A DNA stretch of 64,000 nucleotides from an uncultured Acidobacteriota bacterium (GCA_903845115.1 CAIMWE010000013.1:1-64000); one strand, 5' to 3'. Positions 1-64,000 are shown, numbered from the stretch's first letter. Numbers and translations: made by a program. Notes: generated from the letters alone by a model not told the origin.

Positions 1-225
1 CCACTTGTCCAGCCCCATCGAGCTCGAGCGGTCCAGGACGATGAGGAGGTTCGCGCGGGAGAGCTGGCCGGCCACCTGCTTAAGGGGGTCGTAGGCTTCG
101 ACGTTGCCGGTCCCGGACTGCGCCGCGGCCGGCAAGGACGACCAGGACAGGGCCGCCAGGAGCCCGATCGTCAGGCCCCTCGCGAGCCGGCCGTTCCTGG
201 AAGAGTGGGTCGTCGTTCCGCTCAT
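1..225 (-). CDS. pilY1: PilY1-like exported VWA protein, N-terminal part only
   Basis: Only the first 75 codons are present; the gene runs off the left edge. The ATG at 225 opens a basic stretch, a hydrophobic segment (LTIGLLAALSW) and an AAAQ cleavage site, so the product is exported. From about residue 54 comes NLLIVLDRSSSMG, the start of a von Willebrand A domain with the metal-binding motif DxSxS. It is last in the order prepilin-pilV-pilW-pilX, the position PilY1 holds in minor-pilin operons, where it sits at the pilus tip and depends on the minor pilins for export. The C-terminal propeller that would prove PilY1 is outside the window, so another exported VWA protein remains possible. 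Confidence 0.6.
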   Translation of the reverse strand, partial: MSGTTTHSSRNGRLARGLTIGLLAALSWSSLPAAAQSGTGNVEAYDPLKQVAGQLSRANLLIVLDRSSSMGLDKW

Positions 226-256
226 GGCTCTCACTCTGCGCCTTTCGTTCCGACCA

Positions 257-916
257 CTAGCCCTTGGTCCCCGCGCCGGTCCCGCCCTGGTTCGCCCCCT
301 TCTGGGCCCCGAACTCGTTCCCCATCGCCGACAGCATCAGCTGCTCCTCGAGGATCTTCGACGCGAGGGGGGCCGCCGTCGTGATGTCGGCCCCCGGCGC
401 GAACACCCGGCCGACGGCGACCAGGTTGATCAGGGCGTCCGTGTTCAGCGCCGGCCCCCCGGGGTCCTCGTCGTTGTTCCGGACGTAGAGGCTGTAGGTC
501 ACCGTCTCGCGGGTCCCCGACGGGGAAGGGACCAGGACGTTGAGGCAACCTCCCGAGGCCGGATCCCACGTCAGGCACTCGCCCGTGCCGGGATGGAACG
601 GGACGGCCGTCCTCCCGTTCGGAAGCGTGACGATGCGGGCGTCCGGGTAGGAGATCATCTGCTGGATGTTCGTCCCCAGGTTCGAGGAGACCCCGATGAG
701 GTTCTCTCCGGACCGGAGGCCCGTGTCCGCCGCGTAGAGAGCCGCCTTCACGAGCCGGGCGTTGCCGGAGATCTTGTCCTCCGTCTGGGTGAAGTAGGCG
801 ACCGCCAGGGCGACCACCGTCAGGACGAGGATGACGAGGATCGCCAGAGCCATCGCGCTCCCACGCTCGGACGCGCGGTAGTGATCGGGTCGGTCCGACA
901 TCGGCTTCCTCGTCAT
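257..916 (-). CDS. pilX: minor pilin PilX
   Basis: A 219-residue protein. The ATG at 916 is chosen because GAGGAG, overlapping the pilW stop, lies 7 bases upstream; a second ATG five codons on is possible. Residues 18-43 (ERGSAMALAILVILVLTVV) are the N-terminal hydrophobic helix of PilX-type minor pilins, which carry RGSA in place of the GFTLIE of major pilins. The body is rich in Gly, Thr and Asn and ends in a Gly-rich tail. PilX works with PilV and PilW as part of the primer or tip complex that starts pilus assembly. Its place between pilW and the PilY1-like gene supports the call. Confidence 0.75.
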   Translation of the reverse strand: MTRKPMSDRPDHYRASERGSAMALAILVILVLTVVALAVAYFTQTEDKISGNARLVKAALYAADTGLRSGENLIGVSSNLGTNIQQMISYPDARIVTLPNGRTAVPFHPGTGECLTWDPASGGCLNVLVPSPSGTRETVTYSLYVRNNDEDPGGPALNTDALINLVAVGRVFAPGADITTAAPLASKILEEQLMLSAMGNEFGAQKGANQGGTGAGTKG

Positions 917-927
917 CGTCCCGCTCC

Positions 928-2544
928 TCAGTACCCCAGGGCCCTGTTGCGGAGCATCACGGTCGTGGTCAGGCGGAGGCGGTCGTAGATGCCCGACGCC
1001 AGGCTGTCGTCCGCGGCCGGGGCGGCGTGGTCCTCCACGGCGAGGCTGCGGTACCTGTAGACCGTCTGACCCGCCACGACGGTGGAGCCCCCGACGCCCG
1101 AGAGGCTCCGGCTCCCCATGCCGAGGGGGAGGGACCGGCCGACGACGGTGACGCGGAGGCCGACCACGCACGCGGCGTCGAGGTACGTCCCGCCGGCGAC
1201 GGTGACCGAGAGGTCCGTGCCGAGGCAATTGACCTGGAAGTCCGAGGACATCGGGGGGGTCCTGGCCTGGGCGGGAATGTTGCTGCCCCCGTAGTTGAAG
1301 ACCTTCAAGCCTGTCGTCGGGTCGACGGTGTTCCAGATCGAGCCGTCCCGCATGATGTACGCCACCTGGAAATCGTCCACGTTGTCGACGATCGGCGTGA
1401 AATTCGAGCCGGTTTGTCCGTCGAGCGTCGGGTCGAAGAAGCCCGGGGCGAACTGCCCGGCGCGGGGGCCGGTCCCCGTGGAATTGACGGAGGAGATCCC
1501 GCTCGATTTCTGCTCGAGCTGCCCGATGACGCGAACGCCGTTCGGGTCGATCGGGTCCAGGACGGTCCGGTGCCGGAAGGAGACGAAGTCGATCCCGGCG
1601 ATGAGGTACGCGGAGGTGTTCAGGATGTCGCCTCGCCACCCCCCCGGGGCGAAATACTGGTCAACCGTCGACGCGTCCTTCAGGGTGGCGTGGACGACCC
1701 GGCCGTTCCCCGGCGTCAGGAGGGAGGTCTTCTTCGTGCAATCGCTCGAGAGCGTGGCGGAGTTCCCTGGAGGGGGGGTCAGGCCGGTGAGCTGGACGAG
1801 CCGCCACGCCCCCGCCCCGTCGGCGATGATCATCGTCGAGCTGACCCAGGCGTTGCCCGCGGCGGTTTCCTGGAACGCGCCGACCGCGGTCCGGAAGGCG
1901 GCCAGGTTGCTGTTGTCGTCGGCCGCCGTCAGGAGAGCAGGGTCGATCGCGACGCCGCACCCGGCCGCGAAGTTGAGCCAGATGTCGACCCCGCTGGCCG
2001 TGTTGTCGGGCCACCCCCCCACCGGGATCGGGATCTTGACCGGGCTCACGTTGGGCGAAGGGAACGCAACGCTGATGACGTCGGTCCCGATCGTGCCGAA
2101 GACCGAGCTGGTGACCTTTGCCGACGCGGGCGCCGACGGGTTCACCACGTAGGTGGAGTTCCCCGTCTCGGACCCGGTCAGGTTGTTGTACGTGGCCTGG
2201 CGTCGCGAGGTCGCCGCCGTGGTGTTTCCCCACTCGGAGAACATCACGAGGGCGTAGGGGTTTCCGGCAGTGTGCGGCGTGGACGTGAGCGCGGTGATCT
2301 GGTTCCAGTCCGCCGCGCCGGCGAGGATGCCAGAGACGTAGTCGAGGGCCCGGCGAGCGGTCTGGCGCGGCGCCGTGAACGCCTGCTGCTTCTCCGCGAA
2401 GGACTTCATCGAGAAGAGGAGCGACAGGACGACCGTCATCACGATGACCAGGATGACCAGCGAGACCATCGCCTCCATCAGCGTGAAGCCGGCCCGGGAA
2501 GCCCCAGGGCTCCCGCGGCGGTCAGCGCGGGATCTGCGCCACAT
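928..2544 (-). CDS. pilW: minor pilin PilW
   Basis: A 538-residue prepilin with a class III leader: RAGFTLMEAMVSLVILVIVM, predicted cleavage after Gly19, with Glu at mature position 5. The hydrophobic helix runs to about residue 45. The C-terminal region is a large Gly/Thr/Asn-rich domain with a Cys pair around residues 195 and 271. It is longer than most PilW proteins (roughly 250-350 residues), so it carries extra exported sequence. It overlaps pilV by 23 bp and is followed 11 bases on by pilX, consistent with one transcript. It belongs to the PilVWX-PilY1 tip complex; the name rests on leader type, size and gene order. Confidence 0.75.
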   Translation of the reverse strand: MWRRSRADRRGSPGASRAGFTLMEAMVSLVILVIVMTVVLSLLFSMKSFAEKQQAFTAPRQTARRALDYVSGILAGAADWNQITALTSTPHTAGNPYALVMFSEWGNTTAATSRRQATYNNLTGSETGNSTYVVNPSAPASAKVTSSVFGTIGTDVISVAFPSPNVSPVKIPIPVGGWPDNTASGVDIWLNFAAGCGVAIDPALLTAADDNSNLAAFRTAVGAFQETAAGNAWVSSTMIIADGAGAWRLVQLTGLTPPPGNSATLSSDCTKKTSLLTPGNGRVVHATLKDASTVDQYFAPGGWRGDILNTSAYLIAGIDFVSFRHRTVLDPIDPNGVRVIGQLEQKSSGISSVNSTGTGPRAGQFAPGFFDPTLDGQTGSNFTPIVDNVDDFQVAYIMRDGSIWNTVDPTTGLKVFNYGGSNIPAQARTPPMSSDFQVNCLGTDLSVTVAGGTYLDAACVVGLRVTVVGRSLPLGMGSRSLSGVGGSTVVAGQTVYRYRSLAVEDHAAPAADDSLASGIYDRLRLTTTVMLRNRALGY

Positions 2545-3154
2545 AGTCCACTCTCTTCATCTTGGCCGGTTCTCCCACGTACCCGCGGGCCGTTGCGGAC
2601 GCGGGCGTCGCGCTGGTGCCGGTGATGAAATCATGCGCGCCGAGCGGCATCGCGGTGACCGTCACCTGGTAGAACACGTCGGCCCACGCCGGGGGATTCG
2701 CCGCCCCCGCCTGGTCGGTCACGGTGTAGAAGATCCGGTAGGGGTCGTTCTGGTCGTTGACCACGCCCGCCGCCTGCCAGAACGAGAAGCCCGTCTGCGA
2801 GGAGTCGTTCGGGATCGCCACCGGGTTCGTCGTCGGCTGGATGGTGTACGACCCCGTCGTTCCCGGCGTGGTGGCGACGTTGTAGTTCGCGGCGGGCGTC
2901 GTGTTCCCGTTCTTGGCGAAGTACTGGATCATCCGGAGGTTCTCGATCACCTGCTGCGCGCGGTAGGTCAGCTCCGTCCTCGCCGCCGAGCCCTGGTTCG
3001 TGAGGAGCGCGAGGGAGAAGACCTGGAGGACGCCGATCATCAGGACCGCCATGACCGCCGAGGCCACGAGGACCTCGACGAGCGACGTCCCCCGGCCGCC
3101 GGACCGGGAAGCGGCGGCGAGCTGACCCCTCGACGGATGCTGTAGTCGGCTCAT
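2522..3154 (-). CDS. pilV: minor pilin PilV
   Basis: A 210-residue prepilin. The leader ends at Gly22, followed by TSLVEVLVASAVMAVLMIGV, with Glu at mature position 5. A Q-N-L-R helix continuation and a short C-terminal beta-rich domain follow, which fits PilV. The ATG at 3154 lies two bases after the stop of the upstream prepilin gene (TGA at 3158-3156), so translation is probably coupled. It overlaps pilW by 23 bp. PilV is a low-abundance pilus subunit needed for priming assembly. GspI-like type II secretion pseudopilins look similar, but the neighbouring pilX and PilY1-like genes favour the pilus system. Confidence 0.72.
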   Translation of the reverse strand: MSRLQHPSRGQLAAASRSGGRGTSLVEVLVASAVMAVLMIGVLQVFSLALLTNQGSAARTELTYRAQQVIENLRMIQYFAKNGNTTPAANYNVATTPGTTGSYTIQPTTNPVAIPNDSSQTGFSFWQAAGVVNDQNDPYRIFYTVTDQAGAANPPAWADVFYQVTVTAMPLGAHDFITGTSATPASATARGYVGEPAKMKRVDYVAQIPR

Positions 3155-3155
3155 G

Positions 3156-3983
3156 TCAGTTGGTGTCCCATCTTGCCGTGGTGTCGTTCCTGACCAGCCT
3201 TCGCACCGACACGTTCCAGACGGGGTTGACGTGGATCTCGTAGTTGAGGAACGGCTGGAGCCCGGCCGAGACCATGTCGACGTGAGTCATCGCCAGGACG
3301 GCGTCCCCCCCCGCGATGCCGGCTCCCAGGGGCCCGATCGTGACGCCGCGAAAATTGACGCCGATGACCCAGGTGTCGCTGCTCGCCGGGTATTCCGTCC
3401 AGTTGGTCTGCTGCACCTTGGTCACGTCGGTCGTCGACAGGGAGATCTGGTCGACCGGCAGCACGATGGTCTGCACGATCCGGTCCCCCTGCGTGGGGTT
3501 CGCCGGCTTCGGCGTGTCGAAGAAGCCGTTTCCGACGGTGGCGCCGGCGGCCCCTCCGACGACGGCCGAGCAACAGGTGTCGGCGACCAGGTTGAGGTCG
3601 CGGTAGGAGCGGGTCGTGCCGTCCACGGTCGTCGTGTAGACCGGACCGACCATCACGAACATCAGGGAGTCGCTCTGCCGCAAGGCGGTCGCCGCGTTCT
3701 GCAGGAGCATCGTCGTCTGCGAGGCGTACCCCGCCAGGTTCTCCCGCCGGGAGAACTTGTTCAGCTCGCCGATCCCGAGGATGGCGAGGAACCCGATGAT
3801 CAGCAGGACGACCAGCAGCTCCACGAGCGTGAAGCCGCGGAGCGTGCCGGGCCTTCCCGGCCATCCGGGCCTTCCACGCTTTCTGCGCGGTGCGCCCGAT
3901 CCACGGAGGAGCTCTCGCCACTGCACGCGATCGAATAAGCGATTCCCGTGCCGCCCCGGCGTCGAACAGCGTAATCCTCTCAT
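3156..3983 (-). CDS. prepilin with GFTLVELL leader (FimT/GspH-like minor pilin)
   Basis: A 275-residue prepilin, first gene of the minor-pilin operon. The cleavage motif RGFTLVELLVVLLIIGF sits at residues 49-65, so with the ATG at 3983 the leader would be about 50 residues, long for a class III signal peptide. No Shine-Dalgarno is seen, but TAAGCT lies 7 bases upstream of this ATG, the spacing found at several other starts here. A shorter start is possible, but I see no better-supported one. The body has two adjacent Cys near residue 134 and a Gly-rich middle. It may be FimT- or GspH-like; the exact subfamily is not decided by sequence alone. Confidence 0.65.
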   Translation of the reverse strand: MRGLRCSTPGRHGNRLFDRVQWRELLRGSGAPRRKRGRPGWPGRPGTLRGFTLVELLVVLLIIGFLAILGIGELNKFSRRENLAGYASQTTMLLQNAATALRQSDSLMFVMVGPVYTTTVDGTTRSYRDLNLVADTCCSAVVGGAAGATVGNGFFDTPKPANPTQGDRIVQTIVLPVDQISLSTTDVTKVQQTNWTEYPASSDTWVIGVNFRGVTIGPLGAGIAGGDAVLAMTHVDMVSAGLQPFLNYEIHVNPVWNVSVRRLVRNDTTARWDTN

Positions 3984-3990
3984 CGGGTTG

Positions 3991-3996
3991 AGCTTA
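3991..3996 (-). promoter_or_regulatory. TAAGCT hexamer 7 bases before the first minor-pilin gene
   Basis: On the minus strand TAAGCT is followed by 7 bases and the ATG at 3983; there is no Shine-Dalgarno. It fits the -10-next-to-start pattern seen elsewhere in the window. No good -35 is visible. Confidence 0.35.
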
Positions 3997-4109
3997 CTTC
4001 ATCCAGGACCGGAGGAGCCCCTCTCCGGACGCCGGCGAGAAGCTACTTTTCGTAACACACCTGGGCGCCCCCCCTTTCGGATAACATCCCGGTGATCGGA
4101 GGACATGTC

Positions 4110-6641
4110 GTGGTTCTCGACAAGCTCCGGAAGGGTCTCCGCAACGAGCCCCAGGTCGTCACCCTCCTGAAGGGGCACCAGTGGTCCAGCGACACGCACC
4201 GCAAGGACCTGGTAGACCGGTTCCTCGCGCTCCCGAGCCCGGCCGTCGAGGACCTGGTCTGGACGGCCACGGACCAGAACGCCGACATCCGCGCCGCCGG
4301 CCTCCTGATGCTGAAGAAGCAGGACCGGGCCGAGGCGCTCGAGGCGCTCGTCCCCCTCCTCCGGACCCGCTCCGAGGCGGTCCGGCGGGCGGTCCAGCGT
4401 TTCGTCAAGGAGCTCGCCGGGGAGGGGCTCGCCGACTTCCTCACGGACCTCGCGGCCCACGGCGACGACTTCGGGCGCCTGTCGGTCCTCGACCTCGCGC
4501 GCGAGATCCCGGCCGAGAGGGCCTTCGCGATCTTCAAGAAGATCCTGGCCGACCCGCACCCGGTCCTCCGCGCACGGGCCCTCCGCGCGGTCTCCGAGAC
4601 GAAGGCGCCGGGCACCGCCGCGCTGGCGGCCAACCTCGCGCTGCCGATGCTCCAGGACGAGGACGAGGAGATCCGCCTGGCGGCGCTCCAGGTCCTCGAG
4701 CGGAACCCGAGCGAGGCGCTGATCAAGCACGTCCTCGCGCTGGCCCGCTCGGGCGGCGGGCGGGTCGTCGAGTCGGCGTTCGCCACGCTCCGGAAGCTGC
4801 TGCCCGTCTCGCAGGAGGACCACACGCCCGAGATCCTCCCGCTCCTGGCCGACGGGAACCTGACGGTGCGGGTCGGGGCGGTGAGCCTGCTCCAGCAGGT
4901 CCCGGTGGAGGAGCTGGGACGCCAGTTCACGCTTCACTTCGGCGCGAGCTACTCGTGGGTCCGCGACCGGGCGCTGGAGGCCGCGTCGAAGGGGATCCCC
5001 AACTTCATCCCGGTCCTGCTCCAGCTGACGAAGAGCCCCGACGAGAGCGTCGCGAGGGCGGCCTCGGAGATGAGCCTGAACCTGGCGGACCCGCGCGCGA
5101 TCCCCTCCTGGCTCGCGCTCCTCGACGCCCCGGACTGGTGGGTGAAGAGCCGCGCCCTGGAGTGCGTGGGGCGGTTCGGCGGGACCCAGCAAGGCCCCGC
5201 CCGCGACGCGATCCTCCAGCGCCTCCTCTCGGCGATGCGCGACCCCGAGCTGACGCTGCCGGCGGCCTCCGCTCTCGGCGACCTGGGCGACCCGCGCGCC
5301 GCCTCGACCCTGTTCGAGCTGTTCAAGGCCTCCATGGCCCGACCCGACGACCAGATCGAGTTCCTCGACGCCCTCGCGAAGCTCGGGCCGAAGGAGCCCA
5401 AGGTCGCCCCGCTCGTCGCGAAGATCGCGGGGCTCCCCGAGATCGACGTCTCCGTCCGGGAAAAGGCGCGCCGCCTCGTCGGGCGGCTCCAGGGCGACGC
5501 CGCCCGCGACGCGCTCCCGAAGGTCGTCGCCGTGCCGAAGAAGGTGGACGTCACCCTGACGCCCTCGCCGACGATCATCGACTTCCTCTCGGACACGATC
5601 GCGGCCGGCGCCTCGGACTTCCACCTGGCGACCGGGTTCTCCCCGCACCGCCGGATCCACGGCCAGCTGGAGCGCCTCGAGGTGCACCGGGTCGGCCGCG
5701 AGCAGGCCGAGAAGCTGATCCGCGAGGTGCTCACCCCCGACGAGTGGCACCGGCTCGTGGCGGAGCGCCAGATCGACCTCTGCCTGAAGGTCCCCGGCCT
5801 GGGGCGCTTCCGGGCGAACTTCTTCTCGCAGCGGGAGGGGCTCGACGCCTCCTTCCGCGCGATCCCTCCCAACGTCCCGACACTCGAGGACGTCGGCCTC
5901 CCCGAGTCGGTCTGGGAGGTCGCCCGCTTCACCCAGGGGCTCGTCCTCGTGACGGGCCCGGCCGGGTGCGGGAAGTCGACCACGCTCGCCGCCCTCGTCA
6001 ACCGCGTGAACGAGACCCGCGCGGGCCACATCATCACCATCGAGGACCCGGTCGAGTTCGTCCACCCGAACAAGGAGTGCCTCGTCAACCAGCGGCAGGT
6101 CCCGCACCACACGGCCTCCTTCGCGCGGGCCCTGAAGGCCGCGCTGCGCGAGGACCCCGACGTCATCATGGTCGGCGAGATGCGCGACCTCGAAACGGTC
6201 GCCCTCGCGATCTCGGCGTCCGAGACGGGGCACCTCGTCTTCGGGACCCTCTCGACGACGACCGCCTCCGGGACCGTGGACCGGATCATCAACTCGTTCC
6301 CCGCGGGCCAGCAAGCGCAGATCCGGACGATGGTCTCCGAGTCGCTCAAGGCAGTCATCTCCCAGGCGCTCCTCCCCCGGCGGGGCGGGTACGGGCGCAT
6401 CGCGGCGTTCGAGATCCTCCGGGGGACGACCGCTGTCGCCTCGCTGATCCGCGAGAGCAAGACGTTCCAGCTCCCGTCGGCCATCCAGACCGGGCAGCTC
6501 TCCGGGATGACGACGATGGACCAGGCCCTCCTCAAGCTCGTGGAGGAGGGGAAGGTCGACCCCGAGGCGGCGCTCGACCGCGCCGTCAAGAAAGAACCGT
6601 TCGAGAAGATCCTGAACGAAGAGAGGCTGGCGTTCGAATGA
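4110..6641 (+). CDS. HEAT-repeat domain fused to a PilT-type ATPase
   Basis: An 843-residue protein. Residues 1 to about 470 are helical HEAT-like repeats (repeated LxALxxLG and VRxxA patterns, e.g. AASALGDLGDPRAASTL). The C-terminal half is a PilT/PilB-family hexameric ATPase: N-domain ASDFHLATG, Walker A GPAGCGKSTT (616-625), Asp box IEDPVEF, Walker B ALREDPDVIMVGEMRD. The His box reads GTLSTTTAS, with Ser715 where PilT has His. I chose GTG at 4110 because GGAGGA lies 6 bases upstream; GTG at 4092 is the alternative (849 residues), with TAACAT just before it. It overlaps pilT by 3 bp (ATGA). It is likely a PilU-like accessory or regulatory retraction motor; this is inference. Confidence 0.85.
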   Translation: MVLDKLRKGLRNEPQVVTLLKGHQWSSDTHRKDLVDRFLALPSPAVEDLVWTATDQNADIRAAGLLMLKKQDRAEALEALVPLLRTRSEAVRRAVQRFVKELAGEGLADFLTDLAAHGDDFGRLSVLDLAREIPAERAFAIFKKILADPHPVLRARALRAVSETKAPGTAALAANLALPMLQDEDEEIRLAALQVLERNPSEALIKHVLALARSGGGRVVESAFATLRKLLPVSQEDHTPEILPLLADGNLTVRVGAVSLLQQVPVEELGRQFTLHFGASYSWVRDRALEAASKGIPNFIPVLLQLTKSPDESVARAASEMSLNLADPRAIPSWLALLDAPDWWVKSRALECVGRFGGTQQGPARDAILQRLLSAMRDPELTLPAASALGDLGDPRAASTLFELFKASMARPDDQIEFLDALAKLGPKEPKVAPLVAKIAGLPEIDVSVREKARRLVGRLQGDAARDALPKVVAVPKKVDVTLTPSPTIIDFLSDTIAAGASDFHLATGFSPHRRIHGQLERLEVHRVGREQAEKLIREVLTPDEWHRLVAERQIDLCLKVPGLGRFRANFFSQREGLDASFRAIPPNVPTLEDVGLPESVWEVARFTQGLVLVTGPAGCGKSTTLAALVNRVNETRAGHIITIEDPVEFVHPNKECLVNQRQVPHHTASFARALKAALREDPDVIMVGEMRDLETVALAISASETGHLVFGTLSTTTASGTVDRIINSFPAGQQAQIRTMVSESLKAVISQALLPRRGGYGRIAAFEILRGTTAVASLIRESKTFQLPSAIQTGQLSGMTTMDQALLKLVEEGKVDPEAALDRAVKKEPFEKILNEERLAFE

Positions 6642-7762
6642 GCTTCGTCCCGGGAACCCCCACCGCCGCGGCCGCCGGCTCCCGGAAGAGGGTCGAGAAC
6701 CTCCTCCGCGTCGTCCTCGAGCGAAAGGCGTCCGACCTCCACCTCGCCGTCGGCTCGCCCCCGATGCTCCGCGTCGACGGGCAGATCGAGCGGGTGAAGT
6801 GGCGCGCCCTGACCGAGAGCGACTACGAGAACCTGCTGGGGCCGATCACCCCCCCGAACCTCTGGGAGGACTGGCGCGTCACCGGCGACACCGACTTCGC
6901 CTACTCGATGGGCGACCAGGCCCGGTTCCGCGTCAACCTCCTCAAGCAGGAGCACGGCTCGGCCGCCGTCCTCCGGATGATCCCGCCCCGGGTATTGACG
7001 GTCGAGGACCTGGGGATCCCGCCGCAGGTCGCCGCGGTGGGCCGCCTCCCCCGGGGGCTGATCCTGGTGACGGGGCCGACCGGGTCGGGGAAGTCGACGA
7101 CCCTGGCGGCCCTCCTCGACAGGATCAACCGGACCCGCGCCCTCCACATCGTGACGATCGAGGACCCCGTGGAGTTCGTCCACACCTCGAACAAGTCGAT
7201 CATCACGCACCGCGAGCTGGGACCCGACAGCCCGTCCTTCTCGGCGGCGCTGAAGGCCTCCCTCCGCGAGGACCCCGACGTCATCCTGGTGGGCGAGTTG
7301 CGCGACCTCGAGACGATGAGCATGGCGCTCCAGGCCGCGGAGACCGGGCTCCTGGTCTTCGGGACGCTTCACACGAACTCGGCCTCGAAGGCGATCGACC
7401 GCCTGATCGACGGCTTCCCGTCGGAGGAGCAGGAGCAGGTCCGCACGGTCCTCTCGGACGTCCTGAAGGGGGTCGTCTCCCAGGTGCTGCTCCGGAAGAA
7501 AGGAGGCGGCCGGATCGCCGCTTTCGAGGTCCTGCGCGGCTCGGCCGCGCTGGCCAACGCGATCCGCGAGGGGAAGACGGGGACGATCAACTCGCTGATC
7601 CAGACCGGGAAGTCCTTCGGGATGATCGCGATGGACCAGTACCTCGCCGACCTCGTCTCCCAGGACGAGGTCGAGTTCGCCGAGGCCTACGAGAAGAGCC
7701 TCGACAAGGAGAACTTCAAGAACCTGGTGGAGAAGCGGAAGGCTCAGGCCCCGCCGCAATAG
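6638..7762 (+). CDS. pilT: twitching motility / pilus retraction ATPase PilT
   Basis: A 374-residue protein, about the usual PilT length. It shows ASDLHLAVGSPPMLRVDG, Walker A GPTGSGKSTT (146-155), Asp box TIEDPVEFVH, Walker B LREDPDVILVGELRDLET and an intact His box GTLHTNSA (His245). PilT is a cytoplasmic hexamer at the pilus base that drives retraction by ATP hydrolysis. The ATG overlaps the stop of the HEAT-PilT gene (ATGA), so the two are translationally coupled. Its 3' end overlaps the 3' end of the convergent histidine kinase gene by 47 bp. Confidence 0.92.
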   Translation: MSFVPGTPTAAAAGSRKRVENLLRVVLERKASDLHLAVGSPPMLRVDGQIERVKWRALTESDYENLLGPITPPNLWEDWRVTGDTDFAYSMGDQARFRVNLLKQEHGSAAVLRMIPPRVLTVEDLGIPPQVAAVGRLPRGLILVTGPTGSGKSTTLAALLDRINRTRALHIVTIEDPVEFVHTSNKSIITHRELGPDSPSFSAALKASLREDPDVILVGELRDLETMSMALQAAETGLLVFGTLHTNSASKAIDRLIDGFPSEEQEQVRTVLSDVLKGVVSQVLLRKKGGGRIAAFEVLRGSAALANAIREGKTGTINSLIQTGKSFGMIAMDQYLADLVSQDEVEFAEAYEKSLDKENFKNLVEKRKAQAPPQ

Positions 7763-9170
7763 CCTCCGCCCGGCGGAGAGTCAGGACGAACCGCGCGCCG
7801 CCGAGACGCGAGGAGGGTTCCACCGTCGCCGAGCCGCCGTGGAGGGCCGCGATCCGCGACACCAGCGCCAGGCCGAGGCCGGTCCCCGTCTCCTTGGTGG
7901 AGTGGAACGGGACGAAGAGCTTCGGCACCTCCTCCGCCGGGACGCCCGGCCCGTCGTCCTCGACGGCGATCACGGCGAAGGCGGGGCTCTCCTCTCCCCG
8001 GACGGCCACCCGGCCCCTCCGTCCGGCCGAGGAGGAGGCCTCCGACGCGTTCCGGAGGAGGTTCACGAGGGCGCGGCGGACCAGCTGGGGGTCGGCCGTC
8101 GCCTCGCCGAACGTCCCCTCCACCGAGAACGCCGTGTCCGGCGAGGCGAGCGCCTCCTCCTTCACGACTTCCCGGACGAGGGGCTCCAGCTCCGTCGGCA
8201 GGGCGTCGAAGGCGCCGGGCCGCGCGAAGAAGAGGAACTCCCCCGTGACGCGCGCGACGTGCTCGGCCTCCTCCTGGATCGCCGCGAGGTGCCTCTTGCG
8301 CGAGAGCTCGCCGACGTCGCCCGAGGCGAGACGGACGTAGCCGAGGATGGTCGCCGTGGCGTTGCGGAACTCGTGAGCGATCCCGGCCGACATCTCGCCG
8401 AGGGCCGCAAGCTCCCGGAGGCGGAGGACCTCGACCTCCTCCGAGCGCTTCCTCAGCTCCTCGATGGTTCGCGCGAAGGTCGCGACCGCCAGGCGGGGCT
8501 CGTCCGACCCGATCGCGGCCGGAGGGCCGGGGACGAGCGCGTCGGCGTGCCGGGCCGTCTCGGTCAGCTCCTCGATCGGCCGGAGGAGCCTCCTGAGGAA
8601 CGGGATCGTGAGCCCCGCCAGGAGGAGCGCGGCGGCCGCCACGGAGGCCGTGAGCGCGTTCCCCGCCCAGCGGGCGCGAGAGACGGCCCCTCCGTCGAAG
8701 ACCAGCCTCAGGATGGAGCCGTCGGCTCCCAGCCGGACGCTCGACACGACCGCCGGAACGCCGAGGAGCTCCTCGCGCGACACCGCCGGCTCGGATCCCC
8801 GTGGCAGGTCCCGGGGGTCGAGCTGGTTCGGCACGGCCGAGGCCCACGGGAGGAACGTCGCCTGGACCCTCAGGTTCCCCCTCGGGTCGTAGAGCGCCCC
8901 CTGCAGGACCCCGAATTGCCGCAGCTCCTCGATGGTCCGGGGGTCGGTGGCCAGGGCGGAGACCGAGGCCCCGGCCTCCGCCACGCGTCCGGCCAGGGCG
9001 AGGGTCTGGGCCGCGACCTTCTCCTCGTGCTGCCGGAGCGCCCAGCCCGTGGAGGTCCAGAGGCCGACGAGCGCGGCGATCGCCAGGAAGAGGACGAAGG
9101 CCAGCGCCCCGAACACGAAGTGCGTCACCTCCCGGCGGAAGGGCTGGGCCGGGGGACGCGGGTCGCTCAC
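7716..9170 (-). CDS. two-component sensor histidine kinase (PilS/NtrB-like)
   Basis: A 484-residue kinase. One membrane helix (about 18-40) precedes a periplasmic region, and a second helix (171-192) leads to a linker and the H-box ALGEMSAGIAHEFRNA (His266). The ATPase domain has the N-box NLLRNASEAS, G1 EDDGPGVP and G2 GTGLGLALV. The HEFRN type H-box is typical of kinases that partner sigma-54 activators (PilS, NtrB, AtoS). The GTG at 9170 overlaps the PilD stop (GTGA), giving coupled translation. No response regulator is adjacent; the pilin promoters of the -24/-12 type at 13.2 and 13.9 kb make a pilin regulator a reasonable guess. Confidence 0.85.
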   Translation of the reverse strand: MSDPRPPAQPFRREVTHFVFGALAFVLFLAIAALVGLWTSTGWALRQHEEKVAAQTLALAGRVAEAGASVSALATDPRTIEELRQFGVLQGALYDPRGNLRVQATFLPWASAVPNQLDPRDLPRGSEPAVSREELLGVPAVVSSVRLGADGSILRLVFDGGAVSRARWAGNALTASVAAAALLLAGLTIPFLRRLLRPIEELTETARHADALVPGPPAAIGSDEPRLAVATFARTIEELRKRSEEVEVLRLRELAALGEMSAGIAHEFRNATATILGYVRLASGDVGELSRKRHLAAIQEEAEHVARVTGEFLFFARPGAFDALPTELEPLVREVVKEEALASPDTAFSVEGTFGEATADPQLVRRALVNLLRNASEASSSAGRRGRVAVRGEESPAFAVIAVEDDGPGVPAEEVPKLFVPFHSTKETGTGLGLALVSRIAALHGGSATVEPSSRLGGARFVLTLRRAEAIAAGPEPSASPPGS

Positions 9171-10276
9171 GGCAGCAGGCTCCCGAGAAATGAGGGCGGC
9201 CAGCCGAGGACGCCCGCGAGGAGAGGCCGTCCCAGCCCGAAGGCCAGGAGGGAGCCCGCGGCGAGAAAGACGCCGAACGGGAGGTCGACCCTCCAGAGGA
9301 GGACGAGGCTCCCGCCCTCTCCCGCGGGCTCGACCCGGACCGCGAGGACCCGGAAGAACTCCCCCTCCTCGAGGACGAGGCGGCCGAAGGAGGTGGTCTC
9401 CTTCCCGGTCCTCCGCCGCATCCGGGCCAGCCGGAGGAGGGCGAGGAGCGGCCGGACCGCGGGACCGGAGTCCGAGAGGGCGGACCCCGCGGCGGCAGCG
9501 CCCGGGATGGCGCGCCACCTGGCTCCGGCGAGCCGGATCCTTCCGTCGGCCGCCAGCAGGAGCCCCGATCCGCCGGCGCCCCCCCGCCTCCGGATCCTCG
9601 CCCAGTCGGCCTGCCGGAGGATCGTCGAGAGGAGGCCGAAGAGGGCCCCCGCGGTCGACGCCAGGAAGAACGTCAGGAGCACTCCGGCGGCGCCGGAGAA
9701 GGCGCCGGCCATCGCCGCCATCTTCACGTCTCCGAGGCCCATCCCCTCCACGCCCCGGACCGCGCGGTAGACGACCCGGACCAGGTAGAGGGTCCCGGCC
9801 CCGGCCGCGGCCCCCAGGACCGACTCCAGGAAGGGGTGGAAACCGCGGAGCGCCGCCAGGGAGAGCCCCAGCGCGGCGCCGCCGAGCGTCACCTCGTCGG
9901 GGAGCAGCCGGTGCTCGAGGTCGGTGAGGGCCAGGATCACCGCCGCCGCGGCGAGGACCGCCCCCGCGACCCCGGCGAGGGTGAACCCGAAGAGCCATCG
10001 CGAGGCGAGGAAGAGCGCCGCGACCGCCGCCTCGACGAGCGGATAGCGGACGGGAATCGAGGCCCGGCAGTCGCGGCACCGGCCGCCGAGCCAGAGCCAG
10101 GCCACGACGGGGACGTTGTCGTAGGGCCGGATGGAGGCTCCGCAGGAGGGACAGTGCGACGACGGCGAGACGACCGACTCGCCGCGCGGCAGGCGGTGGA
10201 TGCAGACGTTCGCGAACGAGCCCACGACGCCGCCCATGGCGGCGACGAGGAGGTCGGCCGCGGCTTCGAGGATCAC
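9167..10276 (-). CDS. pilD: prepilin peptidase / N-methyltransferase PilD
   Basis: A 369-residue membrane enzyme that cleaves and N-methylates type IV prepilins. Visible are the zinc motifs CPSC (42-45) and CRDC (67-70), the first catalytic Asp in TDLEHRLLPDE (Asp119) and the second in GLGD (Asp183), plus several membrane helices. The final helix LPFGVFLAAGSLLAFGLG matches the usual PFGPFLA end. Between helix LFGLLSTIL (to 220) and LPFG (332) is an unusual insert of about 110 residues without helix character. GTG at 10276 overlaps the YfhO stop (GTGA), and its own stop overlaps the kinase start. Confidence 0.9.
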   Translation of the reverse strand: MILEAAADLLVAAMGGVVGSFANVCIHRLPRGESVVSPSSHCPSCGASIRPYDNVPVVAWLWLGGRCRDCRASIPVRYPLVEAAVAALFLASRWLFGFTLAGVAGAVLAAAAVILALTDLEHRLLPDEVTLGGAALGLSLAALRGFHPFLESVLGAAAGAGTLYLVRVVYRAVRGVEGMGLGDVKMAAMAGAFSGAAGVLLTFFLASTAGALFGLLSTILRQADWARIRRRGGAGGSGLLLAADGRIRLAGARWRAIPGAAAAGSALSDSGPAVRPLLALLRLARMRRRTGKETTSFGRLVLEEGEFFRVLAVRVEPAGEGGSLVLLWRVDLPFGVFLAAGSLLAFGLGRPLLAGVLGWPPSFLGSLLP

Positions 10277-12558
10277 GCCTCCTCCGCGGGCGGCGGGGAG
10301 CTGAGCCAGAGGAAGGCCGCGACGAGAAGGCTGATCGCCGACAGGACCGCTCCGGCGACGAAGGAGCGGGGAAGGTACCGGAGGACCACCCGGTGCGCCC
10401 CCTTCGGAATCGTGAAACCGGTGAAGGCGAGGTCGGTCCGGACGAGGGGAAGAGGCTTCCCGTCGACCTCTCCCTTCCACCCCTCGTCAAAGGTGCGGGT
10501 GAGGACGACGAACGCGTTCCCGGACGAATCCGAGGAGATCTCCGTCCTCTCGGGCCGGTCGACCTCCACGCGCGCGACGGCGGCGAGGCGGCCCGCCGCG
10601 GGAAGCCCGCCGGGGACGGCGGCGCTGCCCGGCTGGACGAACGCGACGTCGCCGGGCGAGAACGCCGGGCTGCGGAGCGCCGCCAGCACCTCGTCGTCGG
10701 AGGCCGGCCGGGCGGTCCGAGGGAAGAAGAGCCTCCCCGAGGGAGAGGGGAAATCGTACCGGTGGACGCCGCCCGCGCTCCGCACGAGGGTCGCTCCCGG
10801 CATCGTGACGGGGAACAGCGTGACGAAGCTCCGGACGTTCGCGAGCGAGAAGACCGCCTGCGGACTTCCACCGGAGAGGACCGCCCCGAAGAGGCGGAGC
10901 CGGCGGAGGTCGGGGATCGGAGAGGCCGAGTCGGCCGACGGGATCTCCTCGAAGAGGTTGGCATAGCCCCCCAGGGAGCGGGCGCCCCTGCCCGGGGACT
11001 CCCGCGTCCATCCTCCCTGGCCGCCGAGCGTGGTCCGCGTCAGGACCTGGGCGTCGGAGACCATCGAGAAAACGCGGTTCTCCCCTTCGCGGCGGGAGAG
11101 CCCGAGCATCTTTCTCACGTCCGGGCGCACCTCGGTCGCGGGCACCGCGAGGAGCGGGTCCCTCGCGACGAACGGGAGGGGCCCGACGGCGAGCAGGAGA
11201 GCGGCCGCGGCGTGCCATCGCGGGCGGGCGGGGCGGAACCGGCGCCAGACGAGGAGGAGGGCGAGGAGCGCCGCCGCACCCGCCACCGCCGCCCCCCGGA
11301 ACGGGTCTCTCCCCGCCACGAGGGCTCCCGAGACGAGGGACGCCAGGAGGAGCGCGGCGGACCCGGCCAGGACCACCCGCGCCGCCAGCCGGGATGCCCG
11401 GCTCCGGAAATCGCCGTGCAGCCAGCCGTCCAGACCGGCTCCGGCGAGGAAGGCGACGAGGAGGTGCGCGAAGACGAACCAGCGGGCCGGGAACCGGAGG
11501 CCCCCGAGGAGCCCCGCCCCGTGGAGGAAGGGAGCGAGGAGCCCCCGCTCCCCGAGCGACAGGACGAACCCGACGGCGCCGACGAGCCCGAGGGCGGCGA
11601 GCAGCCGCCCCCGGCCCGGAAAGCCGGCGCCGGCGCCGGCGGCGAGGAGGAGGGCCGCGGGCCCCAGGGCCAGCGAGAGGAGGTACCCCCCGCGCCGGGG
11701 GGAGGCCATCCGCGTCGTCTCGTCGGTCGGGGGGAGGAAAAGATCCGCGAGGTCGCCGCTTCCCACCGGACGGGCCATCGCCTCGGCGCGGCCGACCCCG
11801 GCGGCGCGGCCCGACCGGACCACGTGCTCGCCAAAGGGGACGAGGATCGCCGAGGCCAGTCCGGCCGCCAGGAGGACCCCGAAGACCAGCCGTCCGGCCG
11901 ACGAACGCGCGGGCGGAGGCTCGGTCCGGCGTCCTTCCCCCCTCGACGCGAGCGCCACGAAGGCCGCGGCGAGCCCTCCCGCCAAGGCGAGAGCGGGCTC
12001 CCCTCCGAGGAAGGCGAGGGCCAGCGGGACCGCGAGCGCGGCGGCACGCCGCTCCTCGGCGGCGCGCCGCGCCCCGAGGAAGACCCAGGGGAGCCACGCC
12101 GCCGTGCAGGCGTTGTTGTAGGCCGGGAAGAGGGAGAGGAACGCCCCTCCCCCGGCGTAGACCGCCGCTCCCGTGAGGGCCGCGGCCCTGGAGGAGCCCA
12201 GGGCCCAGAGCCACGCGGCCATCCCGGCCGCCGCGACCGCCAGGTGGAGAGCGATCCCGGCCGCCGGCCCGTACGGCCAGGGAAGAAGGAACGGAAGGTC
12301 CCCCGGGTAGAGCACGCCGGTCTGGAGCTGCGCGAGCCACGGCTCGCCGCATCCGGAGAGCGGGTTCCAGAGTGGAATCTCCCTGGACGCCCACCGGGCC
12401 GCCGTGTAGGCCTTCATCGGCCAGAAGAAGAGCGCGAGGTCGCCCCGGGCCGGCACGCGGGACCCGGTCAGGCAGGGATACAGGAGCGCCAGGGCGAGCA
12501 GGAGGCCGAGGCCACCGCCGAGGAGTGTCGTCCGGCGTGCCTCCGATCTCGTCACCAC
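10273..12558 (-). CDS. YfhO-family multi-spanning membrane protein
   Basis: A 761-residue integral membrane protein with a dozen or more hydrophobic helices and a soluble C-terminal part ending in one more helix. Motifs such as RGDLALFFWPMK, IPLWNPLSGCGEPWLAQLQ and, late, FDEGWKGEVDGKPLPLVRTD are characteristic of YfhO-like proteins related to GT-C glycosyltransferases. The substrate is unknown; members are thought to act in lipoteichoic acid or glycan glycosylation. It is first in a coupled run with pilD and the kinase, so it may modify pili or surface glycans (inference). TAGAAT lies 6 bases before the GTG start, with no Shine-Dalgarno. Confidence 0.8.
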   Translation of the reverse strand: MVTRSEARRTTLLGGGLGLLLALALLYPCLTGSRVPARGDLALFFWPMKAYTAARWASREIPLWNPLSGCGEPWLAQLQTGVLYPGDLPFLLPWPYGPAAGIALHLAVAAAGMAAWLWALGSSRAAALTGAAVYAGGGAFLSLFPAYNNACTAAWLPWVFLGARRAAEERRAAALAVPLALAFLGGEPALALAGGLAAAFVALASRGEGRRTEPPPARSSAGRLVFGVLLAAGLASAILVPFGEHVVRSGRAAGVGRAEAMARPVGSGDLADLFLPPTDETTRMASPRRGGYLLSLALGPAALLLAAGAGAGFPGRGRLLAALGLVGAVGFVLSLGERGLLAPFLHGAGLLGGLRFPARWFVFAHLLVAFLAGAGLDGWLHGDFRSRASRLAARVVLAGSAALLLASLVSGALVAGRDPFRGAAVAGAAALLALLLVWRRFRPARPRWHAAAALLLAVGPLPFVARDPLLAVPATEVRPDVRKMLGLSRREGENRVFSMVSDAQVLTRTTLGGQGGWTRESPGRGARSLGGYANLFEEIPSADSASPIPDLRRLRLFGAVLSGGSPQAVFSLANVRSFVTLFPVTMPGATLVRSAGGVHRYDFPSPSGRLFFPRTARPASDDEVLAALRSPAFSPGDVAFVQPGSAAVPGGLPAAGRLAAVARVEVDRPERTEISSDSSGNAFVVLTRTFDEGWKGEVDGKPLPLVRTDLAFTGFTIPKGAHRVVLRYLPRSFVAGAVLSAISLLVAAFLWLSSPPPAEEA

Positions 12559-12564
12559 CCCACG

Positions 12565-12570
12565 ATTCTA
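12565..12570 (-). promoter_or_regulatory. TAGAAT -10 hexamer, 6 bases before the YfhO start
   Basis: Minus-strand TAGAAT, then CGTGGG, then GTG GTG ACG. With normal -10 spacing, transcription would start at or next to the start codon, giving a leaderless mRNA. No clear -35. Confidence 0.45.
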
Positions 12571-12613
12571 AGGAGATCGGCAGCCTTGCCCCAGGACGAA
12601 AGCCCCGAAACGG

Positions 12614-12641
12614 AAAAAGCCCCCGGGGATTCCCGGGGGCT
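12614..12641 (-). terminator. Rho-independent terminator after the pilin gene
   Basis: A perfect 10-bp stem (minus strand AGCCCCCGGG / CCCGGGGGCT) with a 4-base loop is followed by TTTT (12617-12614). It lies 47 bases past the stop of the pilin at 12688-13185, so it insulates that gene from the YfhO-pilD run. Confidence 0.9.
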
Positions 12642-12687
12642 CCTCGAACGCACCCAGCGGAGCGCGCCGAGCTCGAGAGGCGATCCT

Positions 12688-13185
12688 CTAGTTCTGGACG
12701 CCCTCGGGGTAGTTCACGAACTGGCCGTTGGAGAACACGATGTCGGCGTTGAAGTCCGTCGTGGCGCCAAAGGGACTCGGCTGGGTGGTCGCGAGGCCGT
12801 CCTTACCCGCGGAGATGAGGGCGTAGTTCTGGCCGTTCGAGTCGACGGTGACCAAGAACCAGGAACTCCAGCCGTCCGACAGCGGGCAGACCCGGATGTA
12901 GGTCGGGCTCACGTAGCCGGCCAGTTTGCCGCTGACGGTGACTCCGGGGTAGGTCCCAAGCGTGGTCGGCCAGGTGTAGCCCGCGGCCGCCGGATAGCGG
13001 TTGAAATCGACGCCGTAGGACTCGATCGCCGTCGCGATGCTCCGCTGGTCGCCCATCGTCCGCCGCTGCTTGGCCCGCTGGATGGCATTGAGCAGGTTGG
13101 GAATGGCGATTGCCACGATGATGCCGATGATCGCCACGACGATCAGCAGCTCGATGAGGGTGAAACCCTTGCTGTTCCTCTTCAT
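12688..13185 (-). CDS. type IV pilin, GspG-like
   Basis: A 165-residue prepilin with a short leader: MKRNSKG, then FTLIELLIVVAIIGIIVAIA, then IPNLLNAIQRAKQRRTM. Glu5 and the helix-kinking Pro are present. The rest (ATAIESYGVDFNRYP) resembles major pseudopilins/pilins of the GspG group, with a small C-terminal beta domain. ATG at 13185 has GGAGG 10 bases upstream. A -24/-12 (sigma-54) element lies just upstream and a strong terminator downstream, so it is a monocistronic, regulated, probably abundant subunit. It is a close paralogue of the pilin at 13355-13852 (same length, same ending YPEG-Q). It is either the major pilin or a GspG-like subunit. Confidence 0.85.
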   Translation of the reverse strand: MKRNSKGFTLIELLIVVAIIGIIVAIAIPNLLNAIQRAKQRRTMGDQRSIATAIESYGVDFNRYPAAAGYTWPTTLGTYPGVTVSGKLAGYVSPTYIRVCPLSDGWSSWFLVTVDSNGQNYALISAGKDGLATTQPSPFGATTDFNADIVFSNGQFVNYPEGVQN

Positions 13186-13212
13186 TAGATTTGATCCTCC
13201 TCTACCCGGGTT

Positions 13213-13228
13213 CGCAAATAGCATGCCG
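13213..13228 (-). promoter_or_regulatory. sigma-54 type -24/-12 promoter of the first pilin
   Basis: Minus strand CGGCATGCTATTTGCG: GG and GC separated by exactly 10 bases, close to the consensus TGGCAC-N5-TTGCA (GGCA and TTGC match). The predicted start near 13202 leaves a leader of about 17 bases holding GGAGG (13200-13196). Confidence 0.65.
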
Positions 13229-13292
13229 CCCCCCCGCCTGGGGTCGGATGCGCTCCTGTCAACGTTCTCGGAACGGGTCGAACGCTTCGTCC

Positions 13293-13338
13293 GACAATTA
13301 TTGTCATGGGCGATACCGACCGACGGACAGTAATTGTC
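13293..13338. promoter_or_regulatory. paired palindromes, likely enhancer sites for a sigma-54 activator
   Basis: GACAATTATTGTC (13293-13305, perfect) and GACAGTAATTGTC (13326-13338, one mismatch) have centres 33 bp apart, about three helical turns. They lie about 90-135 bp upstream of the predicted pilin transcription start, the usual place for activator dimers. Their outer halves also form a perfect 10-bp inverted repeat (13291-13300 with 13331-13340). Confidence 0.6.
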
Positions 13339-13354
13339 GGAATGCTTCATCACG

Positions 13355-13852
13355 CTAGTCCATCTGGATTCCTTCCGGGTACTGGAGGAAGGCCCCGTCG
13401 GCGAAGATGATGTCCGCGTTGAAGCTCGTCGTGATGCCGAAGGGCGGGGCGGCGTCCGGGATGCCGTCGCGTCCGCAGGACCGGAGGATGTAGTCGGTCC
13501 CTGCCGAGGAGATGTCATAGTTGTACCAGGAGTGCCAACCGTCCATCATCGGGACGAACCGGATGTAGGTAGGGGTAAGGTAATTCATAGTAAGTCCAAG
13601 GGTTGCCGTAGGCAATGAGAGGCCGGACGGGAGCGTGGAACCGCCCGCGGGGGGGTACCGGTTCCCGTCCGCGGCGTAGGCTTCGATCGCTCCGGCCAGC
13701 GTGCGGATGTCGGCCATCGTCCGGCGCTGCCTCGCCCTCTCGATGGCATTGATCAGGTTGAACGAGACGATCGCGACGATGATCCCGATGATCGCGACGA
13801 CGATCAACAGCTCGATCAGGGTGAACCCACGATGACCGGACTTACGCCTCAT
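13355..13852 (-). CDS. type IV pilin, GspG-like (paralogue)
   Basis: A 165-residue prepilin: leader MRRKSGHRG, then FTLIELLIVVAIIGIIVAIV, then SFNLINAIERARQRRTMADI. Glu5 is present, but the Pro at about mature position 22 found in the paralogue is replaced by Ser. GAIEAYAADGNRYP is a GspG-like signature, and the end NADIIFADGAFLQYPEG parallels the neighbour. ATG at 13852 follows a GGGGGAG purine run. Its upstream region has its own -24/-12 element. It may be a second pilin of the same fibre or an alternative pilin under the same regulator. Confidence 0.85.
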   Translation of the reverse strand: MRRKSGHRGFTLIELLIVVAIIGIIVAIVSFNLINAIERARQRRTMADIRTLAGAIEAYAADGNRYPPAGGSTLPSGLSLPTATLGLTMNYLTPTYIRFVPMMDGWHSWYNYDISSAGTDYILRSCGRDGIPDAAPPFGITTSFNADIIFADGAFLQYPEGIQMD

Positions 13853-13878
13853 GTCGGCTCTCCCCCTCGCCACCCACT

Positions 13879-13893
13879 TCAAGAAGCGTGCCC
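13879..13893 (-). promoter_or_regulatory. sigma-54 type -24/-12 promoter of the second pilin
   Basis: Minus strand GGGCACGCTTCTTGA: GGCAC, 5 bases, TTG, with A in place of the -12 C. Its distance to the ATG (27 bases) nearly equals that at the first pilin (29), which supports both. Confidence 0.55.
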
Positions 13894-13921
13894 CCCGGTG
13901 CTCCCGTCCGACCGGCAGCCC

Positions 13922-13927
13922 TAGAAT
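13922..13927 (+). promoter_or_regulatory. TAGAAT hexamer 9 bases before the ATP-grasp gene
   Basis: TAGAAT, then ACGGTCCAG, then GTG (13937). No Shine-Dalgarno; a very short or absent leader is expected. Confidence 0.4.
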
Positions 13928-13936
13928 ACGGTCCAG

Positions 13937-15469
13937 GTGCTCCCCAAGCCGCCGTTCGTCTCGGACCTCACGCCGGAGAGGGAGCTCGAGGAGTTCGAGA
14001 GGCTGAAACCCCGTTTGAGGGAAGTGTGGGATCTGATCTCGATGAAGGACGAGGAGGCCCACACGTCGGTCGTCGTCCCCTCGCTCACCCTGGACCAGTC
14101 GGAGCTGACGAAGCTGGACGGGGCCAGCTTCTACGAGGAGCGGCTCCTGTTCCTCCTGATCCGGCTCCGGAACCCCCGGGCGCGGGTCGTCTTCGTCACC
14201 TCGCAGCCCGTCCACCCCCTCATCCTCGAGTACTACTTCCAGCTCCTCGTCGGGATCCCCACCAGCCACGCCCGGGCGCGGCTGACACTGCTCTGCGCCG
14301 GGGACGCCTCCCCCCGCTCCCTCACGGAGAAGATCCTGGAGCGTCCTCGCCTCATCCAGCGGATCCGGGAGGGGATCCCTGACCCGGCGCGGGCCTATCT
14401 CACGGTCTTCAACTCGACGCCGCTGGAGCGGAAGCTGGCGGTCCTCCTCGGGATCCCGCTGAACGGCGTCGACCCCTCCCTCGCCGACCTCGGCACGAAG
14501 TCGGGGTGCCGGAAGATCTTCCGGGAAGCGGGAGTGGACCTCCCCCTGGGGATGGAAGACCTGCGGACCCTGGAGGACGTGGAGAAGTCGCTCGTCGAGC
14601 TGGGCCGCCAGCGACCGGGCCTCCGGAAAGCGGTCGTGAAGCTGAACGACAGCTTCTCCGGCGAAGGGAACGCCCTCTTCCGGTACCCTGCCGACCCCTC
14701 CCCGTCCGGGGTCCACGAGGCGATGAGGGAGATCGAGCTCGCCGTCCCGGCCGAGACGTTCGACGGCTACTTCGACAAGTACTCCCGCATGGGAGGCATC
14801 GTCGAGGAGTTCCTCGAGGGAGAGGAGAAGTGCTCTCCGAGCGTCCAGCTCCGCGTCGACCCCCACGGCAAGGTGGTCCCGATCTCCACCCACGACCAGG
14901 TGCTCGGCGGGGCGAGCGGCCAGGTCTTCCTCGGCTGCACCTTTCCCGCCGCCGACGAATACCGCCGCCGGATCCAGGAGCTCGCGATCCCCATCGGCGA
15001 AGCCCTCGGCAGGCGCGGCGTCGTCAGCCGGTTCGCCGTCGACTTCCTCGTCTCGCGGCTCCCCGGAGAGACCGAGAGCCGGATCCACGCTCTCGAGATC
15101 AACCTCCGCATGGGGGGAACGACCCACCCGTACCTCGCCCTCCAGTTCATCACCGGCGGCCAGCTCGACCCTGGCACCGGCCTCTTCTTCTCGCCCCGCG
15201 GCCTCGCGAAGTACTACCGCTCCACAGACAACCTGAAGTCCGAGGCCTACCGCGGGCTGCTCCCCGAGGACCTGATCGACATCCTGACGATCAACGGCCT
15301 CCACTACACGCACAACTCGGAGTCGGGGGTCCTCTTCCACCTGATCGGCGCGCTCTCCCAGTACGGGAAGCTCGGGATGACCGCGATCGGCAACAGCCGC
15401 GGGGAGGTCGAGGAGATCTACGGCCGGACCCTCTCCATCCTGGACCGCGAGACCTCCTTCGGACGCTGA
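13937..15469 (+). CDS. ATP-grasp peptide ligase, PGM1-like
   Basis: A 510-residue cytoplasmic enzyme. The N-terminal third (ARVVFVTSQPVHPLILEYY ... RARLTLLC) matches the pre-ATP-grasp domain, and the middle is an ATP-grasp fold (KAVVKLNDSFSGEGN, IVEEFLEG, HALEINLRMGGTTHP with Mg ligands E and N). The last 90 residues fit the C-terminal cap of peptide ligases related to PGM1 of pheganomycin biosynthesis. The family joins amino acids or peptides through an acyl phosphate; the substrates here are unknown. It stands alone, divergent from the second pilin, with no visible biosynthetic partner. GTG at 13937 is used; TAGAAT lies 9 bases upstream. Confidence 0.75.
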   Translation: MLPKPPFVSDLTPERELEEFERLKPRLREVWDLISMKDEEAHTSVVVPSLTLDQSELTKLDGASFYEERLLFLLIRLRNPRARVVFVTSQPVHPLILEYYFQLLVGIPTSHARARLTLLCAGDASPRSLTEKILERPRLIQRIREGIPDPARAYLTVFNSTPLERKLAVLLGIPLNGVDPSLADLGTKSGCRKIFREAGVDLPLGMEDLRTLEDVEKSLVELGRQRPGLRKAVVKLNDSFSGEGNALFRYPADPSPSGVHEAMREIELAVPAETFDGYFDKYSRMGGIVEEFLEGEEKCSPSVQLRVDPHGKVVPISTHDQVLGGASGQVFLGCTFPAADEYRRRIQELAIPIGEALGRRGVVSRFAVDFLVSRLPGETESRIHALEINLRMGGTTHPYLALQFITGGQLDPGTGLFFSPRGLAKYYRSTDNLKSEAYRGLLPEDLIDILTINGLHYTHNSESGVLFHLIGALSQYGKLGMTAIGNSRGEVEEIYGRTLSILDRETSFGR

Positions 15470-15470
15470 C

Positions 15471-16979
15471 CTACCGGCCCCGGGAGGCGCGGACCGCCGC
15501 GGAGAGCGCCTCGGCCTGATCCCACCGCCCCAGCTCCTCCGCGTGGCGGACCAGCTCGCCGGCCGACTCCCGGTAGTTCGGGTCGAGCGCGAGGGCCCGG
15601 GCGAGGTGGCGGGAGGCCTCGGCGTTCTTTCCCTCGCCGAGCGAGAGGAGCGCGAGGTTCCAGTGCGCCTTCGAGTTGGCCGGGAGGTCCCGGACGATCG
15701 CCTCCATCAGCGTCCGGTCGTCCTGCCAGTCGGGAAGGTGCTCGACGATCCGCGCCCCGCCCAGAAGGGCGAGGAGGACCCCCGCCAGGGCGGCGGAAAG
15801 CCTCGCCGCGGGCCGTCCCCTTCCCGCCCCGCGAAGAGCCTCCCCCGCCGCGGCGGCCGCGACGGCGATGCCGGCGGCGGGAAGAAAGAGGAGGCGCTCG
15901 GTGAACACAATGCCGGTTGGGAAGAGGAAGTTGGCGAACGGGACGTACGAAACGAGGGCCCAGACCAGGCCGAAGCCGGCCAGCGGCGCCCGCTTCCGGA
16001 CCGCCGGAACGAGGAGCAGAACGGCCGCGAGGGAGGCGGCCGAAACCAGGACCGCGGCGCCCCAGGCCACCGAGGAGGCGGAGAGGAGGTCGTCGACCAG
16101 GAAGGTCGTCCGCGAGTAGTCGGGGGAGAGCGTCGTCGGCCAGAACAGCCGGGCGACGGCGAGCGGGAACAGAGAGAGGGCTCCCATGAGGCGGTGAATC
16201 GGAGAGAGGGCCGCCAGCAGGTTGTCGGCCGGACTGATGCGGGACGCCGAGCCCGTCAGGAGCCCGCCCAGGACCGCCCACCGGGCGGCGAACGCCAGGG
16301 CGAAAGCCCCCCCCCACGCACAGGCCAGCCGACGGAGTTGCCGGGCCCTGGCCGGCCGGTCTTCCGGGGGCGGCTCGTCCGGGCCCCCTCCCACCCTGCC
16401 TTCGAAGAGGACGACGAGAGCCAGGAGGCCCGGGGCGACGAACGAGTTCTCCTTCGAGAGCAGCGCGAGAAGGAGCAGGGAGGCCGAGAGGACCGCCCGC
16501 CGCCTCAGGAGAAGCGCCCCGACGAGGAAGAGGAACGCGAGGACCTCGCCCCGCGCGGCGATCGAGAGGACCGGTTCCGACCGGACCGGGTGGCACGAGA
16601 GGAGGACGACCGACCACCAGCCCGCGAACGGGCTCGCTCCGAGCGAGCGGACGAGGAGGCCGAACAGGCCCGCACCCACGCCCGCGAGCAGGAGGTTCGC
16701 CGAGCGGAGAGGTCCCGGCTGCAGCCCGAACAGCCGGACGTCGAGGCCGAGCGAGAGGACCGTCACGGGCCGGTAGTTGACTCCCCGGGCGCCCTCGCCG
16801 TAAGCCCACGGCTGAGCGAGCGCCGACGAGAGGGATCTCTGCCCGGTCACCTCCGGGCAATCGAGGACGAACTTGCGGTCGTCCATCGAGAAGAGGAACG
16901 GGAGGGACGCGCCGTACAGGAGGAAGTGGAGGGCGACGCCCGCCACGACCATCCCGAGCCGCCCCGGAAAGCTCCTCAC
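15471..16979 (-). CDS. TMTC-like membrane glycosyltransferase with C-terminal TPR
   Basis: A 502-residue protein with about ten membrane helices followed by TPR-like sequence (SKAHWNLALLSLGEGKNAEA ... LALDPNYRES). NYRPVTVLSLGLD, LSKENSFVAPG, LSPDYS and PFANFLFPTGIVFTERLLF are marks of the TMTC/DUF1736 group of GT-C type transferases, which in animals mannosylate cadherins. An exported protein is the likely acceptor; the sugar is unknown. GTG at 16979 overlaps the PAP2 stop (GTGA), so the two are coupled. It is the last gene of the block behind the 19.6-kb sigma-54 promoter. Confidence 0.75.
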   Translation of the reverse strand: MRSFPGRLGMVVAGVALHFLLYGASLPFLFSMDDRKFVLDCPEVTGQRSLSSALAQPWAYGEGARGVNYRPVTVLSLGLDVRLFGLQPGPLRSANLLLAGVGAGLFGLLVRSLGASPFAGWWSVVLLSCHPVRSEPVLSIAARGEVLAFLFLVGALLLRRRAVLSASLLLLALLSKENSFVAPGLLALVVLFEGRVGGGPDEPPPEDRPARARQLRRLACAWGGAFALAFAARWAVLGGLLTGSASRISPADNLLAALSPIHRLMGALSLFPLAVARLFWPTTLSPDYSRTTFLVDDLLSASSVAWGAAVLVSAASLAAVLLLVPAVRKRAPLAGFGLVWALVSYVPFANFLFPTGIVFTERLLFLPAAGIAVAAAAAGEALRGAGRGRPAARLSAALAGVLLALLGGARIVEHLPDWQDDRTLMEAIVRDLPANSKAHWNLALLSLGEGKNAEASRHLARALALDPNYRESAGELVRHAEELGRWDQAEALSAAVRASRGR

Positions 16980-18046
16980 GATCTCGAGCCGCCGTCCGGG
17001 AAGACGCGTCGGCCGAAAGAGCAGGCCGCGAGGCCGAGTAGGATCCCCGCCCAACCGTCCACCAGGTAGTGATAGCCGGTCACCACGGAGCCGATCAGCA
17101 TGACGAGGACCACGACCACGTTTCCGACGAACCAGGGGCGCGAGGTCCAGCGGCTCGCCGCCGCGAAGACGGTCACGACGGCGAGGTGGAGGCTCGGGAA
17201 CGCCGCGACGGACCCGAACCTGACGACCCGGGGAGCGAGAGGATTTCGCACGAGCGACGAGAGCTCCTCGAACAGGACGCTCTGGACACCGACCGTCGCC
17301 GGCATGTGGCGGAGGACGTCCGCGAAGGCCTCTGACACGACGAAGACCGGCCCCCACGACGGGACGGCCAGGTAGACGATGCTCCCGGCGATCCACATCG
17401 ACGTGTAGGCCGCGAGGAAAGCCATCCTCCTCGGGAGCGTCGGGACCACCAGGAGGAGTGGGACCGACAGGACGATCAGGAAGAAATAGAGGCTCGAGTA
17501 GAACAGGTCGAGGAACTGCAGGAATCGGTGGTTGGTGAAGAGCTCCGTCGCCAGGACGCTCGGGCTGAGGCCGAAGAGGGCCGTCTGGTCGATGGTCCAG
17601 AGGGCGGCGTCCCAGGTCCGCGGGTTGATCAGGTGAATGAAGCTCTTCAGGAGGAAGTGGACGGACAGGACCGGGACCAGGGTCGCCGCCGCCCGCAGGA
17701 GGACGACAAGGTCCGTTCCCACGGTCGAAGGGGGCCGTCTCGAGGGCGCGAGGGATCGGCCCCTCCACCAGGACGCGGCGCGCCGCGCCGCCACGGCGAC
17801 CAGTCCGGCTGCGGCGATCACGGTGGCCGGCAACCGGCTCGCCAGCAACAGGGCCTTTCGCGGGTAGGTGACCGGAAGAAGTTCGAGGACAAGGCAGCCC
17901 GCTGCCACGTAGAGGAGCGCGGCCACCTCGTGCGGGAAGGGACGGAGGCTCCGCACCCGCACTTCGAGAGGCGGGCGCTCCGGCACGACTGGCCCCCGCA
18001 CGCCGGGCGAGATCACCGGCTCCTCGGAGTCGTGTCCCGAGCTCAC
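16976..18046 (-). CDS. PAP2-superfamily membrane phosphatase
   Basis: A 356-residue membrane protein with several helices and the PAP2 signatures FPSLHLAVV and, later, GYHYLVDGWAG, containing the catalytic His residues. The first motif (usually KxxxxxxRP) is weak, as in the inositol-phosphoryl-ceramide-synthase/DUF212-like branch. It probably removes or transfers phosphate on polyprenyl or lipid phosphates, which would suit recycling of the carrier used by the TMTC-like enzyme downstream. The start is uncertain: I use GTG at 18046, 40 bases after the FecR stop; other in-frame GTGs follow closely. Confidence 0.75.
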   Translation of the reverse strand: MSSGHDSEEPVISPGVRGPVVPERPPLEVRVRSLRPFPHEVAALLYVAAGCLVLELLPVTYPRKALLLASRLPATVIAAAGLVAVAARRAASWWRGRSLAPSRRPPSTVGTDLVVLLRAAATLVPVLSVHFLLKSFIHLINPRTWDAALWTIDQTALFGLSPSVLATELFTNHRFLQFLDLFYSSLYFFLIVLSVPLLLVVPTLPRRMAFLAAYTSMWIAGSIVYLAVPSWGPVFVVSEAFADVLRHMPATVGVQSVLFEELSSLVRNPLAPRVVRFGSVAAFPSLHLAVVTVFAAASRWTSRPWFVGNVVVVLVMLIGSVVTGYHYLVDGWAGILLGLAACSFGRRVFPDGGSRS

Positions 18047-18086
18047 CCTGCGAGCGACCTCAACGGTTCCATCGGCCTTCCCGCCC

Positions 18087-18839
18087 CTACGGACCCTTTC
18101 CGCCCCGCGGCTGACCGGCAGGGGGGGCGCCGCCGGGTGCGCCCATGCCGCCCATCCCTCCCGGACCAGCAGGGCTTCCCCCCTGGCCCTGCCCCGGGCT
18201 CCCCGGACGCTGCTGTCCGCCCGGCTGCTGCCCTTGCCCCATGCCTCCGGAGCGGCTTCCCCAGTTGCCCTCGTTGATTCCCATCGGTCCCATGGGAGCC
18301 GACCGGGGAGCGACGCCGGGCCCGAACGCGCAGTATTCCCCCTTGAGGACCCTGAGGGGGGCGATCCCAGGCGAGCTGGAGACGACTTCCACGATCCCCT
18401 CGAAGACGGCGAGCGAGGTCCGCCCCGACTCGTCGACCTGGACGCCGTACCTCGTCCCACGGACCGCGAGGAGAGCCCCGGGCGTCGCGACGCGACGCTC
18501 CACCGGCTCGGCTCCCGTCAGCACGTCGAAAAAGGCCTTCACCTTCCCCTTCTCGAGGACGAGGAGGACGCCGGGGTCGTCGCTCGCCAGCTTCACCCGG
18601 GTCCCGGAGGAGATCTCGAATCGCGACGCCCGCTCCGGCACCGAGATCACCGCGCGCCCCAGCCATCCCGTCCGGACCTGGTCGCCGGAGGCCGCTGCCT
18701 CGCCGGCTGCCACCCTCTGCTCCTGCTTCTCGTCCGAGGCCGGCGAGCGGTAGACGGCGCCCTTCACCTCGTCGAACCGGTACGTGAACGGCGCCGCGGC
18801 CGAAGCGAGAACCAGCAAGAGAACGGTCGGTCCGATCAC
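18087..18839 (-). CDS. FecR-domain exported protein with Gly/Pro/Gln/Met-rich tail
   Basis: A 250-residue protein with an N-terminal signal or anchor (MIGPTVLLLVLASAAAPF). Residues 25-165 are FecR-like: a GDQVRTGWLGRAVIS segment, EISSGTRVKL, VATPGALLAVRGTRYGVQV and VFEGIVEV are hallmarks. From about 180 on it is low-complexity (GGMGQGQQPGGQQ ... GGMGGMGAPGG). FecR domains bind sugars or sense signals in the periplasm. It lies between the Gly/Met-rich secreted protein and the PAP2 gene in the same direction. GTG at 18839 has AAAGGGGGG 3 bases upstream. Confidence 0.75.
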   Translation of the reverse strand: MIGPTVLLLVLASAAAPFTYRFDEVKGAVYRSPASDEKQEQRVAAGEAAASGDQVRTGWLGRAVISVPERASRFEISSGTRVKLASDDPGVLLVLEKGKVKAFFDVLTGAEPVERRVATPGALLAVRGTRYGVQVDESGRTSLAVFEGIVEVVSSSPGIAPLRVLKGEYCAFGPGVAPRSAPMGPMGINEGNWGSRSGGMGQGQQPGGQQRPGSPGQGQGGSPAGPGGMGGMGAPGGAPPAGQPRGGKGP

Positions 18840-18957
18840 GGGCCCCCCTTTCCGGATCCATGAACGTTACCCCACTCTCCGACGAGGAAGGGCCCGGAGG
18901 GGCGCGAACGCCTCACCGGGCCGACAGGCTCACCCCTCGGAGCCGTATCGAGAGGGC

Positions 18958-19533
18958 CTAGTCGAGCGAGAGGGTCCAGAGGATGCTGCCGCTCAGGCTG
19001 AGCGAAACGAGCGAGCGGGACCCCATCTGCGCGCCGCCCGTGGAGGTGGAGGACTTCGACACGACGGCGAGGAGACCGGTGGGCGTCACGGTCAGGCCTC
19101 CGACCGATCCGTCGAAGGACGTGCTCCAGACCTGGGCCCCGGCGAGGCTCAGCCCCACGACGGACGAGGTGCTGGAGGTAGACGACTCCGGAGCGACGGC
19201 CACCGCGACGAGGCCGGCGGGCGTGGCGATCTGGCGGATCTCGGACGGGGGGGTCCAGGTCCAGGCGACCGATCCCGAGGTGCCGACCGCGACGAGCTGG
19301 ACACTGACGGTGGTCGTCGAGCCGGACGTGGTCACGGTCCTCTTCTGGTAGAGCGCCTTGCCGTCGCTCGCGACCGAGATCGGACAGGCGTCAGGGCCAC
19401 CCGGCCCCATCCCGCCGCCGGGGCCGCCGGCTCCCGGACCGTTCCCCATTCCGCTCCCGCCTCCCATGGCGAACGCGGACGTGGCGAGGACGAGCGTGGA
19501 AAGCGCGATGGCGAAGAAACGTGCAGTTTTCAT
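18958..19533 (-). CDS. small secreted Gly/Met-rich protein, sigma-54 controlled
   Basis: A 191-residue protein of unknown function. Residues 1-22 are a clear signal peptide (FFAIALSTLVLATSAFA). A low-complexity segment rich in Gly, Met and Pro follows (MGGGSGMGNGPGAGGPGGG), then one Cys (DACPIS), then Ser/Thr-rich beta-strand sequence with VAWTWTPPSEIRQIATP and VWSTSFDGSVGGLTVTP, resembling single blades of a PQQ/WD-like propeller. ATG at 19533 has GGAGG 10 bases upstream. It is the first gene behind a -24/-12 promoter, directly after the regulator gene, so it is the probable main target of the two-component pair. Confidence 0.7.
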   Translation of the reverse strand: MKTARFFAIALSTLVLATSAFAMGGGSGMGNGPGAGGPGGGMGPGGPDACPISVASDGKALYQKRTVTTSGSTTTVSVQLVAVGTSGSVAWTWTPPSEIRQIATPAGLVAVAVAPESSTSSTSSVVGLSLAGAQVWSTSFDGSVGGLTVTPTGLLAVVSKSSTSTGGAQMGSRSLVSLSLSGSILWTLSLD

Positions 19534-19590
19534 CGAGTCGATTCCTCCGGCTCGAGCCGTCTCTGGGACCGCCCGGCCGACAGGGTCATC

Positions 19591-19605
19591 TCAATTTCCG
19601 TGCCA
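19591..19605 (-). promoter_or_regulatory. sigma-54 type -24/-12 promoter behind the NtrC-type regulator gene
   Basis: Minus strand TGGCACGGAAATTGA: a perfect TGGCAC, 5 bases, TTG, with A for the -12 C. The predicted start near 19579 gives a leader of about 46 bases to the ATG at 19533. Confidence 0.65.
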
Positions 19606-19633
19606 GCCAGAAAGCCCGTTCCGAGGCCCGTTT

Positions 19634-19650
19634 CGGGTCAGGGTGACCCG
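19634..19650. promoter_or_regulatory. 17-bp palindrome upstream of the sigma-54 promoter
   Basis: CGGGTCA-GGG-TGACCCG, perfect 7-bp arms with a 3-bp centre, 28 bp above the -24 element. This is a likely binding site for the adjacent NtrC-type activator. Confidence 0.5.
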
Positions 19651-19733
19651 CCCGACCGCAACTGGAACGGGACAGCGCGGGGCGAAACGACCCACCTCTC
19701 GCCTCGGTGCGGACCGCGACGGGCCGCGAGGTT

Positions 19734-21116
19734 CTACTCGGCGTCGCCTCCGTCGGAAAATGGACCGGCGGCCGGCTCGCGCAGCTTCCGCGCCAGTGTC
19801 TTGCGCTCGATGCCGAGCAGACGGGCCGCTTCGCTCTTGTTACCCCCCGTGAAATCGAGGACCGAGAGGACGTAGACCCGCTCGGCCTCCTCCAGCGTCA
19901 GCGGGCTGCTCGGCCGGAACGCGGGGAAGAGCGGCGCAGCCGGTCCGGTGGCGGGCGGCGCGTCGGTCCCGGGCGAGCCGAGGAGGGCGCCGGCCGCCGC
20001 CGGGTCCGACAGCGATCCGGCGTCGATCAAGACCCGGCGGACGACGTGGCCGAGCTCGCGGACGTTTCCGGGCCACGGGTGACGCGCGAGCCGGGCGAGG
20101 AACTCCTCGCTCGCGGGAGCGGAGCGGGTCAGCCCCAGCTCCGGGGCGAGCCGCGAGCGGAAGTGCTCGACGAGGCGCGGGAGATCAGAGAGACGCTCGC
20201 GGAGGGGCGGGATCCGGATCTCGTAGCCCGCCAGCCGGAAGTAGAGATCCTGGCGGAAGCGCCCCTCCTCGACCATCCGCGGCAGGTCGCGATGGGTCGC
20301 GCCGACCACCCGCACGTCGGCGGGCTCGCCCCGCTCGGCTCCGACCGGCGTCACGAGGCCGTCCTCGAGGAAGCGGAGGAGCTTCACCTGGAAAGCGGCC
20401 GAGACCTCCCCCGTCTCGTCGAGGAACGCGGTGCCGCCGTCGGCGAGGGAGAGGGCGCCTCTCCGGTCCCGCGAGGCGTCGGTGAAGGCGCCCCGCCGGT
20501 GGCCGAACAGCTCGCTCTCGAGAAGGGTGTCGGGGATCGCCCCGCAGTGAACCGGGACGAGCTCCCCCGTCCGGCCGCTGAAGCGGTGGAGCGCCCGGGC
20601 CACCAGCTCCTTCCCCGTCCCGGTCTCCCCCAGGACGAGGACCGGGACGCGGAGCGGCGCGACGCGGGCCACCGCCTTGTAGACCTCGACGATCGCCGGG
20701 TGCGAGCCGACGATGAGGCTGGCCGGGCCGACGTCCTCCGGCTCCTCCGGCGAGGGCGCGGCCGCGACCGCCGCGCGGACGCGCTCGACCAGGCGGGCGA
20801 CGTCGAAGGGCTTCGCGAGGTAGTCGAACGCGCCGACGCGGGCCGCCTCGGCTGCCGTCTCGACGGAGCCCCGGGCCGTCATCAGGATCACCGGCACCGG
20901 CTCCGGGAGGCGCCGGGTCTCGGCGAGGACCGCGAGTCCGTCCTCTCCCGGCATGTAGATGTCGCACAGGACGAGGTCGGGCCGGCCGCGCGAGAGGGCC
21001 TGGCGCGCCTCGGCCGCGCTCGCCGCGCGGATCACGGTGTAGCCGCTCTTCTCGAGCGCGAGGGCCGCCATCTCTCGAATGGCGGTGTCGTCGTCGACGA
21101 CGAGGACCGTCTTCAT
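19734..21116 (-). CDS. NtrC-family sigma-54-dependent response regulator
   Basis: A 460-residue regulator with three domains. The receiver (1-120) has the acceptor Asp52 in VLCDIYMP and Lys102 in AKPF. The AAA+ domain has Walker A GETGTGKE (163-170), Walker B FLDE (231-234) and the sigma-54 contact loop GAFTDA (209-214; the commonest form is GAFTGA). A Fis-type helix-turn-helix closes it (NKSEAARLLGIERKTLARKL). On phosphorylation such proteins bind enhancers and remodel sigma-54 polymerase. ATG at 21116 overlaps the kinase stop (ATGA), so the two form a cognate pair. The -24/-12 element at 19.6 kb follows directly. Confidence 0.93.
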   Translation of the reverse strand: MKTVLVVDDDTAIREMAALALEKSGYTVIRAASAAEARQALSRGRPDLVLCDIYMPGEDGLAVLAETRRLPEPVPVILMTARGSVETAAEAARVGAFDYLAKPFDVARLVERVRAAVAAAPSPEEPEDVGPASLIVGSHPAIVEVYKAVARVAPLRVPVLVLGETGTGKELVARALHRFSGRTGELVPVHCGAIPDTLLESELFGHRRGAFTDASRDRRGALSLADGGTAFLDETGEVSAAFQVKLLRFLEDGLVTPVGAERGEPADVRVVGATHRDLPRMVEEGRFRQDLYFRLAGYEIRIPPLRERLSDLPRLVEHFRSRLAPELGLTRSAPASEEFLARLARHPWPGNVRELGHVVRRVLIDAGSLSDPAAAGALLGSPGTDAPPATGPAAPLFPAFRPSSPLTLEEAERVYVLSVLDFTGGNKSEAARLLGIERKTLARKLREPAAGPFSDGGDAE

Positions 21117-22912
21117 GCACGCCCTCCAGGGGCCAGCGGGATGATCACCCGGAAGAGGCTTCCGCCGGTAGGAGGCGCTTCCAGCTCCACGCGCCCCCGG
21201 TGCCAGCCCGCCACCTCCGACACGAAGGCGAGGCCGAGCCCGAGTCCCGGCGCGGCTGCGGCCGCCGAGCCGCGGGCGAACCGGCGAAAGACGGCGGTGC
21301 GCTCTTCGCGAGGGATTCCCGGCCCGCGGTCCCGCACTTCGAGCGCCGCCCCCTCGGAAGTGGTCCTCAGGACGAGGTCGACCGGCTCCGAGGGAGGGGA
21401 GAACTTGAACGCGTTCCCGACCAGGTTGTCCACGAGGCGGGAGAGGAGGGCCGGATCCCCCCGGACGGCGAGCCCGCCCTCGATCGACGGGACGAGGCGG
21501 CCTCCTCCGCCCAGGACGCCCGCGCGCGCGATCGCCAGAGCCGACAGGTCGACCCGGACGGCGTGGGCCGCGAACTCCTTCAGCTTCAGGCGCTCGAGGT
21601 CGAGGAGCCCCTCCACCATCTCGGAGAGGCGGTTCGCCTCGCTCTCGACCAGGCCGGCCACGCGCCGCCGCTCCCTTTCCGTCAGGTCGTAGCCCGCCAG
21701 CAGCTGCGCCAGCCCCTTCACCGACGTCAGCGGCGTCCTCAGCTCGTGGGCCACGACGCGCCGCGCCTCGGAGGCGTCCCGGCGATCCGCCTCGAGCGAC
21801 GCGGCCAGGTCCGACAGCTCGCCGACGCGCTTCCTGGCGGACGCCGTCTCGCGCTGGAACCGGCCTGCCGCCAGCGCCTCCCAGGCCGTGGCCAGGACGA
21901 CCACGGGCAGCACCGCCGCCGTGGCGGCCAGCTCGAACCCGGCCCCCGCGGCGACCCATTCGAACGCGAACGGAGTTAGCGCCGCGAGGGCCATGAGGGG
22001 GACCCGGGCTCCCCCGCTCACCGTTCCGGCGGCAGCGACCAGGACCGCGGCCACCACTGCCAGCGCCCCCGCGACCACCGGCGGAAGGGGGGAGAGGAGG
22101 TCGCCGGCGAGGATCGACTCCGCGGCCTCCGCCTGCGCGACCACCCCCGGCTCCGACCCGCCTCGCTCCGTGAGCGGCGTGACGACGCGGTCCCCGAGTC
22201 CCGCGGCGCTGGCTCCGACGAAGACGACCTTCCCTTCCAGGACGCGACCGGCTTCCGGCTGGCGGAGAAGCCGGGCCGCCGGGACGACCGGCACCGTGCC
22301 GACGGCGCGGAACCCGGGGCGGAGGAAGGTCCCGACGGGAATCGGTCTTTCGGGCTCTAGAAGTCTGGCCGCCGCGAGCGAGAGGGCCGGGAGCGAGAGG
22401 GGCTGAAGCGAAGGGCCCGCCGCCTCCCGCGTCGCGGCGAGGCGCCGCACCACCCCGTCCCGGTCCAGATCGAAGGCCACGTGCGCGAGGACGGCGGCTC
22501 GCCCCAGGGACGGCGACGGGAGGAGCCAGCGTCCCCGGTCCGAGATCCCCGCGCCCAGGGCGGACGGGATGCTGGCGAGCGCCGCCGCGAGAAGGGGGTC
22601 CCCCTCCCGCGCTTCCGGGAGGAGCAGGTCGATCACGACGCCGCGGGCGCCCGCCTTTCCGGCCGCGTCGAGCAGGGCGGCGAGCTTCGCTCGCTCCCAG
22701 GGCCAGGCCCCTTCGGCCCGGAGCGATGGCTCGTCGACCAGGACGACGGCCACGCGGGAGGCAGGCACCCGAGGCTGCCGCCGGAGGATCGCGTCGTGGA
22801 CCGGCAGCTCGACGGGACGGAGGAGCCCCGAGACGGCCAGCAGAGCCGCACACACTCCCGCGGCGGCCGTCCCGACCGCGGGATGGAGTGTCCGTTCTCT
22901 CGTCACCGGCAC
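21113..22912 (-). CDS. CHASE2-domain sensor histidine kinase
   Basis: A 599-residue kinase. A membrane helix (about 13-33) precedes a large extracytoplasmic CHASE2 domain (VAVVLVDEPSLRAEGAWPW, GARGVVIDLLLPE, GKVVFVGASAAGLGDRVVTPL), followed by three closely spaced helices (about 275-350), a coiled linker, the H-box VVAHELRTPLTSVKG and an ATPase domain (LVDNLVGNAFKFS, RDRGPGIPREE, GLGLGLAFVSEVA). CHASE2 senses an unknown extracellular signal. GTG at 22912 is the start; no strong Shine-Dalgarno. It is coupled by ATGA to the NtrC-type regulator. Confidence 0.88.
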   Translation of the reverse strand: MPVTRERTLHPAVGTAAAGVCAALLAVSGLLRPVELPVHDAILRRQPRVPASRVAVVLVDEPSLRAEGAWPWERAKLAALLDAAGKAGARGVVIDLLLPEAREGDPLLAAALASIPSALGAGISDRGRWLLPSPSLGRAAVLAHVAFDLDRDGVVRRLAATREAAGPSLQPLSLPALSLAAARLLEPERPIPVGTFLRPGFRAVGTVPVVPAARLLRQPEAGRVLEGKVVFVGASAAGLGDRVVTPLTERGGSEPGVVAQAEAAESILAGDLLSPLPPVVAGALAVVAAVLVAAAGTVSGGARVPLMALAALTPFAFEWVAAGAGFELAATAAVLPVVVLATAWEALAAGRFQRETASARKRVGELSDLAASLEADRRDASEARRVVAHELRTPLTSVKGLAQLLAGYDLTERERRRVAGLVESEANRLSEMVEGLLDLERLKLKEFAAHAVRVDLSALAIARAGVLGGGGRLVPSIEGGLAVRGDPALLSRLVDNLVGNAFKFSPPSEPVDLVLRTTSEGAALEVRDRGPGIPREERTAVFRRFARGSAAAAAPGLGLGLAFVSEVAGWHRGRVELEAPPTGGSLFRVIIPLAPGGRA

Positions 22913-23068
22913 CGCACGGATTCCATCATTTCACGCCCGGGGACCCCCACCGTTCCCCCGATCGCCTCGGCATTCCGTGGTCTCCGGCGCTGAGGGCGGG
23001 CCAGCAGACCTCGACCGGCGGCATCCTGTGCCTCGTCGTCGAGCTGGACTGACCCGCTGCCCGCCTGC

Positions 23069-23995
23069 CTACTGCCCGCCGGACACCAGGTTCATGCCGG
23101 TGCCCATGCCGCCCCCCATCCCACGGCCGCCGTTCATCATGCTGCCCATGACGACGTAGCCGTCGTTGGTGACGTTGTCGTTCACGACGGCGTAGGACAT
23201 CACCATGCCGCCGGTGCCCTGGTTCATCCGCACGCGGATCTGGAGGCCTGCGTCGCCGACCGGGAGCTTCGAATGGACGTTCGCCAGGACGTCGTTGAAC
23301 TGGTGCGACGAGTAGCCCGCCAGCGTGAACGGGAGACTCTTCGCGCCGGTGCCCGCCGGCGTCGTCCCGTCCGCGTCGACGATCTCGACGACTCCCGCCG
23401 CTCCCGTCGACGCCGTGGCGACGACGTTCACGTTGACGCGGTTTCCGGGCTCCGGCAGGAGGCCGAGCATGTACATGGCGTACTCGTTCGTGCCGTAGGA
23501 GCCGCCCGACGGCATCGAGGTCATCCCCCTCCGGCTCGGCATCCCCATGAAGGCGAGACCATAGGCCCCCGCGCCGGACTGGTTGTAGACCCTGACGGTC
23601 GCCGAGACCGGGAAGCTCGCCGCGACGCGGATCGCCCCGAACGCCGTCTGGAGGCCGAACTTCTCGTGGAGGACGTCCGGAAGGTACGTGATCGGCTGCG
23701 TGAGGCTGATGGTCGCCGTGGCGGTGGGCGCCGACGTCGCCGAGTCCGTGGCGTGGAAGTAGAGCGTGGCCGTTCCGGTCCCGCCCGCCTTGATCCAGAG
23801 GTCGGTGACGAAGAACGAGCTGAACTGGCCGGCTCCGCGGACGCCCGCCGGGATGATCAGGTCCTCGGAACCGTTCGTCATCCCGTCGCCGGGACCGCCC
23901 GTCCCGCCCCCCCCGCCCATCTGGGCAAGGGCCGGGAGCGTCGCGAGGGAGCCGGCGAGGGCGACCGCACCGAGGAACGACTTGAGACAACGCAT
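23069..23995 (-). CDS. secreted protein with one acidobacterial-type beta module, Gly/Met-rich ends
   Basis: A 308-residue protein. Signal peptide 1-25 (FLGAVALAGSLATLPALAQ), then a Gly-rich stretch (MGGGGGTGGPGDGM), then a module starting DLIIPAGVRGAGQFSSFFVTD and containing YLPDVLHEKFG...GAIRVAASFPVSATVRVYNQ and YSSHQFNDVL. The order of motifs matches the two C-terminal modules of the protease at 44722-47319 (WILPSSARAAGQGGAFYTTD, DVLGNLFG, GAIRISS, LNILGQ). It ends in GGRGMGGGMGTGMN. ATG at 23995 has AAGGAG 6 bases upstream. No function is known; it probably is a surface or matrix protein. It lies upstream of, and in line with, the CHASE2 pair. Confidence 0.7.
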   Translation of the reverse strand: MRCLKSFLGAVALAGSLATLPALAQMGGGGGTGGPGDGMTNGSEDLIIPAGVRGAGQFSSFFVTDLWIKAGGTGTATLYFHATDSATSAPTATATISLTQPITYLPDVLHEKFGLQTAFGAIRVAASFPVSATVRVYNQSGAGAYGLAFMGMPSRRGMTSMPSGGSYGTNEYAMYMLGLLPEPGNRVNVNVVATASTGAAGVVEIVDADGTTPAGTGAKSLPFTLAGYSSHQFNDVLANVHSKLPVGDAGLQIRVRMNQGTGGMVMSYAVVNDNVTNDGYVVMGSMMNGGRGMGGGMGTGMNLVSGGQ

Positions 23996-24036
23996 GAAGG
24001 TCTCCTTCTTCTCGGACCGCTGGCGGCCGAGGGCCC

Positions 24037-24078
24037 GCCGATAATTACATAAATGGCTATATAATCATATAGTTAATT
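24037..24078. promoter_or_regulatory. AT-rich promoter/operator region with a palindrome
   Basis: A sharply AT-rich island in otherwise GC-rich DNA, about 40-80 bases upstream of the secreted-protein start at 23995. It holds CTATAT-AATC-ATATAG (24057-24072), a perfect 6-bp inverted repeat. It is probably a promoter with an operator or an upstream activating tract; the exact -10/-35 cannot be fixed. Confidence 0.45.
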
Positions 24079-24110
24079 GAGACGCCATATCGACGCACTC
24101 CGGGACTGAC

Positions 24111-24125
24111 GCAAGGCGGGCGCCA
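24111..24125 (-). promoter_or_regulatory. possible -24/-12 element upstream of the secreted module protein
   Basis: Minus strand TGGCGCCCGCCTTGC: one mismatch to TGGCAC-N5-TTGC. It lies about 116 bases above the ATG and upstream of the AT-rich island, so it is weaker than the other three candidates. Confidence 0.3.
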
Positions 24126-24185
24126 GGCCGCCCGGGCGGCGAGCGTCCATGGGACCGGCGGTTCTTCCGGCCGGGCGGATCCGGC

Positions 24186-24215
24186 CCGGGAGACGCTCCC
24201 GGATTCCCCGGAATC
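24186..24215 (-). terminator. two adjacent hairpins after the copper operon
   Basis: GATTCC-CC-GGAATC (24202-24215) and CCGGGAG-ACG-CTCCCGG (24186-24202) follow the stop of the metal-binding protein gene. There is no T-run, so classic intrinsic termination is unproven. Confidence 0.35.
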
Positions 24216-24227
24216 GGGCCCCCCGGC

Positions 24228-24644
24228 TCAGCCCTTCTTCTCGAGGAACATGCCGCACTTCGGGCACTTCCCCGGCCCCGGCTGCTGGACTTCCGGGTGC
24301 ATCGGGCACGTGTAGAGCACGGCGGCGGCCGCCTCGATCTGGACCTTCACGGCTTCCGTGCCCGTCTTTCCCTTCGCCGTCTCGACGATCACCCCCACCC
24401 CCGGCTTCACGTCGGAGGCCGTCGCGGAGGCCTTTCCCTTCGTGAAGACGGTGGCGGCGGTCACCAGGACCTCCTGCGCCTTGCCGTTCGCCGGCTTCAC
24501 CTCGATCCGGCCCTTGTCGGCGCGGGTGACGGTGCCCGCGATCAGCCCGGCGCCCTCGCCTGCGGATGCGGCCGCCGGCGCGAGGGCGAGGACGAGAGCG
24601 AAGGCGACGGTCTGGAGAATCGTGGCCGGGAGGAGTCGTTTCAT
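24228..24644 (-). CDS. periplasmic heavy-metal-binding-domain protein
   Basis: A 138-residue exported protein: signal peptide 1-28 ([16 protein letters not shown]), a beta-rich domain ([20 protein letters not shown]) and a C-terminal metal-binding motif [20 protein letters not shown] followed by GM (about 111-133). The same CPMHPE...CPxCGM motif occurs twice in CusB upstream and is known from copper and silver systems. It is the last gene of the cus-type operon, 114 bases after cusA; ATG at 24644 has AAGGAAG upstream. It is likely a periplasmic Cu/Ag carrier or sponge. Confidence 0.75.
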
Positions 24645-24758
24645 CGGGTGCTTCCTTCTTTCTTTGCGTTGCCGGCATCGGGACGCCGGGCTGTTTCGTG
24701 GATGGCCCTCTTCGGACGGGCCTCTTGTTTCCGCTCGTGATTCCTTTTCGGATGCTCG

Positions 24759-27700
24759 TCAAGCCATTCCGGGAGCGAGGGCGGGGCCCGCCGCTGCCGG
24801 CCCTTCCGGCACCGGCTTCGGCAGACTCCGCTCCTTCCAGAGCATGTAGATGGCTGGGTAGACCAGGAGCTCCAGCGCGAACGACGTGACGAGGCCGCCG
24901 ACCATCGGGGCCGCGATCCGCTTCATCACGTCGGCCCCGGAGCCGGTCGACCACATGATCGGAAGCAGGCCCATGAACGCCGCGCAGACCGTCATCGCCT
25001 TCGGCCGCACGCGCTTCACGGCACCGTGGATGATCGCCTCGACGAGCTCCGCTCGATTCCTCAGCCGTCCCTCCCGCTTCGCCTCGTCGTACGAGAGGTC
25101 GAGGAAGAGGAGCATGAAGACGCCGGTCTCCGCGTCCAGCCCCATCAGCGCGATGACGCCGACCCAGACGGCGATCGACAGGTTGTAGCCCAGGAACCAG
25201 AGCAGCCAGACCGCCCCGATGATCGAGAACGGGACGGCGAGGAGGACGATCATCGTCTTCATCGCCGACTTCGTGTTCGCGTACATCAGCAGGAAGATCA
25301 GGACGAGCGTGACGGGGACGACGACGCGGAGCCGCTCCCTCACCCGCAGCATGTTCTCGTACTGCCCGCTCCAGACGATCGTGGTCCCGGCCGGGAGCTT
25401 CACCCGTTCGGCGACCACGCGCTTGGCCTCCTGGACGTAGCCTCCGATGTCCTCCTTCAGCGTGTCGAAGTCGACGTAGACGTAGCCGGAGAGGAGGCCG
25501 TTCTCGTTCCGGATCATGGATGGCCCCTGCACCTTCCGGATGGTGGCGAGCTGCCCGAGCGGCACCTGCGCCCCCGACATCGTCCGGACGAGGACCCGGT
25601 CGAGCAGCGTGATGTCTTCGCGCAGCTCCCGCGGGTACCGGACGTTGACCGAGTAGCGCTCGCGCCCCTTGATCACGGTCGTCACCGGCTCGCCGCCGAC
25701 CGCCGACATGATCATGGCGTTCGCGTCGTCGACCGTCAGGCCGTACCGGGCGAGCTGGTCGCGGTTCAGCTCGAAGTCGACGAAGTAGCCGCCGGCCACC
25801 CGCTCGGCGAATGCGGAACGGGTGGCCGGGATGGTCCGGACCGCGGCCTCGATCTCGGCGCCGACCCGCTCGATCTCCTTCAGGTCGGAGCCGAAGACCT
25901 TGATCCCGATCGGGGTCCGGATGCCGGTCGAGAGCATGTCGATCCGGGCCTTGATCGGCATCGTCCAGGCGTTCGTCGTACCGGGCAGCTTCAGGGCCGC
26001 GTCCATCTCGTCGACCAGCTCCTCCCAGGCGATCCGGTCCCGCCAGAAGGGCCGGAGGCCGGCCGCGAGCCACTTCGGCGCCCACGCCGAGTACCACCGC
26101 GGGCGGGGCCGCCACTCGCTCTCCGGCTTCAGGATCACCGTGGTCTCCATCATCGAGAAGGGGGCCGGGTCGGTGGAGCTCTCGGCACGCCCCGCCTTGC
26201 CGAAGACCCGGTCGACCTCGGGGAACGACTTCAGGATCCGGTCCTGCACCTGCAGCAGGCGCTCGGCCTCCGTCACCGAGAGGCCGGGAAGGGTCGTGGG
26301 CATGTAGAGGATCGACCCCTCGTGGAGGGGCGGCATGAACTCGGACCCGAGCTTCAGGAAGACCGGGACCGTGGTGGCGAGGACGAGGAGGGCGATGCCG
26401 ATGGTCGACTTCGGGTGCCGGAGCACCATCCGGCAGGGGGGCTCGTAGATCCGGTGGAGGAAGGAGCTGACCGGGTGCTTTTCCTCCGGGTAGTACTTCC
26501 CCACCGTCACGCCGTTGACGAGCCAGGCCAGGGCCTTCGGCCGGAACTTGAACGGGTCCATCCGCGCGAACGACATCCGGAGGGCCGGGTCGAGCGTGAT
26601 GGCCAGGAGCGCCGCGATCGCCATCGCCAGGTTCTTGGAGTACGCCAGCGGCTTGAAGAGGCGCCCCTCCTGGTCGACGAGGGTGAAGACCGGCAGGAAC
26701 GCCACGGCGATGACGAGGAGGGAGAAGAAGACCGACGGACCCACCTCCATCAGCGCCTTCAGGCGCACCTCGTGGAAGTCGCCCGGACGCCCGGCGGCGT
26801 CCCAGAGCTGGAGCTTCTTGTAGGCGTTCTCCACTTCCACGATCGCCCCGTCCACCAGGACGCCGATCGAGATCGCGATGCCGCCCAGCGACATGATGTT
26901 GACGGAGAGCCCCATCGCCTGGAACGGGATGAAGGCGAGGATCACCGAGATCGGGATCGTCAGGATCGGGACGATCGCGCTCGGGACGTGCCAGAGGAAG
27001 AGGAGGATGACGAGCGAGACGACGACGATCTCCTCGATCAGCTTGTCCTTCAGGGTGGAGACCGCCTCCTCGATCAGGATCGACCGGTCGTACGTCGTGA
27101 CGACCTTGACCCCGGGGGGGAGCGACGGCTCGATCTCCTTCAGCTTCGCCTTCACCCGCTCGATGACGTTGAGGGCGTTCTCGCCGCTCCGCATCACGAC
27201 GATCCCGCCGACGACGTCGCCCTGGCCGTCCAGGTCCGCGATGCCGCGGCGGATCTCCGGGCCGAGGCCCACCTTTCCGATGTCGCCGACCGTGACCGGG
27301 GTCCCCTTCTCGTTCGTCTTGACGACGATCTTCCCGATGTCGGCCTCGTCCTTCAGGTAGCCGCGGCCGCGGATCATGTACTCGCGGCCCGAGAACTCGA
27401 TCAGCCGCCCCCCCACCTCGTTGTTGCTCTTCCGGATCGAGGCGCTGACCTCCTCCAGCGAGAGCCCGTAGGCCGAGAGCGTGTTCGGGTCGACCGTCAC
27501 CTGGTACTGCTTCTGGAAGCCCCCCACCGTGGCCACCTCCGCCACGCCGGGGACCGACTGGACGGCGTACCTCACGAACCAGTCCTGCGACGACCGGATG
27601 TCCTGGATGGAGCTCTTGCCGCTCCCGTCGACGAGCGCGTACTGGAAGACCCAGCCGACGCTCGTGGCGTCCGGCCCCAGCTCGGTCGTCACCCCCTGCG

Positions 27701-28112
27701 GCAGCTTCCCCTGGATCTTGGAGAGGTACTCGAGGACCCGCGAGCGGGCCCAGTAGAGGTCGGTCCCGTCCTCGAAGATGACGTAGACGTACGAGAAGCC
27801 GAAGTCGGAGAAGCCCCGGATCGTCTTGACCTTGGGGGCCCCGAGGAGCGAGGCGACGATCGGGTAGGTGACCTGGTCCTCCAGGATGTCGGGGCTCCGG
27901 TCCCAGCGCGAGAAGATGATCACCTGCGTGTCGGACAGGTCCGGGATGGCGTCGAGGGGCATCCGCTTCGTCACGCCGATCGCCAGCGCGACAGCGATCG
28001 CGGTGAGGGCCAGCACCAGGACCCGGTTCTCCGCGGAGAAGCGGATGACCCGCTGGATCACCCGCTCGCGCGGCTCGCCGCCGCCCGTTCCGCCTCCGCT
28101 TCCGCCGCTCAC
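24759..28112 (-). CDS. cusA: CusA-type heavy-metal efflux RND pump
   Basis: A 1117-residue inner-membrane proton-driven pump of the HME-RND family. It shows PLDAIPDLSDTQVIIFSRW near the N-terminus, VLVDGAIVEVENA in helix 4, the paired porter domains, and LMGLDAETGVFMLLFLDL late, typical of CusA/SilA/CzcA. A periplasmic Met-containing region (SMMETTVILKPESEW) is present. It exports Cu(I)/Ag(I) or other divalent metals with CusB and CusC; the metal cannot be read from sequence alone, but the CPMHPE domains in CusB favour copper. GTG at 28112 overlaps the cusB stop (GTGA). Confidence 0.93.
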   Translation of the reverse strand: MSGGSGGGTGGGEPRERVIQRVIRFSAENRVLVLALTAIAVALAIGVTKRMPLDAIPDLSDTQVIIFSRWDRSPDILEDQVTYPIVASLLGAPKVKTIRGFSDFGFSYVYVIFEDGTDLYWARSRVLEYLSKIQGKLPQGVTTELGPDATSVGWVFQYALVDGSGKSSIQDIRSSQDWFVRYAVQSVPGVAEVATVGGFQKQYQVTVDPNTLSAYGLSLEEVSASIRKSNNEVGGRLIEFSGREYMIRGRGYLKDEADIGKIVVKTNEKGTPVTVGDIGKVGLGPEIRRGIADLDGQGDVVGGIVVMRSGENALNVIERVKAKLKEIEPSLPPGVKVVTTYDRSILIEEAVSTLKDKLIEEIVVVSLVILLFLWHVPSAIVPILTIPISVILAFIPFQAMGLSVNIMSLGGIAISIGVLVDGAIVEVENAYKKLQLWDAAGRPGDFHEVRLKALMEVGPSVFFSLLVIAVAFLPVFTLVDQEGRLFKPLAYSKNLAMAIAALLAITLDPALRMSFARMDPFKFRPKALAWLVNGVTVGKYYPEEKHPVSSFLHRIYEPPCRMVLRHPKSTIGIALLVLATTVPVFLKLGSEFMPPLHEGSILYMPTTLPGLSVTEAERLLQVQDRILKSFPEVDRVFGKAGRAESSTDPAPFSMMETTVILKPESEWRPRPRWYSAWAPKWLAAGLRPFWRDRIAWEELVDEMDAALKLPGTTNAWTMPIKARIDMLSTGIRTPIGIKVFGSDLKEIERVGAEIEAAVRTIPATRSAFAERVAGGYFVDFELNRDQLARYGLTVDDANAMIMSAVGGEPVTTVIKGRERYSVNVRYPRELREDITLLDRVLVRTMSGAQVPLGQLATIRKVQGPSMIRNENGLLSGYVYVDFDTLKEDIGGYVQEAKRVVAERVKLPAGTTIVWSGQYENMLRVRERLRVVVPVTLVLIFLLMYANTKSAMKTMIVLLAVPFSIIGAVWLLWFLGYNLSIAVWVGVIALMGLDAETGVFMLLFLDLSYDEAKREGRLRNRAELVEAIIHGAVKRVRPKAMTVCAAFMGLLPIMWSTGSGADVMKRIAAPMVGGLVTSFALELLVYPAIYMLWKERSLPKPVPEGPAAAGPALAPGMA

Positions 28113-29512
28113 TTCGTCTCCTTCGCGGGCTCCTTCGCCCCCTCGCCCGCCGTCATCCCGGCGAGCGCCGCCTTCAGCTGCGACTCGGAGTCGACCAGGA
28201 AGTTGGCGCCGAGGGCCACGACGTCGCCTTCGGCCAGCCCCTTGCGGATCTCCGTCACGCCGCCGGCCCGCTCGCCCACTTCCACTTCCCTCGGGACGAG
28301 CTTCCCGCGGCCCGGCGCGAGAAAGACGATCTTCCTCGTCCCGCTGTCGAGGACCGCGTCGTCGGGGACGGCCAGTGCCTCCCGGGCGCTGCCCCGGATG
28401 ACCACCTGGGCGAACATCTCTGGCTTCAGGTCGCCGTTCGGGTTGGCCACGTCGATCCGGACCTTCACCGTCCGGCTCTTCTCGTCGACCGCCGGGTAGA
28501 TGTAGGTGACCGGCCCGGCCCACTCCTTCCCTGGCCAGTAGGCGAGCGTGACCGTCGCTTTCTGTCCGAGCTTCAGCCGCGGCAGCTCGTACTCGTAGAC
28601 GTCCGCCACCACCCAGACCGACGAGACGTCCACGATGTCGAAGAGGGTGTCGGCCGGCGTCACCTTCATCCCGTGGAAGGCGGTCCTCCCGGTGACGTAC
28701 CCGGAGATCGGGGCATAGAGGGGGATCGTCCGGAGCGGCTCGCCGTTCCTCACGATCGCCGCGATGTCCTCGGGCGCGATCTGCCAGAGGAGGAGGCGCT
28801 GGCGGGCCGCCTCGAGGAGCTCTTTCCCGCTCGCCGCGACCCCTTCCATCGCCGACCCGGAGAGGGAGCGCATCGCCTTCAGGGCGAGGAGGTACTCCTG
28901 CTGCGTGGCGAAGACCTCGGGGCTGTAGACGTGGGCGAGGACCTCCCCCTTCCGGACGTACTTTCCGGTGAAGTCGGCCGTCACGTGCTCGACGAAGGCC
29001 TCGTACCGGGTATGGACGTGGTGGACCCGCCGCTCGTCGAAGAGGACCCTTCCTACGGTCCGGATGGAGGTCGCGAGCGGCGCCATCTTCGCGGAGGCGG
29101 TCTTGAGCCCGAGGAGGCGCTCCTTCTCGGGATCGATCGTGATCGTGGTGCGGTTGGCCGGCCCCGCCGCCGCGTCCGGCTTCGCCGCCTCGACCTGGAC
29201 CAGGTTCATCCCGCAGATCGGACAGCTGCCCTTCGCGTCCCTCACGATCTCCGGGTGCATCGGGCAGGTCCACTTGTGGACCGCCGGGGCGCTTGTCGCC
29301 GGCTCGGCCGGGACCAGCTTCATCCCGCAGATCGGGCAGTCGCCCGGGACGTCCTTGACGATCTCCGGGTGCATCGGGCAGATCCACTTCTGCGCCGCGT
29401 GGTCGGCGTGGCCCGGACCGCCCTTGTTGCAGCCGGCGAGGAGGACCGTCCCGGCGAGGCCCGCCAGCGCGAGGAGGAGAACGAGAGAGAAGGAGATCGT
29501 CTTCTTCGTCAT
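28109..29512 (-). CDS. cusB: CusB-type membrane fusion protein with two heavy-metal-binding domains
   Basis: A 467-residue lipoprotein: lipobox VLLAGC (Cys28). Two metal-binding repeats follow, CPMHPEIVKDVPGDCPICGM (45-64) and CPMHPEIVRDAKGSCPICGM (83-102). Then comes the adaptor proper (IRTVGRVLFDERRVHHVHTR, GKYVRKGEVLAHVYSPE, APISGYV, NPNGDLKPEMFAQV). It links CusA to CusC in the periplasm and passes metal to the pump. ATG at 29512 follows the cusC stop by 8 bases; its own stop overlaps the cusA start. Two repeats in one adaptor is more than the single copy usual in the family. Confidence 0.93.
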   Translation of the reverse strand: MTKKTISFSLVLLLALAGLAGTVLLAGCNKGGPGHADHAAQKWICPMHPEIVKDVPGDCPICGMKLVPAEPATSAPAVHKWTCPMHPEIVRDAKGSCPICGMNLVQVEAAKPDAAAGPANRTTITIDPEKERLLGLKTASAKMAPLATSIRTVGRVLFDERRVHHVHTRYEAFVEHVTADFTGKYVRKGEVLAHVYSPEVFATQQEYLLALKAMRSLSGSAMEGVAASGKELLEAARQRLLLWQIAPEDIAAIVRNGEPLRTIPLYAPISGYVTGRTAFHGMKVTPADTLFDIVDVSSVWVVADVYEYELPRLKLGQKATVTLAYWPGKEWAGPVTYIYPAVDEKSRTVKVRIDVANPNGDLKPEMFAQVVIRGSAREALAVPDDAVLDSGTRKIVFLAPGRGKLVPREVEVGERAGGVTEIRKGLAEGDVVALGANFLVDSESQLKAALAGMTAGEGAKEPAKETK

Positions 29513-29520
29513 GTCGGGCC

Positions 29521-30816
29521 TCACATCTTCGAGCTGGACGGGGAGGGGGCCGCCGTGGCAGCCATCGAGGGGGACGCGGAGTCGAGCGAGAGTTCGTGGA
29601 GGTCGGCGTCGGTCTTCAGGTAGTCGGCGACCCGGGAGACGGCGGCGCGCCGGTCGGCGAAGAGGGTGCCGAGCGCCTCGAGGACCGAGATGAACGGGAC
29701 GCTCCCCGTCGTGTAGCTGGCGAGCGCGGCGTCCACGGCGAGCCGGTCCTGCACGAGGATCCCCTCCATGTCGATCCGCGCCTCCCTCGCGAGCTGCTTC
29801 AGCCGGACGAGGCGCTCCCTGGTCTTCCCCGTCAGCCGGACCTTCAGCGCCTCCTCGGCCGCCTTCGCCGCCCGCTCGCGCCCCTCGGCGTCGAGCTGGA
29901 GAGGCTTCTGCTTCGAGCCGGTCCAGACGGGGAGGGTCACGCCGACCCCGGCCGACCAGGTCATCGGCAGCTGCCCGCGGTTGCCGTATCCAACCTGCAC
30001 GACGAAGTCGGGGGAGAAGGCCTTCTTCGCCAGCGCCACCTCCATCGCCGCGCGCTCCCTCGCGAGCCTGGCCTCCTGGAGCTCCGGGCTCTTCGCCTCG
30101 GCCTCCTCGAGCATCGCTTTCCCTTCCGGCTCCGTCAGGGCGGCCGACGTCCGGAGCGCGGCCGCCCTGGACGCGATCGCGGCGTCGACCGGCCGCAGGA
30201 GGATCCGCGAGAGCTCGACGCGCGCGGTCTCCTCCGCCGCCTCGTCCCTCACCCGCTGCTGCTCGAGGCGCGTCCGCTCGCTCTGCGCCCGGAGGAGGTC
30301 CTGCTGGCTCCCCATCCCGGCCGCGTACCGGGTCCTCGTGATCTCGGCGATCTCCTTCCACGTGGCGATCTGCTCGTCGGTGAGGACGAGGCTCTCTCGC
30401 GCGGCCAGGAGGGCTGCCCATCCCCGCCGGACCGCCCCCTCCACCTCCAGCCGGGCGCGGGCGACCTTCGTCGCCGACTCCGCCGCCTGGCCCTCCGCGA
30501 TCCGCCCGGAGAGCTTCTGCTTCCCGGGGAACGGGATGGACTGCTGGACCATGAACTGGAGCTGGGTCATCGGCTCGGTCCCGAGCGAGATCGCCGCCCC
30601 GTCGTTGTCGTAGCTCACCGTGAACATCGGGTCGGGGAGCGTCGAGGCCGGCCGGGCGCGCTGGGCGGCCGCCCCGGCCGCCTCGCGGGCGGCGAGGACG
30701 TCGGGGCTGTGCTCGAGCGCCTCGGCGACGAGGGCGGTCAGCTCGGGGTCGTCGTCGCCCCGTACGGGAAGCGGGAGGGCGATCGAGAGGAGGACGGCCA
30801 GGGAGAGGAATCGCAT
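29521..30816 (-). CDS. cusC: CusC/TolC-family outer-membrane efflux protein
   Basis: A 431-residue protein with a signal peptide (LSLAVLLSIALPLPVRG) and the coiled alpha-hairpin pattern of TolC-type channels (VAEALEHSPDVLAAREAAGAA, LTDEQIATWKEIAEITRTRY). Pro-rich beta segments (LPDPMFTVSYDNDG, TLPVWTGSKQKPLQL) fit the outer-membrane barrel. It is the exit duct for the CusAB pump. ATG at 30816 has GAGG 9 bases upstream. It is the first of the three pump genes. Confidence 0.88.
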   Translation of the reverse strand: MRFLSLAVLLSIALPLPVRGDDDPELTALVAEALEHSPDVLAAREAAGAAAQRARPASTLPDPMFTVSYDNDGAAISLGTEPMTQLQFMVQQSIPFPGKQKLSGRIAEGQAAESATKVARARLEVEGAVRRGWAALLAARESLVLTDEQIATWKEIAEITRTRYAAGMGSQQDLLRAQSERTRLEQQRVRDEAAEETARVELSRILLRPVDAAIASRAAALRTSAALTEPEGKAMLEEAEAKSPELQEARLARERAAMEVALAKKAFSPDFVVQVGYGNRGQLPMTWSAGVGVTLPVWTGSKQKPLQLDAEGRERAAKAAEEALKVRLTGKTRERLVRLKQLAREARIDMEGILVQDRLAVDAALASYTTGSVPFISVLEALGTLFADRRAAVSRVADYLKTDADLHELSLDSASPSMAATAAPSPSSSKM

Positions 30817-30892
30817 CGGAGCACCTCGTTGCCACGCACTTCGAGGCCGTCCAGGCGCTGCCCGGCGGCACGGAAAAGGGCGGAACGGGGGA

Positions 30893-31285
30893 TCAGATCA
30901 GGAGGGCGGAGACGAGGAGGAAGACCGGGATCCGGGACCGGCCGGGCGGACTCGCGCCGGCGGCGGAGGCCGCCTCCGGCACCCTGGGCGCCGAGACGGC
31001 GGCCGCGGGCGGGAGGATGACGACCGCCGCGATCGCCGGGACCGGAAGCGCTTCGGTTTCGCCGGGGAGGTCGGAGGCGGCGCGGCAGCAGTCGCCGGGG
31101 CACTCCTTCTTCGGTCCCGGCGCGGGACGCCCCTGGCCGTCCCCATCGCAGCAGGAGTGACGGGCTTCCGCCTTCATGTCGGGACAGGAGCCGCTGCGGG
31201 GGCAAGAGAAGGCGGAGGACGAAATCCCGATCACCAGGGCGATCAGGAACACGATTCCCCGGCGCAAATCCACCAACCCTCTCAT
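30893..31285 (-). CDS. small Cys-rich membrane/periplasmic protein ahead of cusC
   Basis: A 130-residue protein I do not recognise. With ATG at 31285 it opens with a hydrophobic segment (GIVFLIALVIGISSSAFS), followed by a Cys-rich stretch with pairs CPRSGSC, SCC and CPGDCC, then an Ala/Pro-rich hydrophobic region and a final hydrophobic LVSALLI. The Cys spacing and its place 76 bases before cusC suggest a metal-related role, perhaps like the small DUF2946-type proteins of copper loci. This is inference. No Shine-Dalgarno is evident; TTGACA occurs 20 bases upstream. Confidence 0.5.
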   Translation of the reverse strand: MRGLVDLRRGIVFLIALVIGISSSAFSCPRSGSCPDMKAEARHSCCDGDGQGRPAPGPKKECPGDCCRAASDLPGETEALPVPAIAAVVILPPAAAVSAPRVPEAASAAGASPPGRSRIPVFLLVSALLI

Positions 31286-31549
31286 CCCAATCAAAATAGA
31301 CCCCCTGTCAAGTGGCGACGCCATCCCGCCCGGGACGGCCTCTCCCGGCGAGCAGAGATTCCTTCGGCGCGGACCGCGCTCGTGGAGATCCTCGAGGCGA
31401 GCGCGAGGGCCGACAACCCCGAGGTCGTGAGACGGCAAGGGGAGGCCGCGCAGATCCTCTCCCGCCTCGCCCCCCCGCCGCCCTCGGCGGACAGGAGGCC
31501 CAGGCGGCGCCAGTGCCTTCCCCGGCGCCGTCGAGGCGACCGGCGAGCG
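31286..31549. other. intergenic stretch with a protein-like but start-less reading frame
   Basis: 264 bp between the Cys-rich gene and the DUF4097 gene. The minus strand carries TTGACA (31311-31306), a possible -35 for the Cys-rich gene, without a convincing -10. On the plus strand, about 31360-31480 encodes a plausible amphipathic helix (TALVEILEASARADNPEVV), but no start or termination signal belongs to it. It may be a remnant or chance. Confidence 0.3.
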
Positions 31550-33508
31550 TCAGGCTCCCTTCCTGATCGTGACCGTTCCGGAGGTCGCCTGGATGACGAC
31601 CTTCGGCCCTCCCCCGTTCAGCTTCCCTTCGCCGCGGAGCGTCCCGGCCCGGCGCACGACCGCCAGCTCCGGAAAGTCGGACCGGATCTGGCGCTCGGAG
31701 TCGGCGCCGTTCACCTGGACGTCGAGATCGGCGCGAGCCCCCGCCGGAAGGGTGAGCGTCACGTCGCCGCCCCCGGAGACCAGCTCGACGGGCGACAGGA
31801 CCTTTCCCGAGAGCTCGCAGACGATCGCCCCGCCGAGCGTCTCCGCGTTCACGGCCCCCCCGGCCCTCTTCACGACGATGTCGCCGCCGGCCGTCCGCGC
31901 CTCGAGCGCCCCGCCCACGGACCGGACCGAGATGTCGCCCCCCATCGTCTCGACCCTTGCCGACCCCGCCACCGACCCGATCGTCACGTTCCCCCCGAGA
32001 GTCCTCGCGTCCAGGTCGCCGCCGACCGCGTCCACCCTCACGTCCCCGCCCGAAGCGGAGAGCGTGGCCCCCTTCGCCGCCTCGCCGAGGGTGATCTGGC
32101 CCGCACGCGACCGGATCTTCGCGAAGCCCGAGACCTTCCCCACGACGATGTCGCCGGCGGGCGCCGTCGACGTGAAGTCCCCTTCCACGTCACCCACCCT
32201 CGTCTCCTCCTCCTCGCCATGGCCGCGGATCACCCTCGCGTGGGGGACGGGCGGGATCGGAGGCACGGGAGGAACGTCCGCGACGACACCGGGGACGCGG
32301 ACGTGGATGCCGGGGGTCCGGACCATCACGACCCGCTCGTCCGGGAGGAGGTCCTTCGCATCGGCTGCCTTCGTTCCTTCGGCTAGCACGGCGACCTTGC
32401 CGTTCAAGGTGGAGCACCGGACCCTGGCCCCGCCGGAACCGAAGGCGCCCTCGTACGACCGGTTCAGGTTCACCCTCACGCTCCGGGCGATCTCCTCTCC
32501 CATCCGCCCCATCTCGCGGCCGAACTTCTCCATCTCGCGGGAGAGCTCGTCCATCGAGGCGTCCAGGTCACCCGTATCCACGTCGTGGGAGGGGTGCTCG
32601 GCCCGCTCCTTCCCGCGTTCGGCCCGTGCCTTCTCGCGCTCGGCGCGGGCCTTCTCGCGGTCGACCTCGCGGACTGCGATCCGGATCTCCTTCTCGCCCT
32701 CGCCGGCGCGGGCCGGGAGCGCGAAGGTCGAGGAGATCGTCCCGTTCGTCGTCTTCGCCGAGAGCTTGAACCCCGCCGTGGGAGGAAGGACGACCACCAC
32801 GTCGCCGTTCACCGTCTCCGCGTCCACCCCGGCGTCCGCGGGCAGCTCGGAGCAAGCGGCGTGGACGGCCCCGTTCACCGTCTTCACTTTCAGCCCCCGC
32901 CGGGCACCGGAGACGTCGATCGCGCCGTTGACCGTCTTCAGCTGCTGCTCAGCGGCAACCGCCTTCGTGACGATCGCCCCGTTCACCGTCGAGACGTCGA
33001 GCGAAACTCCCGCCGGGACGATGATCTGGTAGCGGGCCTCGACCCGGCCCTTCTCGTTCCCACCCTGGTGCGTCTGCAGCCGCTTCTTCCCGTCGACGAC
33101 GACGACCTGGCTCCCGGGGCCCCTCGCCGCCAGGAAGAGGTCCCCCCTGTCGTTCTCGAAGACGACCTTCGTCTCCGCGAGGAGCTTCTCCGCCCGCTCC
33201 TTCGTCTCCGCTCTGGCGGTCAGCACCACGGTGGCCGCGAAAGAAGTCCCGGCCGTCGCCTCGACCTCGCCGCTCACCCCCTTGACCGTGAGGGAGCGGA
33301 GCACGCCCGACGCCTTGACGGTCTCGGTCCTCGAGGCCTTCCCCGGGAGCTGGTCGCCCAGGAGGGGACGGGCGACCGTGAAGATCAGGAACGCCAGGAT
33401 CAGGACGATCCAGAGGAGCGCGTTCCGGACGCCGTGTGGGTTGGAAGAATCGGCGGGGCTGCTGTTCGTGTCCATGTCCGTGGGACGGTCGTTCGGGGGA
33501 AAAGTCAC
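31550..33508 (-). CDS. DUF4097-type beta-helix protein with N-terminal anchor
   Basis: A 652-residue protein. One membrane helix (about 28-48, NALLWIVLILAFLIFTV) anchors a long repetitive beta structure: STVNGAI, KTVNGAI, KTVNGAV, ETVNGDV, KTTNGTI, then later ASGGDVRV, AVGGDLDA, TLGGNVTI, TMGGDISV, TAGGDIVV. This G-D/N rung pattern is the DUF4097 putative adhesin fold. A charged helix (AREKARAEREKARAE-like) separates the two halves. It is third in an operon with an ECF sigma and its anti-sigma, so it is probably an output or sensor of that pathway. Start GTG 33508; ATG at 33475 is an alternative. Confidence 0.75.
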   Translation of the reverse strand: MTFPPNDRPTDMDTNSSPADSSNPHGVRNALLWIVLILAFLIFTVARPLLGDQLPGKASRTETVKASGVLRSLTVKGVSGEVEATAGTSFAATVVLTARAETKERAEKLLAETKVVFENDRGDLFLAARGPGSQVVVVDGKKRLQTHQGGNEKGRVEARYQIIVPAGVSLDVSTVNGAIVTKAVAAEQQLKTVNGAIDVSGARRGLKVKTVNGAVHAACSELPADAGVDAETVNGDVVVVLPPTAGFKLSAKTTNGTISSTFALPARAGEGEKEIRIAVREVDREKARAEREKARAERGKERAEHPSHDVDTGDLDASMDELSREMEKFGREMGRMGEEIARSVRVNLNRSYEGAFGSGGARVRCSTLNGKVAVLAEGTKAADAKDLLPDERVVMVRTPGIHVRVPGVVADVPPVPPIPPVPHARVIRGHGEEEETRVGDVEGDFTSTAPAGDIVVGKVSGFAKIRSRAGQITLGEAAKGATLSASGGDVRVDAVGGDLDARTLGGNVTIGSVAGSARVETMGGDISVRSVGGALEARTAGGDIVVKRAGGAVNAETLGGAIVCELSGKVLSPVELVSGGGDVTLTLPAGARADLDVQVNGADSERQIRSDFPELAVVRRAGTLRGEGKLNGGGPKVVIQATSGTVTIRKGA

Positions 33509-33536
33509 GCTCGGAGGGGGCGTTGGGGCCCGTTCC

Positions 33537-34517
33537 TCACAGCGCGAGCCGGCCGAGCGCCGACGCCGCCTTCGCCCGGAGGTAGCCGCTCTCCCGCTCG
33601 TCGTTCGCCTTCTCCTGGAGCGTCTCGATCGAGGGGCGGTCCTTCAGGGTCACGGCCGCCTTCGCGAGCCCCTCCACGGCGATCATCCGGATCCCGGGGA
33701 CCGCCTCGGTCCTCAGGCAGGCGATGAGGGCGTCCCTCGTCTCGGGAGTGGGCGGGAGCTGGGAGAGCGCTTCCGCCGTCTTCTTCCTGACGCCGGGGTT
33801 CCGGTCGGTCGTCAACGTCTTCGCGAGGACCGCGACGATCCCGTCGTCCGGCGAGACGCTGCCGGCCGCGATCCGCTCCGAGACGAGGTCGAGGGCCTGG
33901 CCCTGTGCCCCCTCGTTCGCCCCGCCTCCCGCGACCAGGTATGTGAGGAGGCTCTCGATCCCCTTCTCGTCGGGGCGGCCCACCACGGTGTAGCGGGTGG
34001 TGACGTCGAACGACACCCCCAGGCGTCCGCGGGCGTCGACCGGCTGATAGGTGACGTTCGCCATGCGCGGCCGGCCCGAGAGGTCGGGGACCGTCCGGGA
34101 GGCGTCGACCATGCGGTCGTTCGAGACCGGGAGGACCGCCTCGACGGCCGGCCGCTCCGGCTTGGCGGAGGCCGGCCCGGCAGCCGGGGCCCAGAGCTGG
34201 GCGGAGAGGAACCCGCCCAGCCCCATGACGACGAGCGCCGCGACCCGGCGCATCCCAGGCCAGCTGAACCCGGCCGTCCGCGGAGCCCGCTTCAGGGTCG
34301 CCGCTTCCATCAGGGACAGGGTCTCCCGCGCGAATCGGGGGGAAGGGACCGGTCCGGGGTCGTCGCCCAGGGCTTCCCAGGCCGTCTCGAGACGGCCCCG
34401 TTCGGCGCAGCAGTCGGCGCAGGTCGACAGGTGGCGGTCGAGATCGCGCTCGACCTCCGGGGCGATCTCTCCCGTCAGCTTCAGGAGGGAAAAACTGGGG
34501 ACGTCGCGGCATTCCAT
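33537..34517 (-). CDS. zinc-finger anti-sigma factor with HEAT-like C-terminal region
   Basis: A 326-residue membrane protein. Residues 1-45 contain the anti-sigma zinc finger HLSTCADC (His29, Cys33, Cys36). A membrane helix follows at about 80-100 (VAALVVMGLGGFLSAQLW). The outer part has a short beta region and then helical HEAT-like repeats (LVSERIAAGSVSPDDGIVAVL, VRKKTAEALSQLP, LRTEAVPGIRMIAVEGLAKAA). It should hold the upstream sigma factor inactive until a periplasmic or surface signal. ATG at 34517 has GGAG 7 bases upstream and lies inside the sigma gene, overlapping it by 37 bp. Confidence 0.82.
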   Translation of the reverse strand: MECRDVPSFSLLKLTGEIAPEVERDLDRHLSTCADCCAERGRLETAWEALGDDPGPVPSPRFARETLSLMEAATLKRAPRTAGFSWPGMRRVAALVVMGLGGFLSAQLWAPAAGPASAKPERPAVEAVLPVSNDRMVDASRTVPDLSGRPRMANVTYQPVDARGRLGVSFDVTTRYTVVGRPDEKGIESLLTYLVAGGGANEGAQGQALDLVSERIAAGSVSPDDGIVAVLAKTLTTDRNPGVRKKTAEALSQLPPTPETRDALIACLRTEAVPGIRMIAVEGLAKAAVTLKDRPSIETLQEKANDERESGYLRAKAASALGRLAL

Positions 34518-35101
34518 GACTTGTCTCCTTCGGAGAAGTGGGTCTTCAGGGTCTCCATCGCCCGGTAGATCCGGGTCTTCACGGCCCCCTCGGTGATGCC
34601 GAGGGCGCGGGCGATCTCGACATAGGAGAGATCGTGGTACCTCGCGAGGATCAGCGCCTCGCGCTGCTCGTGCGAGAGGAGGGCAAGAGCCTGCCGGACC
34701 AGGCGGACCCGTTCCGCGCCCAGGGCGTTCATCTCGGCCGAGGGGTCCGATGCGGGCGGCTCCGGCACTGCCTCGAGCGGGACCGCCCCTGCGCGACGGC
34801 TCACCCGGAGCCGGTCCCGGCAGGCGTTCGCGGCGATCGCGAAGAGCCACGAGGCGACCGGAGCCCTGCCGTCGTACTGCTCCGCCCGGTCGATCATGCG
34901 GAGGAAAACCTCCTGGGTCACCTCCTCGGCCTCGCTCCGGTTCCCCAGCATGCGGGTGGTGAAGCCGAGGATCGGCGAGGCGTACCGCGTGTAGAGCGCC
35001 TCCGACCCGGCCGGCTCCCCCCGCCGCACGAGCGCCATGTTCCCTGCGTCGTCCGGAGCTGGACGGCGGTCTCCATCGCGCACGAGACGGAGGGTCCTCA
35101 T
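34481..35101 (-). CDS. ECF-family RNA polymerase sigma factor
   Basis: A 206-residue sigma-70-type factor. Region 2 is at about 35-100 (ILGFTTRMLGNRSEAEEVTQEVFLR, then DGRAPVASWLFAIAANACRDR) and region 4 at about 135-190 (LALLSHEQREALILARYHDL, EIARALGITEGAVKTRIYRAM). It directs transcription of its own operon in most such systems. The 3' end overlaps the anti-sigma gene, as expected for a sigma/anti-sigma pair made in fixed ratio. ATG at 35101 is used; no clear Shine-Dalgarno. Confidence 0.92.
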   Translation of the reverse strand: MRTLRLVRDGDRRPAPDDAGNMALVRRGEPAGSEALYTRYASPILGFTTRMLGNRSEAEEVTQEVFLRMIDRAEQYDGRAPVASWLFAIAANACRDRLRVSRRAGAVPLEAVPEPPASDPSAEMNALGAERVRLVRQALALLSHEQREALILARYHDLSYVEIARALGITEGAVKTRIYRAMETLKTHFSEGDKSWNAATSPVFPS

Positions 35102-35152
35102 GCCCGTAGGACGACGGAGGCCGGGAAAGGTTTCGCTCTTGTCAGTCCGGGA

Positions 35153-35169
35153 GGAGGAGGGCCTCCTCC
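35153..35169 (-). terminator. inverted repeat after the beta-barrel gene
   Basis: GGAGGAGG-G-CCTCCTCC, just past the stop of the gene at 35174-35731. It has no T-run and a one-base centre, so only a weak terminator candidate. Confidence 0.25.
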
Positions 35170-35173
35170 CCCC

Positions 35174-35731
35174 TCAGAAGTAGTACCGGACCCCCGCCGA
35201 GAGCTGGAACGACGAGCCGCCCCGGTCGGAGACGCCGTTCACGAAGTGGAAAAGTCCTTGCCCCAGGATCGAGGTCCGGCGGTCGAAGAAGTACTCGACC
35301 CCGCCGCCGGCGTGGAGGCCGACCCGGCCGACCGTGCCCCCCTCCGGCGGGGAGATGCTGTAGAAGCCGACCCCTCCCGTCGCGAAGGGGACGAGACGTT
35401 CTCCCGCGAAGAAGTAGACGCCGGAGAGGAGGAACTGCCCGGCGGAGAAATTCCCGCCTCCCTCGATCGAGGTGGAGTGGTGGTCGTAGCTGAACGAGGC
35501 GCGGGCCGCGAAGGCCTTGCTGAAGCTGTAGTCGCCCTCGATCCCCAGGAGGTACCCAGTGTTGTACGACCCTTCGAAGGGGAAGGCGGCCCCTCCGAAC
35601 GCCCCGAGGGAGATCCCCTTCTCCTCCGGGAACGACGCGCCGAGAGCGAGCCCCGGGACGAAGGCGAGGACGAGGAAGACGGCGGCGGCGAGCATCGCCA
35701 TCGCGGCGGTCATCCGGAATCGAACGGTCAT
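35174..35731 (-). CDS. small outer-membrane beta-barrel protein
   Basis: A 185-residue protein with a signal peptide (AMLAAAVFLVLAFVPGLALGA) and alternating amphipathic strands with aromatic ends (GIEGDYSFSKAFAARASFSY, HAGGGVEYFFDRRTSILGQ), ending in Tyr-Tyr-Phe, the C-terminal Phe signal for outer-membrane assembly. The pattern fits the eight-stranded OmpX/OmpW-like group. I use ATG at 35731 because GGAGGG lies 4 bases upstream; ATG at 35743 is less well placed. Function unknown. Confidence 0.75.
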   Translation of the reverse strand: MTVRFRMTAAMAMLAAAVFLVLAFVPGLALGASFPEEKGISLGAFGGAAFPFEGSYNTGYLLGIEGDYSFSKAFAARASFSYDHHSTSIEGGGNFSAGQFLLSGVYFFAGERLVPFATGGVGFYSISPPEGGTVGRVGLHAGGGVEYFFDRRTSILGQGLFHFVNGVSDRGGSSFQLSAGVRYYF

Positions 35732-35839
35732 GAATCCCTCCATCGCTTAGTGTCGGCAGGTGAAAATTCCTCACTCCGGCCGGACTGCCCCGAGTCTACA
35801 CAGAATCTATTCCGGGCCGGTGGCATGATCGGAGCCTCG

Positions 35840-36946
35840 ATGCCACCGAAGGGACGGGTCCTCGTCGACCTCGGAAAGCTGAGCAACCTCGAGGTCGGCC
35901 TCGGGGAGGTCTCCCGCCGGTTCGGGGAGGAGCTGGGCCGGCAGCTCGACGCCGGGGCCGCCGCCGACCTCGCCGTCGACCTGCTGGTCCCCCCAGCCTT
36001 CCACCGGGGGTTCGGCAGGGAGGCCCGCACCCGGAAGATCCAGGCGCACCACCGTCTCCTCCCGGTCGGCGGCGAGTACGACATCTGGCACGAGCTGCAC
36101 CAGGACAGCTCCCTCCGCCCGGCCTCGAAACGGAGCCGCCTCCTCCTGACCATCCACGACCTGAACTTCCTCTACGAGAAGGAGCCGGCGAAGGCCCGCC
36201 GCCGCCTCCAGAAGATCCAGGAGAAGGTCGACCGGGCCACCCTCGTCATCGCCATCTCCCAGTTCACGGCGAACGAGGTGCGCGCCCACCTCCACCTGAA
36301 AGGGCGGCCCGTCGAGGTGATCCCGAACGGCGTCCCCGACGTCTCGTCCGCCCCCTCTCTCCGGCCCGCCTTTCTCCCTGAAGGGCGCCCGTTCCTCTTC
36401 ACGGTTTGCCACCTCACCGCCAAGAAGAACGTCCACGTCCTCCTCGACCTCGCCAGGCTCGTCCCGGACCGGCTCTTCGTCCTGGCCGGGGACCGCGACA
36501 CGCCGTACGGCCGGATGCTCGCGGGACGGGTCGAGGACGAGCGAATTGCGAACGTCCTCCTGCCCGGGAAGGTCTCCGACGAGGAGAAGAGCTGGCTCCA
36601 CCAGAATGCTGAAGGCTTCCTCTTCCCCTCGCTGTTCGAGGGGTTCGGCCTCCCGGTCGTCGAGGCGATGTCGTGCGGGAAGCCGGTCTTCGCCAGCCGC
36701 TGCACGGCCCTGCCGGAAGTCGCCGGCGACGGAGGGTTCTTCTTCGAGACCTTCGACCCGGCCGGGATGGAGAGGACCCTCCGCGAAGGGCTGGCGGCGT
36801 TCCGCGCCGACCCGGACGGCTGCGCCGGCCGGGCGCGCCGGAACGCGGGGCGCTTCCGGTGGGACACGACCGTCCGGCGGTACCTGGACCTCTACCGGCG
36901 CCTCGCCGGACTCCCGGTCGCGATCGCCCGGACCGGCGAGGCGTGA
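35840..36946 (+). CDS. GT4-family glycosyltransferase
   Basis: A 368-residue cytoplasmic enzyme with the GT-B fold. Visible are LLLTIHDLNFLYE, VIAISQFTANEVRAHL, VIPNGVPDV, then the nucleotide-sugar half FTVCHLTAKKNVHVLLDLA, VLLPGKVSDEEKSWL and the EX7E-type motif FPSLFEGFGLPVVEAMSCG. GT4 enzymes build lipopolysaccharide, capsule or other glycans with retention of configuration. ATG at 35840 is preferred (GGAG 5 bases upstream); ATG at 35825 is possible. It stands alone and converges on copA with 7 bases between the stops. Sugar and acceptor unknown. Confidence 0.85.
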   Translation: MPPKGRVLVDLGKLSNLEVGLGEVSRRFGEELGRQLDAGAAADLAVDLLVPPAFHRGFGREARTRKIQAHHRLLPVGGEYDIWHELHQDSSLRPASKRSRLLLTIHDLNFLYEKEPAKARRRLQKIQEKVDRATLVIAISQFTANEVRAHLHLKGRPVEVIPNGVPDVSSAPSLRPAFLPEGRPFLFTVCHLTAKKNVHVLLDLARLVPDRLFVLAGDRDTPYGRMLAGRVEDERIANVLLPGKVSDEEKSWLHQNAEGFLFPSLFEGFGLPVVEAMSCGKPVFASRCTALPEVAGDGGFFFETFDPAGMERTLREGLAAFRADPDGCAGRARRNAGRFRWDTTVRRYLDLYRRLAGLPVAIARTGEA

Positions 36947-36953
36947 GGAACTC

Positions 36954-39266
36954 CTACCTCCCGAAGCGGCGGAGCCGGAGGGCGTTCGTCACGACGCTCA
37001 CCGACGAGAGCGCCATGGCGCCCCCGGCGATCATCGGGTTGAGCGTCCACCCGGTCCAGGGATAGAGGACCCCCGCCGCGACCGGGATCAGGAGCACGTT
37101 GTAGACGAAGGCGAGCGCGAGGTTCTGGCGGATCGTCGAGACGGTCGCGGTCGAGAGGTCCAGCGCCTTCCGGACCCCCTCGAGCGCCCCGCCCACCAGG
37201 GTGACGTCCGCCGCCGCCATCGCCACGTCGGTCCCCGTTCCCATCGCGATCCCGAGGTCGGCGGCCGCGAGCGCCGGGGCGTCGTTGATCCCGTCGCCGA
37301 CCATCGCCACGACCGCGCCGGCCGCCTGCAGCTCCGACACCTTCTGCGCCTTCTCGTGCGGCCGCACCGCCGAGAAGACGTTCGCGGGGGGGATCCCCGC
37401 TTCGGCGGCGATCCTCGCGGCCACCTCGGGCCGGTCGCCGGTCAGGAGGTAGACGCTCCGCCCCGACCGGACGAGTTGCTGCAGCTCCTCCCGCGCTCCC
37501 GCCTTCACCCGGTCGCTCGCGTCGACGCGGCCGGCGAAACGGCCGTCCACCGCGACCAGGAGCGACGTCCCGGCGGACCCGGACGACATGGCCCCTTCCG
37601 GGACGCTCACGCCGGAGGAGGAGAGGAACTCCGCGGTGCCGGCCGCCACCTTCCGTCCGGCCACGATCCCGGACACACCGGCCCCGGGCACCGCGCGGAC
37701 CTCCTTCGCACCCGGGACCGTCAACGACCGGTCCCGCGCCTCGAGGAGGACCGCCGCGGCGAGCGGGTGCTCCGACTGGCTCTCCACGGCGGCCAGGAGC
37801 GAGAGGAGCTCGTCCTCGCCGACTCCCCCGGCCGCGCGGACCGCCGTGACCCGCGGCTTCCCTTCGGTCACCGTCCCGGTCTTGTCGAAGAGGACGGCGG
37901 TGACGCGGTGCGCCTTCTCGAGGGCGGCCGCGTTCCGGATCAGGATTCCCTGCTCCGCCCCGCGGCCCGTCCCGACGAGGAGGGCGGCCGGCGTCGCGAG
38001 TCCGAGGGCGCACGGACAGGCGATGATCAGGACCGCGGTGGCGGCGGTCAGCGCGCGCAGCAGACGGGGCTCCGGTCCGAACGCGAGCCACGCGGCCAGC
38101 GTGACCAGCGCGACCGCGACCACGGCGGGGACGAAGACCGCCGCGATCCGGTCGGCGAGGCGCTGGACGGGGGCCTTGGTCGTCTGGGCGTCCCGGACCA
38201 TCCGGACGATCCGGGCGAGCGCGGTCTGGCTGCCGACGCGGGTCGCCTCCATGACGAACGCGGCGTGGCCGTTGACGGTCGCGCCGATCACCGGGTCGCC
38301 CGGCGACTTGGCCACCGGGACCGACTCGCCCGTCACCATCGACTCGTCGATCGAGGTCGTCCCTTCGCGGATCACCCCGTCCGTCGGGAGCTTCTCGCCC
38401 GGCAGGACGCGCAGGCGGTCTCCGACCCGGATCTCCCCGGCCGGAATCTCCACCTCGGCGCCGTCCCTGAGGACGCGGGCGCTCTTCGCCGCGAGGGAGG
38501 CCAGCGCGCGGATCGCCTCGCCCGCCTTCCCCTTCGCCCGCTCCTCGAGGTACCGGCCCAGGAGGAGGAAGGCGATGATGACCACCGCGGCCTCGTAGTA
38601 GACCGGCACGTGGCCGCCGGCGTGGAACAGCTCGGGGAGGGCCGTCGCGAGCGCCGAGACCGCGAACGCCGTCCCGGTCCCGAGGGCGATCAGCGTGTTC
38701 ATGTCCGGGGAGAGCCGCCGGGCGGCCTTCGCTCCGGAGACGAAGAAGTCGTGCCCGGAGAAGCCGAGGACCATCGCCGTCGCGACCAGGAAGAGCACGT
38801 CCCGCCCGGGGAAGGTCACGCCGGCCATCGAGAGGGTGGTCACCGGGACCGCCACGGCGGCCGCCACGACGAGCTTCCGGCGGAGACGGTCGAGGGCGAG
38901 CGCCCGCTCGAGCCGCTCCTCGTCGATTCCCTGGTCGGGCGAGCCGGTCGACTCCGGCCCGGCCGCGGGCTTCAGCGTGGCGCCGAAGCCGATCGCCTCG
39001 ATCGCCTCCACCAGCCGCTCTGGCGGGAGCGCTGCGTCGGCGAGGACCACGCGGGCCCGGCCCGCGATCAGGTCGACGACCGCCGACGCGGTGCCCGGGA
39101 CCTCGCCGAGCGCCTTCTCGATCCGTGCGACGCAGGAGGCGCAGTGCATGCCGGTCACCGCGAGGTCGACCGACGGGCCCTCGGGCGCGTTCGAGGGACC
39201 TGCCGGGACCGGTTCGGACGGGACGGAAGGCGCGGCCGGGAGCGAGGGAAGAGAGGGGAGGTTCAT
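36954..39266 (-). CDS. copA: copper-transporting P1B-type ATPase
   Basis: A 770-residue membrane pump. One N-terminal metal-binding domain ([12 protein letters not shown], Cys42/Cys45), eight membrane helices, TGES actuator motif, CPC in [11 protein letters not shown], phosphorylation DKTGT, SEHPLA and [10 protein letters not shown] are all present; CPC with these partners marks Cu(I) export. It moves copper from cytoplasm to periplasm, where the CusCBA-like system (24-31 kb) can expel it. A Pro-rich segment precedes the metal domain. No Shine-Dalgarno: TAGACT lies 8 bases before the ATG, overlapping the -10 of the divergent S9 gene. Confidence 0.93.
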
Positions 39267-39274
39267 CGGCGTGA

Positions 39275-39284
39275 AGTCTAGAAT
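39275..39284. promoter_or_regulatory. overlapping divergent -10 hexamers for copA and the S9 peptidase
   Basis: AGTCTAGAAT holds TAGAAT on the plus strand (9 bases before GTG 39294) and TAGACT on the minus strand (8 bases before ATG 39266), sharing TCTAGA's core. Polymerase could not open both at once. Neither gene has a Shine-Dalgarno. Confidence 0.45.
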
Positions 39285-39293
39285 GCTCCCGCC

Positions 39294-41378
39294 GTGTCGA
39301 CCCGACCGCTCCGTATCGCCCTTTCCGCCGCCGCCGCCGTCCTCTTCCTCCAGACCTTCCCCGCCGGCGCGAAACCCGGGGCGCCTGCGGCACCCTCCAC
39401 CGGCGAGGCGAAGAAGCGCCCGCTGACGGTCGACGAGATCTGGGCGATCGAGCGCGTCGGCGCGCCGGTCCTGTCGCCCGACGGGTCCCGGATCGCCTAC
39501 ACCGTCTCGACCTACGACGCCGGCGAGAACCGGCTCGACACGGACGTCTGGACCGTTCCGGCGGCGGGCGGCGATCCGCGCCGCCTGACCGCCCGCAGGG
39601 GCTCGAGCCGCTCGCCGGTTTTCAGCCCGGACGGGAAGCGCCTCGCGTTCGTCTCGAAGCGCGACACGGACAGGCAGAACCAGCTCTACGTCCTGCCGCT
39701 CGACGGCGGCGAGGCCGAGCGGGTGACGGAGATGCCTCTCGGAGTCTCCAGCCCGAGGTGGCTCCCCGACGGCCAGAGGATCGTCTTCGTCTCGACCGTC
39801 GTCACCGGGGCCGAGAGTCCCGAGGCGACGCAAAAGAAGGTCGACGAGCGCGAGAAGTCGAAGGTGAAGGCGCGCGCCACGGAGAACCGGCTCTACCGGT
39901 TCTGGGACCGGTGGCTGACCGACGACGAGTTCCCGCACCTCTTCGTCGTCGACGTCGCCACGCGGAAGGTGACCGACCTGCTGCCGGGCTCGAGACGGCT
40001 CTTCGACCTCCAGGAGTCGGGCGGCCGCAGCTACGACCTCTCGCCGGACGGAAGCGCCGTCGTCTTCTCGGCCAACTCGTCCCCCGAGCCGTACGCCTAC
40101 CTCAACGACGACCTCTTCCTCGTCTCCACCTCGGGAGGCGAGGTCCGGGACCTCACGGTGGCCAACGCCGCGGCCGACAGCGACCCGGTCTTCAGCCCCG
40201 ACGGGAAGCGGATCGCGTACGGCCTCCAGCGCCGGCCCGACGGCTGGCCCGACCGGACGCGGCTCGCCCTCCTCGACGTCGCAACGGGGAAGACGACGGT
40301 CCTGACGGAGGACTGGGACGTCTCCCCCTCGTCGTGGGTCTTCACGCCCGACGGCCGCTCCCTCGTCGTCACCGCGGAGGCCCAGGCCCGCACGAACCTC
40401 TACGCCGTCCCGGCCGCCGGCGGGGCGCCGAGGGAGATCCACCGCGGGGGGACGGTGACGGCACCCCGGGTCGCCCCCTCCGGCGAGGTCTTCTTCTCGA
40501 TCTCGTCCCTCTCGAAGCCGCCCGAGATCGCCGCGGTGAAGCCCGACGGCACCGGTCTGCGCTGGCTGACGCGCGCCAACGACGAGCGGATGGCGGGCCT
40601 TTCGCTCGGCAAGGTCCGCGACGTGACGTTCGAGGGGGCCGGGGGAGACCAGGTCCAGATGTACGTCGTGGAGCCCCCGGGATTCGACCCGAGGAAGAAG
40701 GTCCCTCTCGTCCACCTCCTCCACGGCGGGCCGGTGGGGACGTCCGGAGACGCCTTCAGCTTCCGGTGGAACGCCCACGCGTTCGCCGCGCCCGGCTACC
40801 TCGTGGCCATGGTCAACTTCCACGGCTCGTCCAGCTTCGGCCAGAAGTGGGTCGAGTCGATCCTGGGCGCACCCGCCGACAGGCCCTTCACCGACGTGAT
40901 GAAGGCCACCGATTTCCTGATCGCGGAAGGGTCGGTCGACGAGGGCAAGATGGCGGCGGCCGGAGGCTCGTACGGCGGCTACCTCGTGAACTGGATCGCG
41001 GGACACACGGCGCGCTTCACGACGCTGATCAGCCACGCCGGCGTCTATGACCTGCTCGGTCAGTTCGCGTCCGACATGACGTTCGGGCGCCAGCACTCGT
41101 ACGGCGGCTATCCGTACACGAACCTGTCGAACGTCGAGAGGTGGAGCCCGAACCGGCACGCGAAGGGCTTCTCGACGCCGATGCTGATCCTCCACGGCGA
41201 GCGCGATTTCCGAGTCCCGCTCACCCAGGGGCTCGAGATCTACGGCGTCCTCACCGCGAAGGAGGTCCCGGCCCGCCTCGTCGTCTACCCCGACGAGAAC
41301 CACTGGGTGCTCAAGGGGAGCAACGCGAAGCACTGGTACGGCGAGGTTCTCGGCTGGCTCGCGCGGTGGTTCAAGTGA
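39294..41378 (+). CDS. exported S9-family prolyl oligopeptidase
   Basis: A 694-residue protein with a signal peptide ([17 protein letters not shown]). The first 400 residues form a WD40-like propeller ([42 protein letters not shown]). The C-terminal alpha/beta hydrolase has the nucleophile in GGSYGGY (Ser559), Asp in HGERDFRVP and His in DENHWV, as in DPP IV and acylaminoacyl peptidases. It cleaves short peptides in the periplasm or outside. GTG start; convergent with the M28 peptidase gene, the space between filled by a palindromic repeat. Confidence 0.9.
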
Positions 41379-41400
41379 GAGGTCGGCCCAGCGCCGCCTC

Positions 41401-41458
41401 TTAGTACCCCGCTCCCCAAGTACGATGACGTCACCGTATTTGTGGAGCGGGGTACTTA
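41401..41458 (-). repeat. palindromic REP-like element, copy 1
   Basis: Arms GTACCCCGCTCC and GGAGCGGGGTAC (perfect 12 bp) enclose a near-palindromic core around GTGACGTCA. Read on the minus strand it begins AAGTACCCCGCTCC and shares its first 32 bases exactly with copy 2 at 52058-52118. The first two bases complete the TAA stop of the M28 gene. Confidence 0.85.
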
Positions 41459-42883
41459 GTCGCGCCTCGAGCGCTGCGCCTTGGGGATGAGGGGAAGGGC
41501 CTCCGGGAGATCGGCCACGGCGTAGACGAGGGCGGCCAGGGCCGCCGTCGCCCGGTCCAGCGACTTCCGGTCGACCTTGTCGAGGGTGTCGTTCGCGGTG
41601 TGGTGGTAGTCGAAGTAGGCCGACGAGTCCTGCGTCAGGCCGAAGAGCGGGATGCCGGACTTCAGGAGAGGCGAGACGTCCGCTCCGCCGGCCCCGCCGT
41701 TCCTGGCCTTCGCCGCGTGCAGCGGCTCGAGGAGCCGCACGATCTCCGCCACGGTCGCCGCGGCCGCCGGGCCCGCGTTCCAGGAGAAACCGAGGGGCGC
41801 CCCGCCGCCGCTGTCCGCCTCGAAGGCGGCCACGTGTCTCGGCATCTCGGCCTGGTGAGCCGCGGCGTAGGTCTGCCCGCCGGCCAGCCCGTTCTCCTCG
41901 TTCGCGTACAGGACCACCCGGACCGTCCTCTTCGGCCGCCTCGACGAGGCGCCGATCAGCCTCGCCGCCTCGATGGCGATGCCGCACCCGGCCGCGTCGT
42001 CGATCGCCCCCGTCCCGAGGTCCCACGAGTCGAGGTGGCCGGAGACGACGACGATCTCCTCCGGCCGCTCCCGACCCCGGACCTCGCCCACCACGTTGGC
42101 CGAGACGGCGTCCGGCCGGTCCCCGCAGGTGAGCCGGAACCGGACGCGGACGGGCTTTCCGCGCGCGACGAGACGGGCGAGGAGGTCCGCGTCCGGGACC
42201 GCCAGCGCCGCGGCGGGGATTCTCGGCAGGTCCTTCTCGTAGTCCATCGCCCCGGTGTGGGGGAGGCGGTTCGAGTCGGTCCCGACGGAGCGGATCAAGA
42301 CGCCGACCGCCCCCGCCGCCGCCGCCCGGGAGGCGCCGCGTCCCCGGATCGGCACCACGTCGCCGTATCCGTTCATGGTCTCCCCGCGCTCCATCTTCCG
42401 GTTGAAGAAGACGATCTTTCCGCGGCAGGCGTCGGGCGAGGCCTTCGCGAGCGCCGCGAGGGCCTCGAGCGACTCCACCGCGACCACCTCCGCCTCCAGG
42501 CCTTCCTCCGGCGTCGCGACGCTCCCGCCGAGGGCGGTCAGCACGAGCTGCTGGGGAAACGGCGAGACGATCTCCCCCGATTCGGTCCCCCGCTCCCACA
42601 CCTTCACGGGGACCGGCTCGAGGTGGACGTTCACGAAGCCGAGCGACTCCAGGAGGGCCTTGCCCCAGGGTCCGGCCGCCCGGTCCCCGGCCGACCCGGC
42701 CAGCCTCGGCCCCACCTCGTCGGTCAGCCGCTGCACCCACTCGAAGGCCCGGCTCTCCTGGAGCGCGCGGTCGCGCACCGCCTCCGCCCCCTGCCGGGTC
42801 TCCTGCGGAAGGAGCTCCGCGCCGAGGAGCGCGCGGGCAACGCACGGGAGGAGAAGGGCGAGCAGGGTCGTCGGACGTTTCAT
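41456..42883 (-). CDS. exported M28-family zinc aminopeptidase
   Basis: A 475-residue protein with a signal peptide ([17 protein letters not shown]). A PA-like insert ([27 protein letters not shown]) precedes the metal domain: [22 protein letters not shown] (His and Asp ligands), [10 protein letters not shown] (catalytic Glu and ligand), [10 protein letters not shown] and a late [14 protein letters not shown]. This is the usual M28 set for two zinc ions. ATG at 42883 has GAGG 8 bases and TACAAT about 20 bases upstream. Its TAA is formed at the edge of the palindromic repeat. Confidence 0.9.
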
Positions 42884-42981
42884 CGGGTCGGCCTCGGGCG
42901 CGGATTGTAGTGGCACCGCTCATCTTTCCCGGCACAATCGCGAGGGACGGTCCCTCCCTGCCGCGTCGAAAGGAGCCCCAG

Positions 42982-44694
42982 ATGAAGTTCCGGCTCTCCG
43001 CTCTCTTCCTGCTCGTCCTGGGCGGGTGTCTCTCCTCGCCCCCGCCGAGGCCCGCGGGAGAGGACCTCCTCCGCGGGATGACCCTCGAGGAGAAGGTCGG
43101 CCAGCTCTTCGTCGTCTCCGCGAACGGCGTCTACTACGCCGAGGACGCCCCCGGCTACAGGGCGCTCGAGAAGCAGGTCGCCCAGGATCACGTCGGCGGG
43201 GTGATCTATTTCCGGTCGTCGGTGCTCGAGGCGGCCTCCCTCGGGGCCCGCCTCCAGAAGGCCGCCCGGATCCCGCTCCTCGTCTCGGCCGACCTCGAGG
43301 CCGGAGCGGGGATGCGGTTTCCCGACCTCGTCTACGGTCCCTGGGCGATGGCGGTGGCGGCCACCGGCGATCCGTCCCTCGCGCGGCGCCGCGCCCTCAT
43401 CACGGCGCAGGAGTCCCGGGCCCTGGGGATCCACCAGGTCTTCGCGCCGGTCGCCGACGTGAACGTCGACCCGGACAACCCGGTCATCAACGTCCGGAGC
43501 TTCGGCGAGGACCCCGCCGACGTCTCGCGGTACGTCGGGGCGGCGGTGCAGGGCCTGCAGGAGGGGGGCGTCACCGCGACGATCAAGCACTTCCCCGGCC
43601 ACGGCGACACCCATACCGACTCGCACCTCTCGCTCCCGGTGGTCGCGGCCAGCGCGGAGCGGCTCGCGCGCGTGGAGCTGGTCCCGTTCCGGGCGGGGAT
43701 CGCCGCGGGCGCCCGGTCGGTGATGGTCGGCCACCTCTCGGTACCGGCGCTCGACGAGGCCCCGGCCACCCTCTCGAAGGCGGTCGTGACCGGCCTTCTC
43801 CGCGGGACACTGGGGTTCCAGGGCCTCGTCGTCACCGACGCCATGACGATGAAGGCTCTCTCGGGGCCCGCGCCCGAGCTGGCCGTCCGGGCGATCGAGG
43901 CGGGGAACGACATGGTGGTGATGTCGACGGACACCCCGGGCTCGATTGCGGCCGTCGTCGCCGCCGTCCGGGGCGGACGGATCGGGGAAGGACAGGTCGA
44001 CGCCTCGGTGCGGAGGATTCTCCGGGAGAAGGAGCGGCTCGGCCTCTTCCGCGAGACCGCGCCCCCGATCGACGCGCTCCCGCGGGTCGTCGGCACTCGC
44101 GCCCACGCCGCCGTCGAGGAGGAGATCGCCCGGCGCTCGCTCACGCTCGTCCGCGAGGAGTCCGGCGCGCTGCCGCTGGACCGGTCCAGGCCGCTGACCG
44201 TCGTGAGCATCCTGGACGAGGGGACGGCCACCCTCGAGGAGCCGCTCCTCTCCGAGCTCCGCAGGCGGCCAGGCCGGGAGCTCCTGACGGCCCGGGTGGA
44301 CCCCCGGGCCACGGCGTCCGAGATCGCGGACGCCGTGGCGGCGGCCGGAAAAGGCGAGGAGGTCCTCCTCGCGCTCTACGTCCGGGCCCGTTCCGGCTCC
44401 GGGACCGTGGCCGTCCCGCGGGCCGGCGCCGAGGCGATCCAGGGAATCCTCGCCGCGGCGAACGCCTCCGGCAGGAAGGTCGTCGCGGTCGCCTTCGGGA
44501 GCCCGTACCTCCTCCGCGACTTCCCCGCGCTCGGAACCTACCTCGCGGCCTGGGGCAGCCAGGAAGTGGTCCAGATCGCCGCCGCGGCCGCGCTCCTGGG
44601 CGAGCAGCCGATCGGCGGGCGGCTTCCCGTCACGATCCCGGGGGTGGCGGCCCGGGGCGCCGGACTCGACCGGGCGGCGGTCCCCCGCTCCTGA
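42982..44694 (+). CDS. nagZ: GH3 beta-N-acetylhexosaminidase, lipoprotein
   Basis: A 570-residue protein, longer than the cytoplasmic E. coli NagZ. The start ([12 protein letters not shown]) is a lipoprotein signal. The GH3 domain has [53 protein letters not shown] (Lys202 onward, with the His-containing loop typical of NagZ) and [11 protein letters not shown] with the nucleophile Asp. A C-terminal second domain follows. It releases N-acetylglucosamine from peptidoglycan fragments or chitin oligomers, here in the periplasm. ATG at 42982 has AAGGAG 6 bases upstream. Confidence 0.88.
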
Positions 44695-44721
44695 CCGGGC
44701 GCCGTTTCGCGACCGGACCCC

Positions 44722-47319
44722 TCAGCGCGGCAGCAGGGTCCTCGGGTCGTTCGTCGTCCTGTCGATGACAGAGGCGTACGCCGCGAACGCCCCTCCGGAG
44801 GTCGCGGTCGAGAGGAGGAGCTGTGCGTTCTGGAGGTCGAACGCGTACCCCAGGTCTCGGACCACCTGCGTCACCTGCGTCATCCCGAGCGGCGGCAGCG
44901 AGTAGCTCCCCGCCCCGAGCAGCAGGCCCGTGCCCGACACCAGCTTCGCGTCCACGACCAGAGGCACCTCGGTCGCGTTGGTCAGGATCAGGTTCGTCCG
45001 GAAGCTCCCGTCCTCGCGGACCGCCACGATCGACCGGGGCGTCGACGGAGTCACGAACGAGCTCGCTCCCGACGCCGGAACGCTCTGGCCGAAGGTCCCC
45101 CCGGAGGGACCCGGCGTCGAGGTCTGGCCCAGGATGTTCAGGGAGGGGGAAGGCGAGCTGACGCTGATCGCCCCGTAGCCCGAGGAGACCCCGAAGGTCC
45201 GCCCGAGGACGTCCGTGTAGGTCGCGGCCGTCCCCGCCCCCAGGGAGATCGTCTGGACCACGCCCCCGCGCCCGTCGGTGTCGTGGCCGAGGAACTTCAG
45301 CGTCACGTTCGCGGTCCCGGCGCTCCGGTTGGCCACCGTCAGGTCCGTCGTGTAGAAGGCGCCCCCCTGGCCGCTCGCCCGCGCGCTCGACGGCAGGATC
45401 CAGGGGCCCGTCTCGCCGATCGAGGCGGGGAGGAGCGTCCGGGGATCGTTGGTCGTCCGGTCGATCACCGAAGCGTACGCGGCGAAGGCGCCGCCCACGG
45501 TGGGTGTCGAGAGCAACAGCTGGGCCCCCGGGACGTCGGAGGCGACCCCGAGGTCCCGGACAACCTGGGTGACCTGGGTCATGCCGAGCGGCGGAAGGGC
45601 GTAGCTCCCGGAAGCCAGCTGCGTGCCGTCGGGGGCGATCAGCGCGACGGCCACCGACAGCGCCGAGTCGGTCGCGTTGGCCAGGATCAGGTTCGTCCGG
45701 AAGAGCGAATCCTCCCGGACCGCCGCGATGGAGCGGGGGCTCGCCTGGGTGACGAGGTCGGTGCTGGACATCGCCGGCACGCTCTGCCCGAACGTCCCGC
45801 CGGACGGCCCGGGCGTCGACGTCTGGCCCAGGATGTTCAGGGAGCTCGCCGTCGAGGAGATCCGGATCGCGCCGTACCCGCTCAAGACGCCGAAGAGGTT
45901 CCCGAGGACGTCCCCGAGCGCGATCGCCTGCCCGGCCAGGATGGTCCTCGTCTGCACGATGCCGCTCCGGCCGTCCACGTCGTGGCCGAGGAACTTGAAC
46001 GTGGCGGTGGCGTCGGAAGTCGTCCGGTTCGCCACCGTCAGGTCCGTCGTGTAGAACGCCCCGCCCTGCCCGGCGGCCCTGGCGCTGGAGGGGAGGATCC
46101 AGGAGTTGACCGCCGTCGGCGTGGCTCCCCACCCCATGTCGAGCATCGCCTCGCGGGTCACCAGCATGGCCATGCCCGCCCTGTAGGTCGGTTCCATCAG
46201 CTCGTCCGGAAAGAGGGACTTGTCCCAGTGCGAGACGGACGAGCCCCCCTGGTAGGGATCCGGCGCATACATCATCACGCCGCCGCCCGCCCCGATGCCG
46301 TTCACGAGGACGCTCGGGGCCTTCGCCATCACCTGGGCGCCCTTCCAGAGGAGGTTGGTGCTGTTGGTCGAGGAGGCGAGGCGCTCCGCATCGGTCATCA
46401 CGGGCCACGCCTTGCCCGCGGCCGCGTCGAACAGGTTCACCATGAAGGCGTCGTCGTATCCCTTCTGCTTGGCGCCAGTCGTGCCGTTCACGAAGGACTG
46501 GAAACCGAGCCCGTGGCCCAGCTCGTGGTGCACGACGCTCGCGAGGTCGATCGTCTGCCTCGAGCCGCCTCCGTCCAGGCCGTAGTACCAGGGGTTCGGG
46601 AACCCGCACGACCCGTCGTCGATCGCCGAGTTGAATCGCGCCACGATGTCCTCGGTGCCGGGGCTGGCGGCGTAGCCCATGAGCTTGCTGGCGAGGGCGC
46701 TCGGGTACCAGGTGCCGGCGCGGGGAAAGGACGGATCGTCGCGCCAGATCTGGAGGGCCGAGGCCGAGCCGAGGATTGCCGTCGTCGAGCTGCACGTGAG
46801 GGGCTCGAACGTGGACCTGACCGTGATCTTCACGCCGCTCGTCAGCTCGGGCGCCCAGAGCGACGCCGCGTACTGGAAGGCCTGGAGGCGCTGGGCGCCC
46901 AGCGTGGTCCCGGTGTTCCCGCCGACGGGCGCTACGGGCGTCGGGTCGTTGAAGCCGACCCCCGCCGCATTCGCGTTGACGATCTCGATCGTCAGCCCGT
47001 TTGGCGCCGTGACGATCACCGACGAGGTCTCGACCGGGACGGGGGCCGCAGAGCTGGTCTGCTGCGCGGCCGACCTGGCCCCTGCACCCTGGACACATCG
47101 CACCGAGACGCTCCCGTCCGGTTGCACGGTGGCCACCGGCACCATGTCGAACGAGCCGTCGTTGGCGAGGGCCTGCCGCCCCCCCTGGGAGGCACTCCCC
47201 CCTTCCGCCCCGGAGGGCGCCGCCCCGGCCTGGAGCGCGAGGGCGAGCAGGAATGCGGCGGCCGCGACGGTGGCGGCCGGCTGCTTCGAGGCGTCACGGG
47301 AGGGCTGGCGCTGGTCCAT
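44722..47319 (-). CDS. secreted HExxH metalloprotease with two C-terminal tandem modules
   Basis: An 865-residue protein. A signal peptide (VAAAAFLLALALQAGAA) and propeptide precede a protease domain with TIDLASVVHHELGHGLGFQS; the zinc motif is HELGH, and the eleventh position is Ser rather than the metzincin His. PDELMEPTYRAGMAML lies where such proteases keep a conserved M/E-P turn. Two near-identical modules end the protein (residues 406-638 and 639-865), each starting WILPSSARAxGQGGAFYTTD and ending VIDRTTNDPRTLLP. ATG at 47319 has GGAGAGG 4 bases upstream. It probably degrades extracellular protein while the modules bind surface or substrate. Confidence 0.8.
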   Translation of the reverse strand: MDQRQPSRDASKQPAATVAAAAFLLALALQAGAAPSGAEGGSASQGGRQALANDGSFDMVPVATVQPDGSVSVRCVQGAGARSAAQQTSSAAPVPVETSSVIVTAPNGLTIEIVNANAAGVGFNDPTPVAPVGGNTGTTLGAQRLQAFQYAASLWAPELTSGVKITVRSTFEPLTCSSTTAILGSASALQIWRDDPSFPRAGTWYPSALASKLMGYAASPGTEDIVARFNSAIDDGSCGFPNPWYYGLDGGGSRQTIDLASVVHHELGHGLGFQSFVNGTTGAKQKGYDDAFMVNLFDAAAGKAWPVMTDAERLASSTNSTNLLWKGAQVMAKAPSVLVNGIGAGGGVMMYAPDPYQGGSSVSHWDKSLFPDELMEPTYRAGMAMLVTREAMLDMGWGATPTAVNSWILPSSARAAGQGGAFYTTDLTVANRTTSDATATFKFLGHDVDGRSGIVQTRTILAGQAIALGDVLGNLFGVLSGYGAIRISSTASSLNILGQTSTPGPSGGTFGQSVPAMSSTDLVTQASPRSIAAVREDSLFRTNLILANATDSALSVAVALIAPDGTQLASGSYALPPLGMTQVTQVVRDLGVASDVPGAQLLLSTPTVGGAFAAYASVIDRTTNDPRTLLPASIGETGPWILPSSARASGQGGAFYTTDLTVANRSAGTANVTLKFLGHDTDGRGGVVQTISLGAGTAATYTDVLGRTFGVSSGYGAISVSSPSPSLNILGQTSTPGPSGGTFGQSVPASGASSFVTPSTPRSIVAVREDGSFRTNLILTNATEVPLVVDAKLVSGTGLLLGAGSYSLPPLGMTQVTQVVRDLGYAFDLQNAQLLLSTATSGGAFAAYASVIDRTTNDPRTLLPR
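44725..46104 (-). repeat. tandem intragenic duplication encoding the protease modules
   Basis: Two in-frame copies, 45406-46104 and 44725-45405, with stretches such as TSTPGPSGGTFGQSVP and LPPLGMTQVTQVVRDLG identical at protein level. A third, diverged relative is in the secreted protein at 23069-23995. Confidence 0.85.
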
Positions 47320-47353
47320 CTTTCCTCTCCTTGGCACGGGGCTTCCCCCCCGC

Positions 47354-47359
47354 TATCCT
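47354..47359 (+). promoter_or_regulatory. TATCCT hexamer before the small zinc-ribbon gene
   Basis: TATCCT, then 10 bases, then ATG 47370; no Shine-Dalgarno. A weak -10 candidate. Confidence 0.3.
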
Positions 47360-47369
47360 ACCGAACGAC

Positions 47370-47591
47370 ATGAACGGCCATCGCCAGACGTTCTCCTGCC
47401 CGTCGTGCAAGATGAAGTTCACCTACTGGGTCGCCGACGGGAACTCCCAGCCGAAGGTCAAGTGCGCCTTCTGCGCCAAGGAGTCCTTCCCGAACGGCGA
47501 GCCGCCTACCGCCGCGGTGGCGCCCGCCGCGCCTCCCCCGGCCGCGGCCGCTCCGGCGCCTCCGGCCGCTCCCAAGGCCCCCGCGCCCTGA
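47370..47591 (+). CDS. small zinc-ribbon protein with Ala/Pro tail
   Basis: A 73-residue protein. Residues 9-35 have CPSC ... CAFC, a two-knuckle zinc ribbon like the MJ0042-type finger (FSCPSCKMKFTYWVADGN). The last 30 residues are almost only Ala and Pro. Such short proteins often precede a longer zinc-ribbon membrane family, but here the frame stops cleanly before feoB, convergent with 19 bases between stops. Coding potential is supported by frame and motif; function unknown. Confidence 0.6.
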   Translation: MNGHRQTFSCPSCKMKFTYWVADGNSQPKVKCAFCAKESFPNGEPPTAAVAPAAPPPAAAAPAPPAAPKAPAP

Positions 47592-47610
47592 CACCGAGCT
47601 CCCCGGCGGA

Positions 47611-49548
47611 TCAACCCAGCCAGAACGTCACGAGCCGGTTCGCGGCGAAGGCGCCGACCCAGGCCAGCGTCCCCATGTACGTGAACTGGAGGACGGGCCA
47701 CTTCCACCCGCCCGTCTCCCGCCGCACGACGGCGATCGTCGACATGCACTGCATCGCGAACGCGAAGAAGACGAGGAGGGCCACCGCCCCGCCGGGAGTC
47801 AGCTCGTGGCGGAGCGCCTCCTGCAGGTCGACCGACTCCTCCTTGCTCTCGATTCCGTAGAGCGTCCCGAGCGTCCCGACGATCACCTCGCGGGCCGCCA
47901 GGGAAGAGATCAGCCCGACCCCGATCTTCCAGTTGAAGCCGAGCGGCGCGATGGTCGGCTCCACCGCCCGGCCGATCGTCCCCACCACGCTCTCCGCGAT
48001 CTTCGGCATCTCGCCGCCCCGGAGCGGGACGTGGGCGAGGACCCAGAGGCCGACGGAGACGCCGAGGATCACCGTGCCGGCGCGGCGCAGGAAGACCTTG
48101 GCCCGGTCGACGAGGCGGAGGCCGGTCTGCCGGAGGGTGGGCCAGCGGTAGGGCGGCATCTCCATGACGAACGGCGCGCGGTCGCTCCTCAGGACCGACG
48201 ACTTCAGCGCACGGGCCGTGCCGAACGCGGCGACGAAGCCGAGGAGGTAGAGGCCCAGCATCGCGGCCGCGCGGGTGCCGAGAAACGGGCCGGCGATCGG
48301 GCTCTCCGGGATGAACGCCGCGATGATGAGCGTGTAGACGGGGAGGCGCGCCGAGCAGGTCATGAACGGCGCGATCAGGATCGTGGCGATCCGGTCGCGG
48401 CGGTTCTCGATCGTCCGGGTGGCCATGACGGCCGGCACCGCGCAGGCATAGGCCGAGAGGAGCGGGATGAACGACTTCCCCTGCAGGCCCACCTTCGCCA
48501 TCGTCCGGTCGGCGATCAGTGCGGCCCGGGCGAGGTAGCCCGAATCCTCGAGGATTCCCAGGAACAGGAAGAGCAGGAGGATCTGCGGGAGGAAGACGAG
48601 GACCGACCCGACGCCGCTCCAGACCCCTTCCGTCATCAGGCTCCGGAAGACCCCGGAGGGGAGCGCGCCGAGCAGGAGCCGCCCCGACCAGGCGACGAGA
48701 GCGGTGACGCCGTCCATCAGGGGGCGCGCCGCCGTGAAGATGGTCTGGAAGACGAGGACCACGACGCCGACGAAGACGAGCGGCCCGGCGACCGGGTGGA
48801 GGAAGAGGCCGTCGAGCCGGCGGGTCCAGATCGGCGGCGCCGGGGCCAGGTAGCCTGCCTCCTCGCCTAGCCGGGCCGCCCACGCCCGGCAGGCCGGGAG
48901 GTTCGCGGAGGAAGGCAGCTCGATCGGGACCGGGACGCCGACCGCGCCGGAGAGGAACCGCCGGACCGTCTCGAGCCCCTCGCCGGTCGCGGCCGAGATC
49001 AGCGTCACCGGGGCGCCGAGCTGCTGGGCCAGGGAGGCCACGTCGACGTCGCCGCCCCGCTTCCGGAGGTCGTCGGCCATGTTCAGGACCACGAGGGTCG
49101 GCAGGCCCAGGGCCAGGACTGGCGCTGCGAGCGTCAGGTGCCGGGAGAGGTTCGTCGAGTCGAGGAGGAGGAGGACCGCCTGGGGCTTCGGCAACCCCGG
49201 AAGCTCGCCGCGGAGGGCATCGCGGGTCACCCGCTCGTCCTCGGAGCGGGGGCTGAGGCCGTAGACGCCCGGCAGGTCGACGATCAGCGCCTCGGCGCCG
49301 CTCTCCAGCCGCGCCGTGCCCGTCCGGTGGTCGACCGTGACGCCAGGGTAGTTCGCCACCTTCTGGCGCAGGCCGGTCAGCCGGTTGAAGAGGGTCGACT
49401 TCCCGCAGTTGGGCGGACCCACCAGGGCCACGACCCTGGGGAACGGGTGGCCCGCCGTCGGGAGGTGGACCGGGTGAGCGGCGAGGGCGCAGCCGTCGCA
49501 TCCGGCGTGAACGGCCTCCGGCGGCGGCGCCGTCCCGGGGAGGCTCAC
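47611..49548 (-). CDS. feoB: ferrous iron transporter FeoB
   Basis: A 645-residue membrane protein. The N-terminal G domain has G1 GPPNCGKST, G3 DLPGVYGLSP and G4 NMAD; the helical spacer and membrane Gate regions follow (LEDSGYLARAALIADRTM, FMTCSARLPVYTLII, AAREVIVGTLGTLYG), all FeoB marks. The C-terminal Cys-rich FeoC-like tail of some FeoBs is absent, and it is shorter than the 770-residue E. coli form. GTG at 49548 overlaps the feoA stop (GTGA). It imports Fe(II). Confidence 0.95.
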   Translation of the reverse strand: MSLPGTAPPPEAVHAGCDGCALAAHPVHLPTAGHPFPRVVALVGPPNCGKSTLFNRLTGLRQKVANYPGVTVDHRTGTARLESGAEALIVDLPGVYGLSPRSEDERVTRDALRGELPGLPKPQAVLLLLDSTNLSRHLTLAAPVLALGLPTLVVLNMADDLRKRGGDVDVASLAQQLGAPVTLISAATGEGLETVRRFLSGAVGVPVPIELPSSANLPACRAWAARLGEEAGYLAPAPPIWTRRLDGLFLHPVAGPLVFVGVVVLVFQTIFTAARPLMDGVTALVAWSGRLLLGALPSGVFRSLMTEGVWSGVGSVLVFLPQILLLFLFLGILEDSGYLARAALIADRTMAKVGLQGKSFIPLLSAYACAVPAVMATRTIENRRDRIATILIAPFMTCSARLPVYTLIIAAFIPESPIAGPFLGTRAAAMLGLYLLGFVAAFGTARALKSSVLRSDRAPFVMEMPPYRWPTLRQTGLRLVDRAKVFLRRAGTVILGVSVGLWVLAHVPLRGGEMPKIAESVVGTIGRAVEPTIAPLGFNWKIGVGLISSLAAREVIVGTLGTLYGIESKEESVDLQEALRHELTPGGAVALLVFFAFAMQCMSTIAVVRRETGGWKWPVLQFTYMGTLAWVGAFAANRLVTFWLG

Positions 49549-49859
49549 GCGGTTTCCCGGGGAGCGGGATCGGCCGCGAGCCGGAGGATGAGGTGCGCGG
49601 CCGTCTCGCGGCGAAGGGCGACCTCCGAGCCGTCCACCCGGTAGACCCTGGGACCCCCGCCCGGAGCCCGGTGGGACCCCACGATGCGGCTCCCCGGCAG
49701 GAACCCCAGCTCCATCAGGCGGTGAGCCACGTCATCGGGAAGGTCGATCCGGTCGAGCGTCCCTTCCTCCCCCTGGCTCAGGTCGGCGACCGAGAGGAGC
49801 GCGGCGGCCGGCCGGCGTCCCTTTCGCCCCCTTGTCCTGAGACCAAGTCGCATGTTCAC
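49545..49859 (-). CDS. feoA: FeoA-domain protein
   Basis: A 104-residue SH3-like protein: LSVADLSQGEEGTLDRIDL, RLMELGFLPGSRIVGSHRAPGGGPRVYRVDGSEVALRR matches FeoA throughout, including the ELGxxPG turn. It is an accessory of FeoB. The GTG at 49859 stands 6 bases after a good -10, so the mRNA may be leaderless; ATG at 49853 is an alternative. The basic N-terminal extension (RLGLRTRGRKGRR) is longer than in E. coli FeoA. Confidence 0.9.
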   Translation of the reverse strand: MNMRLGLRTRGRKGRRPAAALLSVADLSQGEEGTLDRIDLPDDVAHRLMELGFLPGSRIVGSHRAPGGGPRVYRVDGSEVALRRETAAHLILRLAADPAPRETA

Positions 49860-49865
49860 GTCGCA

Positions 49866-49894
49866 AGTATCGAGACCGCGGCGCTTCGTGTCAA
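49866..49894 (-). promoter_or_regulatory. sigma-70 type promoter of feoAB
   Basis: Minus strand TTGACA (49894-49889), 17-bp spacer, GATACT (49871-49866), then 6 bases and GTG 49859. It is the best complete -35/-10 pair in the window and predicts transcription starting at the start codon. Confidence 0.75.
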
Positions 49895-49912
49895 GGGAGC
49901 CGGATGATCCAT

Positions 49913-49926
49913 ATGACGGCCGTCAT
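49913..49926. promoter_or_regulatory. 14-bp perfect palindrome between feoA and the antiporter
   Basis: ATGACGGCCGTCAT, 18 bp above the feoA -35 and across the expected -35 of the divergent antiporter gene. An operator for an unknown regulator; it does not resemble the Fur box. Confidence 0.45.
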
Positions 49927-49942
49927 CTCCGCGGCTCCAGCC

Positions 49943-49948
49943 TAAACT
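49943..49948 (+). promoter_or_regulatory. TAAACT -10 hexamer, 6 bases before the antiporter start
   Basis: TAAACT, then CCTTCC, then ATG 49955. Leaderless arrangement, no Shine-Dalgarno. Confidence 0.45.
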
Positions 49949-49954
49949 CCTTCC

Positions 49955-51952
49955 ATGGGCGGATCGGGCTTCCTGCGCGACGTGGCGGTCATCCTGGCCG
50001 CCTCGTTCCCCGTCCTCTTCCTCTGCCGGAAGCTCCGCCTGCCGCAGGTCGTCGGGTTCCTCCTGACGGGGGTCGTCATCGGTCCGCACGCGCTCGGGTG
50101 GGTGGGCGACACGGCCCGGGTCAGCGGCATCGCCGCCCTCGGGATGGTCCTGATCCTCTTCTTCGTCGGCCTCCAGTTCCCCCTCGAGCGGCTCCTCAAG
50201 CTGGGGAAGACGGCGCTGATCGGCGGGCCGCTCCAGATGCTCCTGACGACCGGCGCGATCGCGTTCGCCTCGGTCGCCGCGGGAGACGCCGTCCGCCCCG
50301 CCCTCTTCAAGGGGATCCTCGTCTCCCTCTCGTCGTCCGCCGTCCTGATCCCGATCCTGGCGGCGAGAGACGAGCTGGCCGCACCGTACGGCCGCCGCTT
50401 CCTCGGCGTCTCGCTCTTCCAGGACCTCGCGGTCATCCCGCTCGTCCTCGTCCTCCCCGCGTTCGCTCCCGACCGCCCCGGCACGCCGCGGGCTGGGGCC
50501 CTCGCCATCGCGGCCTCGGTCGTCCTCGCCGTCGTGGCGATCGCCCTCCTGATGGCGGCGGCCCGGACGGTGGTGCCGCGCCTCCTCGACGTGGTCAGCC
50601 GCCTCGGCAGCCGCGAGAGCTTCACGGGGGCGGTCATCGTCCTGGTCCTCGGCCTCGTCACCTTCGGCGAGCGGACCGGGGTTTCCGCCGCGATGGGCGC
50701 CTTCGCGGCGGGAATCGTCCTCGGGGAGAGCGAGCACGTCCACGAGATCGCCTCCACGCTCTCCCCGTTCCGCGACCTCCTCTCGAGCCTCTTCTTCGTC
50801 TCGATCGGGATGCTCCTGGCCCCGCCGTTCGTCGCGCAGCACCCGCTGCTGGTCGCCGGGGCGACCCTCCTCGTCCTGACGGTGAAGCCCCTCTCCGCGC
50901 TCACGGCGCTGGTCGCGGCCGGGACCGTCCCCAGGACCGCCCTCCGAGCGGCCCTCGCGCTGGCGCCGGTCGGGGAGTTCTCCTTCGTCCTCGCCGGGGC
51001 GGGCGCAGCCCTCGGGCTCCTGGACGAGACGACGCAGCAGACGTTCGTGGCGGTCGCCGTCCTCACCCTCGCGCTCGCGCCGCTCCTCGTCCACCTCGGG
51101 CCGCTCCTGGCCCCCTTCCTCCCGGAACGGGTCGAGAGCATCGACGAGGACGACCCGCACGGGAAGAAGCTGTCGCGCCACGTCGTCGTCCTCGGCTACG
51201 GCCTGTCGGGCCGGAGCGTGGCGCGCGTGCTCGCCGAGACGCACGTCCCCTACTGCGTCGTCGAGATCGACCCGGACCGCGTCCAGGCGGGGCGCCGCGA
51301 CGGGATCCGGATCCTCAGGGCCGACGCCACCGGGCGGGCGGGGATCGAGGCGGCCAGCATCCCGGCGGCCCTCGCGGTGGTCGTGACGATCCAGGATCCG
51401 GACGGGGCCCGGCGCGCGACCCGCCTCTGCCGCCAGCGCAACCCGACCGCGCGCCTCCTCGTCCGCACCCGCTACCTCTCGGAGGTCGACGCCCTCCGGC
51501 AGGCCGGGGCCGACGAGGTGATCCCGGAGGAGTTCGAGACGTCGATCGAGATCGTCGCCCGGGTCCTGCGCACGCTCCACATCCCGGGCAACGTCGTGGC
51601 CACGCAGCTCCGGCTCCTCCGCGACGAGGGGTACCGGCGCCTCCGCGACCCTCACGCGAAGAAGGCCGGCGGCCGGCGGTTCTCGGCCCTGATGGCCGCC
51701 GGGACGACGGAGCTCTTCCTCGTCCTGCCCGACACCGAGGCGGAGGGCCGGGCGCTCGGCGACCTCCACCTCGACGCGGACCACGTCGCCGTTCCCGCCC
51801 TGCTGCGCGACGGCGTCCCGACCGCCCCCGTCCCGGAGGACCTCGTCGTCCTCGCCGGAGACACGCTCCTCCTCGTCGGGGCTCACGAGGACCTGGCGGC
51901 GGTCATCTCCCGCCTCGAGAAGGCCTCGCCCTCGCCGTCCCCCGCCGGCTGA
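49955..51952 (+). CDS. CPA2-family monovalent cation:proton antiporter with TrkA domains
   Basis: A 665-residue protein. About twelve membrane helices (LRLPQVVGFLLTGVVIGPHAL, LILFFVGLQFPLERLLKLG, FAAGIVLGESEHVHEI) form a KefB/YbaL-like transport domain. A cytoplasmic RCK part follows: TrkA-N (VVVLGYGLSGRSVARVLAE, nucleotide-binding GxGxxG) and TrkA-C (LRDGVPTAPVPEDLVVLAGD). It is expected to exchange K+ or Na+ for H+ under control of a bound nucleotide. Divergent from feoAB. Confidence 0.9.
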   Translation: MGGSGFLRDVAVILAASFPVLFLCRKLRLPQVVGFLLTGVVIGPHALGWVGDTARVSGIAALGMVLILFFVGLQFPLERLLKLGKTALIGGPLQMLLTTGAIAFASVAAGDAVRPALFKGILVSLSSSAVLIPILAARDELAAPYGRRFLGVSLFQDLAVIPLVLVLPAFAPDRPGTPRAGALAIAASVVLAVVAIALLMAAARTVVPRLLDVVSRLGSRESFTGAVIVLVLGLVTFGERTGVSAAMGAFAAGIVLGESEHVHEIASTLSPFRDLLSSLFFVSIGMLLAPPFVAQHPLLVAGATLLVLTVKPLSALTALVAAGTVPRTALRAALALAPVGEFSFVLAGAGAALGLLDETTQQTFVAVAVLTLALAPLLVHLGPLLAPFLPERVESIDEDDPHGKKLSRHVVVLGYGLSGRSVARVLAETHVPYCVVEIDPDRVQAGRRDGIRILRADATGRAGIEAASIPAALAVVVTIQDPDGARRATRLCRQRNPTARLLVRTRYLSEVDALRQAGADEVIPEEFETSIEIVARVLRTLHIPGNVVATQLRLLRDEGYRRLRDPHAKKAGGRRFSALMAAGTTELFLVLPDTEAEGRALGDLHLDADHVAVPALLRDGVPTAPVPEDLVVLAGDTLLLVGAHEDLAAVISRLEKASPSPSPAG

Positions 51953-52057
51953 CCCGCGGCGTCCCGTCCGCCGAGAGGAGGGCTTTGCAGAGGAAGACGC
52001 GGTCAGGGGTCCCCGCCGCGTCATCCCCCGTCAGGACGCGTCATTCACCGTCACCCC

Positions 52058-52118
52058 GGGTACTTGACACCCCTCCCCGAGTACGGTGACGTCACCGTAT
52101 TTGTGGAGCGGGGTACTT
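52058..52118 (-). repeat. palindromic REP-like element, copy 2
   Basis: Minus strand begins AAGTACCCCGCTCC, contains the perfect core CGGTGACGTCACCG and ends near TCAAGTACCC. It supplies the last eight codons (KYPAPQIR) and the TGA stop of the M1 peptidase gene. Just beyond (52008-52053) two GCGTCAT-N3-CCGTCA units are repeated in tandem. Confidence 0.85.
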
Positions 52119-53885
52119 GGCCATGACCGAGGCCACGACCCGGGTCGAGAGCTGGTGGTAGCCCGGGGAGGCCGCCGCGAAGATCTCCGCCGCCAGCGCC
52201 CGGGTTCGCTCGTGCCTCCCGAGGGCGGCGTAGAGCGGCCGGAGGTACTTCATCCGGCCCACGCGGGAAAGGACCTCCCGGATCCGCGGGAAGACCGGCT
52301 CGTGGTCGGAGCCTCCCGCGATCACCAGCCACTCGACGAGGATCTCGTGGTTCCCCCGCGCGGTCAGGTCCAGCGTCCGCTCGAGCCAGTCGAGCGAGGG
52401 GCGATCCATCTCCCGGGGAAGGTGCTGCAGGTAGACGAGCAGCTCCGGCGGCGTCCACCGCGCCATCTCCTCCGGGGCTGGCCGGACGCCGTCCGGCCAG
52501 CCTTCTGCCAGCGCCGTCAGCCGCTCGAGCGACTCCGAACGGAAGACCGGGGCGTTGGCCGGCATCCCGGCCGCGTAGAACCACTCCTTCGCCCCGACGG
52601 TCGTCGAGACGCCCGGGAGCTTCTCGTCGAGGAAGGCGAGGAACTCCTCGGTCGAGATCGACGTGAAGCGGAAGGTGTCCATGTAGCTCCGGAGGAACCG
52701 GTCGAACGCCGCCCGGCCCGCCGTCCGCTCCAGGAGGGCCACGAAGCGCGCTCCCTTCTCGTACGGGACGGACGAGAAGGCCTCGTCGGGGTCGATCCCC
52801 TTCAGGTCGGTCTTCAGGCGGGTCAGCGGCGAGCCGGCCCCGAACCGCTCGACCGACTCGTCCAGCGCCTTCTGCCCGGTCGCCCAGCCGAGGACGGCCG
52901 CCTCCGGCCCGTGGATCGTCTCCAGGATCCGGCGCTCCGCCCAGACCGTGAACCCCTCGTTCAGCCAGAAGTCCTCGTTCGTCGCGTTCGTCACGAGGTT
53001 CCCGGTCCAGGAGTGGGCCAGCTCGTGGGCCACCACGTCGACGAGCGACCGGTCGCCCGCCAGCAGCGTCGGCGTCAGGAAGGTCATCCTGGGGTTCTCC
53101 ATCCCGCCGTACGGGAACGACGGGGGAAGGACGATCATGTCGTATCGGTCCCAGTCGTACGGCCCGAAGAGCCCCTCGGCCTTCACGATCATCTCCTCGA
53201 TGCCGGCGAACTCCCAGGCGGCGGCGTCCACGACCTCCGGCTCGGCCCATACCCGGGAGCGCGGCGAGAGATCGCGCCCCTCGAGGGAGCCCACCGCCAG
53301 CGCGATCAGGTACGTCGGGATCGGCTGCGGCATCCGGAAGAGGAAGGTCGTCGTCCCCGGCGCGGCGCCGGGACGCACCCCGTCCGGCCCGGCCGACATC
53401 ACGGCGACGAGGCCGTCGGGGACCGTCACCGCCGCGTCGTACGTCACGCGGATCCGGGCGGTGTCCTGTAGCGGGACCATCGATCGCGCGTGGATCGCCT
53501 GGCACTGGCTGAAGAGGAACGGCTGCTTCCTTCCCGCCGTCTGCTCGGGGGAGAGCCACTGGAGGGCGGCCGCGCCGGGCGACGTCGCGTACCGGACCGT
53601 CACCGCCTCCGTCCCCGGCGGCAGCTCGACCCTCAGCCGCTCCCCCAGGATCGGGTCGGACGGGCCGAGGGAGAACGGGACGGCGGCGCCCGTTCCGGTC
53701 GTGACGGAGCGGATCTCCAGCCCCTTCGCGTCGAGGTCGAGCGGTCCGGCGGAGGGCCCGGAGAGGACGAGGGTCGCGTCGCCCTCGAGCCGCTTCGCCG
53801 CAAAGTCGACGGTCAGGTTCAGGACGACGTGGCGGGTCCTGGGCTGGACGGAGTCGGCGCAGGAGTGGGGATCGATCAGTGCCAT
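52092..53885 (-). CDS. M1-family zinc aminopeptidase (leukotriene A4 hydrolase-like)
   Basis: A 597-residue enzyme with no signal peptide, so cytoplasmic. Substrate motif GGMENP (260-265), zinc site HELAHSWTG (His287, Glu288, His291) and NEGFTVWAERRI (Glu310, 19 residues on) are complete; a helical C-terminal domain follows as in leukotriene A4 hydrolase and cold-active M1 enzymes. It trims N-terminal residues from peptides, fitting the divergent POT peptide importer. The last eight residues come from an inserted repeat. GATCAT lies 6 bases before the ATG. Confidence 0.93.
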   Translation of the reverse strand: MALIDPHSCADSVQPRTRHVVLNLTVDFAAKRLEGDATLVLSGPSAGPLDLDAKGLEIRSVTTGTGAAVPFSLGPSDPILGERLRVELPPGTEAVTVRYATSPGAAALQWLSPEQTAGRKQPFLFSQCQAIHARSMVPLQDTARIRVTYDAAVTVPDGLVAVMSAGPDGVRPGAAPGTTTFLFRMPQPIPTYLIALAVGSLEGRDLSPRSRVWAEPEVVDAAAWEFAGIEEMIVKAEGLFGPYDWDRYDMIVLPPSFPYGGMENPRMTFLTPTLLAGDRSLVDVVAHELAHSWTGNLVTNATNEDFWLNEGFTVWAERRILETIHGPEAAVLGWATGQKALDESVERFGAGSPLTRLKTDLKGIDPDEAFSSVPYEKGARFVALLERTAGRAAFDRFLRSYMDTFRFTSISTEEFLAFLDEKLPGVSTTVGAKEWFYAAGMPANAPVFRSESLERLTALAEGWPDGVRPAPEEMARWTPPELLVYLQHLPREMDRPSLDWLERTLDLTARGNHEILVEWLVIAGGSDHEPVFPRIREVLSRVGRMKYLRPLYAALGRHERTRALAAEIFAAASPGYHQLSTRVVASVMAKYPAPQIR

Positions 53886-53891
53886 GGAGAA

Positions 53892-53897
53892 ATGATC
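53892..53897 (-). promoter_or_regulatory. GATCAT hexamer, 6 bases before the M1 peptidase start
   Basis: Minus strand GATCAT, then TTCTCC, then ATG 53885; weak -10 match but the same spacing as the divergent POT gene. Confidence 0.3.
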
Positions 53898-53925
53898 TCA
53901 CGCGGGGCGCGCGGGCGGTCCTCTC

Positions 53926-53931
53926 TATACT
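53926..53931 (+). promoter_or_regulatory. TATACT -10 hexamer, 6 bases before the POT start
   Basis: TATACT, then CGCGCG, then ATG 53938; no Shine-Dalgarno. Confidence 0.45.
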
Positions 53932-53937
53932 CGCGCG

Positions 53938-55416
53938 ATGCCGACGCAAGCGCCCCCCCGGGGCGTCCTCCGGACCTTCCCCCCCGTCTTCTGGCTCGCG
54001 AACGTCATGGAGCTGTTCGAGCGGGCCGCCTACTACGGGCTCAACTCGGTCCTGGCCGTCTACCTGACCGACAGGGTGTCGACCGGCGGCCTCGGCTTCT
54101 CCGAGCAGTCGGTCGGCTTCCTCCAGAGCCTGATCTACGCTTTCATCTACGTCCTGCCGATCGCCGGCGGCGCCCTCGCCGACCGGTACGGCTACCGGCG
54201 GATGCTCCTCTTCGCCTTCTCCCTGCTGTCGGCCGGGTACTTCGTCAGCGGGAACGCCTCGACGTACGGGACGGTCTTCGCGGCGCTCCTCCTGATGGCG
54301 ACCGGGGCCGGGCTCTTCAAGCCGATCATCGCCGGCACCCTCGCCCGCTCGACGAACGAGTCGAACTCGGGATTCGGCTTCGGCATCTACTACTGGATGA
54401 TCAACATGGGCGCCTTCGCCGCCCCCCTCGTCGTCAGCTGGCTGAAGGGGTTTTCCTGGCGCTACGTCTTCGTCGCCTCGGCCCTCTACTGCGCGGCGAT
54501 GCTCCTGCCGACGGTCTTCCTCTACAAGGACCCCCCGAAGCCCGAGAACACCAAGACGCTCGCGGAGGTCTTCCGCGGAGCGGCGCTCGTCCTGGGCGAC
54601 GCCCGGTTCATGCTGATGATCGTCGTCTACTCCGGCTTCTGGATCCTCTACTTCCAGAACTTCGGGTCGGTCCTCTGGTACCTCCGCGATTTCGTCGACG
54701 CGGCGCCGGTCGACCGCCTCTTCGCCGCCGTCGGGATCCCGCTGAAGTTCGACGCCGAGCACGTCACCGTGATCAACGCGGCGACGATCATCCTGCTCCA
54801 GGTCTTCGTCTCGCGCATCGTGAAGGATTTCCGCGCCCTTCCGACGATGGTGGGCGGCATCGTCATCGGGACGGCGGGCTTCCTCTGCCTCGCGGCCTCG
54901 ACCAACGTCTGGATCTTCATCCTCGGCCTCTCGGTCTTCTCGGTCGGGGAGATGACCGCCCACCCGAAGTACTTCAGCTACGTCGGCCTCGTCGCCCCGT
55001 CCGACCGGAAGGCGGTCTACATGGGGTACGCGTCGCTCTACGGCGTCATCGGGAGCCTGATCGGCTCGAGCCTCGGCGGCCTCCTGTACGGCTCGATGTT
55101 GAAGCCCCTCGTCGGCAAGCCCGAGGGCCCCGCCGCCGCGCGCTCCTTCTGGCTGATCTTCGTGGCGCTGAACGCCGCCGCCGCGATCGGGCTCCTCCTC
55201 TACGACCGCACCTTCGCGGCCGACACGCCCGAGACGAACGAGAAGGCGCGGAAGGTGATGCTCGGCATCTACACCCTCCTGCTCGTCACCGGCGCGCTCT
55301 TCCTCCGGTCGTCGCTCTTCGGGGGGGCGGAGGTCTCGTGGAAGACCTTCGTCCAGGCCCTGATCATGCTCGCCCTCGGAGGCGGCGGCGCCGTCGTCAG
55401 CCTGAAGCGGCGGTAG
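53938..55416 (+). CDS. POT/PTR2-family proton-coupled oligopeptide transporter
   Basis: A 492-residue membrane protein with about 12-14 helices. ELFERAAYYG is the family ExxERxxYYG motif in helix 1, and GGALADRYGYRRMLLF and GIYYWMINMGAFAAPLVV are the expected next motifs. It imports di- and tripeptides with protons. Divergent from the M1 aminopeptidase, so uptake and hydrolysis of peptides are neighbours; the stop lies 6 bases from the convergent haemolysin III stop. Confidence 0.92.
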   Translation: MPTQAPPRGVLRTFPPVFWLANVMELFERAAYYGLNSVLAVYLTDRVSTGGLGFSEQSVGFLQSLIYAFIYVLPIAGGALADRYGYRRMLLFAFSLLSAGYFVSGNASTYGTVFAALLLMATGAGLFKPIIAGTLARSTNESNSGFGFGIYYWMINMGAFAAPLVVSWLKGFSWRYVFVASALYCAAMLLPTVFLYKDPPKPENTKTLAEVFRGAALVLGDARFMLMIVVYSGFWILYFQNFGSVLWYLRDFVDAAPVDRLFAAVGIPLKFDAEHVTVINAATIILLQVFVSRIVKDFRALPTMVGGIVIGTAGFLCLAASTNVWIFILGLSVFSVGEMTAHPKYFSYVGLVAPSDRKAVYMGYASLYGVIGSLIGSSLGGLLYGSMLKPLVGKPEGPAAARSFWLIFVALNAAAAIGLLLYDRTFAADTPETNEKARKVMLGIYTLLLVTGALFLRSSLFGGAEVSWKTFVQALIMLALGGGGAVVSLKRR

Positions 55417-55422
55417 CCCGGC

Positions 55423-56040
55423 TCAGGCGATGTAGAGGTAGACGGCGAGGAAGTGGCTCACCGCCCCGCCGAGGACGAAGAGGTGCCACACGCCGTGCGC
55501 GCGGGGGAGCTTCTTGTCGAGGGCGTAGAACGGCGTCCCCGCGGTGTAGAGGAGCCCGCCCGCCGCGAGCCAGAGGACCGACGCGAGAGGGAGGGCCCGG
55601 ACCAGCGACGGGATCGCCGCGACCGCCAGCCACCCCATTCCGAGGTAGAACGCGATCGCCAGCGCCCTCGGCCGCTTCTTCGGGATCAGGTCGATCATGA
55701 TGCCGGCGGCCGCCAGCGCCCAGACGAGCGCGAAGAGCCACCAGCCCCAGCTGCGGCGGAGCGTCACGAGCGCGAACGGGGTGTAGGTCCCGGCGATGAG
55801 GAGGTAGATCGCCAGGTGGTCGACGTGCTGGAAGATCTCCTTCGCCCGCCCCTCCAGCGAATGGTAGAGCGTGGAGGCCGCGAAGAGGAGGACGAGCGTG
55901 GCGCCGTAGACGCAGAAGCTGGTCGCCTTCCACGGGTCGGCGGCCCGGACACCGGAGACGACCAGGGCCACGAGCGCCACCCCCGCGAGGAGGAGGCCAG
56001 CGAGACTGGTGACGCTGTTGAACCGTTCGGAACGCTCCAT
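55423..56040 (-). CDS. haemolysin III / PAQR-family membrane protein
   Basis: A 205-residue protein with seven helices. NSVTSLAGLLLAGVALVALV, FAASTLYHSL (the STxYH motif), HVDHLAIYLLIAGTYTPF and GVWHLFVLGGAVSHFLAVY carry the conserved Ser, Asp and His residues of the family (zinc-dependent hydrolases in PAQRs). Its bacterial role is unclear. ATG at 56040, with TATGAT 6 bases upstream. Confidence 0.9.
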   Translation of the reverse strand: MERSERFNSVTSLAGLLLAGVALVALVVSGVRAADPWKATSFCVYGATLVLLFAASTLYHSLEGRAKEIFQHVDHLAIYLLIAGTYTPFALVTLRRSWGWWLFALVWALAAAGIMIDLIPKKRPRALAIAFYLGMGWLAVAAIPSLVRALPLASVLWLAAGGLLYTAGTPFYALDKKLPRAHGVWHLFVLGGAVSHFLAVYLYIA

Positions 56041-56046
56041 TCGTTC

Positions 56047-56052
56047 ATCATA
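56047..56052 (-). promoter_or_regulatory. TATGAT -10 hexamer, 6 bases before the haemolysin III start
   Basis: Minus strand TATGAT, then GAACGA, then ATG 56040; no Shine-Dalgarno. Confidence 0.45.
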
Positions 56053-56095
56053 CCTTCCGCGCCCGCCCGGCGAGGTCCTCGTGCGACCCGGGCAC

Positions 56096-56101
56096 CATAA
56101 T
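56096..56101 (+). promoter_or_regulatory. CATAAT hexamer, 9 bases before the DapA-family start
   Basis: CATAAT, then CGACGCCTG, then ATG 56111; no Shine-Dalgarno. Confidence 0.35.
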
Positions 56102-56110
56102 CGACGCCTG

Positions 56111-57022
56111 ATGATCGAAGGCGTCTTCCCTCCCCTCCCGACCCCGTTCCACGACGACGGCTCCCTCGCCATCGACCGGCTCCGCGAGAACGTGGAGCGC
56201 CTCAACCCGACGGGGCTGTCGGGCTACCTCGCCCTCGGCTCGAACGGCGAGGCGTTTCACGTCTCCCCTCCGGAGGCGTCCCAGGTGTTCGCCGCGGTCG
56301 CCGCCGCGGTCGCGCCCGGCATGACCGTCCTGGCGGGGACGGGGCAGCTCTCCACCTGGGCGACGATCGAGATGACGCAGAGGGCCGCCGACGCAGGGTG
56401 CCACGCGGCGCTCGTCCTCCCGCCGTTCTACTACAAGGGGTCGATGACGAACGACGCCCTGAGGAGGCACTTCGAGACGGTCGCCGACGCCTCTCCCCTC
56501 CCGGTCGTCCTCTACAACGTCCCGGCCACGACGGGACTCTCGATCCCGGTGGAGGTGATCGCGGCCCTCGCGAAGCACCGGAACGTGGTGGGCGTCAAGG
56601 ACAGCTCGGGCGAGGTCGCCCGCCTGGCCGACACGGTCCGCCTCACGCGGGGCGGCGAGCCGTTCTCGGTCCTCTCCGGCAACTTCGCCGCCACACTCCC
56701 CGGCCTGACGTTCGGAGTCCAGGGGGCGATCCTGGCGGTGGCGAACGTGGCCCCCCGCGAGTGCGTCTCGCTCCTCGCCCTCTTCCGCGAGGGACGGACG
56801 GCCGAGGCGGGAGAGCTCCACCTCCGGCTCCTTCCGATCGCCGCCGCCGTCACCTCGAAGCACGGGGTCCCGGGGCTGAAGGCGGCCCTCGGCCTGCTCG
56901 GGGAGTCGGGCGGACCGGGCTTCTTCGGCGGAAGACCGCGCTCGCCGCTCCTCGCCGTCTCGCCGGCCGTCCGGGAAGAGATCGGGCGAACCCTCCGGGA
57001 AGCCGCCCTCCTCCCCGCCTGA
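56111..57022 (+). CDS. DapA/NanA-family aldolase or dihydrodipicolinate synthase
   Basis: A 303-residue TIM-barrel enzyme: FPPLPTPFHDDGSL, LALGSNGEAFHVS, VLYNVPATTG (catalytic Tyr) and GVKDSSGEV (Schiff-base Lys). GSNGE in place of the GTTGE of most DapA enzymes, and no lysine genes nearby, suggest a 4-hydroxy-2-oxoglutarate aldolase-like or sugar-acid role rather than lysine synthesis. This is inference. ATG at 56111; the stop is one base from the stop of the convergent SemiSWEET gene. Confidence 0.85.
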   Translation: MIEGVFPPLPTPFHDDGSLAIDRLRENVERLNPTGLSGYLALGSNGEAFHVSPPEASQVFAAVAAAVAPGMTVLAGTGQLSTWATIEMTQRAADAGCHAALVLPPFYYKGSMTNDALRRHFETVADASPLPVVLYNVPATTGLSIPVEVIAALAKHRNVVGVKDSSGEVARLADTVRLTRGGEPFSVLSGNFAATLPGLTFGVQGAILAVANVAPRECVSLLALFREGRTAEAGELHLRLLPIAAAVTSKHGVPGLKAALGLLGESGGPGFFGGRPRSPLLAVSPAVREEIGRTLREAALLPA

Positions 57023-57023
57023 C

Positions 57024-57299
57024 CTATTTCGGCGCCCGGAACCGGAGGGCGCTCGCGATGACCGCCACGCTCCCCACGATGTTCGCGGCCATCCCGACGA
57101 TCAGCGGAACCTGCCGGATCCGGAGGCCGTAGACGAAGTAGACGAGCTGGCCGCCCAGGAAGACCAGATACGTGACGACCGAGACGTCGTCCGAGCTCCG
57201 CCGCTTCCAGATCCGGACGGCCTGGGGAACGTAGGCCGCCCCCGTGCCGATTCCGACGGCCGAGACGAGCCAGGCCAGGATGCTGTCGAAGAGTTCCAT
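57024..57299 (-). CDS. SemiSWEET-type sugar transporter
   Basis: A 91-residue protein with three helices: ILAWLVSAVGIGTGAAYVPQAVRIW (with the PQ turn), SVVTYLVFLGGQLVYFVYGL and VPLIVGMAANIVGSVAVIAS. One triple-helix bundle is the bacterial SemiSWEET unit, which dimerises to carry sugars. ATG at 57299 is chosen because TATGCT lies 6 bases upstream, and the length then matches the family. Confidence 0.82.
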   Translation of the reverse strand: MELFDSILAWLVSAVGIGTGAAYVPQAVRIWKRRSSDDVSVVTYLVFLGGQLVYFVYGLRIRQVPLIVGMAANIVGSVAVIASALRFRAPK

Positions 57300-57305
57300 C
57301 CCGTC

Positions 57306-57311
57306 AGCATA
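57306..57311 (-). promoter_or_regulatory. TATGCT -10 hexamer, 6 bases before the SemiSWEET start
   Basis: Minus strand TATGCT, then GACGGG, then ATG 57299. Confidence 0.45.
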
Positions 57312-57431
57312 CAGATTGGCCGGCCGTCGGCGGTCCCAGGCGCGGGGCCGGCTCCTTCCCCCCGTCGGGATCTCGGCGCAGACTCCCCGGGCCGCCCGCC
57401 CCGGGCGGTCACTCCGAAAGAGGGAGGCGCC

Positions 57432-59414
57432 ATGCGCCAATCACTCCGGTTCGTCCCCGCCGTCCTCCTGTTCGCGTCCGCGGCAGGTCTCGCCCAGGCT
57501 CCAGGAGCGTCGCCGGCCGCGCCCCCGCCGGGCGGCTACTCCGGCCACGGCGCGGAGAGCGTCCCGGCCGAGGTGATCGCGAAGTTCGCGCCGCCGGCCC
57601 TTCCGGCGCCGCTCGCGGCGAAGATCCAGATGCTGGCCGACGTCCGCTCCCCTCTCGGCGGGCACCTCTCCCCCGACGGCCAGAAGCTCTACTTCGTCTG
57701 GAACGTCACGGGGGTCCCGCAGGTCTGGCGCCTCGACGGCCCGAACACCTTCCCGATCCAGATGACCGGCGGCGAGGAGCGGACCTCCGTCGCGGGGATC
57801 ACGCCCGACGGCAAGACGCTCGTCCTCTCCCGCGACCGGATGGGGGAGGAAAACCCCGGCCTCTACACGATGCCCGCCTCCGGCGGCCCGCTCACGACCA
57901 TCCAGCGCCTCCCCGGTGTCCAGACCTCCTTCGCATTCATCAGCGACCACGGGAAGTGGGTCACCTTCCGATCGAACGACGTCAAGCGCGACTCCTATCG
58001 GATCCTCCGCTACGAGTTCGCGACCGGCAACAAGGAGGTCGTCTTCGACGAGCCGGGGCTCTGGGGCGTGGCGGACCACCGCCCCGACGGCCGCCTCCTC
58101 CTCCACAGGTCGACCGGCTCGCAGACCGGCGAGTACTGGGAGTGGGACCCGGTCAAGAAGACGAAGACCCCTCTCCTCGGACAGGGGGACAAGGAGGAGC
58201 TCCGCGCCTCTTACGGAAAGAGGGAGGGGGAGCTGATCGTCGTCACGGCCAAGTTCGGCGATTTCCGGCGCGCCTACCGGTGGGAGAACGGCAAGTTCGA
58301 GCCGATCACCCCCGAGTTGAAGTGGAACGTGGAGCGGACCCACCTCGACCGATCGAAGACCAGGCTCTTCTACACGGTCAACGAGGGGGGGTACCACAGG
58401 TCGCACCTCCTCGACCCCGCGACGTACCAGGAGCTGCCGCTCCCGAAGCTCCCCCCGGGCGACTCCATCGGCGTCGGCGGCTCCACCCAGGACGGCCGGT
58501 TCACCACCTTCACGGTCTCGACGGCCAGGGCGCCCGGCGAGTCGTGGGTCTACGACTGGCAGAAGGCGATCCTGACGCGCTGGCTCTTCCCGTCCACCCC
58601 GGAGGTCGACACCTCGACCTGGGCCGTCGCCGTCCTCGACACCTACCCGGCCCGGGACGGCACGAGGATTCCCGTGTTCGTCCGCCGCCCCGCGAAGTGC
58701 GAGCCGGCCCCCTGCCCGGTGGTCGTCCAGTTCCACGGCGGCCCCGAAGGGCAGGCCACGCCCGGGTTCTCGCCGACCGCCCAGCTCTGGGTCGACGCCG
58801 GCTTCGTCCTCGTGGAGCCGAACGTCCGCGGGAGCGAGGGGTACGGGAAGAAGTGGCTCGACGCCGACAACGGCCCGAAGCGCCTCGACGTCATCACCGA
58901 CATCGAGGACGCCGCGACCTGGGCCCGGAAGGCGTTCGCCGTGGACGGCAAGACCCCCAAGGTCGGCGTCATGGGCGGCAGCTACGGCGGCTACGCGACG
59001 CTGATGGCGATGACCATGTTCGCGGGGACCTACGACGCCGGCGTCTCGAACGTCGGCATCTCCAGCCTCGTCACCTTCCTCCAGAACACCGCCCCCTACC
59101 GGCGGGTCCTCCGGTCGTCGGAGTACGGCGACCTGGAGAAGGACCACGACGCCCTGGTGAAGCTCTCGGCCACCACCTACATCGACAAGCTGAAGGCCCC
59201 TCTCCTGATCATCGCCGGCGCCAACGACCCCCGCGTCCCGGTGGGCGAGGGGATCCAGATGTACGAGGCGGCGAAGAAGAAGGGGATCCCGACCGGTCTC
59301 GTCATCTTCCCGGACGAGGGGCACGGGGCGCAGAAGCGCGACAACCGCGTCCTCCAGACCGGGAACACGCTCCTCTGGATGGAGAGGTTCCTGAAGGGGA
59401 CTCCCGACAATTAG
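57432..59414 (+). CDS. exported S9-family peptidase
   Basis: A 660-residue protein with signal peptide FVPAVLLFASAAGLAQA. The N-terminal part is a propeller (LSPDGQKLYFVWNV, ITPDGKTLVLSRD). The hydrolase domain has VEPNVRGSEGYGKKWLDADN, the nucleophile GGSYGGY (Ser517), Asp in GANDPRVP and His in PDEGHGAQ. It differs from the S9 enzyme at 39.3 kb in the propeller and oxyanion region. ATG at 57432 has GGAGG 4 bases upstream. The last bases overlap the stump of a disrupted gene on the other strand. Confidence 0.9.
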   Translation: MRQSLRFVPAVLLFASAAGLAQAPGASPAAPPPGGYSGHGAESVPAEVIAKFAPPALPAPLAAKIQMLADVRSPLGGHLSPDGQKLYFVWNVTGVPQVWRLDGPNTFPIQMTGGEERTSVAGITPDGKTLVLSRDRMGEENPGLYTMPASGGPLTTIQRLPGVQTSFAFISDHGKWVTFRSNDVKRDSYRILRYEFATGNKEVVFDEPGLWGVADHRPDGRLLLHRSTGSQTGEYWEWDPVKKTKTPLLGQGDKEELRASYGKREGELIVVTAKFGDFRRAYRWENGKFEPITPELKWNVERTHLDRSKTRLFYTVNEGGYHRSHLLDPATYQELPLPKLPPGDSIGVGGSTQDGRFTTFTVSTARAPGESWVYDWQKAILTRWLFPSTPEVDTSTWAVAVLDTYPARDGTRIPVFVRRPAKCEPAPCPVVVQFHGGPEGQATPGFSPTAQLWVDAGFVLVEPNVRGSEGYGKKWLDADNGPKRLDVITDIEDAATWARKAFAVDGKTPKVGVMGGSYGGYATLMAMTMFAGTYDAGVSNVGISSLVTFLQNTAPYRRVLRSSEYGDLEKDHDALVKLSATTYIDKLKAPLLIIAGANDPRVPVGEGIQMYEAAKKKGIPTGLVIFPDEGHGAQKRDNRVLQTGNTLLWMERFLKGTPDN

Positions 59415-59470
59415 CAGTCACCATTTGGGATCGCCTCCTCGAAGGCGCGCTCGGAGACGTCCGGGCTCAT
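59411..59470 (-). pseudogene. 19-codon stump of a truncated gene (start resembles type I restriction R subunits)
   Basis: ATG at 59470 overlaps the Fic stop (ATGA) and has AGGAGG 6 bases upstream, so a real second gene once began here. It reads MSPDVSERAFEEAI, like the first residues of HsdR-type restriction subunits (TSERAFEEAIE-like), then PNGDC and a TAA inside the 3' end of the S9 peptidase gene. The rest is missing, probably by deletion or rearrangement. The HsdR assignment rests on 14 residues. Confidence 0.45.
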
Positions 59471-60648
59471 CTCCGCCTCCTGCTCTGTCGCGGGCGGCTC
59501 TCGATCCGCGGCGGCTCGTCGAGGACCTCGAGGATGGCCCGGGCACAGTAGACCCGGTTCCTCTTCGCCGGGCCGGCCAGCGCGGCGATCCCCGCTTCCT
59601 CCAGGCGGTCGACCGCCCGCTGAGCCGTGGTGAAGGCCACGCCGAGGCGCTCTGCGAGCCTGTTCACCGTCCAGTACGGGTTCTCGGCGAAGAGATCGAT
59701 GGCCTTCTCGGGCAGTCGCGAAGAGCCGCTCGCCAGCCGTCCTCGCCAGGTGGCGAGAAGGTCGTCGATGCGCTGGATGCGGCCCAGGGCGTCCTCCGCC
59801 TGGCCCGCCGTTCCGGTGAAGAAGTAGCCGAGCCATTCCTCCCACTCGCCGGACTCGGTGACGGCGAGGAGGCGGGCGTAATACTCGTCCCGCGTCGCCT
59901 CGAACCAGGCGCTCAGATAGAGCAGCGGCGACGGCAGCGCTCCCTTGGCGATCAGGAGCAGCGTGACGAGCAGCCGGCCCACGCGCCCGTTGCCGTCCAG
60001 GAAGGGATGAATGGCCTCGAACTGCGAGTGCGCGAGCGCCGCGTGAACCAGAGGCGGCAAGGTGTCGTCATGCAGGAACCGCTCCCAGGCTCCCAGGCAC
60101 TCCATCAGGCGGTCGGGGGGCGGTGGGACGAACGTGGCGTCATCCAGGACACCGCCCGGGCGGCCGATCCAGTTCTGGCTGCGCCGGAACTCGCCCGGAG
60201 TGGCCGAGTCCCCGCGGACGCCCCGCATCAGCTTCTCGTGCAGCTCCCGCACGAGCCTCAAGGAGAGAGGCAGCGTCCGCATCCGTTCCACGCCGTATTC
60301 GAGGGCGGCGACGTAGTTCCCGACCTCGCGCAGGTCAGCCGGGCTCCGCTCGACCGCTCCGCCCGCTTCGGCCGCGAGCAGCTCGCCGAGCGTCGCCTGG
60401 GTCCCTTCGATCCGGCTCGACAGGACCGCCTCCCGGCGGACGAACGGCCTGATCAGGAGGTGGGGATTCGGGAGCCCTCGCCCTTGGCCCGCGAGCCGTC
60501 CCACCGCCCGGTCTGCCGCCGACAACGCCGTGACGAGGCCCACCGTCCACTCGATGCGAGGGGGCAGCGGGTCCGGGACGTACGCCCAGTAGCCACCCGG
60601 GCACCGGACCCGGCGTCCGTGCGGCTGGCGCTTTCGCATGACTGCCAT
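59467..60648 (-). CDS. Fic-domain AMP-transferase with N-terminal inhibitory motif and C-terminal winged helix
   Basis: A 393-residue protein. The inhibitory motif SSRIEG (77-82, SxxxEG) precedes the Fic core HPFLDGNGRVGR (214-225, catalytic His214), making it a class II, self-inhibited Fic enzyme. The last 90 residues contain a winged helix (YWTVNRLAERLGVAFTTAQRAVDRL). Fic enzymes usually transfer AMP from ATP to a protein side chain. ATG at 60648 has GGAGG 3 bases upstream; ATG at 60639 is possible. Two inverted repeats upstream suggest self-regulation through the winged helix. The gene once had a coupled partner, now a stump. Confidence 0.9.
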   Translation of the reverse strand: MAVMRKRQPHGRRVRCPGGYWAYVPDPLPPRIEWTVGLVTALSAADRAVGRLAGQGRGLPNPHLLIRPFVRREAVLSSRIEGTQATLGELLAAEAGGAVERSPADLREVGNYVAALEYGVERMRTLPLSLRLVRELHEKLMRGVRGDSATPGEFRRSQNWIGRPGGVLDDATFVPPPPDRLMECLGAWERFLHDDTLPPLVHAALAHSQFEAIHPFLDGNGRVGRLLVTLLLIAKGALPSPLLYLSAWFEATRDEYYARLLAVTESGEWEEWLGYFFTGTAGQAEDALGRIQRIDDLLATWRGRLASGSSRLPEKAIDLFAENPYWTVNRLAERLGVAFTTAQRAVDRLEEAGIAALAGPAKRNRVYCARAILEVLDEPPRIESRPRQSRRRR

Positions 60649-60658
60649 GGGCCTCCTT

Positions 60659-60711
60659 GTTTTCGGCGTCGAAAACGACCGGACCCATTATTAGCGATAG
60701 TGACTAATCGC
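60659..60711. promoter_or_regulatory. inverted repeats upstream of the Fic gene
   Basis: GTTTTCG-GCGT-CGAAAAC (60659-60676, perfect 7-bp arms) and GCGAT-N8-ATCGC (60694-60711), in AT-richer DNA 11-63 bases above the start. Likely operator sites. The remaining bases to 60869 show nothing recognisable. Confidence 0.5.
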
Positions 60712-60869
60712 GAAAAGAATAATCCAACGGAAGTTCATCGTGATTCCCCGCGCATTCTCGAGCGTGGTGCGTTCACCATTCCAGACAGCGATTCATGCCG
60801 CGGCCTCCCTGTGCTACTGGCGCTGAGCGGAATTCCGTCCCGGGAGCAACGACCACGGGTGATAGGGGC

Positions 60870-62111
60870 CTACGACGCCGGCGTCTCGAGCCTGACTCGG
60901 GCTCGCCCGCCCTCGCGCCGGAACGCCGGCGGCAGGGCGAGGTAGCCGAGGCCGAGCGGAATGGCCATCGCCCCGGCCGCGAGCCAGAGGGCCGTGCCGC
61001 CGAGCCCCGAGTAGATCGCCATCCCGGCGGACGGCGCGACGACCCAGCCGGCCGAGAAGGCCACCGTGTAGGCGCCGAGGTAGGCGCCGCTCCGCGCCTC
61101 CGGCGCCCTCTGGGCTGCCGCGGCGTTGATCATCGGCATCGCGACCATCTCTCCGACCGTCCAGACGAGGATGGTGAACGCCGCGAAGGGCCACGTCCTC
61201 CCGAGCGGCAGGAGGCCGAACCCGACGCAGACGAGGACGCTCCCGACCGCGGCGACCCGCAGCCGGTCCCGGTGCTCGAGCGCGCGGACGAGCACCATCT
61301 CGAAGAGCGCGACGGCGAGGCCGTTCAGCGAGAAGAGCGCCCCGATTCCCCTCTCCGAGAGGCGGTACACCGCCTTCAGGTAGAGCGGCATCGTCGCGAA
61401 GATCTGGAAAAAGACCATCCCGAGGAGGGTGGTCAGCGCGAGGAAGGCGAGGAACGGCCCGTCGACCCACGGCGAGCGGCCGGCCCGGACCTCGGACCGC
61501 GAGGGCGCCGCCGGGGCGCCCCTCACGTCGAGACGGAGAGCGAGGAGGACGGCGGCCGCCGCCCAGCAGGTGAGGGCGTCGCAGACGAAGAGGAGGCCGT
61601 AGTGACGGGCCGCCAGGAGCCCGCCCACCGCCGGCCCGATGGCGAAGCCGAGGTTGTTCGCGAGACGGACGAGCGAGAGCGACCTCGGGAGGGCCGCTGA
61701 GGGACAGCTCCTCGTCACGGAGGTCATCAGCGCCGGCCGGAAGCAGTCGGTCACGACGCTCAGTAGGAAGACCGCCGCGGAGACGGCGAGGCGCCCCCGG
61801 AGCTGGGAAAGGACGAGGAACCCGGCGCCGGTCGCCAGGAGACTGGCGCGCTGCACCCAGAGGGAGTGGACCCGGTCCGACAGCCACCCGCCCAGCATCG
61901 CCCCCGCGATGGAGCCGACCCCGTAGAGGCTCAGCGTCCGGCCCGCCTCGAACGCGCTGAACCCGAGGCGGGTCGTGAAGTAGAGGGTCAGGAAAGGCAG
62001 GACCATCCCCCCCGCCCGGTTCACCAGATTGGCTCCCGCGAGGAGCCAGATGGTCCGCGGGATCCCGGAGAAGGCGTCGCGATAGGCCCCGACGAGCTTC
62101 ACGGCCGGCAT
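60870..62111 (-). CDS. MFS transporter
   Basis: A 413-residue protein with twelve hydrophobic helices. The loop-2 motif appears as GAMLGGWLSDRVHSLWVQR, and helices include LTTLLGMVFFQIFATMPLYL and TILVWTVGEMVAMPMINA. It resembles the YdeE/MdtH-like drug:proton group, but the substrate cannot be named. ATG at 62111 has GAGG 7 bases upstream; the longer frame upstream is Arg-rich and non-coding in character. Confidence 0.82.
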   Translation of the reverse strand: MPAVKLVGAYRDAFSGIPRTIWLLAGANLVNRAGGMVLPFLTLYFTTRLGFSAFEAGRTLSLYGVGSIAGAMLGGWLSDRVHSLWVQRASLLATGAGFLVLSQLRGRLAVSAAVFLLSVVTDCFRPALMTSVTRSCPSAALPRSLSLVRLANNLGFAIGPAVGGLLAARHYGLLFVCDALTCWAAAAVLLALRLDVRGAPAAPSRSEVRAGRSPWVDGPFLAFLALTTLLGMVFFQIFATMPLYLKAVYRLSERGIGALFSLNGLAVALFEMVLVRALEHRDRLRVAAVGSVLVCVGFGLLPLGRTWPFAAFTILVWTVGEMVAMPMINAAAAQRAPEARSGAYLGAYTVAFSAGWVVAPSAGMAIYSGLGGTALWLAAGAMAIPLGLGYLALPPAFRREGGRARVRLETPAS

Positions 62112-62184
62112 CAGGGCGCCTCGGCGACCGGCCCCAGGGACCCTGCCCGATCGTCGCCCGGAAAACGGCCCGACATGCCTGGCT

Positions 62185-62302
62185 GGGGCTTCATCAGCCT
62201 TTCGTTTAGCCCCAAAGCAGCCCGTTCGCAAGGGCCTTCCGGTGGAGGGAGCGACGCCACGGCTACGAAGACGGATCGCACGTAGACTGCCGGAGGCGTG
62301 GC
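62185..62302 (+). other. possible structured leader of the DUF11 surface-protein gene
   Basis: Within the 246-bp gap before 62358 are GGGGCT...AGCCCC (62185-62213), GCCC...GGGC (62220-62235) and nested GCCACG...CGTGGC (62256-62302) with CTACG...CGTAG (62263-62285). This many ordered stems could form a regulatory RNA; no known riboswitch core is recognisable. Confidence 0.25.
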
Positions 62303-62357
62303 CGGACCGGAACCTGGGCGCTGGTCTGGTGGAGTTCTTCTCGAAGAGGGGCAGGTT

Positions 62358-64000
62358 GTGAAAAGAGCGAGATTTCTATTCTCGAAAAGGGATTGCCTCG
62401 GCGGTGGAGCGTCAGGGGTCGTCCGGCGCCGCTCGGGGCCGGCGCTGATCGCCCTGTCTCTCCTCCTCGCGGTCTCGTTGGGCGCCGAGGCCACGACGAC
62501 GATCAACCACCAGTTCACCCAGGCGACGATCAACCCCGGCGACACCTCGGTCTACCGGATCACCGTCGCGAACGCCTCGACTGTCGCGCTCACCGCGGCG
62601 GCGGTCACGGTGGTCCTGCCGTCCCCGGTCAAGATCGCGAGCCCCGCCGGAATCTCGAACACCTGCGGCTTCACGGTGAACGCGGCCACCCCCGACACCT
62701 CGACCGTCTACCTGGCGGCCGGGACGATCCCGGCCGGCACCGGGTCGATCGACGGGCAGTGCTACTTCGAGCTGAAGGTCACCTCGACGACGCCCGGGAA
62801 CCACATCGCGACGATCCCGGCGAACACGACGCCGGACGGTGTGACGAGCGGTTACACGGCCCTCGAGAACGGCACCCAGGTCTGGAACACGACGGATGCC
62901 AATGCAACGCTCGGGATCAACGCGCTGACGGCCCCGACCGGGTCCAAGACCTTCACCCCCTCGCCGGCCAAGGCGGGGGATCCGGCGACCCTGGCGATCA
63001 CCCTCTCGAACCCCAACCCGGCCGCGACGATCCCCCTGACGACCTTTACGGACACGCTTCCCGACCGCATGGTCGTCGCGTCCTCGACCGCGGCCACGAC
63101 CTCCTGCACGGGGACGGACTCGGTCAACGGGACGGTCACGGCCGTCCCCGGCTCCTCCACCGTCACGCTCACCGGCGGGACGATGGGACTGTCGGGAGGT
63201 TGCACGATCAGCGTCCCGGTGGTCGTCGGCACGATCACGACCACGCCCGAGACCTTCACGAACAGCGTCGCCGCCGACGCCATCGGCAACACGCGGGGGC
63301 TGGGGAGCCTCGTGTTCTCGAAGGCCGTGAACGTCGCCACGCCGATCGACGTGACGAAGACGTTCCTGCCGCTGAACATCTCCGGCGGCCAGCCCTCGCT
63401 GGCGACGATCGTCGTGAAGAACAACAGCACGGCGAACGTCCTCGACATCACCTCCTTCACGGACAACCTCGCCGGGACGACGCTCCGGATCCTCGGCACC
63501 TCGAGCTCACCGACCGCGGCCCCTCAGGACCCGTCCGTCACCTGCACCGGCTCGGGGGGGGCAGGCGGCACGCTCACGGCCCCCCTCGACCTCCTGGGCC
63601 AGGCGATCACCCTGGCGGACGCCAAGGCCGGACCTGGCGGCGCGTGCACCATCACCGCCTACCTCACGTCCAACGTCGACGGCGCCCACGTCAACTCGAT
63701 CCCGGCCAACGCCGTCGGCAACCCGAACAACTACCCGAGCCCGGCCGCCACGGCCACCCTCAACTCCTTCGCCCAGCTGACCGTCGACAAGTCCGTCACC
63801 CCGAACAGCGGCGGCCCCGCCCTCCAGGGGAGCGCCGCGCCCGGTCAATGGGTCAAGTTCGTCCTGAGCGTCAAGAACTGGTCCGGGGCGACGGTCAGCG
63901 GCGTCAACCTCAAGGACGTCCTCCCGAGAAACGGCACGAACCAGATGACGCTCTTCGACGCCGGGAGCGGCTTCTACACGGCCCCGTCGCCCGGCTGCAG
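62358..64000 (+). CDS. large secreted DUF11-type repeat protein, 5' part
   Basis: The frame is open from GTG at 62358 (GAGGGG 8 bases upstream) to the end of the window, 547 codons. A long basic N-terminus leads to LIALSLLLAVSLGAEA, a signal sequence. Then follow repeated Ig-like units with N-x-G-D-T/Q openings and paired Cys: INHQFTQATINPGDTSVYRI, FTPSPAKAGDPATLAITLSN, FLPLNISGGQPSLATIVVKN, SVTPN...QWVKFVLSVKN. This is the DUF11/conserved-repeat pattern of very large bacterial surface or matrix proteins. It is incomplete, so total length and anchor are unknown. Confidence 0.8.
   Translation, partial: MKRARFLFSKRDCLGGGASGVVRRRSGPALIALSLLLAVSLGAEATTTINHQFTQATINPGDTSVYRITVANASTVALTAAAVTVVLPSPVKIASPAGISNTCGFTVNAATPDTSTVYLAAGTIPAGTGSIDGQCYFELKVTSTTPGNHIATIPANTTPDGVTSGYTALENGTQVWNTTDANATLGINALTAPTGSKTFTPSPAKAGDPATLAITLSNPNPAATIPLTTFTDTLPDRMVVASSTAATTSCTGTDSVNGTVTAVPGSSTVTLTGGTMGLSGGCTISVPVVVGTITTTPETFTNSVAADAIGNTRGLGSLVFSKAVNVATPIDVTKTFLPLNISGGQPSLATIVVKNNSTANVLDITSFTDNLAGTTLRILGTSSSPTAAPQDPSVTCTGSGGAGGTLTAPLDLLGQAITLADAKAGPGGACTITAYLTSNVDGAHVNSIPANAVGNPNNYPSPAATATLNSFAQLTVDKSVTPNSGGPALQGSAAPGQWVKFVLSVKNWSGATVSGVNLKDVLPRNGTNQMTLFDAGSGFYTAPSPGC

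Follow-up and report, generated by a model that had tools for sequence, protein, structure and literature searches.

The linkage of CHASE2 sensors to FecR-domain proteins, the existence of sigma54 two-component systems and the GAFTDA variant of the L1 motif of sigma54 activators are already known. In Burkholderia the BiofilmReg operon encodes a response regulator, a LysM-FecR protein, a CHASE2 kinase and a DUF4136 protein (PMC5192318), and in Campylobacterota a CHASE2 adenylate cyclase clusters with a FecR-domain outer membrane protein and a TPR protein (PMC9239204). What CHASE2 sensors recognise is not known according to the former study. The QseE-QseG-QseF system of Enterobacteriaceae illustrates how a protein of the envelope can gate the kinase that acts upstream of a sigma54 regulator (PMC6075780). 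The locus analysed here lies in a stretch of 64,000 nucleotides, referred to as the window, from an acidobacterial genome assembly (5.85 Mb, 305 contigs), and its core module consists of a CHASE2 histidine kinase, an NtrC-type regulator and an exported FecR-domain protein. As in BiofilmReg, the kinase is accompanied by an exported protein with a FecR domain, by a response regulator and by one additional exported protein, but the BiofilmReg regulator is of the OmpR/CreB type, its kinase carries PAS and its FecR protein LysM, whereas here Pfam detects an NtrC-type regulator and FecR only in the exported protein; moreover, the gene order is different and no sigma54 promoter was reported for BiofilmReg. 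The CHASE2-FecR link is shared with the Campylobacterota clusters, although their output is cAMP and not a two-component regulator. Another parallel is QseEGF, which also combines a kinase, an envelope accessory protein and an NtrC-type regulator, encoded in one operon, and drives sigma54 promoters in response to an envelope signal; its sensor, however, is not CHASE2, its accessory protein QseG is not FecR and its targets are glmY and rpoE. With FecR of FecIRA the FecR domain (PF04773) is held in common, the protein here being exported, and no ECF sigma factor or TonB receptor was found recurrently beside the module by similarity clustering of the neighbours. That CHASE2 and FecR recur with three different outputs argues, by inference, that FecR is the sensory partner of CHASE2. 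The combination described below, its cargo families and its enhancer-promoter unit were not found in the open-licence papers searched.

In the order of transcription, the minus strand of the window encodes CusC-CusB-CusA, an HMBD protein, a 308-aa protein, the CHASE2 kinase, the NtrC-type regulator, a 191-aa protein, FecR, PAP2_3 and a TPR protein, the copper pump being directly upstream of the block (Table 1). All five minus-strand genes claimed in an earlier note on this DNA are present at the coordinates given there, and Pfam bears out the kinase/NtrC-type regulator pair and the FecR domain: CHASE2 was detected in the kinase with an E-value of 1e-39 and FecR in the exported protein with 1.5e-8, while the regulator shows a receiver, an AAA+ sigma54-activation domain and a Fis-type HTH. 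The H-box of the kinase and the acidic receiver residues of the regulator are kept; the 3' end of the kinase gene overlaps the start of the regulator gene by 4 nt, and the kinase may alternatively start at 22855. The Gly/Met runs that had drawn attention to the locus were likewise seen in three proteins with apparent signal peptides, i.e. the 308-aa protein (GMGGGMG), the 191-aa protein (GGGSGMG, GGGMG) and FecR (GGMGGMG), and the promoter ascribed to the pair corresponds to a sigma54-like site. Regarding the two downstream neighbours, the proposed PAP2 phosphatase is PAP2_3, but the supposed TMTC-like glycosyltransferase shows only TPR repeats in Pfam. Rfam gave no match in the window.

Table 1. 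Features of the locus, listed in the order of transcription
Feature	Position	Strand	Basis or remark
Copper/heavy-metal efflux block	24228..30816	-	Linked neighbour, non-core
CusC	29521..30816	-	Named by sequence and position only
CusB	28109..29512	-	Named by sequence and position only
CusA	24759..28112	-	
HMBD protein	24228..24644	-	
308-aa exported protein, Gly/Met-rich ends	23069..23995	-	Assigned to the copper-pump block, outside the module
CHASE2 histidine kinase (CHASE2-HisKA-HATPase_c)	21113..22912	-	Pfam; H-box RVVAHELRTPL; orthologs ~41-58% in module loci
NtrC-type response regulator (receiver, sigma54-activating AAA+ with GAFTDA L1, Fis HTH)	19734..21116	-	Pfam, L1 motif, orthologs
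Second, farther-upstream enhancer-like dyad GGGTCGTTTCGCCCC, 29 bp from the first	19679..19693	-	
First enhancer-like dyad GGGTCACCCTGACCC, 29 bp upstream of the -24 element	19635..19649	-	
Sigma54-like promoter TGGCACGGAAATTGA (-24/-12; -12 letter A, not C)	19591..19605	-	57 nt ahead of the cargo start codon
Cargo gene, exported 191-aa protein: signal peptide, Gly/Met-rich linker (~24-50), predicted short PQQ/BamB-type propeller (51-191)	18958..19533	-	
Exported FecR-domain protein, YRFDEVK motif, Gly/Pro/Met-rich tail	18087..18839	-	Pfam, alignment
PAP2_3 phosphatase	16976..18046	-	Downstream neighbour, not conserved with the module
TPR-containing hydrophobic protein ("TMTC-like")	15471..16952	-	Pfam: TPR repeats only; not conserved with the module

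Genes were called in 19 fetched loci and in 49 named loci retrieved with a FecR alignment. The core recurs in about 40 further loci of Thermoanaerobaculia and Holophagae, cultured Geothrix being among the carriers (G. paludis SG195, G. fuzhouensis SG12 and G. limicola), and the succession of kinase, regulator and FecR on one strand is kept, with few exceptions, in the approximately 46 loci obtained by the FecR-profile search. At nine other sites in the 41 genomes searched, homologs of the cargo and of the kinase lie together, the former downstream of the latter. The order of the window is exceptional, since FecR follows the cargo gene here and precedes it in the other loci. The earlier note had named missing conservation of the gene order as an argument against the system; this argument falls away, as kinase, regulator and FecR recur together with an exported Gly-rich protein and a predicted sigma54/enhancer promoter. 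Neither PAP2 nor the TPR/membrane protein, on the contrary, was recurrent near the module when about 50 loci were clustered by similarity; both were ruled out as module members, and therefore the glycan part of the proposed surface system has been dropped, whereas the unit of pair, FecR and exported Gly-rich protein stands.

The 308-aa protein, which the earlier note had counted within the system, does not belong there either. Six of its nine close homologs (window included) lie within ~6 kb of a CusA gene (1-6 kb in G003, G004:C38, G005, G011, G016 and the window), in most cases in the absence of the kinase, and therefore the protein was assigned to the efflux block, which abuts the module here. 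It has no Pfam match, and its structure model was unusable (pLDDT 55). Ahead of its gene, at 24031-24100 on the minus strand, there is an AT-rich stretch with a dyad-like ACTATATGATTATATAG, and ACCATATGAGTATAGAG occupies a similar place in locus L121 (upstream of 14358, minus strand); these sites may serve as operator for a metal-responsive repressor. Several small contigs of one genome (G023:C12, C18, C24 and C76) contain short matches to the two ends of the protein, which may represent repeats or fragments of the assembly. In L125 (3664-4350, plus strand) a second propeller-type Gly/Met protein is encoded between CusA and the module, an arrangement that suggests gene exchange between the pump block and the module.

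The exported cargo differs between loci. A homolog of the 191-aa protein is the cargo after FecR in about 17-20 loci; in Holophagae the cargo is a 143-147-aa Met/Gly-rich protein, a DUF5666/DUF4382 lipoprotein or a DUF4382 lipoprotein, and elsewhere a 278-306-aa protein without Pfam match. Compared with 48 other exported proteins of the same loci, cargo proteins are enriched in Gly (Mann-Whitney p 3e-9) and in GM/MG dipeptides (p 6e-6), the enrichment in total Met being not significant (p 0.15). The Gly-rich linker is found in most members of the 191-aa family and Met runs in some, these being absent from many relatives; a conserved Met cluster was found only in the Holophagae 143-147-aa cargo, one example of which has 24% Met. 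Single-sequence Pfam PQQ_2 matches of the 191-aa protein fall below the cut-off, and a profile search of PDB sequences matched BamB, PQQ-repeat and designed propellers. In the AlphaFold model residues 51-191 are confident (~95 pLDDT in most blocks) and form ~11 strands, which in ~140 aa would make approximately three blades in this monomer model; Foldseek retrieved propeller proteins with E down to ~2e-4 and a modest TM of ~0.5, as would be expected for an incomplete ring. Judged by this model, the protein is a short PQQ/BamB-type propeller with a Gly/Met-rich linker, like the BamB/PQQ-repeat beta-propellers in repeat sequence and predicted fold, but reduced to ~140 aa of propeller type, provided with the linker and located outside any BamB or dehydrogenase context.

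Cargo genes have a common predicted promoter design, in which 28-32 bp separate a GGGTC-N5-GACCC dyad from a sigma54-like TGGCAC-N5-TTG downstream of it; a second dyad is frequently present farther up. In a joint scan, which required 8 or more of the 10 dyad letters, a distance of 26-34 bp and TGGCA-N6-TTG with no more than one mismatch, 17 matches were found in the 20 kb of ~47 cargo-upstream regions against 12 in 1.37 Mb of other strand-sequence, and 9 of these 12 also precede cargo-type genes. Many loci have no joint-scan match; in some of them the dyad has diverged, the contig is truncated or no cargo is recognised. The dyad was first noticed in the Thermoanaerobaculia and window loci, which are partly the set counted, and the Holophagae loci, outside the defining set, where it was recovered, are the out-of-sample part. 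Whole-genome search of the window's genome returned exactly one match, the promoter of the 191-aa cargo, and the strict pattern occurs 14 times in 12 of the 149 genomes of the class: eight matches have a module-like form, seven of them ahead of propeller cargo, and the remaining six lie in unrelated families, about as often as in the control. In Holophagae further copies of the promoter precede the same cargo families, some of them off the contig of the kinase locus (draft genomes). The dyad-promoter combination thus appears almost absent outside cargo genes.

The geometry of these sites is narrow. The distance from dyad to -24 element is 30 bp in 14 of 26 sites and 28-32 bp in all of them, and a second dyad (score of at least 8), whose frequency in shuffles is 3.6%, was found in 11 of the 26, located 27-29 bp farther up in nine and 38-39 bp in two, i.e. 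at two spacings about one helical turn apart. The -24 and TTG elements match the sigma54 consensus, from which the -12 letter departs in 23 sites (A 16, T 6, C 3, G 1). In comparison with NtrC-family systems, where the distance from enhancer to promoter is usually 100-150 bp (PMC7057263), the dyads here, known from sequence, are nearer to the promoter and at a fixed spacing. Two kinds of similar sites were rejected. The sigma54-like sites before FecR (TGGCACGGAAGCTGAA and similar) are not taken as promoters because they fall within the coding sequence of the regulator, where they specify the conserved LARKLK of the Fis helix, and the matches to GGGTCTTCAAGACCC across family f8 are one conserved, coding-looking sequence.

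On the basis of the conserved gene order, the domains, the common promoter/dyad arrangement and its near-restriction to cargo genes, it is likely that three proteins of the locus form an envelope signalling circuit, whose output gene encodes an exported protein. The state of the envelope would be read by the CHASE2 domain of the membrane-bound kinase, probably in concert with periplasmic FecR as a modulator, and the kinase would phosphorylate the NtrC-type regulator. We infer that the regulator binds one or two of the GGGTC-N5-GACCC dyads, at their fixed spacing upstream of the sigma54-type promoter (TGGCAC-N5-TTGA/T), and that the direction of control is positive, so that the bound regulator would activate the neighbouring cargo gene, which in the window encodes the secreted short PQQ-type propeller. 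Because FecR is downstream of the cargo in the window, it may be co-induced with it, which would constitute a feedback; the same order, with cargo before FecR, is atypical and counts against the circuit. The best guess for the signal would be metal or a related redox stress in the envelope.

The L1 motif of the window's regulator is GAFTDA and not GAFTGA, and the 40 core regulators of the named loci with a readable motif all have GAFTDA, GAYTDA, GAFTDS or GAYTDS, the outgroup regulators L145 and L151 having GAFTGA. This motif and the disappearance of the -12 C from most sites would suit a regulator with a degenerate L1 loop that acts as a repressor or on sigma70 promoters, in which case the -24/-12 match would be fortuitous; NtrC-family members without a normal GAFTGA are known, e.g. 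Caulobacter NtrC. We regard this as improbable, since GAFTDA is listed among the functional, activation-compatible motifs in Desulfovibrio (PMC4641369), the NorR G266D mutant, which has GAFTDA, escapes repression by its regulatory domain and still forms open complexes (PMC2941729), and the -24 and TTG elements stand at a near-constant spacing from the dyad in 26 of 26 sites. The rpoN gene is present, so that RpoN is encoded. A still weaker case is that of chance neighbours in a GC-rich genome with Gly/Met runs as compositional noise: 70% GC favours Gly and low-complexity runs are common, but the gene order is kept across two classes, the promoter arrangement is specific and GM/MG dipeptides exceed those of other exported proteins, so that this reading is already refuted by the conservation.

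What the circuit senses and what its cargo does are matters on which two further readings bear. In the first, a specific version of the preferred circuit, the module would sense periplasmic copper or a related metal and induce exported metal-binding or metal-protecting proteins working beside Cus-type efflux. Over the 175 Mb of the 41 genomes, 84 heavy-metal RND pumps score above the curated cut-off (TIGR00914), and a pump was found within ~6 kb of 5 of 16 modules (window, G004:C30, G010:C51, G023:C15 and G036:C6), against 0.17 expected within 10 kb (Poisson p ~1e-6); leaving the window out, 4 of 15 modules are linked (p ~2e-5, calculated by hand with the same formula). Further loci have Cus, HMBD/CusF-like, P-type ATPase, ArsR-like or multicopper-oxidase-like genes nearby, the Met content of the Holophagae cargo points in the same direction, and a copper-amended enrichment was dominated partly by a Geothrix relative (PMC10946571), which is circumstantial for a metal signal. 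Most modules, however, have no pump nearby, and Met runs are missing in many propeller relatives. As to the earlier suggestion that Met runs beside a copper pump could mean metal binding, the module is indeed linked to heavy-metal efflux, but the runs are not conserved in the 191-aa family; a metal role of the module is plausible, and the full metal-stress version remains rather doubtful. In the second reading the circuit would control surface adhesion as Burkholderia BiofilmReg does, with the Gly-rich proteins and lipoproteins as matrix or surface components. The pairing of CHASE2 kinase and FecR is the same, the Burkholderia regulator mutant lost biofilm (PMC5192318), and the cargo is exported or a lipoprotein and Gly-rich; nevertheless, the Burkholderia system has another type of regulator and the additional LysM and PAS domains, and no conserved polysaccharide or adhesin genes were found near the module, which makes this reading unlikely.

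Beyond the window, we tentatively propose, at somewhat less than an even chance, a clade-wide envelope-response platform of Acidobacteriota, in which one CHASE2-FecR-NtrC circuit would serve exchangeable, unrelated exported cargo genes tied together only by the fixed-geometry enhancer-promoter unit. As predicted, this unit would be unusual for sigma54 in that the dyad is centred ~60 bp before the predicted start site at near-constant spacing, the second dyad is helically phased, A replaces C at -12 and the activator is of the GAFTDA type. Several unannotated families of exported Acidobacteriota proteins are thereby tied to one predicted regulon, and the set of promoters is a natural test of the tolerance of sigma54 for a changed -12 and a close, fixed enhancer. 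Moreover, the predicted compact output promoter comes with the CHASE2 kinase and its FecR partner also in cultured Geothrix, and therefore the signal of CHASE2 could be searched for with one reporter.

Neither the L1 motif nor its relation to the -12 letter was retained as a finding in itself. GAFTDA is a known natural variant (PMC4641369) with a second case in the window's genome, where, among the other activators whose motif could be read, 16 carry G at this position and one, L203 (G000:C94), without a linked CHASE2 kinase, carries D. Covariation of GAFTDA/GAFTGA with the -12 letter was rejected for too few cases, two outgroup loci (L145 and L151, GAFTGA and TTGC) against a GAFTGA paralog with TTGG. 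The outgroup module of L151 (30-5279, plus strand; Thermoanaerobaculales), with its GAFTGA regulator and canonical TTGC promoter, could date the change of the -12 letter.

Related arrangements were seen elsewhere. The window's genome (G000:C25) and G013 have a paralogous module ahead of a Gly-rich 114-144-aa protein and a DUF2202 protein. In L058 (G000:C25:90000-109900, 6486-11077) and L062 this paralogous CHASE2 kinase-NtrC module is without FecR, the regulator motif is GSFTGA in the former and GAFTGA in the latter, and a sigma54-like TGGCACGACTCTTGA is located ahead of the Gly-rich 114-aa protein, followed by the DUF2202 protein. TGGCAC-N5-TTGA occurs 5 times in the window's genome (control 2) and TGGCAC-N5-TTGC 6 times (control 9). 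A sigma54-like site with A at -12, TGGCACGAGAATTGA, precedes a 79-aa Lys-rich exported peptide in L068 (G000:C24:5552-5566). Finally, L212 (G049:C365) has two divergent dyad-promoter units, at 6038 on the minus and 7480 on the plus strand, with no known cargo family downstream, which are possibly further targets of the circuit.
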